NCBI GenBank assembly: GCA_029959195.1
Contig: CP114118.1
Span: forward strand, 62,001 to 126,000
DNA length: 64,000 nt
Direction of reading: 5' to 3'
Source of the DNA: Dictyophora rubrovolvata
Lineage: Eukaryota > Basidiomycota > Agaricomycetes > Phallales > Phallaceae
In this document: piece after piece, positions 1 through 64,000 of the stretch
Layout: the number at the start of each line of letters is the position of its first letter
Position numbering within the stretch: position 1 is the first letter of the stretch
The notes under the pieces: model-generated
Seen by the model: only the letters and a program-made list of their open reading frames with translations
Databases searched by the model: none
Told to the model about the DNA's origin: nothing
Program-made: the position numbers and the translations under genes

Positions 1-384
1 TTTGATTCGTTCCACCTGTCAAAAAATGCAATTAATGTCTCACGCGCTGTTCGCGAATAGTGATATTCTAGTCGTATTCTGTCTACATTCAGTGAGTCCA
101 GAACGAGGTTTCATTTCCCAGTCTGACCCCTGATACATAGCCATCATCCAGGAGAGGGACAACATCCAAAGGTTGTCCAAAGGCTCAACGGGAAATCTAA
201 CTGAACCAACAATTGAGGCATCAATGCGTGTTATTAGTTTATGACGCCAACCACGCCAGCCATGGGAGTATTTAGATATCCTGTGACCCAGATTGCATGG
301 CGAATCGGGTTCCATCCTCACTGATTGGCACTGAAGCGACGAGAAGAATCAATCGGCTTGTTCATCCAGGTCCGTTTACACATG
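1..384. other. Intergenic, upstream of ALDH gene
   Basis: No recognisable gene. A 93-codon minus-strand open frame lies at 40-321, but it has no family resemblance, introns or signal peptide, and I treat it as chance. Confidence 0.5.
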
Positions 385-395
385 TATATATAAAA
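385..395 (+). promoter_or_regulatory. TATA box of the aldehyde dehydrogenase gene
   Basis: TATATATAAAA about 90 bases before the ATG at 482, with a C-rich stretch between them. Spacing fits a fungal core promoter. Seen in sequence; function inferred. Confidence 0.5.
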
Positions 396-481
396 TACCC
401 AATTTCCGTGCGACTCGGTTTTCACTTCGGAATACATCAGGCGGCTTGTTCAGTCTAACACCCCCCCCCTCGACACGCACA

Positions 482-2514
482 ATGACTACATTCTCATATG
501 ACTTCAAGACCGAGGCCTTCACTGGCAAAGTCAACTTTCCCACTGGTATCTTTATAAACGGCAAATGGTGCCATGGAAGCGACAATACTACTATAGAGTA
601 TGTATTTAACCCGTTTCTTCTTGTCCTGTCGGATTAACTGACTACGCTTAACCCCCCAAAGTATCATCAACCCAAGTAAGTGTTATCGAGCAAGACGGCC
701 TACTCAGTTAGACGCCCGTTCGCGACGATGCCGCTTAGTGCATACTCCACATTATACGTGTTGACTAACTATGTTATCATCTAGCCAACGGTCAACTGTT
801 GACATCCATTCCTGAGGGAACAGCTAAGGATGTTGATTTGGCTGTGGATGCTGCTCAGAAGGCGTTCGATACCGTTTGGGGACTCAACACGCCTGGAAGC
901 GAACGTGGAAGGATACTGGGCAAATGGGCCGACCTTATTGAAGAACATAAGGAAGAGTTAGCTGCGATAGAATCTTTGAATAACGGTGAGTTTTGTTCCA
1001 CGTCATTTGATTATTGTCAGTACCGAATATCGAGCCCATCTATGTAGGAAAAACTTTCACGGACGCATTGGCCTTTGATATTCCCGAGTCTGCTCGTGTT
1101 ATCCGATACTATGCCGGTTGGGCAGATAAGAACCATGGTAAGGTTATTGAGACCAACGAGGACGTTTTGGGATATACTAGACATGAGCCACTTGGTGTCG
1201 TTGGCCAAATCATTCCATGGAACTTCCCTCGTATGTTATTTCCGAGTCAACAAACTAAGCATTTCTTTGATTTCTTTCCAGTTCTTATGTATGCCTGGAA
1301 AGTCGGACCTGCTCTTGCCACCGGCAATACCATCGTTATGAAGCCATCAGAATTGACACCTCTGACAGCCTTGAAGGTAACTGAGCTCGGTGCTCTGGCT
1401 GGCATCCCACCGGGTGTATTCAACCTTGTCACTGGCTATGGACAAACCGTCGGGCACGCTATTAGTTCTCATCCTGCTATTGAAAAGGTTGCTTTTACCG
1501 GAAGTACCCTCGTCGGACGTGAAGTTATGGCTCAGGCTGCCAAGTCGAATCTGAAGAACGTGACCCTTGAGCTCGGAGGAAAGAGTCCCAACATCATCTT
1601 CGATGATGCTGATTTGGACCAGGCTATTGAATGGGCGACTGTTGGTATCTTGTGAGCATGGGACTTTCTCGGTGACCGTACTGCTTCTAATAGACGTGTA
1701 CCCTTTTCCCTAGCTTTAACCATGGTCAGACTTGTTGTGCAGGATCTCGTATATATGTTCAAGAGACGATATACGAAAAATTTGAACAGAAGTTTTTGGA
1801 GCGAATCAAGCAAATCAAGCTGGGTAATCCATTACACAAAACCACCCATCAGGGACCGCAGGTTTCGCAGCTACAGTTTGATGTGAGTCTCCTAGTTCTA
1901 GTTAGAGGGACGTTTGAATCTTACGGTATATGTTCTTTATTCTTACCAACAGCGGATTATGGGTTACATTGAAGACGGCAAAAAGGCTGGCGCAAAGGCT
2001 ATTGTCGGAGGAAACAGACATGGTAATGAAGGATACTTTGTCGAACCAACTATTTTCACCAACACAACGCACGACATGCGTATCGTACGTGAAGAAATCT
2101 TTGGTCCAGTTGGAGTCCTTGTCAAGTTCAAAGATGAAGAAGGTATTGTTTCAATATCGTTGTTTTTGTATCTATGAATCGTCTCTAATAGTGGTGTATC
2201 TGTAGACATCATTAAAGTTGCCAATGACACTGTGTACGGTCTTGCAGCAGCTGTCTTTTCGCAGAATATCAGCAGGGCATTGAAGGTTGGACATCGACTG
2301 AAAGCCGGCACTGTTTGGGTCAATTGCTGCAACCAACTATTTGCGCCGATTCCATTCGGTGGCTTCAAGCAGTCTGGTATTGGCAGAGAACTCGGGGAAT
2401 ATGCTTTAGCCAAGTACGTCATTATAGTAGAAATTTGAGGAAGTTTCATTGTTCTAATTGCCTTTGACTTTCTCAAGTTACACTGCGGTCAAATCCGTTA
2501 TTGTCCGACTATGA
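482..2514 (+). CDS. NAD(P)-dependent aldehyde dehydrogenase, 9 exons
   Basis: Oxidises aldehydes to carboxylic acids using NAD(P)+. Eight short introns (about 598-661, 676-784, 986-1047, 1232-1281, 1652-1713, 1882-1952, 2143-2205, 2414-2477) join into one frame of roughly 500 residues, the usual family length. Family marks run in order: the N-terminal FINGKW and INPTNG, the Rossmann-side [28 protein letters not shown], the catalytic-glutamate motif LELGGKSPN, the nucleophile motif [11 protein letters not shown] with its cysteine, EEIFGPV, and the C-terminal [15 protein letters not shown]. The start at 482 is chosen because the family's N-terminus begins there and an upstream in-frame ATG at 446 adds only a low-complexity tail. 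No targeting peptide is evident, so it is probably cytosolic. It resembles fungal AldA/ALDH1-type enzymes; the substrate cannot be read from sequence. No damage is seen. Confidence 0.95.
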
Positions 2515-2882
2515 ACAAGCGACGTCGTTGGAGTGGTAGTCGTGTGTCTTGTCCGGTTTACAATGTCGATAACATCTGTGCTCTTAGCCGTGTATGATTA
2601 AAGATTGATATTAAAGTTGTTTGTTCTTAGCATGAGAGAAGAAGTTGATACCGATAACCTTATTGCTCGTCCCTTAGGTTCAGGCTGCTAACACAACTTG
2701 AATTGGAGATAACAGTAATTGTCCGAGACTTCTGTGCGACGTGTCGGGGCGGAAGCGCCGGTACCATAACCGCCCACTAAGCTACCTTGATAGTCAACGC
2801 TAAAAGATTTTCCTTTCTTTGAAATTTGCAAAAACTTGAGCTTTGATGCCAAGTCAGGATTTCTTAGTGCGATTTCCATACC
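2515..2882. other. Intergenic, ALDH 3' end to CDCA7-like promoter
   Basis: Short spacer between two co-oriented genes. A GC-rich patch with a GGGGCGG box lies near 2738-2745. Nothing else recognised. Confidence 0.4.
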
Positions 2883-5708
2883 ATGGCCTTGCAATCTTTT
2901 TCATGCTCGTCTGAATCTTCGCCATCATCATCTTTACCGTTTACACCTGAACCCGGGCCATCTTCTTCTACTGCCATATCTGCCTCCACCTCCAGTCTCC
3001 AATCTTTATCTGCGGTTTCGTCACTCAACTGGTTCGCAAATAGTACTGCATTGAATTTCCATGAAGATGTACCTGAAGGGAATGGTTCGATCAACAACAC
3101 TGGAGAGGTTCTGGGGATAAAGTCAAGAAATTTGGTATCACTAGAGGCGGGTCTCTTTTCGGAGTTTACTATTCTACGCGAAGAAGAACAAGAACAAGAG
3201 GACATGATAGAGGAAGATGAAGAAAAGTCTTTTGAACAATGTTCAGAGCCACTTTCGAAAGACTTACAAGAACAACCTCTATCCCAATCGGTGCAACGGG
3301 GTAACTTGTCCAGCGCACGTGTAAGCCTCCCTTTTTTTTCATATTAACATACTAATTAGCTTTCTGGCAGCTCAATGGACATCAAAGCGAAGCCGAATTT
3401 GTAGCAGAATCATCGTTGGTGCCGCATCCTCACTTCGCATGGCCTTCCACCCCACCTCATGCATTACTTCCCTCTAAACCGATTTTTATTCGTTATTTCT
3501 ATCCATTAGACCCGATGACATCCATTCAACAACAAAATCCTGTGTACAACAATCCTCAATGTCCTATTGTACAGCCTATTCCCGTATGGCCTCCTCCCGA
3601 GCTTGTTGGGTGGAGGAAATTGAAAAGAAAAGCACCCTGCTATGACACTATGGACGGTGGACATGTCGCAGGAAAGAAAGGAAAAGCAGATGAAAGTAGC
3701 GAAGACGAGGTGGGTCGTTCTAGCCTCTCTTATATCGTACCTTTTTTTCTCGCCCCCACGAGTGCTTTTTTCTTTGGATCGCAGTCACTCAATATAGTAT
3801 ATTTTCAGGAATATAGACCATCGTCTACAAGTAAACGTACTGTTAAACGTGTCAGATGGAAAAGTGTTGATGATATAGCTCCGGCGCCGGTCTTCAAAAG
3901 CATGACACCTGTTACTGTCGACACCCAAAACAGACCGTTTATTTCTCTCCCTATAAAAGGATCGGTTGATAAATCTTTATACCGCGCTATATCTGTACCT
4001 CATTTGTCGCCTTCTCCCTCGGACGATGAGGATATGGCTCCACACCTTGGCCGGGGTATGCGACGTCGGAAACTTGCGATTAAATTGTCTTTGTCTTTGG
4101 ACCGAGGTGAATGTAGGCCTTCGACTAAGACACCTCGACCTTCTGGGCCGGCAGAAAAGACTTGTCATCAATGCAGAAACTCCAAGACCTCTCCACAGCC
4201 CCCGAAGATGAAATGTTCAGCTCTAAGGTCCAACGGTCAACTATGTTCCTTTGTATATTGTGTAGGTTGTATTATTAATCGGTATGTGTACTTTTTTCAT
4301 GTTCCATCTGTTATGTTGTTCTCTCGGAAGATTGACTTGTTTTTTTTTTTCCAGGTATGACGAGCCTTTCGAAGCTTCTGCGGCGACGTGGACGTGCCCA
4401 TTTTGCCGTGAGATATGTAACTGCAGTCTCTGTATCAGGCGTGCAGGTTTTGGTTACATATGGGACGGACCTTTGGCGGTGGATATAAAGCAAGGGAGGG
4501 TGGCGAACCGAGGGTTTAAGGCTGGAGGGAAGCAGGAAGATTCCAACCTCGTTCCGAGCAGACGTAGATGGTTTGCAAGGCAAGGCGTTGTTACTGGTTC
4601 CCCGGCCTGGATGAGCCAGAGACGCAAAGAAGGCGTTCGGTTTATCGTGGGGCGTAGTCCGAGTCCCAGGCTGGATTCTTCTACTTTGGCCGGTGAATGT
4701 GGATTTATACAACAATTCGAGAAGGAAATGAATGATGAAGGCGAAGATGCTGTAGAACGAGAAGGAGCTTTCGATGGCGCCTCAGTGCAACAAACGACTC
4801 CTATCAACTCAACAGCCTCTCCTTCCAGTTCCAGTTCGCCATTACCGAATCCAAATGACGTTTTTTCGCGATATCGCAGTGGGATGAAAAAACGTTTCTA
4901 TATCGGTCAAATTCTCAAGCGCGTGGAACCTCTATCTACGGCGACGCCACGAACAAAGACTCTGGATGCAAGTGCAGCCAGAGATGTTCAGAAGGATGAC
5001 CGGCCGCAAGCCATGAAGGTACTTCGCCCGCCGTCCAAGCAGCCCGGATTCTACGTGGAGGTACAGGAAGTTAGCTCGGAAGGAGACGAAAAGGAAGCGG
5101 AGAGCGAGAATGAAGCGGTGGCCAAGACTGACGTTGCAGCGGTTCAAAATGAGCTTGTTCCCCAATTAGAACTCGAACCAGTCTCTTCTCCAGAGCCTGC
5201 ATTATCTTATTTCGGCCCCATCTCCATCTCCGATCCAGCGCCCAATTCTACTCCTGGTGTCTTGTACCCTTCCACTTCCTTAGGTACCCTCAATCCTTCG
5301 AACCTGCATGAGTTCCGAGACCTGCATAGCCCAGCGCCAACTCAAGTATGGTCGTCATCAGCTCTCAATGCGCAAGGTCTGGCGCTCGAAAAACGCTTTG
5401 CTGCCAACGCGAACAACACGGAAATTAGCACCGAGGTCGCGAATTGGTCGGACGTTACAGCGTCTCCTGTCGTCAATCCTTCTTCTCATTCTGAAACCAT
5501 AGGTCCTGCTCGTATGCCGCTGAACCCTGAAGATGATTTCGCGCTGCCTCTTCCTGACATATATACTTTTACGCCCCCTGACCCTCTTGCTTCCGGCGTC
5601 GAATCGTGGTTCACGGCCGGTGGTGAGAATAACAACGGGGATGAAGATGTCGATGCTATTGGAGAAACTGAGACCGAGAAATCGTCAAGTGTGGGTGTGG
5701 ATGAATGA
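2883..5708 (+). CDS. CDCA7-like zf-4CXXC_R1 zinc-finger protein
   Basis: Long, mostly disordered nuclear protein (roughly 830 residues) with one cysteine-rich domain in the middle. The domain runs CHQCR..., MKC, NGQLC, CVGC, INRY, then after an intron WTCPFCREICNCSLC. This order is that of the zf-4CXXC_R1 domain of vertebrate CDCA7 (CHQCR...GQFCGPC...NRYG...HCPPCRGICNCSFC). CDCA7 partners the HELLS/Lsh remodeller and supports maintenance DNA methylation; the same role here is inference. Basic clusters (WRKLKRKAPC, KRTVKRVRWKS, RGMRRRKLAIK) and acidic/serine stretches flank it. Introns lie near 3319-3370, 3711-3808 and 4282-4354. The start at 2883 sits in a CCATGG context. The tail after residue about 450 is Ser/Pro/Glu-rich without a known domain. 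Confidence 0.85.
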
Positions 5709-7286
5709 TGATTTTATGGTAACTACTCAACCTTGGCCGGGAAAGGCAGCGCGTGGCTTCAAGGATGGCACAGGTCGTGAAGTACGAGATTGAATTCTTA
5801 GGCTCCGCCAGTTTTAAGAGCGTCTGTCTTCTTCGCCTTTCCTTTGTCACTTCGAAACAATCTCGACATTTTACAGATAACTCTCATGCCTCCCCTCGCG
5901 TGTGGGACTAGCACTCTGTCATTTTTACTCATTTGTTTGTTTTTGTTTTTGATTAATCGCTAAACCTTTGTATTCTAGTTACAAAAGATGACCGAGCATA
6001 ATGTGCGACCTTTATGTGTACTGTATACTACTTTTAGTTCACTCGAATCTAGCAAAATATGTTAATCAGCATTCGTATCATTGGAACTATGAAAAGATAG
6101 AGACGACAGAATATCGTATGATTTAACGAGTGTAAAGGAAGGAAGAACATAATGGTGTTACTTTCAAACAAAAAGGAAAATGAAGCGAAACGAGATAACA
6201 ATACTTCCAAGTTCAAGTTCCGAGTCGTGCTTGTCATGTCACCGTTATGCCGTACTGTTCCTGATTGATGTCGATTTGCTTGTGTTATAGGTCCAGGAGA
6301 ATTACAGACGAGAGATAATATCGGAGTATCATGGGGGTTGCCAGTTTCGTCATATATATACAAGCAATGGTCGCTGATAATCCTCGAAACATGACTGTCG
6401 TAGCGCAAGAACAGTATCAAGAACAGTATCGCGAATGGCGAGGCACGGGCGTTTTGCGTCTCGAGACCACCGTCGTTGATTTACTGAGGATGGAATCGTG
6501 CTGATATGGGTTGAATTTCATTTGAACCATGACCTATTCGAGCTGCCGTTGGTCCTGGAGCTCCTAAAATGATTGACGCGGCAAAAACTCTCTTCTTGCA
6601 TGCATCGAGTAAAAAAGACCGTCAATCTTCAAGCATATACGGACGGCCTTATGATCTAACACTGGAAATGAAGAACCGTTCTTCGTTTTCGATGCGGATT
6701 ACTCCGAAGAGGACGTGGCGATATCATCGATAAGTGGCCGATTCGATTTGTTTGGATTAGGACTTTAGGCGAGAGAACTTTCTGCTTGGTGAACTCGGGA
6801 TTCATACTCGTAACAGAAATAAAACAGATCAGTGGTTTTTTACTTACATTTTGGAGGGACAGTATCCGCCCACATGAGAGTTGAGAGGGTTAAGACGATC
6901 CATGCCAAGTGGGATAACCTAGGGAAAAAAAGAGCTTTTGCACACGAGAACGACAACAAGGGCACGCCCTGGCACACCCTATGCATTCTCATAATCTCGG
7001 GAACAAAAATTCTGAACATGAAGCACACATGAGGCTGATTATTACCAGTTTTTGGATATGTGGTACGAGGACGGAGAGATAGTAAAAAACGGTGCCATTT
7101 TTATTGGCTTTATCGAACATTTCTGAGAGATGCTTTCGAAAAGCCAAATTCATGCAAAAAAAAACACGACAGACAAGACTCGTAAAAGACTCGTGTTCGC
7201 AGTGTTGGAAGCGTTATTGTGACATCGGGTTAGTCGTAGCGATAGTCACATAATCTGTGTGACATGTGACATGTGACAAGTGTTCA
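5709..7286. other. Intergenic, 1.6 kb
   Basis: No gene I can support. On the minus strand a CCCTAG acceptor-like site and a GTAAGT donor-like site flank about 80 bases near 6843-6925, and a short conserved-looking frame ends near 6480, so a small spliced minus-strand gene is possible but unproven. Repeated TGACATG units occur at 7259-7278. Confidence 0.3.
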
Positions 7287-7294
7287 TATAAAAA
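7287..7294 (+). promoter_or_regulatory. TATA-like box before the hairpin-rich region
   Basis: TATAAAAA, about 30 bases before the likely start of the transcript proposed for 7315-9060. Directly upstream is a hairpin, GTCACA...TGTGAC (about 7246-7264). The promoter role is inferred only from position. Confidence 0.35.
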
Positions 7295-7314
7295 CCCGCG
7301 GAAGATGTCCTGTC

Positions 7315-9060
7315 ACGCTGGCAGGCTTGATCCCCCTGTCCACCATGTGTGGCAGCCCGTAACACCGTTGTCCGGTCGGTGTAAGTCTTTCATTATCATT
7401 TCGACCTTCGTTGTTTTCGTGATTAACCTCTCATGTAGGTCCGTTTTTGGCCCACGTTGAGTCTTGGAGATTACCGTCGTCTCGTTACATCTTTTATTCG
7501 TCCATCCATCTATCATTCATTCAACCTCGCCGTCCCCTCATGCTGTGTCCCTCTTCAATCAGCGCCTTGATCGAAGATCTTCCGAAGAATTCGATTCAAA
7601 TCAAATAGTATTCAAATCAAGTACCCATGTTAGTGCGGGTTTGGGAGCTTCTCTTGTCGATATGGCCATCTCACATGTCATTGAATCTCATACCGCCCTA
7701 TATTCCCTGTTCATTTAACGTCGCTCGAGCTTTGCGCTGCAATTTTGGTTATCCGAGGATTCTTTGTCCATCCGTTCATGTGCGGCCAGTGTGCCGTGAT
7801 TTTCTGTTATTCCCGAGTTTTCTTGAAGTCGTAAAGGGACACGACTTCAAGTCCGTTTTGGGGTTGCCGCCCGTGCGCGGCATCCATCCGATTGTTCTGA
7901 TTTATTCAGAACGCCTGTTACTCGAGTTCCATAAGGTGTCGGGATCCTTGTGGAGTCGAGCCATCTCCGTGGGAAGGGGGGATATCCGTCGTTTTTTTCT
8001 CTGGTTCAGCGCAATTTTTAAAGGTCGTTATGACAAGGCAGCATTGGTCGGTATACGGTCACTCCCGTTGGTATCATTTCTCTTGTACCCAGGTCCTGGG
8101 CAGCAGTGGGGCGCATGGGTGTTATTCCAGTCGCTCGGTTTTCAAGTTCGATAGATTTCTAGGCTTCGGATGTTCGGCGGTCGCGTTTTATTCGCGATGC
8201 TTTCCGTTATCTTATCTCGGAATGCGCTTCTCTGCGCATACTTCTAAGTATGTCGGAAGAAGTTTTTTTTCATCGTCTTAACGTGACGATGACGTTGCAT
8301 GCTATGCGCGTGTAGCGGAGGTTGAACGTTGCACGCTTCGCGTGTGTAGCGAAGTTTAAGGAAAATTATATACTATAATTTTCTTTTTCATCACAAACTA
8401 CATACTGTGGTTTGAGAGTAATCCCTAACATTTTGCGTGGGGACTTCTCCAAGTTATTAGGGAGGTTTTGACATGTTACCTAGCATGTCGTTGCGATGTG
8501 TTGAGCATCGGAATTCATCACGAAAACATCGTGAAAGGTATACATGTGAACTATCCAAAGGGGCACATGTAGGAATCTATCGAACACTGTTTCGATAAAT
8601 TCATTATCGTCTTTTCGTAATTGGTACTTCGGTATTGGATGCGTTAAGTGTTTTTTCAAATTAATTACCCAGTTCCCTTTTCCTCGCGTAGTGAAATGTC
8701 TGTTCGCCTGCCTTCGAGCGGTGTTTGGTACGTGCTTGCCTTCTCGGTTTATCAGATCCTTAATGACCCGTCATTCGACTTAGGCTATTGTCCATTACTA
8801 TCAGACGTTTTGTTACGCGCGAAAGCCATCCTTCTGTAGTTATCTTTGTCAATAAGAATCAGTTTATCGGCTTTCAATTGTTTTCGAGTGATTCTATCAG
8901 CCTTGAACAGCATAATTCAGTTATTCAGAACGCGCTGCAGCGCTATTCGATAGAACGTAATGTGTGTATATCAACATTCTACTGTCTATGTGGGGTGTAC
9001 GATTACATGAGGCTTAGCGGAATGGTTCATCGCTTTGGTTTGTGCTGTTCTACTTAATTC
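7315..9060 (+). ncRNA. Candidate structured long non-coding transcript
   Basis: No open frame here resembles a known protein; the longest (175 codons, 7627-8154) has no motif. Three things suggest a transcript. A TATA-like box lies at 7287. A canonical intron-like segment at about 7381-7438 has a GTAAGT donor, an ATTAAC branch-like site and an ATGTAG acceptor. The downstream part is packed with hairpins, several with G-T pairs that would be allowed as G-U in RNA on this strand. Boundaries are guesses: the start is placed about 30 bases after the TATA and the end where hairpins fade. Alternatives are a decayed gene, or unusual DNA structured for another reason. The transcript is inference; the hairpins are seen. 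Confidence 0.3.
7822..8597 (+). repeat. Dense array of consecutive short hairpins
   Basis: Perfect or near-perfect stems follow one another. 7822-7851 (11 bp, loop 8). 7865-7882 (6 bp). 7894-7912 (7 bp). 7921-7960 (compound stem, 5 + 8 bp with one G-T pair). 8222-8239 (6 bp). 8238-8251 (6 bp). 8271-8291 (7 bp). 8336-8354 (6 bp). 8361-8383 (10 bp, loop TAC). 8394-8414 (9 bp with one G-T pair, loop TAC). 8423-8462 (6 bp). 8470-8489 (6 bp). 8494-8510 (5 bp). 8518-8534 (6 bp). 8541-8571 (8 bp). 8578-8597 (7 bp). The stems differ in sequence, so this is not one repeat copied many times. A further bulged hairpin lies at 7567-7599 and a 12-bp palindrome GCGCTGCAGCGC near 8932-8943. Confidence 0.8.
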
Positions 9061-9144
9061 TTCGGGTTTTCATTTTTTGAAGCTAATAGCGATCGTCCGG
9101 TCATTTCTGAGAAAAAAAAAACACAAAGATATTAGATTTAGGCA

Positions 9145-11469
9145 CTAGGAAACTTGATTTATTATACCTTCAGGTTTTGGAAGCCCCTATGAGAGAACGA
9201 AAGGGTGAGGTTAGAATGTAGAGAACGAAAGAAAGCGCACCATAATTTCCAAGACTGTAGGGGCAACATCGCATAACGCACCAACTTCCTCCTCCAAGGA
9301 AGTATCAACCCCACGTATATCATGCTTCTCTTCTTTGAACACGAACCCAGCTTGGTCTCCAGGACCCCCGGGGCCTGCAATTATAAATGGCACCGGGTTG
9401 GTCGTATGCGCTGTATGCGGATCGCCAGTCTCGGGGTTGATCATTTGTTCCGCATTACCGTGGTCGGCGGTGATCAATAGTACGTATCCTGCCTTTTGAC
9501 ATGCGTCGTATATGGTCCCGACTGCTTTGTCTGTTGCGCTTATGGCTTTGACGGCGGCGTCGTAATTCCCTGTGTGACCGACCTTTGTACAAGTTCAGAA
9601 GTTGTTGTCGACCAGTGTATTATGTATTCTTTCTTACCATATCTGGCGGAGCAAAATTACACATTACGAATTCGTACTTGTCCAGTGTGACAATTTGGGC
9701 TACTTTGTCCGCGACTTCTTGTACACTCATGTGAGGTTGGAGGTCGTACGTCGCAACCTAATAAAACGGTGATGAACGGCGACGATCAATTGATAGTTAT
9801 CTCATTACTTACCTTGGGCGACGCGATTAATTCTCTATCTTCGCCTTCGTATTGCTTCTCCACGCCTCCGTTGAAAAAAAATGTAACGTGAGCGTACTTT
9901 TCGGTCTCTAAAAAGCAGAGCGAGCGGATTTTTTTCTCAAAACGCGGGTTGAGAAGAATGGAAAATTTTGTTTTCTTTTACCTGCGATGTGAGACTGACG
10001 TACTCCTTGCTTTGATAGCCACTCGGCCAATACATTCGTCATGGCTTGAGGCGGGAAGGCCACGGAGAAAGGGAAGTCTGTCTTGTATCGGGACATTGTC
10101 GTTATGTCCTGAGGAAAAGAGTTAACGTTGAGAAATCGGCAGAATGGAAATTGACATACGAGGTCTTTGGGTATATCCACCTCGATCGGTTTGTCTGGTA
10201 AACCAAGGACAGTGACAATTTCTCGCATACGATCAGACCGGTAATTGAAAAAGAACAAAGTGTCGCTTTCTATTAGAAGTTAGATAGAGCCGTTTTATAT
10301 TTTGTAACCGAGTGCAATTTTGTATATATGTACCTTTAACTCTTCCGTCACCTTCGATGACGATAGGTTTCAGGAATTCGTCAGTTTCGTCCTTTTTGTA
10401 TCGCTCTTCGATTTTGGAAATTATCTTATCTTGAGATTTGAGCTTCTCGCCTACGTGGAGGTAAAGCATGAATTCTGGAAATACACATATGAATCTCACC
10501 TTCACCGGTTATGAGAGCATCTACGGCAGTCTTCACACGCTCCCATCGTTTATCTCGGTCCATTGCGTAGTATCGTCCTACAACGGTGGCTATATATGAG
10601 AGACCGGAGAGGTGTCAGAAGGGAAATGCAACAGCGGAAATGTGTGGGGCACCTATTTCTCCAAATTGCTCCTTTTCAATGAATTGAAGAAGGTCTTTGG
10701 CGTAAGTGGTTGCACTTCTAGGGGCAGTGTCGCGACCTTTTTGCGATGGGGATTAATGGATCGGTCAGACAACTTTCTAGATGAAAATTTAAAAAAAAAA
10801 TATTCTTACCATCTCCGAAAAAGTGGATATAGACATGAGGAACGCCGACTTGTTTGGCTGTCTCGAGTAAGGCGTATAAATGGGTTATATGAGAATGGAC
10901 GCCTCCGTCGGAAACCTGATTGGTGGGTGTATATAGTAAAACACAGACGGAATGATGGGATGACATACGAGGCCTAATAAATGCAACCTTCCGTTTCCGT
11001 CTTTGGCACGTTTGCAGGCGGCGATGATTGGCTTTTCCTTGTGGAACGTTCGTTTCTTAATGGCTAGATCGATACGGACGATATCTTGCCAGACAATGCG
11101 ACCTGCTCCTATGTTCAAGTGACTGTGATGAAACAGATGAGATTGAGAACGTCATATGAAGATGGATGGACATGTGAGGGGATAATCGCATACCCGACTT
11201 CTGAATTGCCCATTAAGCCATCGCTTAAACCGACAGCAATACCGTGAGCAGCGAGTTCACGATGAGCATGATTTTTGGCGATGGAATCCATACTAGTCGT
11301 ATCTCCATCTCTGATAGCGTCTCCTTTTGCGTTTGGGTCTGGAGAGATGCCCCAACCGTCGTGAACGCTGTGATTGAAGGCAAAATGAAGAAAGAGAAGT
11401 TAAAGGAAGGCGATTGATTTGTTGTATATATACTTACATTAGACATACTTTATTCTTGACTTGTACCAT
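9145..11469 (-). CDS. gpmI: Cofactor-independent phosphoglycerate mutase
   Basis: Interconverts 3- and 2-phosphoglycerate in glycolysis, using two metal ions (classically Mn2+) and a phosphoserine intermediate. Spliced from many small exons. The protein begins [20 protein letters not shown], with the first metal site DGWG. The catalytic serine is in GLMGNSEVG, followed by [13 protein letters not shown]. Further family marks are [12 protein letters not shown], the arginine region [35 protein letters not shown] and the C-terminal metal site [10 protein letters not shown] followed by [13 protein letters not shown]-like residues. The last exon encodes [13 protein letters not shown] and the TAG ends at 9145. 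The ATG at 11469 opens the family's first motif within ten residues. Length (about 510-520 residues) is normal. All metal- and serine-site motifs are present, so it looks functional. Confidence 0.93.
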
Positions 11470-11756
11470 TATGCGTCGTTGCTGTAGATGATGTAGTAAA
11501 TGGAACGGACGAAAAGGTAACCCGCTGGCGTTGACGGCGTTTGCCGATGATGATCTGCATGAGATCTATGACGCGCGGCGCCCATTGTTGTGAGATTATC
11601 TGATCTTTGTCCGTGTGTCCGCGTGTCCAGTCGTGCAAAGGACAACTTGAGCTTCGAATGTGTTTACGGACGCAAGGAATGGGTATATATTAGGGCCTAA
11701 CTCTGGTAGCTGCGGCATTAAACTGATATTTCACAACGTGTTCTTTCTATACTCTG

Positions 11757-12122
11757 ATGACTTCTAACACTGTTACCACCAACGCCCAAAATAAAGACGC
11801 GTTCCAGGACGCGTTTTCTACTCTTGTTGAGCACTACTTTGAGCCGGAGGAGGATAGCGGGGTAAGTTTCAGAGCATGTGTATCGTTATTGTTTCGCCAC
11901 GCTAACCACTGTACAGCCGTGCTACCCAGAAATTACCCGCCTCCTAACTCCTCAAGAAGAAGAGGAGATAATTAAAGAGTGGAGCGAATGTAGTTTGAAG
12001 CAGGTACGCGATGCACATTCCTTTTCTTCCCCAATATGTTATTGACCCATTTTTAGCTCGACATGCTATTCGACCATCTCTCCCAGTTGATAAACTCTAG
12101 AAACCAAGAGTTTAGCGTTTAG
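11757..12122 (+). CDS. Small spliced protein of 85 residues, unknown
   Basis: Not recognised. Three exons join in one frame: MTSNTVTTNAQNK..., then after an intron beginning GTAAGT near 11862 a segment PCYPEITRLLTPQEEEEIIKE, then after an intron beginning GTACGC near 12004 a segment ending NSRNQEFSV before a TAG at 12120-12122. Canonical splice sites keep the frame at both junctions, which supports a real gene. The product is acidic, helix-prone and has no signal peptide or membrane segment. It is divergent from gpmI, with about 290 bases between their starts, so they may share a promoter region. Confidence 0.6.
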
Positions 12123-12552
12123 TGTGCCTTTGTCCCCTGCTGCGCTGTCAAAATGGATTATGAGCCATGTTATGTTGCAGTAGAATAATAAAATATTATT
12201 AAACCATTTTCAGTTCCTTGTCGTGTAGACAGTGTGAGGCGTCCCATTCTGAACGACGTTGAAAGTTTATAGTGGTGGTTATCGATTGAAAGAAAGATAT
12301 CGCTTAAAATTCAGCCTAGGCGCCGGATAACCCCAAACCCGACAGCGCCAGTGTGATTAGTATCTCAATAGTGAGTGTCCCAGTTGTATTCTTTGGATCA
12401 AGAAAAGTATTACATGATGGACTCATATAATCGCCAGGATCGTCGTCTCCGTACATACAATAAAGTATATCTATCAAATCAACAAGAGGCTGCTGTCCTG
12501 AGAATCTGACTCGGAACATGTACTATTAATACTAGTCCATTCCACCCCGCGT
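12123..12552. other. Intergenic, 430 bases
   Basis: Convergent 3' ends of two genes. A 67-codon minus-strand frame at 12316-12519, ending in a hydrophobic LTIEILITLALSGLGLSG tail, is present but has no other support. Confidence 0.35.
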
Positions 12553-14349
12553 TTATTGCTTCTTCTTAAACAACTTGAAAGCATTCAGAATTTTCGTTGC
12601 CGGGTTTTTCCCCACCTTCGCATTAGAGTTGACGGATCCTTGCGGCCCATTGAGAGATTGCACTGAATCGTTAGCATTATTATTATTACCATTCAAGTTG
12701 GGATATGGGTAAGGATCAGAATTATGGCTGGTAATCGAACTCAAGTTCGCGTTCATGTTGCTTCCTAGTTGTGGAGACTGAACGTATTCATTTACCGAAG
12801 GTGACGACGCCGAAAAATGATTCAAGTTCGTAGGCGGTGGCGCTGGTGTTCTTCGTGGCGACGAGTTAGCGGATCCCAGTAATTCTGATTCTGGTCCCGT
12901 AAACGAATTCTTCAGCGGAGAAAGTGTTGATTCCTTTCTAAATCTTGCCGATTGAGCTGGATTGGCAGGTGTAGTCGAGTCTTTTCGCTGAGTGTTCGCT
13001 AGCACTGGCACTGGCGATGTGGTTTTCCTGCGCTCATTTTCCCTCTCCCTTTCGCGAGAACGATTACGGGTCGTGGCACTTGATACAACGGGTTTTGGTT
13101 GTTTCATTGCCTGTTCATCCGGGAATGAGAAAATGCTTGGAAGAGAGGCTGCTTTGGATAGTGAAAGCGGGCGAGAAGGAAATGGCGAGTGCTTTTGGTA
13201 TGGTTGCCCCTGGAATTGAGGCTGCCCAGGTAAATTGATTTGCCATGACGGTTCAGGTGTATTATTATTGTTCGTTTTATGCGATGAATCATTACTGTCC
13301 TTGACGCGTTGCACAACAGCGATCGAGATAGTACCCCATTCCTCGTTGTTCGTCTCTATATAGTCCAGGTCCAACCTCGGTCTCGGGTTATTCAATGCGC
13401 GAGGCGAAATCGCTGATTTTAGGAATTGAAAAGGCGATTCCTGAATGATTTGCGAGATGTCGATAGGCGACCTTGTGAGATAGAGTTTAAAGAAACCGAT
13501 GTCTGCGCGTTCTCCTTCGCTTAGAGCAAAGATGAAAGGAGGAAGACCGTCCGCTGTGCAACCGATGGTACATGAGGTATGTGCCGGCAATGGTTCTTCT
13601 GTATTGGTTTCTTCGTCCATTGGAGGGAAAAAGTATGGAACTTGTAGAGATATAAGACGTTGAAGAGGTATATAATAAAAGCAGCACTACAAACCTATGG
13701 ATTGTTCCCTGACGTCGAAATATAAAAGATAAGGGTAGAGTCCATAGTCGGTATCGTTGAAAATATGCATCGAATAGGCCTCTTTGGGATCAGCTGGGAT
13801 ATCGATCCGGCCGGATCTGTTCAGATTACGTCCGACAAAGTTGGTCTTTCCGGTACGCTTGTCGGCCTCGATGCGATAAAATTCAATGTTCACCAACGGG
13901 AGAAAAGCGGTTGCGTTGTTTCTCCTTCTGAAGAAATAGTTCCATCTTGCTATACCACGGAGAACGTGAGCGACAGGCTCGAGGCGAGGAGGAACGGTAT
14001 GCCTCATTCTATCGACGCCATACTTCCCAGCGTACGGATTATTGGTGAAAAAGGAGACCAATCCATCCCTCTCAAAATCGACAACAATCTCGGCACGTTC
14101 GCGCTCTACTTCGATGAAGCTTTGAGTCGGGTCATTGCACGACACGATGTTTCTCCAGATGTCGTTTACGTTCAAAACGCTTTGAAAAGTCGACGTAAAA
14201 TAAACCCGCAGCTCTTTACCGAACCCACGTTTCATTTCCCGGGCATATTTAAGATGAGCGGGTAAAGCCCGAGGAGTCTTGGGCAGCGGTGTTTTTGGAA
14301 ACTCTGAGTCCCGGCTATTATAAGAGGGCGATTTTGGGTAATTTGACAT
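12553..14349 (-). CDS. Unknown Ser/Pro-rich protein with conserved N-terminal half
   Basis: Not assigned to a family. Two exons join across an intron (about 13639-13703, GTTTGT donor, CAAG acceptor) to give roughly 570 residues. The N-terminal part (starting MSNYPKSPSYN) is a folded-looking region with FGKELRVYFTSTF, NNPYAGKYGVDRMRHTVPP, VNIEFYRIE, YSMHIFNDTDYGLYPYLLYFDV. Exon 2 continues ERADIGFFKLYLTRSPIDIS and EEWGTISIAVVQRV. The overall look is of a beta-rich module. Similar 'FFKLYLT...IDLS.I' segments occur after caspase-like domains in mushroom proteins, but no caspase domain is present here. The C-terminal third is Ser/Pro/Asn-rich, ending in a basic KLFKKKQ. No signal peptide. It is divergent from the DUP copy 1 gene. 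Confidence 0.7.
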
Positions 14350-14867
14350 CGTACAGCGACAGGGATGGCTAAGCTGGATAGCTTGTAGGCGAAAGGTCCC
14401 TTTGTTTATGTATTTTGATCAGAGAAAGATACATTATAATGCTTGAAAAACATGGAATACGTCAGGCAGGAGCGTGGCATTGTGGCAGAGAGATTACAAG
14501 TCCGCCGGGATTTGCCGGTGTGATTCAAGGTGACGGGTTTGTTCATTCATAACCATACACATCTACTAGAAAAGTTATTTGGATAAACACTGACTATAAC
14601 TTTTCGTTGTTCTTCGGCATCTGCAGGAACACAAAATGGACAACGGTGACAACTCGGAACTCGATCGACTTCGCGGTATTACCCTGTTTGGCCCTCGGTG
14701 CACACAAAGGACATGGTCCCCGAACTCTCGATAGGTTTCGAAAGCTTGTGTGGACAATCCAAAAAAAGTTTCCTTATAAAAACGGCGCGCACTTGATCAC
14801 CAACTCCTTTTTCTCTCCCGAATCCATTACCTTCTCAAAACTAAAATCGCGTTATTTGCAAGACCAA
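14350..14867. other. Intergenic, divergent promoter region
   Basis: Lies between two divergently transcribed genes. The frame of the next gene stays open back to 14607, so an upstream start or a spliced 5' exon is possible, but no in-frame ATG is found before 14868. Confidence 0.4.
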
Positions 14868-16141
14868 ATGCCCGGAGAAGAAATTGACACCGTCTCTGAA
14901 CGTCTAAACACAGGTACTGATGTTGTGGCGACAACATCGAGCTCTGAAGACGAAGGTTATTCAGGCGATTATTTTAGCGAAGAATCGGAAAACGAAAACT
15001 TTTCATTACCTCGTGAAGAAACTCATCACGTCAGGAAAGTACTAAAGCTTAGGCGTCGCCACAGGAGTTCAGATCCACCATCCGTTCCCTCTTCTGTTGT
15101 GTGGTACGACTCTGACGATTTTACACATGAATCCGAAGTTCCACCTTCAGCCCATGAAGATGGTCAACCTGAGGATAACAACTCAGACACAACATTGGAA
15201 GCAACGCTCGGCGAACAGTGTCAACATCCGTGCTGTCTGAGGCCTTTGTCCGACTCTGATCATGGACAACAACACCCGTACCGATGCGCATGTGGTCCCT
15301 CGTACTCGAGATCGTCGCCCGACTCGGAGAGCGCGTCTGAACAACGAATCGAAGGTCCCCTGGAGAGCTATTTTAACGAACAGCATAGTAATGAGCTTGA
15401 AAGATTTCTCCGGTTGGGTTTTCAAAGTCCACGTCATTCCATGAGGTCGCCGGACAACAATGGGCCTCATGGTATGGTTATCAACACGGCGGAAACTCAC
15501 TACGATATTTGGGATCCCCAGTCAAGGTATATACTCCTATTATATAGCCGTACCTGTTATTATATTAATAATATTGCACTATTAGCTCTCATGCAATTAT
15601 AAGTGGTTTTATCTGTTATCGCGCACTTCCATGTATGAGTTCAACAAATGAATTAACCTGGCTCTCTATTGAAACCCACACGACGTTCGGAAACAATACT
15701 GATCCAAAGTATTTCATGCTGTTGGAGAATACCACCATGAATGAGGCCACTTTTCGAAGAGCTAGCACTGGCAGTGATGGCCAGCCTTTACCCTCACGTC
15801 TTCCACAACACCGAGCTGCATCATCTCCCTTTTACAATTTCCTGTCTCCCCTATCCGTACTCCACCTTCAAGTTGAGCCTATCACATCCCAGTATGGTAC
15901 TCCAGTTTGCACGTTTTTGTTGATCTTTCCGGTTGGCGATCCATTCTTCTTTCCAACCGACCAGGTCGGTCATTTTTCCCGGAAAATCAAGATTGAATGT
16001 AAAGGGCATGTGAATATACGTGAGAGCGACGGTTGCATGAGTATCGCTCAGGTGAGCCAGACGGCAGAGGTTGTTGTACATGTGAAAAGAACTAAAGTGA
16101 TGAGAAACGGGGTTTGGATTCATTTTGAAGCTCCTGTATGA
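14868..16141 (+). CDS. Unknown protein 'DUP', copy 1
   Basis: Not recognised, but clearly homologous to the gene at 33132-34290. Two exons meet at an intron of roughly 55 bases whose donor (AG|GTATAT) lies just after HYDIWDPQS and whose acceptor is ATTAG near 15583. The first part is acidic and Ser-rich with a Cys/His cluster (CQHPCCLRPL...CACG). The conserved part is the C-terminal 110 residues: YNFLSPLSVLHLQVEPI, TPVCTFLLIFPVGDPFFFP, RKIKIECKGHVNI, SIAQVSQTAEVVVHVKRTKVM. In copy 2 the same places read ILGFLSPSSTLDLQLKPI, TQVCMFMLTLPVADPFLFP, RTIKVRVRGVIRV and ESIVEENIVVDVLKKTVLM, so the order and spacing agree. The start is the first in-frame ATG; no signal peptide or membrane helix. Function unknown. 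Confidence 0.75.
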
Positions 16142-16357
16142 TTACTGTTTTAGAAGTCTTATAATATTTTACAATAAAACAATATGTAAACTCTACTGGT
16201 GTTGTTTTAAAGCAAACAAAGTGCGATATATGAGTATATGCACTGACAGATAACAGATTCATGACCACTGGCATGCATGGAGATATGTACGTGAATTAGG
16301 CTCCGAGTCTCGTCTCATTCAGCTAAACGGGCTGATGAGACCGTGCATATGTCATCA

Positions 16358-16619
16358 GCCCGTTGTCCTTTTACTTTCCAGGACAACATACGGGCAAAGT
16401 TTATAATGTCTTACAAAGCCTTATAAAGCCTGGTCCGGACCGTATTGGCACCCGGGGTGACGCCCCTGATGTAACTCGTACAGTACTTTTAGTTTACTAA
16501 TGCGTGAGATAATTACAGTAATATGCATTAGTAAACTAAAAGAGTACGGCGGCCATAACACGCCAGGCTTCAAACCTTGTCCGTATGCTGTCCTAAAAGG
16601 TAAAAGGGCAACGTCGGGC
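16358..16619. repeat. Foldback (MITE-like) element upstream of reductase copy A
   Basis: Imperfect terminal inverted repeats: 16358-16402 pairs with 16571-16619, both starting GCCCG and sharing TTTTAC, GGACA and CATACGG blocks. An inner inverted repeat, 16483-16503 against 16525-16547 (TTTTAGTTTACTAATGC core), sits at the centre. A separate hairpin (GGGCTGATGA...TCATCAGCCC, about 16329-16361) abuts the left end. There is no coding capacity and I cannot see a clear target-site duplication. It is absent from the matching place before copy B. Confidence 0.6.
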
Positions 16620-16673
16620 AGGTGACGTGATGTAAATGCTGGTTTCGAGGCTACACTTCAACAGGAACAGAAC

Positions 16674-16681
16674 ATATAAAG
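16674..16681 (+). promoter_or_regulatory. TATA box, reductase copy A
   Basis: ATATAAAG 70 bases before the ATG at 16751. The same box and the following AGAGTAA, GGTCAAATTCAGAAACAAAG blocks occur before copy B (31016-31025). Confidence 0.6.
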
Positions 16682-16750
16682 AGTAAAGATGTACATAGGT
16701 CAAATTCAGAAACAAAGGAAAAAACACCTTCGACTTCCATACAGGACTCG

Positions 16751-18660
16751 ATGTCTTCCACTACAGCTACTCGCAAAACTACCATGCCCTATGGTTAGCT
16801 TCTACCGCGTCTTGTCATAGATTTTATTCATATCTGACCATGATATTGACTTTAGTTAGACTGGGTAATTCTGGTCTCAAAGTCTGCAAGATTATTCTCG
16901 GGACGATGCAATATGGAAATCCCAAGTGGCAGCCTTGGACCCTCGGCGAAGAGGATGCCATAAAGCATATCAAAGCCGCGTACGTTATAATCCAAGACTT
17001 ACGAACCTCGTAGACTAAACGATTGTTCATCAGTTATGACGCCGGAATCCAAACTTTTGATACTGGTAATTATTTATTCTTCTGAGCTGTTACCATAGAA
17101 TGTCGCATTGACGTGGCACAAGCAAACGGGTATTCAAATGGAGAGAGGTAAATCTTCTCTGGACGTTTTTTAGGGTTGAAAGTTTTGACGAGGTTTTATC
17201 ACAGCGAGCGTATTCTCGGAAACGCAATCAAGGCCTTGAATCTTCCACGGGAGAAAATTGTAGTAATGACCAAAGTGACTAATCCCTTTGATATACACCA
17301 AGGGAAGTATTGAATGAATCTAATTATCTTAAGGTTTACGCAGTTGTCGGCCGCACTCCGGAAGCTGCGTTTTACGCAATCGGGCCTGGAGATGAAGCTG
17401 AAAAAAATGGTTATGTCAATCAGAAAGGCCTCAGCCGCAAAGTTGGGTTTTTTTATTACCATTGGGACTATCGTCTGATTTTTTCCCCTATCAAATAGAA
17501 TATCTTCGACAGTGTAAAGCGCAGCTTGGAAAGACTTCAACTCGATTATGTAGATGTTTTGCAGTGTAAGGGACTGAACCGTTGCTGTGGTCAAATTTCT
17601 CATATTTCTAGGCCACCGTTTTGACTATGAAACACCTATTGAAGAAACTGTGGGTGACGTGTCTTATCTGATGAGTTTATTAACTAATATATATGTTCTT
17701 CGAACAAAGATGCAAGCTTTGCATGACGTCGTGCAGGCCGGCTATGTGCGTTATATTGGAATGAGCTCTTGCTACGCCTACCAGTGTGAGTAATAAATAT
17801 CTTGCTTGTGTGTATCTTTTCACTAGTTGAATGCAGTCCACGCTATGCAAAGTGAGTTTTCGCTGTATTTTGACTAGCAAATATAACACGGAGTCTTTTC
17901 AGACTATGCCATCAACAACAAGCTGACACCCTTCATTTTAATGCAAAACCATTATTCTTTGGTATATCGAGAGGAGGAACGTGAAATGATGCCAACACTC
18001 AAAGCATGTCCCTCAGTTTTTATTGAATTTTCTTTTAAGCTAACATATATTTACGATGTGTGCAGCACTTTGGGGTTGGCTGTATTCCTTGGTCCCCGTT
18101 AGCTCGGGGTTTACTCACCCGACCTTTGAAACAGAAAACGAAGAGGAGTGATGGCGACCTGTTAGTTTCGTTGAAGATTGACACTCAGTATTTCCTAACA
18201 CATTCTGATTAGGTACTTGCAATACGAATACAAAGCTCCCTGTACTACTGATATAATCAATCGGTCAGTTGCTTCGATTCAATTATGGAGGTCAATCCGC
18301 ACTAAAAGCTGAGCTTTTTTTTTCCTGAATCAGGGTGGAAGAGATCGCCAAGAAGAAACAAATCACAATGGCCCAGGTTGCTTTGGCCTGGTGCTTCTCC
18401 AAACCGGGTAAGTGCTGTCACTGATAATTGATTATCCGTAAATATGTCATGCTGAAAGTCCTCTGAAGCGATTACTACTCCTACTGTCGGAACTACGAGT
18501 TTGCAAAACCTTCAGGAATTGATAGGCAAGTAAATGTTTTCGTGTAAATTATTTGAAGGCTGACGAGCATGTAGCTGCGCTTGACATGCGCTTGACTGAT
18601 GGGGAGGTACAATATCTCGAAGAGCCTTATCAACCCCAAGCTGTGTCGGGTCATTGGTAA
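16751..18660 (+). CDS. Aldo/keto reductase (aryl-alcohol dehydrogenase type), copy A
   Basis: NADPH-dependent carbonyl reductase of the fungal AKR9/AAD group. About fourteen small exons join in frame. Visible marks are VRLGNSGLKV, ILGTMQYGNP, the catalytic-tyrosine segment FDTANGYSNGESERILG, VVMTKV, YVNQKGLSRK, SLERLQLDYVDVLQCHRFD (with the active-site histidine), GYVRYIGMSSCYAYQF, FILMQNHYSLVYREEERE, CIPWSPLARGLLTRP, MAQVALAWCFSKP, TTPTVGTTSLQNLQELI and YLEEPYQPQAVSGHW. Reading it needs two GC-AG introns: AAA|GCATGT after MMPTLK (near 18005) and ATAG|GCAAGT near 18523. It is about 85-90% alike to copy B at protein level by eye. No disabling change is seen. Substrate unknown. Confidence 0.88.
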
Positions 18661-21055
18661 TGGGATGCACTGTCCCTTCACTTATTAATTATGGAGTCTC
18701 TTTGTCATTTGAAAGATTCTATTAACGTTGAACTTCTGGGTAATAAATAACGGTCTGAAAAAAAAACCCCCCGCAGCGAATGTCGTTTAGTAGGAGTATT
18801 AGAATCAATCACAGAAAGTGGGAGATTTCATGCTGGATAGAAGCGGTGTCTTTGTCGTATTCGCCGGTTCCATGCGGAGATATATATGTTTGAAGCCTTC
18901 TTTGAAAACAGGACGGTGGTAGTTGCTTGTGAACCTGTTGAAAAGTGACGGTTGGGTGCCTGGTTCCTGCCAGAAGTTCGGTACGCGTTGAAGGAGCTCT
19001 GGTGGTTTAGATCACTGTTACTTACGTTTTCACAAGCGATAGCATTCTTTTAAAATGGTAGTTAAAATGTGCGATTGTGAAATACACATCTGATATGATA
19101 TGGTATATCAACTTATCGTGGGAGATGAGACAAAAAAAAAGACTCTAGGATAAATGAAATCTTGCCTGATCCAACTAGGCCGAGGAGGATGAGCACAACC
19201 TGGCCAATTCCTCGGGATACTGTTGTCATTGTTATCATCGCCGTCCAAAGTCTAGACCCGAGATACCTTAGGTGCAAAGCGAAAGCTAAACTAAAGCAAA
19301 ACCTCATAAATAACCACAAGCTTATTTGTTTCCAAGGTATGTAAACTTACGGGCTGGCTGGCTTACCCCGTCGTCATCCCCAACAATCTCATTGGCACAA
19401 GTGTTTCATTGTTGTCAAATGTGCAGCAGTGACAAGGCTTTCCTCACATTGAGTGTGTGTTACAAGGGCGTGGTACCACCAATAACATGTATCTTGTTTG
19501 CTGTCCGGATCTTCAGGTACACCCTTTTTCTTCGCAATCCTCAACACCTTGCGATATACACAACTTGTTCTTTTCCAGGTTTGGGTTCCTGTTAGAATAT
19601 GAGTTACTCCATGTATCTTACCTAAGCTACCGCTTAATACTACTCACCTTTTTCTGTGTCCGCTACTGCGTCGAGCCTGGGATTCCAACAGTTCCTCCAA
19701 CACAATCCACATCCCTGTGTCATCCCCCAATTTGTGTATGCTAAGTCATCCCTCACCCCCATTCGTTGTTATCTGCATCTCTTTGACGGTTCATTTGAGT
19801 AGACCGCATGCATTCGTGTTTTCCACACTGTTGGAGATGTCTTTGCCAGGCTGTGCCTTCAGTGATGTGGCTTTTAAAGAACTTTCAGGATTGGGAGAGA
19901 GACCAAGAGCGTATACATATATACACACACATCTTCCAGGCTTGTCATTACTTGCTTCACAGATCGTATTATTACATTGAAAGCAAACTCAGCAATTACA
20001 GCGCCCATTACATAACTGGGTGGGTTCGGACCAGGAGTCATTCTTTTCCATCACCATCGAATGCAGCCTGGAGCCATGGACGTGTATATGATTTATGTTC
20101 TAATAAAACCTCCTCACCCAAAACTTCTCTTAATAATTCCCATCTCAGACGTACAGAAATATTCATTGAAACCATTAAAATGGATTTGTTATGTGACTGG
20201 AGTATACAAGGCATTCTATCGTCGCTGGGTGACATGTTGCAAAAACCTAAACAGGTTAATTAACCTAAACTAGATGTGTGAGACACACGAGGCGCAGCTC
20301 AGGATAATTAAGGGTTAATTAACCATTCAAAGAATCAACATACCTCATAGCCATCTAAAAAACCTGAATTCCTGAATTAGAGTAAATTAACCCTCTTTGA
20401 CACAAATTTGAGATTTCTTGAATTTTCAACTACAGATGAGATATACTTTTTCTTTAGTATTCAAGTTTTTAAGTTCACTCCAAGCGTATGTATGTTTTTG
20501 AAATCATTGTGTATATTGAAAATGCTGATTATATACATAGTGCAAGTTATACTACAGGTACTGTGGGTTATACTACAAGTACTACAAGTTGTATTTTAAG
20601 ACTATGAATCTATGCTATCACTACTACTACTATCTATAAGACTTAGCACTTGCTTGCATGCTGAGCCTGGGGCTCAACAGGGAGGCCAGAAAAATTTAGC
20701 TAAGTCCTCACTTTATATAAGAAATATAAATCGCACACAGACCATGGTCTTTTCCCATTGATTCAATGATATTGTGATTACCCTATGAATAGCTCCTCAG
20801 CCAATCACTACTGATGCTGAATATAACTTGTTAATTGGAGGAAGTGTCCGAAGATTAGAGTAAAACTGTATTGTCCAAGAGTTAAGAAATGATACAATAC
20901 ATTGCTCAAAAGAAAACTATTGGACAATTATTATTTGGTAGTTAATTAGACCAAAATTAGCCCCCATTCCAGAAAATTAGACACGTAAGGTTAATTAACC
21001 CCTTTTGGTTTTTGCGACATGGAGACAATCAAGATATTGACATTGAGAACGATAA
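18661..21055. other. Repeat-rich intergenic DNA, start of the transposon island
   Basis: No intact gene. The first 100 bases still match the 3' flank of copy B. A minus-strand frame at 19113-19319 holds a degenerate P-loop-like string (LGLVGSGKISF) and may be a gene relic. Several GGTTAATTAACC palindromes occur at 20251-20262, 20308-20319 and 20988-20999, and AT-rich sequence follows. Nothing else recognised. Confidence 0.4.
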
Positions 21056-21958
21056 TGTCAGGGTACACTAGCTGTAAGGTTATGCTAGTTATTCAAGATG
21101 TACGCGTGTAGAAAATAAATATAATCGAATTGTTGGATAATAACTCGTTGAAGAAAGTGAATGTAAAATAAGCTGAACCAAAAGTATTGAAGTCGAAGTC
21201 TTGTTATCGCAGCTGAGACGAACGAGAACATGTTTAATTGATAAGATAAGATAGTAAGATTAAATCGAGAATCGATTTAATCTAAAGCGCAAGCGAAAAG
21301 AATAAGATTTGAGATTTGGACAAGATTCGAGGCAACAGTGTTATATTAAAAGCTATACTACTTACAAAGGAGTCTCGCGTCATACATAGACGGCGAGTTT
21401 ACATTCTAATAAACTATACTACCGAAGGTCCACAAGTGACTGCAATGACTTAGAAATACAATAAAAGTACAACGCACGAATAAAATGAAAAGAAATAAGG
21501 CTTATCTAAATTTTCTATTGTTTTTTTGTTGGAGGGGCCGCCGGTTGAACTCTAATACCTAACACTAGCGTTGTCCCCTTATTTTTCTACATTTATCTTC
21601 GGTTCTGGTCTATTTTATTTATTTCCATATTTCTTGTATTCTATCCCATCTCTTGCATTTCCCTCTCCTTCTGTATTCCCATTTTTCCTCCAACGGGCGC
21701 TGAGCACCTGTTCTCATCAGAGCCATGGCCTAGGCCCTGGCTAAAGGTCCGGGACCGGCGTGTATCCATGCCCAGTCTGTGAACCGAAGGCCGCGTGGGG
21801 CCTTTGCCGTTTTTCATAGTATATAGTTAGTAGCCCTAGAGGAGGGATCCCTAAGTTTGTTCTCTTAGGATCCCCTCCCTCTAGGTGAGTTAGTATTATT
21901 CCTAGAATATATTTTGCTTAGGATCCCCTCCCTCTAGTCTGAGAGAGTAGCCCTGACA
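21056..21958 (+). mobile_element. Solo LTR, family A copy 1, interrupted by a nested LTR
   Basis: Starts TGTCAGGG and ends CCCTGACA, flanked on both sides by the 5-base duplication GATAA (21051-21055 and 21959-21963). Without the nested insert it is about 406 bases, like the intact copy at 26630-27034. Its 3' third carries three GGATCCC(C)TCCCTCTAG-type blocks that form a strong hairpin. It is an LTR retrotransposon fossil; the internal region is gone. Confidence 0.85.
21073..21564. mobile_element. Solo LTR, family B, nested in family A copy 1
   Basis: A 492-base unit with TGTAAGG start and CCTAACA end, inside the family A LTR and flanked by the duplicated target CTAGC (21068-21072 and 21565-21569). 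It is younger than its host LTR. Fossil with no internal coding region; orientation not determined. Confidence 0.8.
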
Positions 21959-23310
21959 GATAATCCTACTTGTCACTTCCTCTTGTCACCTATAGCACCC
22001 ACATGACACTATTGATACGTGTGCAACAGGAGCGAACAGGAAGGAAAGGGAACTAAAGGATGAGTGTGAGTCAAGGAAAATAGTGTAGGATAAGAATTGT
22101 AAATGTAGAGGAGCAAAATAAAGCTTATTTGCTTGAATTCAGACTGAGGGAAAAGCTGCGATACAAAACTAAGGAATTTTATGATATTTTTGGTCTTAAA
22201 ACTGCAGATTTTATATATATGAGTAACTCAGTGTCCGAGTGAAAAATGGAACACTTGTGATCTAAATGTGAACAAAATGAGGTAAGACCATGTGGAAAAT
22301 GAATGCATGGTCTGGAGATTGGAATTTAAGAGAAAGGAAAAGGGTTTTGCCAAGTGATTAAAATATAAAATAGGGAGAAAACATGAAAATGGAATGTGAA
22401 ACCAAGAAAAAACACGACACAGCCTTTATAATTGTCTTAGGGAACACAATGTCGGCACATATAAGAGGGATGGGCTGTGTGAGTATTGGTTATTCCAGCT
22501 CGGGTAGTACTAAGCCCAAAGCGTCAATTTCTACTGTTTCTCCTTGTATGGTATTTTCGTGTGTAATACTATAGTACTAGATGTTGTCACAGTCACTTGT
22601 AACAATGTCTAATAAGATAATAAATGCGTCGAACCTCTAACCTGTCAATATTTCTGAGCATCGACATATATACTTTCATGAACTTCAATGAGATTTACAC
22701 TGAGAAAAAATTTAAATATTTTACATCAAAAACTATTAATTTCTATTAATAAAATAATCCTTTTATCGACACCTCATTGGCCCTTATGGAGCACCCACTG
22801 TTGAACAATGCCACATCGGTCACATGACATATTGTCATCGTCAATCAGTCACATCATACCCACATGACACAACAGCCATGTCATCCCCCATTGTCGTCAT
22901 CGTCTACCACAGTGGCGACACCATTTCCTTTCTATATATCTATTTTTGAGCAGTTTTTTTTTGCCTGTCTCTCATTACACTTAAGTTTGCACTTCAGCCA
23001 TGCTTAATAGCTACCATATCACTCTATTCATCACCTACCTGTTGTCATCATCATCCAACATGACAGCCACACCATCTACCTTCAAATATCATCGCTTTCC
23101 AGCACAATTTTAGTGTCTATTTATTATCCTTGAGTCTTCATTACAGTCATAGGTGAAATATCCTTTTATTCATTCCGAACTCTTCATTGACATTGTTGAA
23201 CAAGTTCTCGAAATCCAACATCAATTTGTATATTAGAAAAAACATTTTTTATAGATGACTATATGGACAGGAGAATTTTAATGCAATGTATTCACTTCAA
23301 TTATCATCGT
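21959..23310. other. AT-rich repeat-island DNA
   Basis: No gene supported. Part (22780-23060) is rich in CACATGACA and TCATC words, suggestive of old repetitive DNA, but without defined ends. Confidence 0.35.
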
Positions 23311-24735
23311 CTACATAGTTGGCCGTGATTTTCCTTTGAAATTACTTTTGCGAGTGGGAAGTATCCCTGTCCTCATCTTCATCCTCGCCAGGATTCGTGC
23401 TGGAGATGTGGTTGGAATTGACTGTATTGGCAGGATACTTGCCTTGTTTCTTTCCTGCATCACTCCTTTCTTCTGCTTCCAACTCGGGATCTTATTGTTT
23501 ACAAGTCTCTCGATATACTGCCACTCATGCAACTCATGTTCCTTCTCATCCAGTTTTCTCCAGTAACACTTTCCGGTTGTCAGAGCAGCTAGGATAACCT
23601 TTAAATCCCAAAGTCTGAGGTCATTCAGGTTGAATATCTCATTTGGCCAACTCTCGAGTACTACGCCATGTTCGTCTACGATGTGTTCTTCATAATTTTT
23701 CCAGTGCATCTTCGCCTCCAAGTTGTTAGTAATTTTGCCTATAATGAGGCTCAGCATCAGAATAGAAAATAGAATGATAAGCAATGAACTTATACAAACC
23801 AGCAAGTACCAGTGTCCAAATATCTGATTTCATCTTCAAATGACGCTCGCTGTCATTTTTTGCCAACCCTACTGAAAGTGTTACATAAAGAGGTGCAGTA
23901 AAAGGCTAACCCACCTCTGACCCCCAGTATAGAATATGCATCAAGTTTAACAGAAATCTTCAACAGTCATGCCAAGGACACTTTCAATAAAGCCTGCAGC
24001 ATTGGCATGGATGTAGAAGTTAGAAACAGCTGACTGTTCAGATGAGGCACGAGCTGTGACAAAGAAAGATGCTGTCTGATACTGGATGTCCATGTCCATC
24101 AACTATATACAGGATTATTAGAAGTCGAAGATGTCAATTAATAAAATACAAACTTCTCTCTTGATTGTCTTTACCATATTTCTGATGTCACGGGTTTGAC
24201 CTAAACTATGTATCTTCAACCCTTTTGATTTGTAGTTACAAGCATCTTCAAGACAGTACTTCATTTCTTCGAGCTTCTCTACTAGTATGTTATCACATGT
24301 AAGTGCATTTTTTGCAAGTTGTTGAAGATCTTGTAAATGCTTCTTTTTGCCTGGTGGAAGATCTGACGGCTAACAGGAATTAGACTGGTATATCAATGTA
24401 AGAAAATCACTACCTTCATTTATTTCCAGAGACTGTACATGAACAAGAGCATTCCATTTATTTACTGCACGTTGGTTGTGTTTAAGTGTAGAGAGTTGTT
24501 GAAGCCGTGAGGACATCCAGATGAGTTTTTTGCCATATTTAATAGCCAAAGTACTTGCAGCAAGATCTTGTCTTATCCATTCTTTTTCCATATCAGCCTG
24601 TAGCTCATGTGCTTTTTTTCGTGCATCTTTTGAGCTCTGACTTTGTTCTTCCTTGGTCATGGCTTGATGGGATTTGTGCTTAGCATCTAGTCGTTGCTTT
24701 AGCCTAACAAGGTGGGAAGTATAAACTGGTGCCAT
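23311..24735 (-). pseudogene. Broken member of the repetitive 'HWxNYE' Agaricomycete family
   Basis: The family is widespread in high copy number in mushroom genomes and often sits among transposons; its function is unknown. Order of parts here: a coiled N-terminus (RLKQRLDAKHKSHQAM...ARKKAHELQADMEKEW), NKWNALVHVQSLEINEG, then PPGKKKHLQDLQQLA, DIQYQTASFFVTARASS, NFYIHANAAGFIESVLGMTVEDFC, LDAYSILGVRG, LAKNDSERHLKMKSDIWTLVLAG, and MHWKNYEEHIVDEHGVVLESWPNEIF with LAALTTGKCYWRKLDEKE. Introns are canonical. The frame breaks in the exon between MTVEDFC and KLDAYSILG: about two bases appear lost and an immediate TAA results (near 23952-23960). The rest remains open, so decay is recent. A sequencing error is the alternative. 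Confidence 0.65.
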
Positions 24736-25782
24736 AGATATGAAGATTAATGGGAGAGAGATAGGGGAGGGGAAGGGAGAGTATGATTCTGAGGGGAGAA
24801 AAAATGAGAGAAAAAAAAATAAGAAAAAAAAATATCAAAGTTCATTTAAAAAAGGTAGCCAACTAAGCTGAGCTGATCATAGAAACAATCTGTTACATAT
24901 GGCAGCCCGAGATTATTCCGGATAGTTCCGAAAAAGTCCGGACTACTGGGGATGACAGGAGATAGAGTACTGAAGTATGGGGTGAGGGACTTGGCTTCAA
25001 CTTATATGTTGCGCCCACTTGCCCAGCTTACAATATCCCTCGATTTCGGAATACGAGGAAGTACGCAAGTACGCACTATTCCGACAACATGTGATACGAC
25101 GACGGTGTACAAGTCCACGTCATCAAAGATGACGTCAATGATAAGTATGAGTTGACTCAAATGTTAAGTCTGAGCCAACTATGCAATATGGATTAAGAGT
25201 ACGAGGCGAACTAGAGATGAGAGAATAACTGATTAAACTGATTATATTCAGACTGAGGATCCACAGCTGAGGGAGCTGGGGTTTAAATACAGGAGGGAGC
25301 AGAACTACGTAAATGGGGATAATGACAAATAAGGGAAAGTGGGAATTGACTAGTGCAAGCCAAGATGACAACCAGGTACCTTATTACTAAGCAAGTGGAA
25401 TACACATCCCCTTAAGGAAGATGTCTGATATGGGATTGAGGCCAGCAGGATTTCATGAATGCGTTTGATAGAGTATTTCACTTATGGATGCACCACTGAT
25501 TTTGGCCAGGGATCACGTGCACAGGAGGAAGCTGAAATGATAGAACTAGAAAAAACATGACAAAATGCAAAAGCAAAGGAGGTTACCAAATGGCAACAGG
25601 AGGTTGCAGAGGCATGCAACCCTCATTTCTATGTATCACAGAGTCAAACATCCACCAGCATTCTGTCCTCTCCATCCTCTCCATCATTATTAATACAAGG
25701 CTCCCTTGACAATCTCAACTTGGCATTCAACTCATCTACCTGATTGTATTCTCATTCTTATCATTTTACTACAGTTGCAAAG
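24736..25782. other. Intergenic, probable LTR remnants
   Basis: No gene. The stretch from about 24892 (TGTTACATATGGCAGCCCGAG) to 25380 looks LTR-like, with a TATTTAAA box on the minus strand near 25290, but I could not find its other end or a target duplication. Confidence 0.3.
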
Positions 25783-26454
25783 TATCAGGACTACTCACTC
25801 AGACTAGAGGGAGGTGTCAGGGCTACTCTCTCAGACTAGAGGGAGGGGATCCTAAGCAAAATATATTCTAGGAATAATACTAACTCACCTAGAGGGAGGG
25901 GATCCTAAGAGAACAAACTTAGGGATCCCTCCTCTAGGGCTACTAACTATATACTATGAGAAACGGTGAAGGCCACATGCGGCCTTCGGTTCATGGACTG
26001 GGTGTGGATACGCACCGGTCCCGGACTTTTAGCCGGGGCCTAGGCCATGGCTCTGATGAGAACAGGTGCTCAGCGTCCGTTGAAGGGAAAATGGGAATAC
26101 AAAAAGAGAGAGAAATGCCAGAGATGGGATAGAATACAAGAAATATGGAAATAAATAAAATAGACCAGAACTGAAGATAAATGTAGGAAAATAAGGGGAC
26201 GACGCTAGTGTACCCTGACAAAGGCCACATGCAGCCTTCGGTTCATGGACTGGGCATGGATATGTGCCAGTCCCTAGGCCACGGCTCTGATGAGAATGGG
26301 CGCTCAGCGCCTGTTGAAGGGAAAATGGGAATACGGAAGGAGAGGGAAATGCAAGAGATGGGATAGAATACGAGAAATATGGAAATAAATAAAATAGAGC
26401 AGAACCAAAGATAAACGTAGGAAAATAAGGGGATGATGCTAGCATACCCTGACA
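25783..26454 (-). mobile_element. Compound family A solo LTR (one copy within remains of another)
   Basis: The outer ends (TATCAGGA start, CCCTGACA end) are flanked by the duplication CAAAG (25778-25782 and 26455-26459). Within it lies a complete second family A LTR at 25815-26220 with TGTCAGGG and CCCTGACA ends, in the same orientation. The inner copy has no matching flanks, so it may derive from recombination between copies, not simple insertion. Fossil. Confidence 0.7.
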
Positions 26455-26629
26455 CAAAGTAGAGCATCATTAATGAAGAGTTGTGCAACCCCAAATTTAA
26501 ATTTTTATTATATATGAGTCTGTCATAGATGTTCTTCTGTTCTTATAGCTCATATTGTTGTATTCTAGTTTGAAGTGCTTCTCTTTCAGTCTCCAAGCTT
26601 TTTGACGTTCTTGCTCAACTGTAGGTATG

Positions 26630-27034
26630 TGTCAGGGTACGCTAGCATCGTCCCCTTATTTTCCTACATTTATCTTCAGTTCTAATCTATTTTACTTATT
26701 TCCATATTTCTCGTATTCTATCCCATCTCTTGCGTTTCCCTCTCCTTCCGTATTCCCATTTTCCCTTCAACAGGCGCTGAGTGCCTGTTCTCATCAGAGC
26801 CGTGGCCTAGGCCCTGGCTAAAACTCCAGGACTGGCACATATCCACACCCAGTCCATGAACTGAAGGCTGCATGTGGCCTTCACTGTTTTTCATAGTATA
26901 TAGTTAGTAGCCTTAGAGGAGGGATCCCTAAGTTTGTTCTCTTAGGATCCCCTCCCTCTAGGTGAGTTAGTATCTTTCCCAAAATATATTTGCTTAGGAT
27001 CCCCTCCCTCTAGTCTGAGTGAGTAGCCCTGACA
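26630..27034 (+). mobile_element. Solo LTR, family A, complete
   Basis: 405 bases, TGTCAGGG to CCCTGACA, with the duplication GTATG on both sides (26625-26629, 27035-27039). It is the best reference copy for the family in this window. Compared with copy 1 at 21056 it has lost essentially all CpG dinucleotides in its central part. Confidence 0.88.
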
Positions 27035-27549
27035 GTATGTCACAAAATTCGAAAGTGCCAGATCTGGTCTGATCTGGCCTTCAGGCTCCGTCAGGAGTAC
27101 CTCTCCTGACGGACCTGATCAGATTCAAGACTTAGATCTGGAATGTGCAGGACTGGTCAGGTTGAGGTGAGCAGTATCAGGAATGCATGGCAATGATCTG
27201 GGAGAAACTCGCAGGTCTAGATACATTAGCAGATCATTTTCATTTTCATTGTATCAGCTCAAATGGCGCAATTAGCACAATTCATGTTAAAGTTAAAACA
27301 ACTTGTATTATGAATTATGAATTACATAATCCTTAACTATGTACAAGGGAACATTATATATACTACAAAAATTACACTACTAGGCTACTAAGAATTTTAC
27401 CGCAAGTCTAGTATTGTCATTAGTCAGGGTGACGAAAATTTCGGGCTTTACTCACATTTTACACACCACATAGCTGCACAATGGGAAGGGCCATTGTCCT
27501 GTAACAGTAATTAGAGCCATATTTAAAGGATTGGTATATATTACCTACT

Positions 27550-28410
27550 TGTTAAGTACCGATTCTCGGGTATCGGCGATGAATGTATAAACGTTAATAA
27601 TCGTATTTAATGATGATACAAACATCACCGTAATGTCATAGAGCGCGGTCTCAACCTGAGTGGGTTGTACCACGACAGTCCTCTGGACGTTGGCTCTACT
27701 TGTCTTGACGTCATTCGGGATCTTCAAGTCATCGTAGAATCTCGTTGAGCCGAAGCTCTAAGAAGTCTAAAACGATCTGGTAGAATAGATCATCGACTAG
27801 AAAGCAGAAGAACAAGAGATGGAAGAAGTAGCGGATCCAATGCCAGAACGGCATTGTCGCTACGGACGGTTTAGATTTAAAGTGTTTGGAAATGATGGAA
27901 GCACTATTGGGAAATGAAGACTATATTGAGATATTGAACTAGGTTCGATATTAAGTCTGAAGAGAAGTCTAGCTACAAAGTATAGGAGGCTTTATATACA
28001 AGTACACTAGAGGTTTGAATCTCAGTTCGAAATAGATAACGAACTTGAGAATGTATACATGTCATAGCAATTTGTGAGTATCATAGGTATATGCAGGGTC
28101 AGTTTGCCATGTGGCAAACATGAGGCAACAAGAACAAAGGGAAAGCACATAAGGACCTACGACCGTCATAGATGATCTCATGCGTGGTTTGGAACTAGAA
28201 TTTATACCAAAGGTCCATCCGTGGCTTACTGTAAGTCCTAGGAAGACGACGGCCTCTAGGACTTTGTAAAAACGGCAATGAAGTCTGATAAGACTTCCGG
28301 TCGTGGCGTTTATGAAGTGATTGTGATAAGATAACATTTAAGTACGATAAGATAAGGGAATATAATAAGGAATCCGTATCGCTAGTGATGTCATGAATCG
28401 GATCATGACA
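27550..28410 (-). mobile_element. Solo LTR, family C, copy 1
   Basis: 861 bases; in its own orientation it starts TGTCATGATCCG and ends GTACTTAACA, and is flanked by CTACT on both sides (27545-27549, 28411-28415). The copy at 62730-63590 is the same length. Its 3' part holds a short open frame (27550-27727) also kept in the other copy. Fossil of an LTR retrotransposon. Confidence 0.9.
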
Positions 28411-29425
28411 CTACTCAGCACTTATGTACTTAAACCCAAGGGATGCCAGGGGATGCTCTGTCTTGAGCTTTACAAAAAATGGAGGGGGGGGAGTGATGGA
28501 AGGGGAGAAAGGAAGGTGGTGATGGTTGTGTGTCCCCGAAAGCCTTATAGGAAATTTGGTCAGCTTATATAATTTGTCGGTACTGGGAACCCTGCATCGG
28601 GTTGCATCGACAACCACAGTCATTTATAAACATACAGGCATTGTGTGCCATTACCACCCCCTTGATGATTTTTTTTCTCACTGTTGTAGAGTTTGACTTG
28701 CACTCCATTCTTTGGATGGCATTATATGTTTTATATTTATAATACTTTGTTTCAATCATTAAACAAGGCAAGATGTGTGACTATTAAATCCAAGGGTTGA
28801 ATTGGGTGCCAGTGTCATTATATCAGAACAGATTAACCAGGATTCCTGCTGACGAGATGTGCCTGTAGCAGAAGAGCATTTCCAAAAAACTTGCATCCGT
28901 GTATATTGTCATTGACAAAGCCCAGCTCAAGCCTGGAGGAAAATGTGACCAAGGAAGTTGTAAAAGTCTTACATAAAATCTTGTATCCATTCATACTTCG
29001 TCTCTTTAACTCACACATTAGGAATCCTCAAGCAGATTCGCAGGCCATGGACCGACCACATCATATTGGTCAGGAGTTTGGGAGAGTAAGTGTCGTCGAT
29101 TGTCAGCGACATCCATCAGTCCCCCCCAGTTGCCGCAGAATTTTCAGTCAATCTGTCAGTCTCAGTCAGTCTCAGTCAGTCGCACAGGATTTTTGGTCAA
29201 TCCATCAGTCTCAGCCGGTCTCTGTCAGTCCGCCATCAGTCGCCGTCAGTCGCCGTCAGGACCTTCAAGCTCGGTCAGATTGGGACCTGCCAGATCAGGC
29301 TTGGGCAATTTTTGCGACATAATCTGTCTTCCAAGCATCATATGAAAACCACATCTATCAATCTCCAATGGCATACTCAGACCCTTCTTGTAAGCTGTTT
29401 TGCCTGAATACACTCACATATGATC
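28411..29425. other. Intergenic with a short degenerate tandem repeat
   Basis: No gene supported. At about 29115-29260 CAGTC/TCAGTC words recur many times (CAGTCTCAGT, GCCGTCAGTC), a degenerate minisatellite that creates spurious frames on +. Confidence 0.4.
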
Positions 29426-30058
29426 TGTAAGGGATTTGTTTTAGATTTAGAATAGACTTAGCTCCTAATAAAATATAAAGGAGTTTTGTTTAGAGATTGT
29501 TCAGCAACTAAAAGTCCTGTTATTGAAAGTGAGACACTTGAAGGAAGATTTGAACTTAAGAATTAAGTTCAAATTAGTAGAGATAGATAGAGACTTATTA
29601 CTAAGTCCTTGAGAATAGAGAAAGATAAGAGGGAAAAAGACCAATTTGATTGGTAAGCACTTTAGTGCACAACAGTAGTTACAAGATAGATTTTTTACAA
29701 GAGAAATGAGCCCCTATTTATACACCTTGAGCAAGTACAAATAGCTCCAAACATTAGTAAGAGAAACATCATGTGAAAGATAAGAAATTACTTAAAAAGG
29801 AAGTGAATGAATAATAGTGGATCAGGGAAAATTATAGTGAGACAGGGAAGTGGAGAGAGATGATAAGAAAATAAAGGGGTTCCTGGAACTAAGTCATCTG
29901 ACTGTTCCTGAAAGATAAGATACATTACAAATAAAGGATTATTAAAGCAAGCAGGAACTAAAAAAAGAATAAAGGAAATACTTGTTTTTGGGTAGATAAG
30001 GGAGGAAATCATGAAATACATGACACAATCAACAATGACCACAACTTTGCCCATTACA
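29426..30058 (-). mobile_element. Probable LTR, family D
   Basis: 633 bases bounded by TGTAAGGG and CCCATTACA, near-inverted ends, with a minus-strand TATAAATAG box near 29718-29726, as expected for an LTR promoter. I found no matching target duplication (TGATC against TCATT), so the ends are less certain than for the other LTRs. Confidence 0.45.
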
Positions 30059-31015
30059 TCATTGTCTTGAGTGGTTGCTGGGTAAATCTTTGTCGGATCC
30101 GAAGGAACAACATTATTACAATGTTTTAACAAAGCATACCTTGGGCTTGGATGGCATTACTCCTGTTTTGGGGTTCTGTCTTATATGTTTGCTAAAGTAC
30201 ATATTTAACATATATAAATGTAATGATTCGTGCAATACGACATTTGTTGTTATATCAATCAAGGTTCCGAGTACTTTCAAAGTATATGTATCTCATCATC
30301 TAGAATACCATATAAAATGTCTATATCGGAAAACGAACTTACCGGTATTCAACACATTGTTGGTATCGGGGTCACCGGCTAACACTCAAATTAATATGAC
30401 GACGCATTAGTTAAGTCTTAGTAAAAATATTATAAATCCTGATAGCTAGTTTTCACCTTTTAATATTTATAATTCTGTATATAAAGCTCTATCTTCGAGC
30501 ACTAAATAATAAGTTCTATACTTTTATCTATTCCATAGCTGCGCACTGCGACAGAGATATAGGCTATGAGCATATTTGCAGATAACAGATTCACGACTAT
30601 TCGTGAAAAACGAGATACACTAGGCTCTGAACGGTCATTTGCTACACGAAGTGCCAAGAAGGGCGGGAAAAGCTAATAGAGTCCAAAACCTTGAAAAGAG
30701 ACTGACGTATGCGGGTGCCGGACTGGGAGCTCTTAACAAGAACCACTTACGTGTGCTGCGGCCAGTGTGCTGACGTGCATAATTTTAAGGCTCGGCACCA
30801 AAGTTCTTTTCCTGCCGTCCGGTTAAGTGATGCATTTTTAGCTCTAACTACCACCTGTTCATAACATCGAGTTCAGACTTGACGACTATTGGCTCAAAGA
30901 TCGTTTTCTGGCTGTTTATATTGACAAATTTCAATCAAATGGTTGCAAAATAGCCTCGCTTGGAACCCAATCGAGTTACGGCTGCAACTTGACAAGCGTT
31001 GGGGAGGGGGACAGA
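30059..31015. other. End of transposon island and 5' flank of reductase copy B
   Basis: No gene. From about 30560 the sequence again resembles the 5' flank of copy A (for example CAGATAACAGATTCA near 30581 and 16247), marking the upstream edge of the duplicated block. Confidence 0.5.
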
Positions 31016-31025
31016 ATATATAAAG
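31016..31025 (+). promoter_or_regulatory. TATA box, reductase copy B
   Basis: ATATATAAAG, 66 bases before the ATG at 31091, conserved with copy A. Confidence 0.6.
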
Positions 31026-31090
31026 AGTAAGATTTAGGTCAAATTCAGAAACAAAGGGAAAAAAAACCTTCGATTTTCCAACAAGGCTCG

Positions 31091-32986
31091 ATGTCTTCCA
31101 CTTCAGCTACTCGCAAAACTACCATGCCCTATGGTTAGTTTCTGCATCTTGTCATAGATTTTATTCATATCTGACCATGATATTGGCTCTAGTTACGCTG
31201 GGTAATTCTGGTCTCAAAGTTTCCAAGATTATTCTCGGGACGATGCAATATGGAAATCCCAAGTGGCAGTCTTGGACCCTCGGCGAAGAGGATGCCATAA
31301 CGCATATCAAAGCCGCGTACGTTATAATCCAGGGTTTACGAACCTCGTAGACTAAATGATTGATATCAGTTATGACGTCGGAATCCAGACTTTTGATACC
31401 GGTGATTATTTGTCCTTCTGAGTGGTTCAGTGTTGCCAGAGAATTGACATGGTACAAGCAAATGTGTATTCAAACGGAGAGAGGTATGATTTTTTTTGTT
31501 AAGGTTGAAAGTTCTGACGAGGGTTTTATCACAGCGAGCGTATTCTCGGAAACGCAATTAAGGCCCTAAATCTGCCACGAGAGGAAATCGTAGTAATGAC
31601 CAAAGTGACCAACTTCTTTGATATAAACCGAGGGAAGTATTGAATGAACCTTATTATCTCAAGCTTTACGCAGTTGTCGGCCGTGCTCCGGAAGTTCTGT
31701 TTCGCAGCATTGGGCCTGGAGATGAAGCTGAAAAAAATGGTTATGTCAATCAGAAAGGTCTCAGCCGCAAAGTTGGTTTTTTTTATTATCATTGGAGATT
31801 ATTGTCTGATTTTATTTTATTTTGACAAATAGCATATCTTCGAAAGTGTAAAGCACAGCTTGGAAAGACTTCAACTCGACTATATAGATGTTTTGCAGTG
31901 TAAGGGACTGAACCGTTGCGGTTGTCAAATTACTCATATTTATAGGCCACCGTTTTGACTATGAAACACCTATTGAAGAAACTGTGGGCGAAGTGTCTTA
32001 TCTGATAAGGTTATTAACGCTAATATTTTCTTCAAAACAAAGATGCAAGCTTTGCATGACGTCGTGCAGGCCGGCTATGTACGTTATATCGGGATGAGTT
32101 CTTGTTACGCCTACCAGTGTAAGTAATAAATATTTTGCTCGAGTATATTTTTTCACTCGTTGAATGCAGTCCACGCTATGCAAAGTGAGTTTTCGCTGTA
32201 TTTTGACTAGCAAATATAACACGGAGTCTTTTCAGACTATGCCATCAACAACAAGCTGACACCTTTTATTTCAATGCAAAACCATTATTCTTTGGTATAC
32301 CGAGAGGAGGAACGTGAAATGATGCCAACACTCAAAGCATGTCCCTCAGTTTTTATTGAATTTTCTTTTAAGCTAACATATATTTACGATGTGTGCAGCA
32401 CTTTGGGGTTGGCTGTATTCCTTGGTCCCCGTTAGCCCGGGGTCTACTCACCCGACCTCTGACGGAGAAAACGAAGAGGAGTGATGGCGACCCGTTAGTT
32501 CCGTTGAAGCTGACACTCGCTATCTCTCATTAACACATTCCGACCAGGTACTTGCAACACGGATATAAAGCTCCCGGTACGACCGATATAATCAATCGGT
32601 TAGTTGCCTCGATTCAATTATGGAGGTCAATCCACACTAATAGCTGAGCGTTTCTCTCTGAATCAGGGTGGAACAGATCGCCAAAAAGAAACAAATTACA
32701 ATGACCCAGGTTGCTTTGGCCTGGTGCTTCTCCAAACCGGGTTAGTGCCAACGTTGATTATTTATATCTCGCACTGAAGTATCTTCAACAAAGGAATGAC
32801 TGCCCCTATTGTTGGAACTACAAGTTTGAAGAACCTTCAGGAATTGATAGGCAAGTAACGGTTCTCGTTAAAAATTATTCAAAGGCTGACGAGCATGTAG
32901 CCGCTGTTGACATACGCCTGACTGACGAAGAGGTACAATATCTCGAAGAGCCTTATCAACCCCAAGCTGTGTCGGGTCATTGGTAA
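31091..32986 (+). CDS. Aldo/keto reductase (aryl-alcohol dehydrogenase type), copy B
   Basis: Same exon plan and family motifs as copy A: ILGTMQYGNPKWQSW, the catalytic-tyrosine motif FDTANVYSNGES, VVMTK, GDEAEKNGYVNQKGLSRKHIFESV, LDYIDVLQCHRFD, YIGMSSCYAYQF, MQNHYSLVYREEERE, IPWSPLARGLLTRP, PGMTAPIVGTTSLKNLQELI, AAVDIRLTDEEVQYLEEPYQ. It reads through only if the same two GC-AG introns are used (AAA|GCATGT near 32336 and ATAG|GCAAGT near 32850). Copy B keeps the more usual residues at several places (FDTANVY, KHIF, MTAPIVGTTSLKNL), so copy A seems the more derived. Followed after about 145 bases by the convergent DUP copy 2. Confidence 0.88.
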
Positions 32987-33131
32987 TTGGGATGTATTCG
33001 ATCTCCTCTTAATCATGGAGTCTCATGTCTTCCTGGAAATTTGAAAGACAAGAGAAAATTTAAAAGAAGTTCTGGGTAATAATTAACACCGCATCCAATC
33101 ACGAGAAGGAGTAAGGAGAAAAGATACGATT

Positions 33132-34290
33132 CTATTTGTCCATGAGGACTGTCTTTTTCAAAACGTCCACTACAATATTTTCCTCCACAATCGATTCATT
33201 AACCGTCATTCTACCACTGGCAGCCTCGAACACTCTTATCACTCCTCTAACTCGAACTTTAATGGTTCTAACAACGTCGCCAGCCCCGTTGTCAGGGAAG
33301 AGGAATGGATCGGCAACGGGAAGAGTCAACATGAACATACAAACTTGAGTACCTCGAAACCATACAATAGGCTTAAGCTGAAGATCAAGAGTAGAACTGG
33401 GAGACAGAAATCCGAGTATGGGTGATAAGGCTGGTCGCTGTTCCGATTGAGTCAGCTTTTCTTCAATAGTTTTTTTATCTGGGTGCCGCTCCTTGGCTGT
33501 AGTAGATTCTGGCTTCTTGGGTTCGAGTACGGTGCTATTTTCAACAAGCTTGAGATACTTCACTTCTGTTTGTCCTTTGATTGCTTTTCTGGGACATTGC
33601 ATGAACGCGTCAACGGATAAATAAATTAGATGAGCCAATTGAGGAGTTGTTTTTGACGGTGAATGCGGCTGATACGTTACGCGCCCCATTATTGAAAACT
33701 GATCGCTGAATGAAACACGTCAAGAAGTAGAAACAAGAGCTAAGAGAAGGAGAAAATGAACAATACCTTACACGAGGATCCCAGACTTCGTAATATGGTC
33801 CAGACTTCATTTCCAAAATCAAACGAGAGTCTTTACGAAGTTCGGAGTCGACAATGGCGTTGGACTGAGCATGGCTTGTGGAAGTAGAAGACGATAATAA
33901 ATAAAGGGTCTCTTCTTCGTCGGCATAGGGAACAGGCACAACCTTGTCCTCCAATTCTTCGTCATCAATATCCTCCAGTTCTTCTATATCGGGAGTTATG
34001 TCTGTTGCATTCTGATCCACTGTCTCCAATATCCTTTGTTTTCCACGAGCATATTTAATGAAATTGAAAACTTTTGGGATGACTGGGCGAGGAGGTGGTT
34101 GAGGCATCGTGTCCGGAGAGCCTCTATCCGCGTCCCCACCAGATAGGGTCGACGTCGTTTTGAAAATGGATCCAAGGATAGAGGATCTCCTTTCCCGCTT
34201 GTATTGATGAGCTTGATCGACATTTTCTTGATTCATGAGCTGGCGAGAAGAACACTTGGACGATTTTCGGCGTAGAGGAGATAGAAGCAT
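33132..34290 (-). CDS. Unknown protein 'DUP', copy 2
   Basis: Homologue of the gene at 14868-16141. Two exons; the intron (about 33699-33768, GTATTG donor, TTCAG acceptor) interrupts the same codon position as in copy 1 (AG|C after YYEVWDPRV). The N-terminal half is basic then acidic (MLLSPLRRKSSK..., DITPDIEELEDIDDEELED). The conserved C-terminal module has LSPSSTLDLQLKPI, TQVCMFMLTLPVADPFLFP and a run of beta-strand-like segments. About 350 residues, no signal peptide or membrane helix. Here the gene faces the reductase tail to tail, whereas copy 1 lies head to tail before its reductase. Function unknown. Confidence 0.75.
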
Positions 34291-35251
34291 GGCCTAACGC
34301 GTGGTGATGTTCACGCGTTCACGACGCAAAAGAAGGGTGGCAACGAATTTGTGGAATAGTTAACGGGAGCTATCTTTATATTCGAAAAACCAAGTTTCAT
34401 TGAGGACATAATGTCGTCAATATTAGTTCCTTTCAGCTTGGTCAGCTACGTGAACGAACAAGAGGACAGGTCACAGCGGACTCTGGACAAAAACCAATTT
34501 AGAACAACCAGTGCATTATGCAAAAGATCCGAAACTGACGATCTTTTCTTTGTTGACCAAGTGCCCATTTAATGATTTTTGGTACCGGAAATGTGCGTTA
34601 GATCCCTTCGCGGCTCCATTGTGGGCAGGAGCACCAAATCCGCCAAAGACTATTACGATCAAGACGGGATGTCAGAGTACGTACATAGGTTCAAGTTTCG
34701 CTGGCCGTTTCAGTGTATCAGTGTACTTCGGAAGAATAGACTTCATGTTGTCCGTTTCTCCACCGGTTTGCGAGTCGTTTGGCTGTGTAGTTCTAATACG
34801 CGTAACATGTGGGAACTCTAAGCCGATTCCCGGTTCCTAATTCAATCTGTGATTTGCACAAGATTTTCATCGGGTATCAAGTTGATCCGTGGTGAGACAC
34901 GATAGCAGCGCGTCGTCCCGATCGCGATGCGCTTTTGAGAAGATGTCAGACTGAAACTCTTTTTGTTTGAACCTAAAGGGGCGCGAGTACCGTAAGCACT
35001 GGCGCCACCACCATCGGCACCGTCTTACAAATCATTCAAAATCGTGTCAAAAAATACAAAAATAAAGTCCTATTATGAATCCAAACCCTACTATGTAAAA
35101 TATGGAGGGTATGTCAGAAGTCTACAAACAAATGCTCTTATAAGCAATGTAAGCAATGAACAGAGAGACTGTAAAACATTAAGTCAACAAATAAGTTTCC
35201 AAAGCAAGAAAAAGTGGTGTTACGATAATGATAGAATCATACAACATGGCA
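34291..35251. other. Intergenic, 960 bases
   Basis: Nothing recognised. Two overlapping plus-strand frames near 34511-34840 have no motif. Confidence 0.4.
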
Positions 35252-38200
35252 TTAAGGATTTTCGTCAATAAAAATTTTCAACACGTCAGGCCAATTATCA
35301 TCTGAGTCTTTATTATTGAAAGCCTTTTCCCGTTCCAGCCAGTACTGAGCTTTTTTGCCGTTCCGAAAAGGTGACCAGACGCGCTCGCCGGTATCCCTAT
35401 CTGTCGTCGCTTCAAACCAACGAGGCTTGTGAGGTGGCAGGATCCCTTGTTCGCGTTTCCGTCTCGCAGAGCGCTGATATTCCTCCTGCTTCCCTTTTAA
35501 CACATTTGCACGATCGTATCTTCCGAGTTCGAATGCGCGTTGGTCGGGTCTCAGTCGACAGTCAGTTGACGGAAGATACGGCTTCAGTGTGTCTGGACAG
35601 TCGTTTAATGTGATGGCAAATGGGGTTAGATTGAATGGCGCTTTGGGCTTCTCAGTGTTCTTCCATAAAAGCACGTATTCAGCTTCAGAGGTAGGTGATT
35701 GAGGTCCGTCTATATCGATTGTCGGTAGCAATGCGCCTCGACCTGTTCCAGCTTTGCGAGCTATCAACTGGCTATCCCATCGGCCCGCAATGTCGTATGT
35801 AACGTGGTTAAAACGGTCCATGACATGACCGTATATCTCAAAGGCATCCTTGCCTCTCCAGGTACGCGGTTTGAACGTCAACACACACTTGTCTTTCGTA
35901 CGATGATTAATGATCTATGCACCCGATTGCGATAGCATCAGATATAAAAGATGAGATCTTTAAGAAAAGAAAATGTTAACACATACCTCCATATCGCCGT
36001 AATGATCGATCGTAGTGTTACCAAGGATGAAACCGGAAACACACGTCGTAACTTTCTTCCATGTATAATGTTCGTAACGGTCGTCATTGGGGTCATCGGT
36101 TAACTTGATTTCCGCGTGTGCAACACCAGTAGGTCTAATTTCGAATGATTTCCCCATAAACTTATTCTGTGCGTCAACCTGAAGAGAAAACAATCAGTCA
36201 AAGCCACAAACCAAAAGATCAGATTTCAGAAGCCACATACTTCTCCATAATACTTCCAATCACGGCCCTCTGCCCAACATGCACTGATAGGTGGATGATG
36301 CGATACTTGCTCAGAGTAATATCGGTAATTTTTGTCTAAACGAACGTATTCAAAAGTTTCACCCTAAAGAGACGCAAATATATTCAATGCTGGACTTGTA
36401 ACGGACAGTAATCTAAGCTTACCAGCATTGGATTGAATGGCTTAGCTATTCGACCGATGGTGCTGGAATAATTGGACATGGCAAACGCTGCTACGTACGC
36501 CAGACGCCGATGAGGGTCCGTTTCAGTAACCGCGGCATCCACTGTTGTGGTTCAAATGAGTAACTAAACATACTACAAGTGAAGGTGAGACAACGTACAG
36601 CACTCTGAGAACTCCATATCCTCCGCCTTAACGAGCACGTCAGTCATTGACCGATATTCACCTAAATTCTGGCTAAACAAACTTACCATCCGCTGCAACA
36701 TACTCGTCGGCTCATTGAAATAAACCGGAAACGTAATCTTCGTCAAATCCTTTCCAATACTGTTCTTCAGAACCTGCCACAGACTTGTACTTGGCCTGTC
36801 GTCGCTCCTGATTGGAAGGAATTCTCGTAAATGCTGGTAGCCAAGGTAAGGTTGCATCTCGAAGGGGATGGATGTGGGGGGGGAAAGATGTGCAGAGAGC
36901 GTCGCGCTAATAACGAGATTGGGGAGATTGTTGCTTTCAATGGCGTCGAAAAATTCGTCCTCTTCATCTGATTCACCTTCGTCTGAATCTATCATGGCTG
37001 GTTCGGCTTGGGCTGACAGGGTGGAAGTTACGATGATCGGATGGGATACAACAACCTTTGCAACGGGAGCTATGGGCGTTTGCGCTGAAGTTGGAGAAGT
37101 AGGGGAGGTAGATGCGGACTGAGACGCAGAAATTGCATCAACGACATCAGGCAATGCAGGTAACTCTCTCGTAGGCTTCTGACGGAGTGTAATGGATCCC
37201 GTTTCATTGTTGAGTAAAAGGCTTCGCCGTCTCGCCGACCTCGCCCGTTCCCGCTTCCTGATCTCGTCCTCTAACATCGCGCCCTCTTTAACAACGATGC
37301 TCAAACTCTCCTCCCACATCGACGCACGATCGCGTTCTTTCCTCAACACATCCTGAAACCACTGTTCCCGCTCTCTGGTCATTCGGACGTACTCGTTGAC
37401 AACCTGCTGAGCTTGCAGAAGTGATTCTTTGAGTGCAGATTCGGCAGGCGAAATCTGTCTTTTCGGAGATGGGGAATTCAGGGTCGAGCCCATGACAGAC
37501 AGTAACTGGGCAGTAATATCCAGTTGTGCGATAGCGGTGTTACCCTGCAATTCGATTGAATTGCTATGCGGAGGGTGAGCTCCAGAGCTGGAAGACGACG
37601 AGTGCGCGAACGACCTTGTTTCGTCATCGGGGTAACCTTTCTTAGTGTGTTCTTCTCTTTCGTCCGTGCTCGACCCTCGGCTTCCATTACGTGTGTGCTT
37701 AGTAGTCTTTTCTGAGGTCCGTATACTGAGCGTATCCGAGGCACTGCTTGCTCGCATAGGCTCGTTCGGCAGGGAAAGCGAAATAGGTGTGGGACTGGGA
37801 TGATTCTGGTACCATTCTATATTTTTCTTGATAGCTTGCACCCATCGCGCGGCCTCGGCCTGATGGTTTGCCTTCACATACCACTTTTGAGCGCCGGAAG
37901 AACCGGAAGCAGCGTTGGCGGAAGATTGAGTGTGGCTCCGACTAGGCACCGAGTGAACTTCAAAGCGGACTCGTTCATTATTATGAAACTTGAGTACAGC
38001 GGATGCCATAGAAATGGAGCCACGGCAATTGAGGTTTTCGTCATCTTGGTGACGATAATCTTCCAATAGTGGGGTGAGCTGGGCAGGTTCCAAAAAAAAC
38101 GGTAAATGGAGCTAAACGTACATGATAATGTGCCATCTTTGAGGACAAACCATCGAGTATTGTACCCACGCGCAACGTTGGTGTACTTGTTCAGATAACC

Positions 38201-39348
38201 TTTTAAGGTAGGTGGCTCCGTCGGGGACGTTTCTATTAAGGTTCGATCTTGGTTGGCAACTAGCAAAAACGGTAAGAAAACAGAGACGCTTGCGAGTACA
38301 ACAAGAACAAGAGTGCATGACGGCTTACATTGGCGTAAATAGGCTTTGACACGATCGTCTTTACCCGCGGCATCGACTACTGATCTCCCCTTACGATCTC
38401 GGACAAAGACATCTGCACCAGCAGACACGGCAAGTTCCACGAGCTTGACATCTTTCCTACGCGCAGCTTCGTGCAACAAGGACAATCCCGACGCGTCATC
38501 GAGATAGGATAGATCAAGGAGAGAAGCTCGAGGGGAAGAAAGGAGGCTGACAAGAGCTGGCGGTGGTGTTGCTGGTGCAGGGGACAGGATATACGTCCTG
38601 AGAAGAGTGATATAGGAAGCTCGAAATACGGATTGGGATTCTGCGGAAAGAAAGGAAAGGGATAAAAGTAAATGGTAAGATCCGAAAATGGATTGGTTTG
38701 TAAAGAAAAGTATTGGCATACCTTGAATGACATCACGCACTTCCTTTGTTCGAGCCACGTCACGGGGTGTTAATCCCTTATCATTGCGGAGAGTATCATT
38801 TATGCTGGACTGATCGAGTAGAAGGGACACCACGTCAACACGTCCCAGGGTAGCCGCTAAATGAAGTGCAGATACTTGTGACTGAGGAGGGTGAATTGCG
38901 TTAGGAGAGATGCTTCGGTGTTGGAGTAACAAGTCAATTGTGTCATCTGTTGAAAATGCTTGTTGGTAAAACAGTTATGCGAGATTAGAAGAGACATATA
39001 CAAGACGCGCAACGTATGGCGAGATGTAAAGCTGCTGCCCCTAAATCTACGCCATTGTCTGAAACTTTGCTTCGGTCTCGACCAATTTCAGTTAGGATTG
39101 GCTGGATTAGAGCGAGATCACCTAAATATGAAGGTATATTGTAAGTCATTTCAGAATAAGCACGAAAAAAACAGGCTCGCACCGCTCCGCAAAGCAGCCA
39201 GTAGTTTGACTTGGTATAATGGCTCCGTCGCTACGAGGACAAGAGGGGAAAGTTGCGTTTAGATGATAAAGGAGCATGCGTAGACAATACGTTCTGACTT
39301 ACAAGGCGATATATTTGTATGACTCGACGATGGAACCGAGGAAGGCAT
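35252..39348 (-). CDS. OSH1: Oxysterol-binding protein with ankyrin repeats and PH domain
   Basis: Sterol/phosphoinositide exchange protein of the Osh1/Osh2 type, acting at membrane contact sites. The start [15 protein letters not shown] at 39348 is followed across introns by [19 protein letters not shown] and ankyrin repeats ([64 protein letters not shown]). A PH domain follows ([28 protein letters not shown]...[12 protein letters not shown]), then a Ser-rich linker with an FFDAIE-type (FFAT-like) motif, EDEFFDAIE, and the [42 protein letters not shown], the family signature [23 protein letters not shown] and [23 protein letters not shown] lies where OSBP and Osh1/2 carry the VAP-binding FFAT. 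Length (about 1,150 residues) and domain order are complete. Confidence 0.93.
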
Positions 39349-42072
39349 CGACGAACGTGGAGCTTGGTGAAGAGTAGTTTTTGGGAGAAAAGAAGCGCCG
39401 GCCCGCGGATTAGTAAGAAAGAGCGGTTACTAATTGTCCCAGTCCCCACGTCCAACCCACGTCATTCAGCTCAACTTCTGAGGCTGTTTCATAGCGGAAG
39501 GTTATATGAATTGCTCGTTTTTGTAATGACATCTTATCTAATATTCACGAAAACCATGCGTAATTCAGTTTCTCATCTAGCTGGAAACATATTTTTGATT
39601 TTCTGTACTAGATTTTGAAGGTAATTAAAGCAAAAATGCATAGACTCCCTTTACTAGTAACATGACCACGACCATAACTTTCGCGATTCTCTCACACAGC
39701 TTCACAAAAAACCAATTAATGAAAAATGAATGGATGGCGCAAGCTTTGGGGGCTGTTTTATTACAGAAGAACTTCCGTGAAGTCACTCGTAAGCACATTA
39801 AGGGTTTATCTCATTGTTATTCGTGTGATTTAAGATTATACAGCGCAACGGATGAGAGAATTAACAGAGATCAATGTACATAGAACATTATAGGACTTAA
39901 CAAATACGTTCATTCGAATTGGAGGTTCTCCTCTTGACATCTAAATCAAGTCGACCCCTCGCATGGGTTAGTCCCGCCCGTCGAAATATAATACCCACCG
40001 AAAGGAATTACTTGGAATAGTCAAAGCGAAAATGAAGACAAGATAGCTTTGGAGGCAAACATACTGGATTATACAGCCCACGTCCGACGCACGCATCCAA
40101 CTCCAGCATTTCCCTTTTAGAGGATTTTCAGGGTAGGCAGCCAAATGGTGGGAAGAAGTTGGAATCTTCTTTCTGAAACGCGTCCAGGCCTACTATCTCA
40201 CGCAAGTACTCCAGGTTTTATTGAGATTGGGAGGGAGTTCACCTACGACGCTGGCCAATCGTAGCCGTTGTTAGGCTACCCGAACTTGAGTCGGTTGTGA
40301 CCAATTCAAATTGCTTTTACACCACTGACGTCTGAGGTGCACCAGAATCTTTGAGGCCAATCAATCAACGAACCGAATGGACCAGTCTGAGTAAGTACTA
40401 CTTGGTAACTGAGCACAATCAATTGCACGTGTCATATTTCTTTCATGAACTTTTCCTCTTATTCTATGGATATTGCTTGTGAATATTACACACTTGTTTC
40501 TCAAACTACAACGTGTTTACCAATCACTATATAGACGAATCTGATTGCAACGGTGACCGGTAACCAGCGATCAGTGATTCTTCAAGCCAAATTATCTCAA
40601 CCACTGACAGATTAATGTCGAAAGTGGGAACAATGAATATAATACTTTTCACGTGAGTTCCCAATATGTTATTGGCACTCTGAATGATGAATCACTCTGA
40701 AAAATTGTCAGCTGCGCGAGCGTGTCAACTGCTCTTGGCCCTTAAACTCTCGATTCTAACGTGTGATGAACTGCTTGACAACTTCTTTCACCAATACCTT
40801 GCATGCCAACTCTTGTGATGTATCATCATGTATGGACCACGTCATATCATGACATTACTCCGGTGTCTCCCTGTGGACTCTAAGCTCCCGTCATTTCCCA
40901 TCCGTCCTGAGTTTATTTTGGTAACTAACACTCATAAATGTCAGGTTATAATACGGACGAGCGTGTAATGGCGCGGGCGCTGTTGAGCTTTACATGTTGA
41001 CCGAAGCCTCGGTTAACACGATTTGCGATGATCATCGCGGGAATCGTCATTGCTCTCGCACTGCTGTCAGAGTAGGCCGTTTCAAGGCCTCGCTGTCTGT
41101 TTCGTTGCCCGTTTCGAGATGTCGGGAATACCTCGGGAATACCACTTATCCCGTTTTAACTCTGAACACCCCCGCTGCCCGTCCGTTTCGATGACCGTTT
41201 CGTGCGCCGTTTCACCTATGTTGTACAGTTGCTCAAAAAAATCTTATATGATTTATTAAAGAAATATTTCTAGAAATTGTCCTTAAAAATTCATCCCTGA
41301 CCGAGAACGGCCGATGGATGAAACGGACAGCGAAATGGCCTTGAAACGACCCACCCCGACATCCCCTAATTCCAGTCCCGTACATTGAAAACGCCCATTT
41401 ATGGTTGACCAATACATTGTTGGGTCGAACGCCAATTTTTTTTTTCTTTGCAGCGGGTGAATGGATAAAAGGATCAGGTAATACGTGGTGTCATCTAATT
41501 GGGAAGAACAATATATGTAGAATATAAGGGGGAAAGTGTTGTCTGCTGAAGAGAGCCAGGAGGAGCTGACAGGGAAAAAGGGAGTCTGTGGAAGGGGAGA
41601 TATAGGATAAAAGTAGGATAGAAAATGTATTTTAGTAGAAAATAGAGGCGAATACAAAATTGAACTGTGGTCTGAAGTAAACTAAACTGTCCGCTATTTT
41701 TCCGCGTGCTCTCATTCGTCAGCTGAAGAATTCTCTTGTCCGGGAGTCCCCGAACTCAACACCCGCGGCACTCGAAGGTACAAAGCGCGTAATTGCAATT
41801 TCTTCTGGTGTATTGAAGAAAAATTATGCCTCGGCCACCGGCGTACTTGAGAAAGGAGATGAATTCACTGTTTATGAATGCTGGACCAGGTCCAAATCAT
41901 TTTCCCGGTACTTTGTTGCGTTATGGATGCGAGAATAAAATTCAGAAAATGGCATATCTGTTCAAACTTTCGGGGCATTTTTTGCACTTCTTATTCACAG
42001 TTATGATAATCAGATTGGTCAGACTCTGATATCCAAAAAACGGTGAAACACATCACATGCAATACTACAATA
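39349..42072. other. Intergenic, 2.7 kb
   Basis: No gene supported. It holds the inverted repeat at 41071-41365. A 73-codon frame at 39662-39883 has no family resemblance. Confidence 0.4.
41071..41365. repeat. Imperfect inverted repeat with CCGTTTCG motifs
   Basis: The left arm (from GTAGGCCGTTTCAAGGCC at 41072) matches the reverse complement of the right arm (GGCCTTGAAACGACCCACC near 41337). CCGTTTC is repeated six or so times in the left half. It has the look of a decayed non-autonomous DNA transposon; ends and target duplication are unclear. Confidence 0.4.
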
Positions 42073-43900
42073 TTACTGCTCCATTTGGATGACCAAACCC
42101 TTCCAAAATTGGCATCGAGCCAATTGATCGCTGGGTACGGTCTCCACAGTCGTAGCATTGACTTGTAGAAGAAGCCTCTCGTTTGTGTCGGGACTAAACT
42201 CGGGCCAGAATACGCTACCTTGTATCGTGTGCGCATTGGGATCGAGGAAGCGAACGAAGCTGGTATAATACGCTTGGAGTATTGGCGTTAATGAGATATC
42301 ATTGAAATCGAAAGTTGAGGTACTTGATCCCGCTGGTGTATTTCCGGGGCCGAAGACGTTGGATAGTTCGCTGGTGTGTGAAACGCCAACTCCCTGCTGG
42401 ATTTCTGAAGGCGTTAAGACGTTAAATCTGTCAAAACAGAGGATTGTTAGAATTTTCTTCTGACTAGACTGAATCTCTAACCTATAGTTCCAGGATTTAG
42501 TGTGCTGAGATATGACACTAGACATTTCGAGACCTGGACAGATGAAAGTTGTTTCACCATATGCAGCAGCGGCTGACGGGAAAAATGCAGCATGACCATT
42601 GAAAGGAGCTTCTTTAGGGTATAGGACGTTGATAGCCGCGGTGTTTGCGTCAGACAACTGAGGGAAGTTATCTTGCATAAAGGATGCGACCTCTGCAGGG
42701 GAGGAAGCATTCGATGCAAAGATGGTTCCTTCATTCGTATCATCACTAATAGAAATTAGGATTGAGCGAAAGACACTATGAAATCGTGCATACCCGAATA
42801 CAGACGGGACTTTGACAAATTTTCCTTCTTCAAAAAGTCGATAAGGGAAATCAGGAAAGAGATCGCCGTCGATCGTGGGAGTAAACGGGAATAGTGAAAC
42901 AGACGTTCTACCAGGGTACGGCATTTCCTGATTAGCCAGCTGCAGCACTGTACTATTCTGTTGACGTAGACAAGTTAATGGATCTTCGCTTGACCCGCAT
43001 CCTGCCCTGGATGCGAATAAGTCAAATTGCCATTCTAGCTGAGAAACGCGGAGCTGGGTTGGGAAGAAAGGAGATATGCCAAATACACCGGCAAAAAGAT
43101 TGGTCGGAGCGCCACCGAATGCGACAAGGTGAAGTGCGATACTACCGGCTCCAGCACTGTCTCCTACCAGAACAACTCTGCCGGGATCTCCCCCAAACTG
43201 GATAAGCATGAGATTAACTAGTCAGATGGTGTATTAGACATAGACAAACTTTGGTTATGTGCTGCTGAACCCATTCCAGTGCAAATCGTTCATCCTGGAA
43301 CCCAGCATTCAAATCGCCGTTATTTGCAACCTTTTCGCTAGCCAGAAACCCGAAAGGACCAACGCGATAATTGATGTTGACGAATACCATCTTATTTCCC
43401 GTAAACTGTACTAATTCCGAACCGTTATACTAAATTTGATTAAATCTTAACTTGAGAGAAACGAACGTGATTTGGAAAATGGTTACGTTGGCGTTTGCAT
43501 TTGTGCAATATCCTCCGCCCTGAATCCAGAAGAAAACAGGGAGTTTGGATTCTGGGGTTGCGTCCGAAGGTGCCCAAACGTTCAAAAATAAGCAGTCTTC
43601 GCTCGAAGCCTCCATGAGCCCCTGGCCCACTCCAAAGCAAATAGGCCCAAACTCCTTGGCGGGTTGTACTCCAGTGGTGTTCAAAGGAGAATGGGGCCTG
43701 CGGAAACGCAAATCACCTAAAGGTGGTGCTGCGAATCGAATTCCGAGGAATTGGTTTTGGCCATTGTTTTGTGCAGTGCCCTCGTAAACCGAGTAACCGA
43801 GGTCGACGATAGGAGCTTTGGAAGTAACAACGGTGATTAACGATGACAGGAGGCAAGCCAGGGCTGCCTTTACCCACAAAGATTTTCTACAGGAGCTCAT
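42073..43900 (-). CDS. Secreted type-B carboxylesterase/lipase
   Basis: Alpha/beta-hydrolase that cleaves carboxylic esters, probably outside the cell. It begins with a signal peptide (MSSCRKSLWVKAALACLLSSLITVVTS). Family marks are FLGIRFAAPPLGDLRFRRP, SEDCLFLNVWAP with the disulfide cysteine, the oxyanion loop WIQGGGYC, VNINYRVGPFGFLAS, and DERFALEWVQQHI. The triad is visible: nucleophile serine in GDSAGA, acid in DDTNEGTIF, histidine in VGVSHTSELSNVFG. The elbow has Asp where GESAG is more common. Introns are short; the exon after FFWIQGGGYCTNANA continues across a small intron near 43425-43490. C-terminus QFWKGLVIQMEQ. Length near 540 residues, normal for the family. Confidence 0.88.
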
Positions 43901-45132
43901 TATAGGGTCTAGGTGATGTAATGCTTTCCCCGTTCATTATATAGGAATCTTCGCTTACGACGCTTTATAACTCTTGAATGAAAATTCGCTCGATTCCAGT
44001 CCTCCATAGGTTGTGAGATATCGCCTGGGTGACGGACCGCAAGGGATGTCGCACGTGGTAGGGCGACACGTCAAGACCTTGGGTAAAGATCTGTCATTTC
44101 TGCTAGTTTTTTCACGAACAAATCATGACATATGACCTTGAAGAAGTTCGATTTCAGCATCAGATGGGCCGAGATGTTCTCTTTATGGTGGGGTGGGATC
44201 CGCGAAGAGTAAATGTGGGAGAATAAAGGCGAGAGTAATTAAGAAAGAAGATGTGCCGTAAATCGCGCTACGAAGTATGTTGCCGAAGCACATTTTCAAG
44301 AAACATTTTCGTGAAGGTGACCTGAGACCACGATCTTGGGGATATTGTGCGTACACAAAATCTAGGAATCGCATTTCCATGAACCATTTCCATGAACGCT
44401 CTCCTACGCTCTCGGGTGGTTGATTGATCATGTTGAGTCTGAGATGACATTGACATGGTAGCTATTACGGCAATCGATTATTAGACAGAGAAGCATAAGG
44501 CTACTGCTCACATATACTCAAGGAGAAACTATCTAGCTAGCAGATTTCGAAATTGGGGTCCTGAGCATTATAGAGCTTTGTTGACAAACTGTTGACATAT
44601 TTCAAATTTTCATGTAACGGAAAACTTGAAGATAATCGATCAGCTCATGAAGCAACCTGAGCAATGGAAAGGCAGAAAATTATACCGTCAACTTGAATCA
44701 AACAGCAGTTGTACTCATCTTGGCTAAAAGTCCGTTTTGTCTTGGTGTTGTCGACAACGCTGTGTAAATTCTAAAGTTACGTAATAGACGCTCGAATGTT
44801 TGGCCAACCAGACGAAAATCATGAGACTTTGATGAGACTAGCGGGCCGTGAGTAATGTCATGACTCATGTAATTGATTCGCCTCACGGTTCAAAAACAGT
44901 AATAGGAGCGGCTCAAGGATGGGAGGGTTAAAAGAATCATACATGAGAAATTTATTCAAATTTAGCAATGGAGTATTTTAAATCTGATCCGCTGTACTCA
45001 CACCCTTCTCTCTCTGGTTCGAGAATGAGCGGACCAGCACGAGAGTTGCGTTTCATTCTCAACGAGACTACCGTGAAAAGCTTGTTAACCATGATACATT
45101 CAATATATAAACCAATAATAGTTTTGTCTAGT
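43901..45132. other. Intergenic, 1.2 kb
   Basis: Nothing supported; an 82-codon minus frame at 44183-44431 lacks motifs. Confidence 0.4.
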
Positions 45133-47630
45133 CTATGCGTCGTACACCGTAGTGAACAAGCCTTCCTCTTTGGCTTTGATTTCTAATAACGATCAGTTTA
45201 CATCTCAAGTATGACGAATTAAAAGACTTACGGAGCGCGACATGCGTCGAATGAAAGCGGCACTGCGCAAGATTACCTATATTGAGAATATTTTATTAGG
45301 ATATTTATTGGTATGTAGGTAGCAGCGGAGATGTTAACCGTACCCATGATAACATAAACATTAGGAAGACCACATTCGGTATACAATCCTCGCATTTCCC
45401 CTTCGTTCGTTAAACCCCAGATCGGTTTCATTTTGTCAACCAAATTTCCAGGGAAAATCCTTCTTGCCGTATCATGTGCATCTCCGAACCTAATCGAACA
45501 GATTAAAAGTTATATAAATCGGCTTTCATGCATTGACTTACCCAGTGGCACATATGATAACATCTGCCTCCAGATTAGAGCCGTCTTCAAATACAAGGCC
45601 ATTCTCGGCAATTTTAGCCACACTGCCCTGCTTTAGTTTGATTTTTCCTTCAATAATTGACTGGCACGCTCCGACGTCTAGGACATTGGCATATTGGCGC
45701 TTTTTTTAAATAAAATTCAAGCTCACCGATATAATAACCACTTCCCTTCTCCCAAGCCATAGTAACGAATCCAGAATTATCCGGACCATCGTGATATTGG
45801 AAGCCGACTTTGTCAAGACCTTCACGAAGTTCCCTAACAAGTCGTGTCAAGCTGACATTATTCAATACTGCACTGGACTTACTTATCCACTTGTCTTACC
45901 ACAAGCATGGCTCTCTCGTGATTTCTCTTTTTCAAGAAAACAGGGAATGACGCATTGATGAGATCACAAGTTTCGATTGGAAGTCCTTGCTCAGAGTACA
46001 GTGCTGTGAGAGACAGAGATCAGATCAGTGGAGTAAAGTAATGGTAAAGTAACCAGAATTCATTACTTCCGGCTATAATTGGTAGCGCTTTAGTCGCCGA
46101 TACTACGCATGTCGGAGATCGTTGAACCTGAAATATATCGAAGTCAATTCTTGATAACTTTCACCGATAAATTTCTTTTTACCATTGTAACGTCAACGCC
46201 ACGGTGCACACAATCCTGACAGATATCGTGGGCTAAGAAGTGCGTAAGACGATACATAGACATTCCCATCATATGTAACCTACCGGATGTACATGCCCCG
46301 ATTACAACAACTTTCTTCCCCTTGTAGTCCGTAGCTCGCTTAAACTCTGTTGAATGTAAAATCTCGCCTTTAAACGCGTCCTAACAAGAAATCACTAAAC
46401 GACATCTTTACATTCAAAGCAGAAATATTTTACCGTTCCGGGAAATTGGGGCATATTCGGGATACCACCCAAGAATCCGAAAGCCAGAACGACATGCTTG
46501 GTACGGAAGATGCGTTTCGAACCGTCACCTTTCAAAACGGTGACTATCCATTTGTCCTTCGCATCGTCCCGTTCAATGGACGTGACTTGACTTGAAGTCC
46601 AGACGTTGAGATCCAATGCCCGAGCGTACGCTTCTAACCAATCCGCGAGCTTTTGTTTCTTTTCTGTAAAACGCTTCGTGGAAAAGTAAAGTAATATCAT
46701 ACCTTTTTGGCAGCTGCAAATACAGGCCATGTTTTGGGGAAGCTTTATATAAAGAAATGTAACATTAAGATGACGGTTCATTCACGCTCTAGCAATATGT
46801 GATGGACTAACGGAAGATGCGGCATATGAACAAACCCTAAACACGGCTTAGCACGAACTGAAGGTATGAACTATGGCAAGATACTACTACGCACAAACAG
46901 GATCATGAAGGCAAAGCGTGTCATAACGGTCTCTCCAATTATCTCCAACAAGGGGGTTCTTCTCAATAATGAGCGAAGTCACTCCTTGGTCGTATTTCAG
47001 TCTAGCAGCAGCTTCAAGACCAGCGTGTCCCGCGCCAACAATAAGAACTTGAGGATCTTGCTCCTCGAAATTCATCTCCTTTGCACGGTCCTCAACCCAC
47101 GCGCCATTGTTCAGTGCAGAATCGCGACGCAAACCGACGTTGGGAGGGAAATTTTTGAGTTCGTCCAGGTTGGTGAAAACGGCATGAATCTTCCATTCGC
47201 CGTTTGGAGTTGGAACGAGACGGAAAATACCCGAACATGAACCAATTGAGGTTTCGAAATCGAAAAAGGCTTGGATCATTAGCAGATCTGGAGTAGGCTT
47301 GAGCAACGAAGCTGGTTTGGAGGGGTTGGTTGATAGCCTGACGTTGCTGATTTTAGTCTGTTCAAGTCGGGCATTCAAGAGTTTTCGAATATCGTCATGT
47401 CCGCAGATAGTTCTGAGATCCCAGGTGAGAGCGAGCAGATCTCTCCATATTCCGTCTTGGAGAAATAGAGAAACAATGACATCGACTTTGTTTGATGACA
47501 ACGCCTCGAGAAAATGAGGTGACCATTCAGCGAGAACCTTTGAAACGTCGATATCTCTGGGTGGATCGATAATACCAAACCTCTCAAAAGTAGGGAGGAA
47601 AATCCGTTTGTCCAAAGACGGAGCGGCCAT
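45133..47630 (-). CDS. Flavin-containing monooxygenase with NTF2-like N-terminus
   Basis: FAD/NADPH monooxygenase. Residues 1-175 resemble an NTF2/SnoaL-type module (SKVLAEWSPHFLEALSSNKVDVIVSLF...GIFRLVPTPNGEWKIHAVFT). Then comes the FAD Rossmann motif VLIVGAGHAGLEAAARL, EKNPLVGDNWRDRYDTLCLHDP, KQKLADWLEAYARALDLNVW, the second dinucleotide site VVVIGACTSAHDICQDC, and the FATGY-like stretch ADVIICATGF. It ends NLAQCRFHSTHVALQIKAKEEGLFTTVYDA, with the stop at 45133-45135. This combination is common in mushroom FMOs (AidA/YUCCA-like group). All introns have GT-AG ends as read. Substrate unknown. No signal peptide. Confidence 0.87.
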
Positions 47631-48396
47631 TAATGGTGGTTCAGAGATATGATTTGGGAGCCAAAATTAAAAAATTTTAACCTCCCCGCATCGCCCATTT
47701 GCCCTCGCTATATAGCCAGCCAGCTGGCACGAGTTTTTTTTCTTTGAGAGTGCGTAGACCGGACTTAGAATATACCCTACCTGCTGACTAATGTGTCTCG
47801 GTGGAGTATGCCCGTAAAGTCTCTCACGGCATTCATGTTTTCCCCGCTTCAGGCCATTCTGTACTCGGGATCTCAAAGGCATCTCGGACATGGCAGTGTC
47901 CTAGTAATTTCGTTTGCTAGTACTCTTTGTACATACGAGTCATTCATCTCGAAAATCCATGGAACGAGCTCTATTCCCTAAATAACGAGATTCAGAGTCA
48001 ATTCGGCGCCACGTTGCGGCATTTGTTCCGATATACAAAGTTGCTCGCTCCATACAAACAGCCTACTCTGACGGTTGGCTGATTCTAGATATAACCAAAG
48101 ATAATACTATAACCTTGCACGATGAGTTAATGTATTCGAAATACTATAACATATTAATTTGAGGAATTAAAACACCAGCATTGTCATGATTATACTCTTC
48201 CTTTGTACCATCAGGTATCAGCCTGAGGCTTTGCGAATCGGGTAAAGATAATTTGATACTTCATACACAACGACCACGGGAAACGGTGTTTCTTTCAATT
48301 ACGACATTTTCGACATATCTAATAAACGGACTTGTTTAAGGAGCTCATAAACAAAAGTTCTAGTAGCAAGCACCCAATTGAAAATTGGAGGAGTAT
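47631..48396. other. Intergenic, 766 bases
   Basis: FMO promoter side: a TATATAG-like box on the minus strand near 47710. Otherwise nothing recognised. Confidence 0.4.
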
Positions 48397-49643
48397 TCAA
48401 AAGCCTGCGCAATGTATATAAAGATCAAGAGTCTTGACTGGCTCATCCCACAAGACCTACAATAACTTTTTGAGGAAAAAAAAAATACGGGATAGAAAAA
48501 AATCATAACCCACAAAATGGTTGATACCAGGTTCTAATTTAAACGTGATGGAGTCAATACCGGCCTCCTCTGCGTCCCGCTGAACCTTCCATAGATTGTC
48601 AATACCGAATGATGCAGTCTCTGTCCCCGCCAAGTAACCTATTTTCAAATGGGGGAAAAGTTTCTGTGTACTCGGGTTGAACAGGGCCTTGCGGTACACT
48701 TTGTGAAGCTGAGCAGAAAAAGCAAGCATGATACGATATTCTACAAAGACTTCCACACCATCGTAAATTATTTCTTTCTGATCGGCCTCCGGGATATTGA
48801 AAATAGTTGGAACACGATGTGTACTTGGTAGGACGTATGACACAACGTTGAGGTCCCGGGTGCTCAAATCGCCGTGCTTGAAGTAACCTGTCGTCCACTG
48901 AATAAACGCAGGAAGGCGAAGCTCAAGAGGGATGTATTCGTCCAGGGACGGATTCCAGTTCTTTTCAGGCATAGGCAGTCCCATCATGATTGAACCAGCC
49001 TCTGAAATAGTCCAGGGTTGACGATTGTGGGGTAAGACAAGAGTCTGGGTAGGTACATATGGTAAAACGTGCATAAACATACCATGCAAAACTAGCCCTC
49101 TAATATAGCTCGTGAAAGTCGTACGAATATCCGAGGGTAGCGAGTCAGCTGTAGCTATGGTCGCATTAGCCTCTCCAACTCCAACTGACCATCCGAGAAG
49201 GATCACACCACCCTCTCGGCCTGAAATAGGTGGTATTTGTTCTTTCTCGATAAAGGAGACGACAAAACTGGCTATTTCGTGCCCACGAGTGTCTAGCCAA
49301 ATGTTCTTCTGTTCTTCGGATCCTTTATCGATGACTTCAAGTTCAGCCGGTGAATATGGTGTAGATCCAGGGTAGTTGCGACGGTTGATGGCTACAAATC
49401 GAACACCCTTGTTTGCAGCGATAGCTTGCACCCTTTTGAAAATAGCTGTATCAATGTATATCAGCTCGTATAAGAAAGCATCGTGAAGGAGGAAATGATT
49501 GATTAAAGGTGCTAACGAGCTGTGAAGCATAAGCCATGGATAGCCACTATAGTGAGATATGGTGTTTGCACTGGAGCCCCGCTATCAGTGTATGCTATTT
49601 CGGTACCAGCATCATTGACGACGAGTTTCTTGAGATCAGCCAT
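48397..49643 (-). CDS. Alpha/beta hydrolase
   Basis: Soluble alpha/beta-hydrolase of a type frequent in Agaricomycetes. Start MADLKKLVVNDAGTEIAYTD at 49643, then VAIHGLCFT (oxyanion HG), IFKRVQAIAANKGVRFVAINRRNYPGSTPYS, the nucleophile motif LLGWSVGVGEA (G-W-S-V-G), and a C-terminal catalytic histidine in PGINHF. I end it at 48397, splicing a last intron (GTGGGTTATG donor to TTATTGTAG acceptor) so that the end reads NHFVLWDEPVKTLDLYIHCAGF; unspliced, the frame would stop at 48457 after a Phe/Lys-rich tail that does not fit the family. Substrate unknown. Confidence 0.83.
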
Positions 49644-50149
49644 TGCAGAACGGGGTGGAAATAGCAGACAGTTACTATATGGCTTTGAAAGGCGAAACAG
49701 CTATTTTCGGAAACCGCCATGAACACGGAAGGCGTTTCTACGGTTTCCGAGGAGTACGAGGAGATGGATGCATTTTATTAGACCTGGTAGAGCCCCAAGC
49801 GCTTGACAATTTCATCGCGTTATTTTCGAAATGCCCGAACTTATGCGCATACATTGAAAAGTACATAAATAATAGGAATTGAACACTTCTTCAGCCGTAT
49901 TGAAGGCAATCCCACTCCCCCCAATTCCGAAAGCTCCGAGTTTAAGCTTGGAAAGAAAGCACAGACTACAATTACACGTAGTGACAAACAACCAAAACAT
50001 CTACAACATGCCTTGAAACATTGCAATAATTGTGTAGAAGCCAACAATCGGAACACAGTGTTATTATCTGTCGGCCTCTTTTCGGTAAGGTAAACGGCGT
50101 CTCTCTTTTTGTAGAGGAAAAGCAAGTCAAGTCAATTCATGTCTACAAC
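49644..50149. other. Intergenic, 506 bases
   Basis: Spacer between two minus-strand genes; nothing recognised. Confidence 0.4.
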
Positions 50150-51253
50150 TCAAGAAAAAGTCTCAGCCGCATTCGACGCGGAGTAAACTTGCGCTAGTTT
50201 TTCCACGAGCAACGGCAACTTCTCAGAGGGCACTAGCATTATCCGGCCTCTTGTGTCGTAGTCAAGTGCTTCTGGCTCCCTGCTGAGTTTGTGGGAAAAG
50301 TCGTAGTCTACTGTGTGAGACGCGAACTGGTAGAGAGGAACTAGAGCTTTGAAAATGGGATGATTCTTTTTGCCTAACTCACCTGCATGATTTGCATATC
50401 TTCGGGATGAAATGATCCGATACTTGGGTTTGTTGGTTCAGACTTTGTGTTTGAAGTGGCGCCGTCGACTTTCATTCGCTTTGACGATGGAGGGGGTATT
50501 GTATCGACCATGTCAATGTCAGTATCCAACCGAGACTGATATGTACGCGAGATAAAGAGATAATGTGAGAAAAGGAATGGTTCATTCTGGATATATGAGA
50601 TTTAGTAATATAAAAAAACACGGGATCGTCGTTATGCATGCGAACCTCGTCAACCGCCCATTGGATTTCCCGAGCTAGCATCTGATACATCGGCGGAATG
50701 ATTTCAACGGGCATATTAATCAGTCGTTCGCTGAATACAAAGCCGACATGTTTATCCGAGGAGGAAAGCAGTTCGTGGAGTGTCTTCTGGAATGAGCTCG
50801 TCGAAGCTGTTTTTTCGAGAACGTAGTTGGTTAAAGCCTTAATTGCGGGATTTTCCTATTAAAATGATAAGACAGTCCCTGAATGTGTCGAGGATTGGTG
50901 TGCTAACTAGTCACCTTATGCACAGCAAGATTAAGCACCGTCAAACAAGCATATGGATCACTGTCAATCCCATCCAGTTTTACAGTCGTTCCGATTAAAG
51001 GTTGAGAGATAATCAATTCCGTAAGGTCATGCAGGTATATATGTTCTGCATCGCCTTGGAATAGCTGCGTCAGAAGACGTTTGAGAGCAATGTAGTCTAT
51101 TGATCTAGGGTCGAAAAAATCGAAGTCAACGTTGACGATGCCGCCCTAGACATTAGACTTATTGTCAGGGAGAAGAGAGAAATTGTTAAGGCAAGTCCTG
51201 ACCGAGTCATCATCGGAATCGTCTTGCTCTGAGGCAGCGCGTTTTTTAGGCAT
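50150..51253 (-). CDS. BCP1: Bcp1/BCCIP family protein
   Basis: Nuclear protein of the p21-C-terminal-region-binding family. In yeast, Bcp1 is needed for nuclear export of the lipid kinase Mss4 and acts as chaperone for ribosomal protein Rpl23. The start MPKKRAASEQDDSDDDS at 51253 leads through an intron into GGIVNVDFDFFDPRSIDYIALKRLLTQLF, DLTELIISQPLIGTTVKLDG, DPYACLTVLNLAVHK, then GFVFSERLINMPVEIIPPMYQMLAREIQWA, and FLFSHYLFISRTYQSR. It ends YSASNAAETFS with TGA at 50150-50152. These are the core blocks of PF13862. Length near 300 residues is normal. No defect seen. Confidence 0.88.
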
Positions 51254-52735
51254 GTGCAAGCTTGGTAGTACAGCGTAGCCGCCGTAGCTGTGACAAAGTG
51301 ACTCATTGGTGTCACGTGCCTCTTTGGGAAGCGGCAAGCCACGAAGGTTTATCGCCACCCTGCAAGTAACCAGTGGACATAGCCTCAACCAGGCAGGGCT
51401 TACGCCAAGCCTTTAGATTCGAGGGAGTTGATCACCTAAATAATTACAGTATAGACCAACTACTATAACCAGAGTCACCAGAATTTGAATTGGCGCGCTT
51501 TATGGCGCGGCCTGCAACATGTAACCATGTATGTACATAACCACTAACCGGCCAGTACTATCGTCGTGATTTGGCCATTTTTGAGGAGATCTCAGTCTTG
51601 AACCTCGGCGTCGCGATTCTGAAGATCTAGACAAGTAATATGAAGTTTATTGGATTGGTCTCGGAGAGAGGAGACCGTAAAGCTTGTCGTCGCGCTCATC
51701 CGTGAAATCCGTCTCATCGATGGAGGATATTTTTGGCATCAATTGAATATCAAAGGGAAAACATATACATACTACGGAAGGGTATGTAGAAAAGTAAGCT
51801 ACTTCTATCGGCGCAAGCTCGTGTTTTATGTTTTCTTTCCCAAAGTGTTGGGAACAGGCCAAAAATGCATATACCAAATTTATCCGGAATATGAATATGA
51901 TTAGTATTTTCAGAGATTCGTTTAAACTCAAACTGAAGCGATTGATTCTTTTTGAAGATGCACTTTTCCACAAAAAAATCTAACCCGCTTCGGGGCCTAT
52001 TAGGGATTTATCATTCGTTCTCGATGAATTCGAAGTTTTGACGACCGACTGAGTTATTGAATTGAATTAAACAAAGGAATGTCAACCAACGTCCGAGGCA
52101 CCTAGTGGGCCCTATTGAACGGCGGGGTTTTTTTTTTGTTCTGTCCAATCGGATAAATCAAACAGTGGGCGTCGGCAAGGGGATTTCGTTCAAAAGGGTT
52201 TAAGTGCCAAATATTTCTGGGTTAAGCGTCTATATATATATCATCATCATCATCATCATCGTCATCATCAAAAACTAGCACTTCAGAAGTTCGAGGGTGC
52301 ATCGAAATTTGAATATGTGCAATGCTTCCAAGGCTAAGAATTAGGTTTTTTTACGAACCTTTTCGTTGTTCTCAATTCGTTGTGTTTCACGTAAAGCACA
52401 TGTACGTCGAAGTCTGATCCGAATAAAGCCATAAGCAACTCAACAACGCCGGCCCTGTGCTGAGGTTGTAAACTTGGTGTAAACATGTGACATGGATTCT
52501 GTCACACTCACCTTGCACCAATTGCACCCTTTTTGCACAATTACTTAAGCAAATAAGCGTGGCAAAGGCGTCTTTCAGTCGGGCATCTTCCTCCACGTCT
52601 GTTCATCTCATCTGTTCTCCCCCAACTTTCCCTTTCCCTCCTCCTCCTTGATCCCCCCTTCTCCTCCTTCTCCTCCTTCTCTTCCGTACCACTCTTTCGC
52701 TTAGCCTGTCTTTATCTGCACATTCCTTTACGACA
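51254..52735. other. Intergenic, 1.5 kb, with simple repeats
   Basis: Contains a TA/ATC microsatellite at about 52232-52270 and a strongly pyrimidine-rich tract (CTCCTCCTT units, 52618-52683) just before the next gene, typical of a fungal 5' region. No gene seen. Confidence 0.5.
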
Positions 52736-54218
52736 ATGAAATTTCCTCTGGCGTTGTCTTTGATTTTAGTCTTGAGTTGGGCTGCGATGGACGTATTTTC
52801 GTTAACTCTGCACACACATCCCAAGTTGTCATCGAGAAATTACCGACGAATTCCAGCTTCCCAGTTGTAAGAAGAAAAAGCTCCTTTTCTATCGGATTTT
52901 ATCGCTCAAAGTGCTGATATGATGTCCCACCTGTTTTCAGCGAAGGGAAGGTGGATCGCGTGCGTCTGCGCCCAACACCTCAAGTTGCGGGGGGGTAAGT
53001 CTGAAAATATTATGCTTTTTTTAACGATCAAAATACTCAGCAAACAATAGCAAACGCTCCCTACTCTTTCCTCGAGCCGACTCATGCGAATCCACTGTCC
53101 CACAGCCCCTCTTGATAGGCGTTGTACTAGGCATATTTGGAACGCTTTTCATTCAAGGATTCGTACTCGTCCTGTTCAGGATGTATCACAAGAATCAAGA
53201 ACTTCGAAACAAAGCCAATGGCTTGCATCATCCACATTATCACCTTCATCACCAGTATCCCCATGGTCAAATACCTCTCCCGTCTTCTCCAGTGGACTTC
53301 AGACATTTGGAACACATTGCGACGTCCCATTCACTCAGTTCCAACTCATGTGCGTTGATTTTTTTGTCAGGTTTAAAGAAAAAACTCACCCTCCATTTTT
53401 CTTTTACAGCTGCCATGAGCAGCACGGCAGGTCTCCTTCGTATAGCCCATCGCCGCCCTGACGGGTCCTGGGCATTCACAGAAGCGGATTCGAATTCCCG
53501 CTCAGACGCACGCTCAGAAATAAGCAGTATATCGCCATTCGCCACACCACTTGCCACACCTAGTACTCATAGGTTCCCGCCTTTACCGTCCCCACGGGGG
53601 GTGCCCAGTGTACCACACTCTGTTTCTGTAGGACCGCGCATGTCCATGGAGACTATCAATAGCGTACCAGGCGGGTATGAGAAGAGTGTGTATAGCGCGC
53701 AGACCCACAACACCTATACCCACATTAATACCAATACCCATACGCCTGCGCCTTCCATCTCCCGCTCCGCACATTCGCACGCCTATACTACTCCTCGCAA
53801 TTCTTCCATCCATCCCGCTCAGTCCGTATCTGTCTCCACATCGGTGGCTGGGGCTCCTCTACCGTCACCGTCGTCTAGCGGCAAGCAACAATTTCATATT
53901 CAAAATTTGCCGCCCACGTCACCCCCGCCTCCGATGCCTTTACCACCTTTGCCAGCTGGGAGTATGAGGTCTGAGCAATCTATTGATACTCGATCGCAGT
54001 CTCAAGTTGAGGTTGAATCGGATGCACAAACGGAGACACAGTCGAGTTCGCGTAGGATGTTAGACGAGGATGTAACGAGTACTAGAACTGGTCCGCCGGC
54101 GTATGATGCTTATATTCCTACGTGGAGGGAGCAACAGCAAATGCAGAGTATGCCGCCTTTACCGCCTTTGCCAGCTGGTCCACACGGATTTCCAGTTGAG
54201 AAGCAACGACGGAATTAA
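52736..54218 (+). CDS. Single-pass membrane protein with PPxY motif and Pro-rich tail
   Basis: Not assigned to a family. Signal peptide MKFPLALSLILVLSWAAM, a short outside part with a KR dibasic site (VAGGKRSLLFPRADS), one membrane helix (LLIGVVLGIFGTLFIQGFVLVLF), then a long Ser/Thr/Pro-rich cytoplasmic tail. Near the end lies GPPAYDAY, a PPxY match, which in fungi is the docking site for Rsp5/Nedd4-type ubiquitin ligases; regulation by endocytosis is inference. PPLPPLPAG occurs twice (about residues 270 and 345 of the tail frame). Introns near 52868-52940 and 52997-53056 are canonical. A possible 60-base intron at 53351-53410 is a multiple of three without a stop, so it could be retained. 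Topology resembles Wsc/Mid2-like sensors, but no cysteine-rich domain is seen. Confidence 0.75.
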
Positions 54219-56655
54219 AAAAAAAAAAAAACAAACAAATTTTTAAACAAAATGGAAACTAAAGAACACAGTGGGGCTGTCAGTGTACAAAAAATCCATA
54301 CAAAGCTTATGTTCATTGTTTTTAGCCCTATTTATTCTGGGTTTCCCCTTTCATATTCATTTCGTCTTTCTTACTTTCTTTTTTTCCCTCTTTTTCTGTG
54401 TGCATTGTAACGAGAACTCATTCCGTATCTAGCCTTTTCTCCCAACCCCATCCCTATCCGCCCTATGAACTAGATCAGAGACTATCTATGCATCTTATAC
54501 AATACTCGAGCTTGGGTGTAATTCAAGCTCTCGTCATCTAATCTTCCCTACTTCCTCACCTCCCTCTCTCCGTCCTCCATTGTTACAAAAGTGAGTTAGT
54601 TGCTATCTAACTAAACCCTTTGTGTATCATCATTATTATCACTTACTACTATGGACAATAACGTGTTATATACTCATTGGCGATTCTCAATACACACGGT
54701 CCTTACTCGCAATCTATTTCCAGTAATTCGGTTTTTTTTTCGTTACACTGTCGTTAGCTTTTGTTTATCATCATTCATGTTTACCAGTCTCATCAACGAT
54801 CGCGCACCTTTACTTGTACATGTCCGCAGTTGCGAGATATCTTTTCCGCTTATACGCTAGATCTCACTTACGTATATATATTAATGATATTCACCCTCAT
54901 ATCTAAATCGCTCACACGGTGTTTTCTTTCTGATCGCCGGAGCTATGAAGCTAGCAGCGCTGGTAGCTCAAGCTGAGCTGAGACTTCAATTGTGTTGAGG
55001 TTGCAAACAAGCTCAACTCAGAAGAGATATATCTTCATTTTTATATACACTTCTAGCGCTCCACAAATCCCAGTATCCATAACCTTTTGGAGCTGGGCGC
55101 GGTGTTGTAGTTACATAGTCTGATTCTCAAAATAATGATGTCAATGGGCTTTGGATAGACTGGACGTTCTGTCATCTCGACTTAGGTGGAGCGAGCTAGT
55201 TTTTTTTTTTTAAGGTTAATCTGTTTACTTTATATTTAGATTGATGGTGCGCCTGAACCTGTAGAGATATCTAATGACGATGAGATACTGACAATTAAAC
55301 AAACACTTTAATTGGCATAGCCTGTCATCGACAATGTCATCATTGGCACTGCCGCGGCAGTGCAAGAGCCAATCAACTTGATGCGAACAAAATCTCATAA
55401 CTTAAACTTCAAACACGATAAGTAATTAGACAGTTTGAACTGGCGGCAGCCGTGGCAACCAGCTCCCTCGGCCATTCCAATCTCCGAAGTTTCCACAAAT
55501 TTTTCTCAAAAGAACCCAAAAGCGTGGGTTTCGAAATTCAGATCTTTAAATTCTAATGATATATTTTGATATTCTGTCAGAAGTCGAAGTTTGCAGCTTG
55601 AAGGTTCGCGGGTCTGAGCCCCGCACTGTCGGAGTCGGTTATATCGACAGCTGTGATGCATGATGCATCATATGCGATGCCAGTGAAGTGTCTTTTTTAC
55701 TCTTCTTCTCTTCTTCGGGCGCTGTTTTGTCGATCGCTAAGCGATATCATCGTCAGTTGATTGAGTGCCGTATAGTCGGCGTCGGGTTTAAATTGTCTAC
55801 AAAAGTGGGCGCATTTTTTTCACCTAACTTGCATACTTTGAACCTGGTAATCAAAGCCTCGAGACTAATGAGATGATAATATACGGAGAAAAATGAATTG
55901 AAAATTGACAGATGTCAGAGGCATATACTTCGGGGAACAATGGTTTGGTGTCTGCTTTGACTCAACAAAGCTCACAATAGGGAGCTCGGCGTGCCTACAA
56001 ACAAAATGGGCCGCTTGAATAAGTTACCCTTATATTTTGTACTTGCAGCCATCGATGTTTTTTCACACTGCTGATGATACTAGGTAGCGCCCAGACTCAC
56101 CATCACTGGCAGCACGCTCGAGCAGATAATTCACTCTTCTATCATCTTTCCTTATCATTCAGTTTTTCATTCCCACCCATTTCCTTTGTTTTTACTTTTC
56201 ATTTATCATAACGTAGCTAGTCATACATCGCAACTAATAAACTCTTGCCCCGAATCCGCCTAGCAAGGAGCCCGCGCACCCGGCGGTCTTCTGTTCCGCG
56301 ACGTTCCGAGCATAGCTCACCCCCCAACCTACCACGAATTCCATCACGGAGAGCGAGACGAGGCAGGACGTCCAGGGTGGGAATTTATACATGATTCGGC
56401 ATTGTAGGGACACAAGTCTGTCGTCGCACGGAAGGGCTCGACGGATTTTTTTGCAAGGAAGATTGTCTAACACCCCAATCACAGGGCATTAAACGAATTA
56501 GAATTGTACATAATATACAGACTTCCATGAAGACCTCTCCCAACTCAGTGTCGATCGAGTTGACGTAAAACAGTGATTCTATTCATATTTGCCGAAAATG
56601 TCAGAGATACTTGAGAAATTCGTAGTGAATGTTGTTTCAACTATTAGAAAGCCAG
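54219..56655. other. Intergenic, 2.4 kb
   Basis: Begins with an A-rich stretch right after the stop. No gene supported: 56234-56482 (-) is an open frame of 82 codons without motifs. A tRNA T-arm-like hairpin lies near 55597-55613 but has no other tRNA arm. Confidence 0.4.
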
Positions 56656-57621
56656 TCATTGAGGCTTTGTTATAAACTCCTCAACACGCTTCTTGAACCC
56701 TGCAGGGTCGTTCAAATGAGGGAAAGGGGTGTCTGGTTTCTCTCTATAGTACCAACAAACAAGTTAGGTTTCAATCTCGTGAATACTTAACATTGACTTG
56801 CACCCCGAGGAACTCAACTAATGGCTCCCAGCCTTGGCTAATTTCATATACAAGGAGTTTATCAGCAGGAATGACACCTTTCACACGCTCATTGTGGCGT
56901 ATAAGTTCAGCACGCGTGTCTGTACGCAGCCTGTCTTGATGATAACGGCCTAAATCCATAAGAAAGTCATTTTCAAAGTTCATCGGTAGATTTGTGGGAT
57001 AAGCACGGGCCATGCATTTCGACAATGCTCCATCTATGCAATGCGCCTATAAATGAATTGGTGTCTGTGGGGGGTTCAAAACCCTCATGAGAGCCGAGAA
57101 TAGTAGCCCTCATGCTGGCTTCCCATGTAGCGGGATCTCGAGTTGTCTATGAAGCAGTAACTCTTTCATGTATGCTGTCAATGGAAGAATGTTTGGATAG
57201 TTTTTACCAAGATGAACTTTGAGTCGGGATAAGCTTCGTATAATTTGTCATAAAACATAGCAGCAGGTAGATCCAGCACGGAATTGTAGTCTTTTAAGAG
57301 AGCACGTATGTCGTCAATTGTGGCCGAACCTAGTTTGGAGTCATTCGTGGACTCGCTCAATGTAGCTGTAAATGTCATTACCTTGTCCCAGATTATACCA
57401 CGTATTAATTTCATTTGCATCTTGATTCTTGAGTATTACAACCATATGATAGCATGGTCCAAATCCGAGCTGGTCCAAAGCAGCCATCAAACTCGTAGTC
57501 TGGGTATGAGATAGCAATTAATACGACAAAAAAGAGTGAATATGGGCAGCGTATGACACACGCCTGTTCGACCCAGTCCTAGGCATATGACTTTTGGGTT
57601 TGGTAGCGATTCGACATTCAT
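56656..57621 (-). CDS. Sulfotransferase-like P-loop protein, copy 1
   Basis: Member of the fungal Sulfotransfer_4-type family (P-loop NTPase fold); true sulfotransferase activity is not established for most members. It begins MNVESLPNPKVICLGLGRTG, the P-loop, continuing TTSLMAALDQLGFGPCYHM, then SATIDDIRALLKDYNSVLDLPAAMFYDKLYEAYPDSKFIL, TTRDPATWEASMRAT, RHNERVKGVIPADKLLVYEISQGWEPLVEFLGV, and EKPDTPFPHLNDPAGFKKRVEEFITKPQ. Two junctions need GC donors: GGGGT|GCAAGT near 56804, a strong GC-type site, and a weaker ATGCATG|GCCCGT near 57014, where copy 2 has GT. If the weak one is not spliced the gene would be broken. The start at 57621 sits just before the P-loop; the frame stays open upstream to 57819. 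Confidence 0.7.
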
Positions 57622-58326
57622 GCCGGTTTCTAACTCTTGGAGGGGACGGTAAGGGGCAAAAGCAACTTGATTTGGAGGTCTGTCGAGGCTTAAATAAATA
57701 TTATCTCGGCTAAGTAGCATCATTACTAAAAAATTGTACCATTTGAATTGATCAATTGATGGGTATTTGTCACTGGAAGCTGTAAAATGGTTGTTGAGAG
57801 CCTGTCCCGGTGCGAACAAAAGACGTACTGGAATCGAAATCGACTTACGAGAATGACAACGTCAATGTTGTAGACGATTAAAAAGTTGGCGCATAGCTGT
57901 TTCTCTATAGATCGAGGGGATAGACAATGTGCACACGGTGGAATTTGAAAAAGGCAACGTGACTGGGAAAAACGTCGGTCACATCCTTGGGAGACTGATA
58001 AATATCTCGAAAATTGTCGTCTATGTAGAATATCTGACTCACAATAATCCATATTGCCGAGACATCTTGACACCTGCCAGTGGTTCAAATTAAACCGTTC
58101 AATGGCAATTGCAAAGGAGGCCGGCCACGCAGGTTTGGTCGAGCTCATGGAGCATAACGCCGTACGATTTCCCCCCGTCATAACGCACTCGTCCAGCAAA
58201 GTATTCATAGCCACAAGCAATAAATATCATCTGACTCAAAGACGAAAGAAAAAAGAGGAATTTATCATTGAAAACGGCAGTGTACATAGATGTTACATTT
58301 TGGATCTCCGATATAATACATCTATC
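57622..58326. other. Intergenic, 705 bases
   Basis: Upstream region of sulfotransferase-like copy 1. Nothing else recognised. Confidence 0.4.
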
Positions 58327-58854
58327 TTAAAGTTCACGCTCAGCTAACAACTCTCCTGCACATCCATCGCACATAGGTTCATCCGGAGACGGTCTCAAAT
58401 TTCCATTTTCCACAGCATGCTTGCGAGTAGGCTGCCGACATACTGTACAAATGAACCAAGCGTGTTTTCCCCTCGGTTCCACAACGGGACCCATCGGGTC
58501 GTGCTCGGGAATAGTCCGGTCGTTGTCAGCTTTCGAGCTCTTTCTCAAGTCCTTCCGCTGCTTGAATGATTTCCGTTTCTGTAAAAAGTTGCGAGCAGCG
58601 TGCTTGCTGCGCTCCCAAAGTGTTGGTTTGTGGTCTGGATGGATATCTGGAAGACTTTTGCGTAAATGTGGGTGCATTGAGAGATATGGACAACGGTTGG
58701 ATTGGTTGTTCTGTGCATCGTAATCTGTCATTTCAGTGTGATGTGTTTCCAAAGGACCGTTCTGGATGGTCCTCGGACGAGCGTGGAGTACTCTGGGTGC
58801 GTGGTAGGCCTGAGTGGCTTGAGAAGATTTGTTGGTGTTAGCGTTGCACTTCAT
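58327..58854 (-). CDS. Small basic protein with paired CxxC motifs
   Basis: Single-exon frame of 175 residues, family not recognised. The N-terminal two thirds are polar and basic (ERSKHAARNFLQKRKSFKQRKDLRKSSK). The C-terminus has CTVCRQP, then about 24 residues later CDGCAGELL: four cysteines with CxxC...CxxC spacing, a likely zinc ribbon. No signal peptide. It lies between two sulfotransferase-like genes in the same orientation, with no evident link to them. The open frame and motif support a gene, but intron absence makes the case weaker. Confidence 0.55.
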   Translation of the reverse strand: MKCNANTNKSSQATQAYHAPRVLHARPRTIQNGPLETHHTEMTDYDAQNNQSNRCPYLSMHPHLRKSLPDIHPDHKPTLWERSKHAARNFLQKRKSFKQRKDLRKSSKADNDRTIPEHDPMGPVVEPRGKHAWFICTVCRQPTRKHAVENGNLRPSPDEPMCDGCAGELLAEREL

Positions 58855-59649
58855 AATAAAGTTGGGATAATGCGATGAAAATTGAAGTGGAGGAGATTGC
58901 GTCGCAGTAGCTGGTGATGGAGTTGTGTGGTCTGGTGGTTGAGATTTCTAAGGAAGGTTTTTATATGTACTGAGGGGGTTGACATGGACGTTCGGACTGG
59001 TTCGAAGGATGGTCCGTCCATTTTGTATACCACCAAGGGGGTTGTAAGCTGAAGTTCGGTTGCGGACGTCGGAAATGGTCAACATATTCGTTATATGATC
59101 GTCCACTTTTCGCAATAATAGAATGACGTTGAAAATGGATGACTGGATAATATTAAAAGGTTATAGGTCTGGTAAAAGGCGCGTCATGTACGCTGCCATG
59201 CTGATTACCCGCATCGAGTATCGGTTCTGGCTTTGGTTTTGATGTTAGCAATAGAATTTACACCTTGTTTCGAATAAGTGTACAAGTATTTGAAAATTAG
59301 TACTCGAGTGAACAATGGCATCAAGTCTCGAAGTCAACTCAGTTGAGACGATGAAATTCTAGTTTCAAGTTATTGAACGTGCAAATTAATTAAGTCGTTA
59401 ATGACTTGATATATGGTGCAATCAGTAAACTGTGGAAAAAGGTGGGAATATTATTGAGGCTCACTCTTATGATTCCAAATCCGTGAAGCGTATCGTGGTT
59501 GAATTAATTTCCATGCATGATAAAGAAACAAGGAAGCACCAGTAGAAATATACGGACAAGAGAAGGAAAATAAGCCTAAAACACGTTCTTATTGACATAT
59601 GAAATCTGCATAGTGACAGAGCATTGTTGACGAAGATAGAAAAAACTCT
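58855..59649. other. Intergenic, 795 bases
   Basis: Nothing recognised. Confidence 0.4.
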
Positions 59650-60649
59650 TTATGCAGAACTTTCGTCCTTTTCAAGTTGCAGATTTACCGGGCCTCCATT
59701 CTCAATATATCCGAAGACAAGATTCTGGAATTGTGCGGTGTCCATCACATGAGGAAACGGAATATCTGGTTTCGTGCTGAAAAAAAATCAATCTTGGCTT
59801 CAAGTTATGTACGACATAGGACCAGCAAACGCACACTCCGAGGAAGTTGGCCAAGGGTTCCCATCCTTGGGTGACCTCATATACGAGCAATTTATCAGCA
59901 GGAATAAGATCTTTCACGCGCTGATTGTGACGGATTATTTCTCCTTGCGTATCCGAGTACAATTTGTTTTGATGGTAGCGGCCTTGGCAACAAATGCGTT
60001 ATCGATGAGTGTTAGATTATGGACAACGATAAACGTAAACATACTTTCCATTTCAACAGTAAGCCATCTAATCGTTGCACTCATGAGTGGGTTAACACCG
60101 CCTCGTTCTTTGAACCTCTTTAGGCCTTCTAAAACAGTAGCTCTCATGCTAGTTTCCCACTTGGAGGGGTCGCGAACTGTCTGTGTTGTAGACAGATAAA
60201 ATAAAGGTACGTGGAAATAAATCACATAAAAAACGAACCAAAATAAACTTTGCATCAGGGTAAGCTTCGTATAGTTTATCATAATGGATGGCAGCGGGAT
60301 AGTCCAGAACTGAATTGTAATCCTTGAGAATTTCTCGCAGATCATCAAGCGTACCCGAGCCTATAGTTATAAAACTCAATCACTGAGAAAACCCTGAGTC
60401 CGTGTGTGTCGACAATACCTTGACCCAAATTATACCATGCGTTAATTTCGTCTGGATCTGACTTGGACAGGACCACTTTCATGTGATAGCATGGTCCAAA
60501 TCCGAGGTGTTCCAAAGCGGCCATCATGCTAGAGGTCTATGTATGAAGAATTAAAAAATTACAATAACTGTTGGTGGCCTGTAAGCCAAACGTACGCCTG
60601 TTCGACCCAATCCTAGACATATCACTTTGGGTTTCGAACACGAGCTCAT
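59650..60649 (-). CDS. Sulfotransferase-like P-loop protein, copy 2
   Basis: Paralogue of copy 1 with all junctions canonical. MSSCSKPKVICLGLGRTG gives the P-loop, continued after an intron by TSSMMAALEHLGFGPCYHMKVVL, DEINAWYNLGQG, SGTLDDLREILKDYNSVLDYPAAIHYDKLYEAYPDAKFIL, TVRDPSKWETSMRAT, RWLTVEME, RYHQNKLYSDTQGEIIRHNQRVKDLIPADKLLVYEVTQGWEPLANFLGV and TKPDIPFPHVMDTAQFQNLVFGYIENGG, ending KDESSA with TAA at 59650-59652. All family motifs are present. It is the most intact of the three tandem copies. Confidence 0.83.
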
Positions 60650-61130
60650 GATTTCGTTGACTCAGAAGACTGAGGGGCTTGGAACACTGCTGGTAGTTCA
60701 GTACAAAGCACAAAAGCAAAACCGCCGGTATATATGTCCGCTGGCCTGTTGCAGTGCAAGAAGCATAAGACCGCGGTTATAGATGACCGGGACCACGAGT
60801 CTACGACCGGGTTCCGGGGAACCAAACTGTCGTGTTCCGTGGGGTAATGCCGTGTTGGTCATATTTATCAATCTCGATCACTTAGTATTATGAAGAGATA
60901 CGAGGATATATGCCGATTTCGGGGACATATTTATATGGATTGTGGGTCAACGTCACCGTCATAATTTCCACGAGGCATCCCTCAACGTCATCAACTCATT
61001 GGTCAAAGACTCGATGGTGAATTCCAAGTAGTAGGCGAGCTGCCAACAATGCTTCTGTAAGTTATATTGTATAAATACTTCGGCTCTGATAAATGTGGAA
61101 AACTTCTATGTAACATACTGCCATGTAGGC
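60650..61130. other. Intergenic, 480 bases
   Basis: Spacer between copies 2 and 3; nothing recognised. Confidence 0.4.
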
Positions 61131-62232
61131 TCAAAATTGATACCAACTTTCACTCATTTCTTTTGCCACGAAAGTAGAGACAAACTCATGAAATTCGTCT
61201 GCATGATTGACGTGAGTGGATGGAGAATTCGGTTCCTCACTGTTAAGAATCCAGGTCAGCTTCAACGAGCAAAGGCCGAAAACGCACACTCCAAGGAATC
61301 TGACTAAAGGTCCCCATCCTTGACTGACATCATACACCACGTGCTGATTGTGACGGAGGAGTTCTCCTTGAGTGTCTGTAGACAATCTATTTTCATGATA
61401 GCGACCTTAGAAAAGTTCAATGAGGTTGAATACCACGATTTTCGAAGAGGAATGTACATAACATACCCTCCATCTCAAGGACTACCCATTTGTTAGAAGG
61501 GGACTTGTGTGAACGTGCTCTTTCAGATTTCTAAAACCGTAGCTTTCATACTTTTTTCCCATTTTGTGGGATCGTGGTTGTCTACATATAGTCAACTTGA
61601 ACAATAAAGGCCCTCTGTCGTAAACCAGGGAAACTCGCACCAATATGAGCTTGGCATCGGGATAAGCTTCGTACAGCTTGTCATAATATATTGCGGCCGG
61701 ATAGTCTGCGACAGAATTGTATTCTTTTAGAAAGTCTTGCAGGCCATCGAGTGTGAGTGTGTCTATGTAATCATCACGAGTTTAATGATTAAAGTGTCAC
61801 TGTGTATCAAGATTCGACAATACCTTGACCCAGATTACACCATGTCTCATAGTCCTTTGGGTCTCTTTTGAGTAAAATCACTCTCGTATGATAGCATGGG
61901 CCAAAACCCAGCTGCTCCAAAGCCTCTTTCATACTTGCAGTCCGAAATATGATTTATAAATGAAGAATAGTATGTCGCAAAAATTGAAATTAAATTTTTT
62001 TGTTAAGCGAATGGATCAAGGCTCTAACTTGCATTATAAAGGGTTTATAAACTGTTTATAATGCAAGTTAGAGCCTTGATCTGTTTGCTTATAAACCCTT
62101 TATAATGCAAGTTAGAGCCTTGATCCGTTCGCTTAACAAAAAAATTTAATTTCAATTTTTGCAACATAGTTTAGCAAAATGTACACCTGTTTGCCCCAAT
62201 CCGAGACATATCACTTTTGTTTTGGAAGTCAT
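61131..62232 (-). pseudogene. Sulfotransferase-like copy 3, broken
   Basis: Pieces in the family order: MTSKTKVICLGLGQTG (P-loop Arg changed to Gln), TASMKEALEQLGFGPCYHTRVILL, LDGLQDFLKEYNSVADYPAAIYYDKLYEAYPDAKLIL, DPTKWEKSMKATVLEI, QGELLRHNQHV joined directly to VYDVSQGWGPLVRFLGV, and EEPNSPSTHVNHADEFHEFV. The exon after KATVLEI hits stop codons, and about a dozen residues (the family's VKDLIPADKLL part) are missing before VYDV. The first intron holds a 198-base palindrome (61971-62168). These changes together make a functional product unlikely. Confidence 0.75.
61971..62168. repeat. Near-perfect 80-bp-arm palindrome in an intron
   Basis: Left arm 61971-62050 and right arm 62089-62168 are reverse complements with about two mismatches; the 38-base loop contains a further partial copy of the arm sequence (TTATAATGCAAGTTAGAG, 62057-62074). 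It lies in intron 1 of the broken sulfotransferase-like gene, which is much longer than the same intron in its two paralogues, so this is an insertion. The near identity of arms means recent origin or active correction. Confidence 0.85.
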
Positions 62233-62729
62233 TGGTTAATTTGAAAAACTGATAGGATTGATAACTCAGGATGAGACTGTAACCTGGCGATCACTGACTG
62301 TGGTTATCGTATGCTTCTAGATTGACTTCATATGCATTATAAAAACCACCTGTCGTGACTCATCTATGTTTTGGGTTGCTCGTGAATATTGAATGTCAAG
62401 TCAGTGACCGCTGAAGCTTCTTTCATATGTATGCATTAATCTTCAATCTTGTGCCAAGTGGAATTGAATATCCAGTGTCTAAGTTTGAGCATGATGTGAG
62501 TTGGGTGAAAAAGCAGGTGCCCCGAAGGATGAAGTTCCCATTCACTCACACCCTGTAAGCCAACCCTGCAGCACCATGATGGTTTTCTCATGATGATTTA
62601 AAGAAGATTTCAACCTGTGTAATGTCTTAGTCTTAATATTACTCAGAAGAGTTTTCTTAAAAAAACAAGTACAGTCAAACCTGCAATAACCTATACCCTA
62701 TTAACTCATAGTCTCTTATATCTCATAGG
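62233..62729. other. Intergenic, 500 bases, with pogo-like terminal sequence
   Basis: At 62670-62690 the sequence TACAGTCAAACCTGCAATAA resembles the CAGT(C/A)(A/G)AACCTC... ends of pogo/Fot1-type DNA transposons. The following ACCTATACC and AACTCATAG words resume after the solo LTR (ACCCATAACCCATA at 63640), so the LTR seems to have landed in that relic. Confidence 0.35.
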
Positions 62730-63590
62730 TGTCATGATCCGATTCATGACATCACTAGCGATACAGATTCCTTATTATATTCCCTTATCTTATCGTACTT
62801 AAACGTTATCTTATCACAATCGCTTCATAGACACTACGACCGGAAGTCTTATCAGACTTCATTACCGTTTTCATGAAGTCCTAGACGCCGTCGTCTTCCT
62901 AGGACTTACAGTAAGCCGTGGATAGACCTTTGGTATATATTCTAGTTCCAAACCACACATGAGATCATCTATGACGGTCGTAGGTCCTTATGTGCTTTCC
63001 CTTTGTTCTTGTTGCCTCATGTTTGCCACATGGCAAACTGACCCTGCATATACCTATGATACTCACGAATTGCTATGACATGTATACGTTCTCAAGTTCG
63101 TTATCTATTTCGAACTGAGATTCAAACCTCTAGCGTACTTGTATATAAAGCCTCCTATACTTCGTAGCTAGACTTCTCTTCAGACTTAATATTGAACCTA
63201 GTTCAATATCTCAATATAGTCTTCATTTCCCAATAACGCTTCAGTCATTTCCAAACACTTTAAATCTAAACCGTCCGTAGCAACAACGCCATTCCAGCAT
63301 TAGATCCGCTACTTCTTCCATCTCTTGTTCTTCTGCTTTCTAGTCGACGATCTATTCTACCAGATCGTTCTAGACTTCTTAGAGCTTCAGCTCAATGATA
63401 TTCTTCGACGACTCGAAGATCCCGATCAATGTCAAGACAAGTAGAGCCAATGTCCAGAGGACTGTCGTGGTACAACCCACTCAGGTTGAGACCATGCTCT
63501 ACGACATTATGGTGACGTTTGTATCATTATTAAATACAAGTATTAACATTTATATCTTCGTCGCCGATACCCGAGAATCGGTACTTAACA
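62730..63590 (+). mobile_element. Solo LTR, family C, copy 2
   Basis: 861 bases, TGTCATGATCCG to GTACTTAACA, with the duplication ATAGG on both sides (62725-62729, 63591-63595) and a TATATAAAG box near 63142-63150. Opposite orientation to the copy at 27550-28410. LTR retrotransposon fossil, no internal region. Confidence 0.9.
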
Positions 63591-63916
63591 ATAGGAAATC
63601 CTGGATCCCGAGTTGGTGGGCGGGGATTGTAGACCCATAACCCATACAACCTCTAAGACCCATAACCCATGGCCTCTCCGGCATGATAACCCATAGTTAG
63701 TAATACAGTTTGAAAAATTCAATTATACCTTTTAGGAGGTGCAAGGTTGCAGTTTTTTTAAAAAATAATCAACATGTTAGAAAAGTCGACTTTATCATAC
63801 CCATCTACATCAGGAAAAAAAGACATGGCTAAAAGTGGCTATATGATCCAATATAGGCTGGGTAGGCCATGTAGCCATATTGCTATGTCCCCTGTTTTAT
63901 TGGCCGCTGTAGTATG
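63591..63916. other. Intergenic with CCCATAACCCATA words
   Basis: Repeated ACCCATA/ACCCATG units at 63630-63705; probably the other half of the DNA-transposon relic split by the solo LTR. Confidence 0.3.
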
Positions 63917-64000
63917 TGTCAGGGTATGCTAGCGTCGTCCCCTTATTTTCCTACATTTATCTTTGGTTCTGGTCTATTTTATTTATTTCCATATTTCTCG
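63917..64000 (+). mobile_element. Family A LTR, cut by the window end
   Basis: The first 84 bases (TGTCAGGGTATGCTAGC...) match the start of the family A LTR at 26630. The preceding five bases are GTATG, the same as the duplicated target of that copy. The rest lies outside the window. Confidence 0.75.

Follow-up and report, generated by a model that had tools for sequence, protein, structure and literature searches.

We identified a dense cluster of hairpins in an intergenic part of a 64,000-nt stretch of contig 2 (hereafter the window; the genome comprises 28.2 Mb in 11 contigs), and with moderate confidence we read the locus as a single-copy gene of ~1.7 kb on the + strand for a structured non-coding RNA, probably an RNP scaffold. 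An earlier note on this DNA had offered a structured non-coding RNA as one of several roles, and it is the best supported of them, by folding energy, by helices with G-U pairs on the + strand, by promoter and intron signatures, and by the absence of a convincing coding frame. Support is good for the hairpins, moderate for the strand and the anatomy of the gene, weak for the overall fold, and almost nil for the function. Table 1 lists the features of the locus and its neighbors. A small unrecognized gene may additionally lie between 5850 and 7250.

Table 1. Features of the hairpin locus and of the neighboring genes (window coordinates)
Feature	Position	Strand	Remark
zf-4CXXC_R1 frame	ends 5708	+	Upstream neighbor
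Tandem heptad promoter-like motif, GTGACAT GTGACAT GTGAC	7259..7277	+	Sequence
TATA box	7287..7294	+	Sequence
Putative intron, GTAAGT ... TTAAC ... TAG, 58 bases	7381..7438	+	Sequence
Putative-intron segment complementary 14/15 to 8517-8531	7409..7423	+	Adjoins branch point
5' block	7811..7912	+	Nested hairpin 7811-7863 (perfect 11-bp stem), hairpins 7865-7882 and 7894-7912
Imperfect 15-pair hairpin, 2 G-U	7921..7960	+	In 7915-8140, where total energy is ordinary
Main block	8146..8585	+	13 hairpin loops in MFE fold; closed multi-branched domain if 16-pair helix forms
16-pair helix, 15 Watson-Crick + 1 G-U	8146..8161 / 8570..8585	+	Arms 408 bases apart
Tandem duplication	8292..8357	+	Carries related hairpins 8293-8317 and 8327-8351
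Alternative partner of 8573-8584	8591..8602	+	11 of 12 complementary
Hairpin with C(UUCG)G loop and G-U-rich stem	8616..8643	+	8610-8650 z -2.5 on +, +0.7 on -
18-pair helix, 14 Watson-Crick + 4 G-U	8685..8702 / 8802..8819	+	Closes second domain 8685..8819
iPGM (phosphoglycerate mutase) gene	frame ends near 9211	-	Convergent downstream neighbor

The excess of hairpins over random DNA, as claimed earlier, was confirmed, and the cluster at 7822-8597 is real. When perfect hairpins were counted as Watson-Crick stems of at least 6 pairs with loops of 3 to 9, this region held 10 non-overlapping hairpins, compared to a mean of 0.84 and a maximum of 4 in 200 dinucleotide shuffles; 8222-8597 alone held 7, versus 0.53. 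With stems of at least 5 pairs and loops of 3 to 10, we counted 13 hairpins in 7811-8650 (mean 4.28 and maximum 10 in 300 shuffles) and 8 in 8137-8590 (mean 2.78, maximum 8, again 300 shuffles). The minimum free energy (MFE) fold of 7811-8650 contains 23 hairpin loops, 21 of them with at least 5 pairs, whereas its shuffles gave 15.1 on average and at most 20 (n=60). The original count of at least sixteen hairpins thus stands only for stems that may contain G-U pairs and short interruptions. Across 8146-8585 the 13 loops of the MFE fold lie within the shuffle range (mean 8.0, largest 15, n=200), while its energy is beyond all shuffles.

The locus is also the densest spot, without equal, among the 284 kb of genome examined (the window plus 20 kb of adjoining sequence, and 200 kb taken only from contigs 1 and 3, with 33 kb of contig starts excluded). 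The baseline there was a mean of 0.71 perfect hairpins per 376 bases, and the locus came top of 1374 windows of that length, with 6 in the sampled frame. The runners-up, two overlapping 376-base windows with 5 each, fall inside a dispersed repeat. One dispersed repeat, at 26400-27230, is strongly structured whichever strand is folded (z -4.8 and -5.1 for 26770-27220), and a related copy lies just outside the window at C2:126001 (L014:1-300).

Folding energy gave a concordant picture. The earlier note had proposed comparing the locus with shuffled sequence, and this comparison places it well outside the shuffled range: for 8146-8585, z was -10.6 on the + strand and -6.8 on the - strand (200 shuffles). 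On the + strand, 7800-8660 folded to -306.9 kcal/mol versus -242.9 kcal/mol in shuffles (z -11.8, reached by 0 of 20), and 7811-8650 scored z -7.8 against 60 other shuffles; the precise z thus varies with the set of shuffles used. The 5' part, 7811-7915, is likewise well folded (z -5.3 on + and -5.5 on -). The flanks are ordinary (7440-7812, z +2.2; 8591-9110, z +0.3), as is 7915-8140 (z +0.15). Because the stretch between the blocks and the surroundings are ordinary, the signal consists of two blocks, 7811-7915 and 8146-8585, and not of an even run. Outside the two blocks, the putative transcript mostly folds no better than chance. In 150-base windows (25 shuffles each), the lowest z at the locus was -4.8 on + and -5.9 on -; of 432 such windows in the remainder of the stretch, 11 fell below z -3, the lowest at -4.2. 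Elsewhere, 41000-41450 also folds better than its shuffles, with z -3.8 on - and -2.7 on +.

Dense structure is common in viruses, transposons, and other mobile elements, and the window does contain a structured dispersed repeat near 26400-27230. It is nonetheless very unlikely that the hairpins are the surviving structured portion of such an element. The locus (7200-9120) had no second copy in the whole genome at E<=10 in a DNA comparison, which would miss distant copies, and there was no Pfam match over cut-off in six frames and no Rfam match. A dispersed repeat or MITE was rejected on the same single-copy result at E<=10. Model R2 matched only itself in the 284 kb, and model R1 only itself in the window.

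Not all of the hairpins are independent of one another. The stems had been described as unrelated in sequence, which is wrong for two of them, 8293-8317 and 8327-8351, which sit in tandem copies of a 32-base unit that are 81% identical. Two changes distinguish their 10-pair stems, U-G to C-G and G-C to G-U, and both preserve pairing as + strand RNA only and would disrupt it on the other strand; this comparison comprises two events only, and the predicted probability of the second hairpin ranges from 0.18 to 0.85 by the stretch folded. By eye, no loop motif common to the hairpins was seen, and a repeated site for one protein is accordingly unsupported.

We further asked which strand would carry the structure. 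Both long helices contain G-U pairs, which exist only on the + strand. Among mismatches at the stem ends of the core, G-T accounted for 5 of 8 and A-C for 0 of 8, a small number, compared to 20% and 14% in shuffles; over 7811-8650 the counts were 6 of 13 and 2 of 13, compared to 23% and 11%. The energy difference between the strands for 8146-8585 was equally extreme in 1 of 200 shuffles. Over longer spans this difference was ordinary (7811-8650, z -1.0; 7440-9070, z -0.6), stem counts that admitted G-U or, alternatively, A-C showed no difference between strands (z 3.0 and 3.2), and the 150-base window at 8151 reached z -5.9 on - and -3.4 on +. The data moderately support an RNA read from the + strand.

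The same measurements bear on a purely DNA-level origin, in which template switching created the palindromes as inverted repeats, or a DNA-binding protein uses them as sites, and they have no RNA role. The - strand of the core also folds far better than chance, several stems are perfect, and the 5' block, at 7811-7915, shows no strand preference, all as expected of such palindromes. However, the bias of core stem ends toward G-U over A-C and the G-U pairs inside both long helices argue against them, as do the at least 10 separate events that would be needed at one spot and the 408 bases that separate the arms of the 16-pair helix. We regard this origin as unlikely, and the earlier proposal of DNA shaped for protein binding is disfavored by the stem-end bias. 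A small-RNA precursor array, in which each hairpin is cut by Dicer, had been suggested as well. Consecutive hairpins are indeed numerous here, and PMC9757828 describes the well-supported mi/milRNA hairpins of fungi as short. Yet the longest hairpin has 16 pairs and 20 of the 23 stay under 13, apparently not enough for a 20- to 22-nt duplex; this count disfavors the array, which we consider highly improbable.

Putative signals of a gene precede the structured RNA that we favor. The heptad motif, the TATA box, and the putative intron occur in this order and on the same strand (+) upstream of the hairpins. GTGACATGTGAC occurs 102 times in the genome, compared to 3 times for the reversed control; it is repeatedly tandem with 7-base spacing and is apparently a strong promoter-like motif. 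Of 14 further sites with tandem heptads, just 2 (L044 and L053) have a TATAAA in the 140 bases that follow, and so the heptad also occurs without a TATA box nearby. The genome has six U2 RNA matches (L035-L040), and in these six genes the model match starts 32 to 33 bases downstream of the TATA; given this spacing, transcription here would start near 7320. GTGACATG was found at -100 in 1 of 5 U2 genes checked, and several of the U2 genes carry a GTCCGTGCACGG-like element ~60 bases upstream. The pattern of the putative intron recurs at 0.049 per kb per strand in the 284 kb. As read from the sequence, the putative promoter and intron and the lack of coding are supported, and the locus is presumably transcribed.

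A promoter and an intron would also suit the mRNA of a small coding gene, with the hairpins in a structured UTR that controls translation or stability, and the locus does hold open frames. The longest, of 175 aa (7627-8154), extends through hairpins, returned nothing in a comparison with viral contigs, and had a codon score of -0.092, under all 39 training frames (lowest 0.004), which were open frames of at least 250 aa and not verified genes. Frame 7464-7718 scored +0.082, equal to the training mean; it starts with TTG, however, and its sole ATG leaves 18 residues. Frame 8648-8839 scored +0.038, like one real iPGM exon (+0.045), although the codon score separates short frames poorly (at 120 to 250 aa, the 5th to 95th percentiles span -0.12 to +0.12). 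Seven ORFs are listed in 7266-9057; a Pfam scan of six of them, the 175-aa frame included and frame 7266-7460 left out, gave no match over cut-off. A small coding frame at the locus is unlikely, and we hold the UTR explanation to be improbable.

How a non-coding RNA from this locus would fold is best defined locally. Stem 7822-7851 had a predicted probability of at least 0.99 in all 5 folds containing it, and hairpins 7822-7851 and 8270-8292 reached at least 0.97 in every fold containing them; short local hairpins are thus predicted robustly and would be the secure part of the structure. Hairpin 8616-8643 had a probability of only 0.23 in the fold of 7300-9080. Two long helices, of 16 and 18 pairs, go beyond what the earlier note saw. 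When 7440-9070 was searched for uninterrupted helices spanning no more than 600 bases, their scores were 36 and 39, respectively, the latter being the best; helices with a score of at least 34 averaged 0.07 per shuffle over 60 shuffles, and the - strand yields none. The total energy of 8680-8822 is unexceptional (z -1.7).

The two helices respond differently to the stretch that is folded. The 16-pair helix was predicted with a probability of 0.91 in 8137-8605, 0.89 in 7811-8650, and 0.88 in 7811-9100, compared to 0.20 in 7439-9100, 0.06 in the spliced RNA 7320-9100, and 0.00 in the unspliced RNA. In the model, this helix is therefore predicted only without 7439-7810, and the ring that it may close depends on where the RNA starts; a closed ring would need an RNA starting near 7811, or possibly a folding order that the whole-molecule energy model misses. 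The 18-pair helix had a probability of 0.95 to 0.96 in 3 of 4 folds containing it, with 0.96 in the spliced and 0.09 in the unspliced RNA.

Competing pairings were also predicted around the 3' arm of the 16-pair helix. Segment 8573-8584 can pair with 8147-8158 (12 of 12, one G-U) or with its rival partner 8591-8602 (11 of 12), and the latter pairing had a probability of 0.79 in the unspliced RNA and 0.03 in the spliced RNA. The pairing of 7409-7423 with 8517-8531, which competes with hairpin 8518-8534, had a predicted probability of 0.89 in the unspliced RNA, and the hairpin itself went from 0.00 in the unspliced to 0.96 in the spliced RNA. Two matches of at least 14/15 occur in 7300-9070, compared to 0.05 in 20 shuffles in which nothing but base composition was preserved. 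In the folding model, this competition hints at a switch that splicing would throw, with the reservation that folding energies are unreliable for RNAs of such length.

In the model that we propose, the transcript would start near 7320, probably lose the intron 7381-7438, and end before the iPGM gene. The RNA would consist of the 5' hairpin block, a main block of ~12 short hairpins, and a second domain built on the 18-pair helix; the 16-pair helix may close the main block into a ring, a step that we infer for the mature RNA. Each of the differing short hairpins would offer RNA-binding proteins a docking site of its own, and the RNA would most likely act as an RNP scaffold. A bolder reading, which we consider unlikely, takes the locus for a novel class of large structural RNA in eukaryotes that signals through its fold that splicing is done: removal of the intron would free hairpin 8518-8534 and let the 18-pair helix form, and later 5' trimming to near 7811 would allow the 16-pair helix to close the ring. 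The locus is an orphan RNA candidate worth following up and not a proven new class.

Known families did not account for the locus. A search of the window with the 4227 families of Rfam 15 gave 0 matches over gathering; in 5900-9250, relaxing the limit to E 10 brought up two matches, the better at E 1.9, and neither falls in the hairpins. RNase MRP RNA was rejected, since the genome's RF00030 match, 72.1 bits and over cut-off, lies elsewhere at C2:1801654-1802070 and none falls in the window; in that search one bacterial control matched below cut-off. RNase P RF00009 gave no match in the window or genome, the U3 search was silent, as was one for a basidiomycete pheromone family, and all three are uninformative because their controls were silent too. 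Telomerase RNA was rejected as well, for no 8-mer of the CCCTAAA repeat template occurs on either strand in 4518-17176. One Sm-like motif is present in 7321-9130, at 7741. CCCTAAA (TTTAGGG, plant type) repeats are present at 9 of the 11 contig starts (L002-L012), and a search for three consecutive TTAGGG gave 0 matches. Together with the U2 and MRP RNA matches, these repeats mark the genome as eukaryotic, and its size and short introns make a fungus the most likely source. Separately, AAACCCTAAAC at 46832-46842 contains 11 telomere-like bases beside a FAD/NAD-binding oxidoreductase-like frame, probably by chance; the fold around it is ordinary.

To our knowledge, few large structured RNAs are known in fungi beyond telomerase, RNase P, MRP, signal-recognition, splicing, and ribosomal RNAs. 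Among the literature matches listed, with most subscription journals out of scope, none described a fungal RNA of this kind. A single-copy RNA with more than 12 packed hairpins would be an outlier, as the basidiomycete lncRNAs surveyed in PMC6525899 fold weakly. Those lncRNAs resemble the locus in being intergenic, non-coding, and mostly of one or two exons; they are reported there as less stably folded than coding transcripts, whereas the core of the locus folds ~10 SD better than its shuffles, which is a different measure. The fungal telomerase RNAs, described for basidiomycetes in PMC10035886 and PMC12506658, are likewise long structured RNAs from intergenic genes. Unlike them, the locus carries no CCCTAAA template stretch of at least 8 bases, though the repeat stands at 9 of 11 contig starts. 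The bacterial RNAs GOLLD, ROOL, and OLE share extensive secondary structure and a poorly understood function with the locus (PMC12286853); they are bacterial or phage RNAs backed by covariation, whereas the locus comes from one genome and has no Rfam match. Also comparable are the conserved fungal intergenic structures 1 to 4 and an AU-rich hairpin motif, structured fungal RNA candidates of which four are intergenic (PMC8216456 and PMC5640933). Three of the four intergenic structures are described as a single hairpin plus an H box, and all came from comparing several genomes, while our locus, known from one genome, has more than a dozen hairpins.
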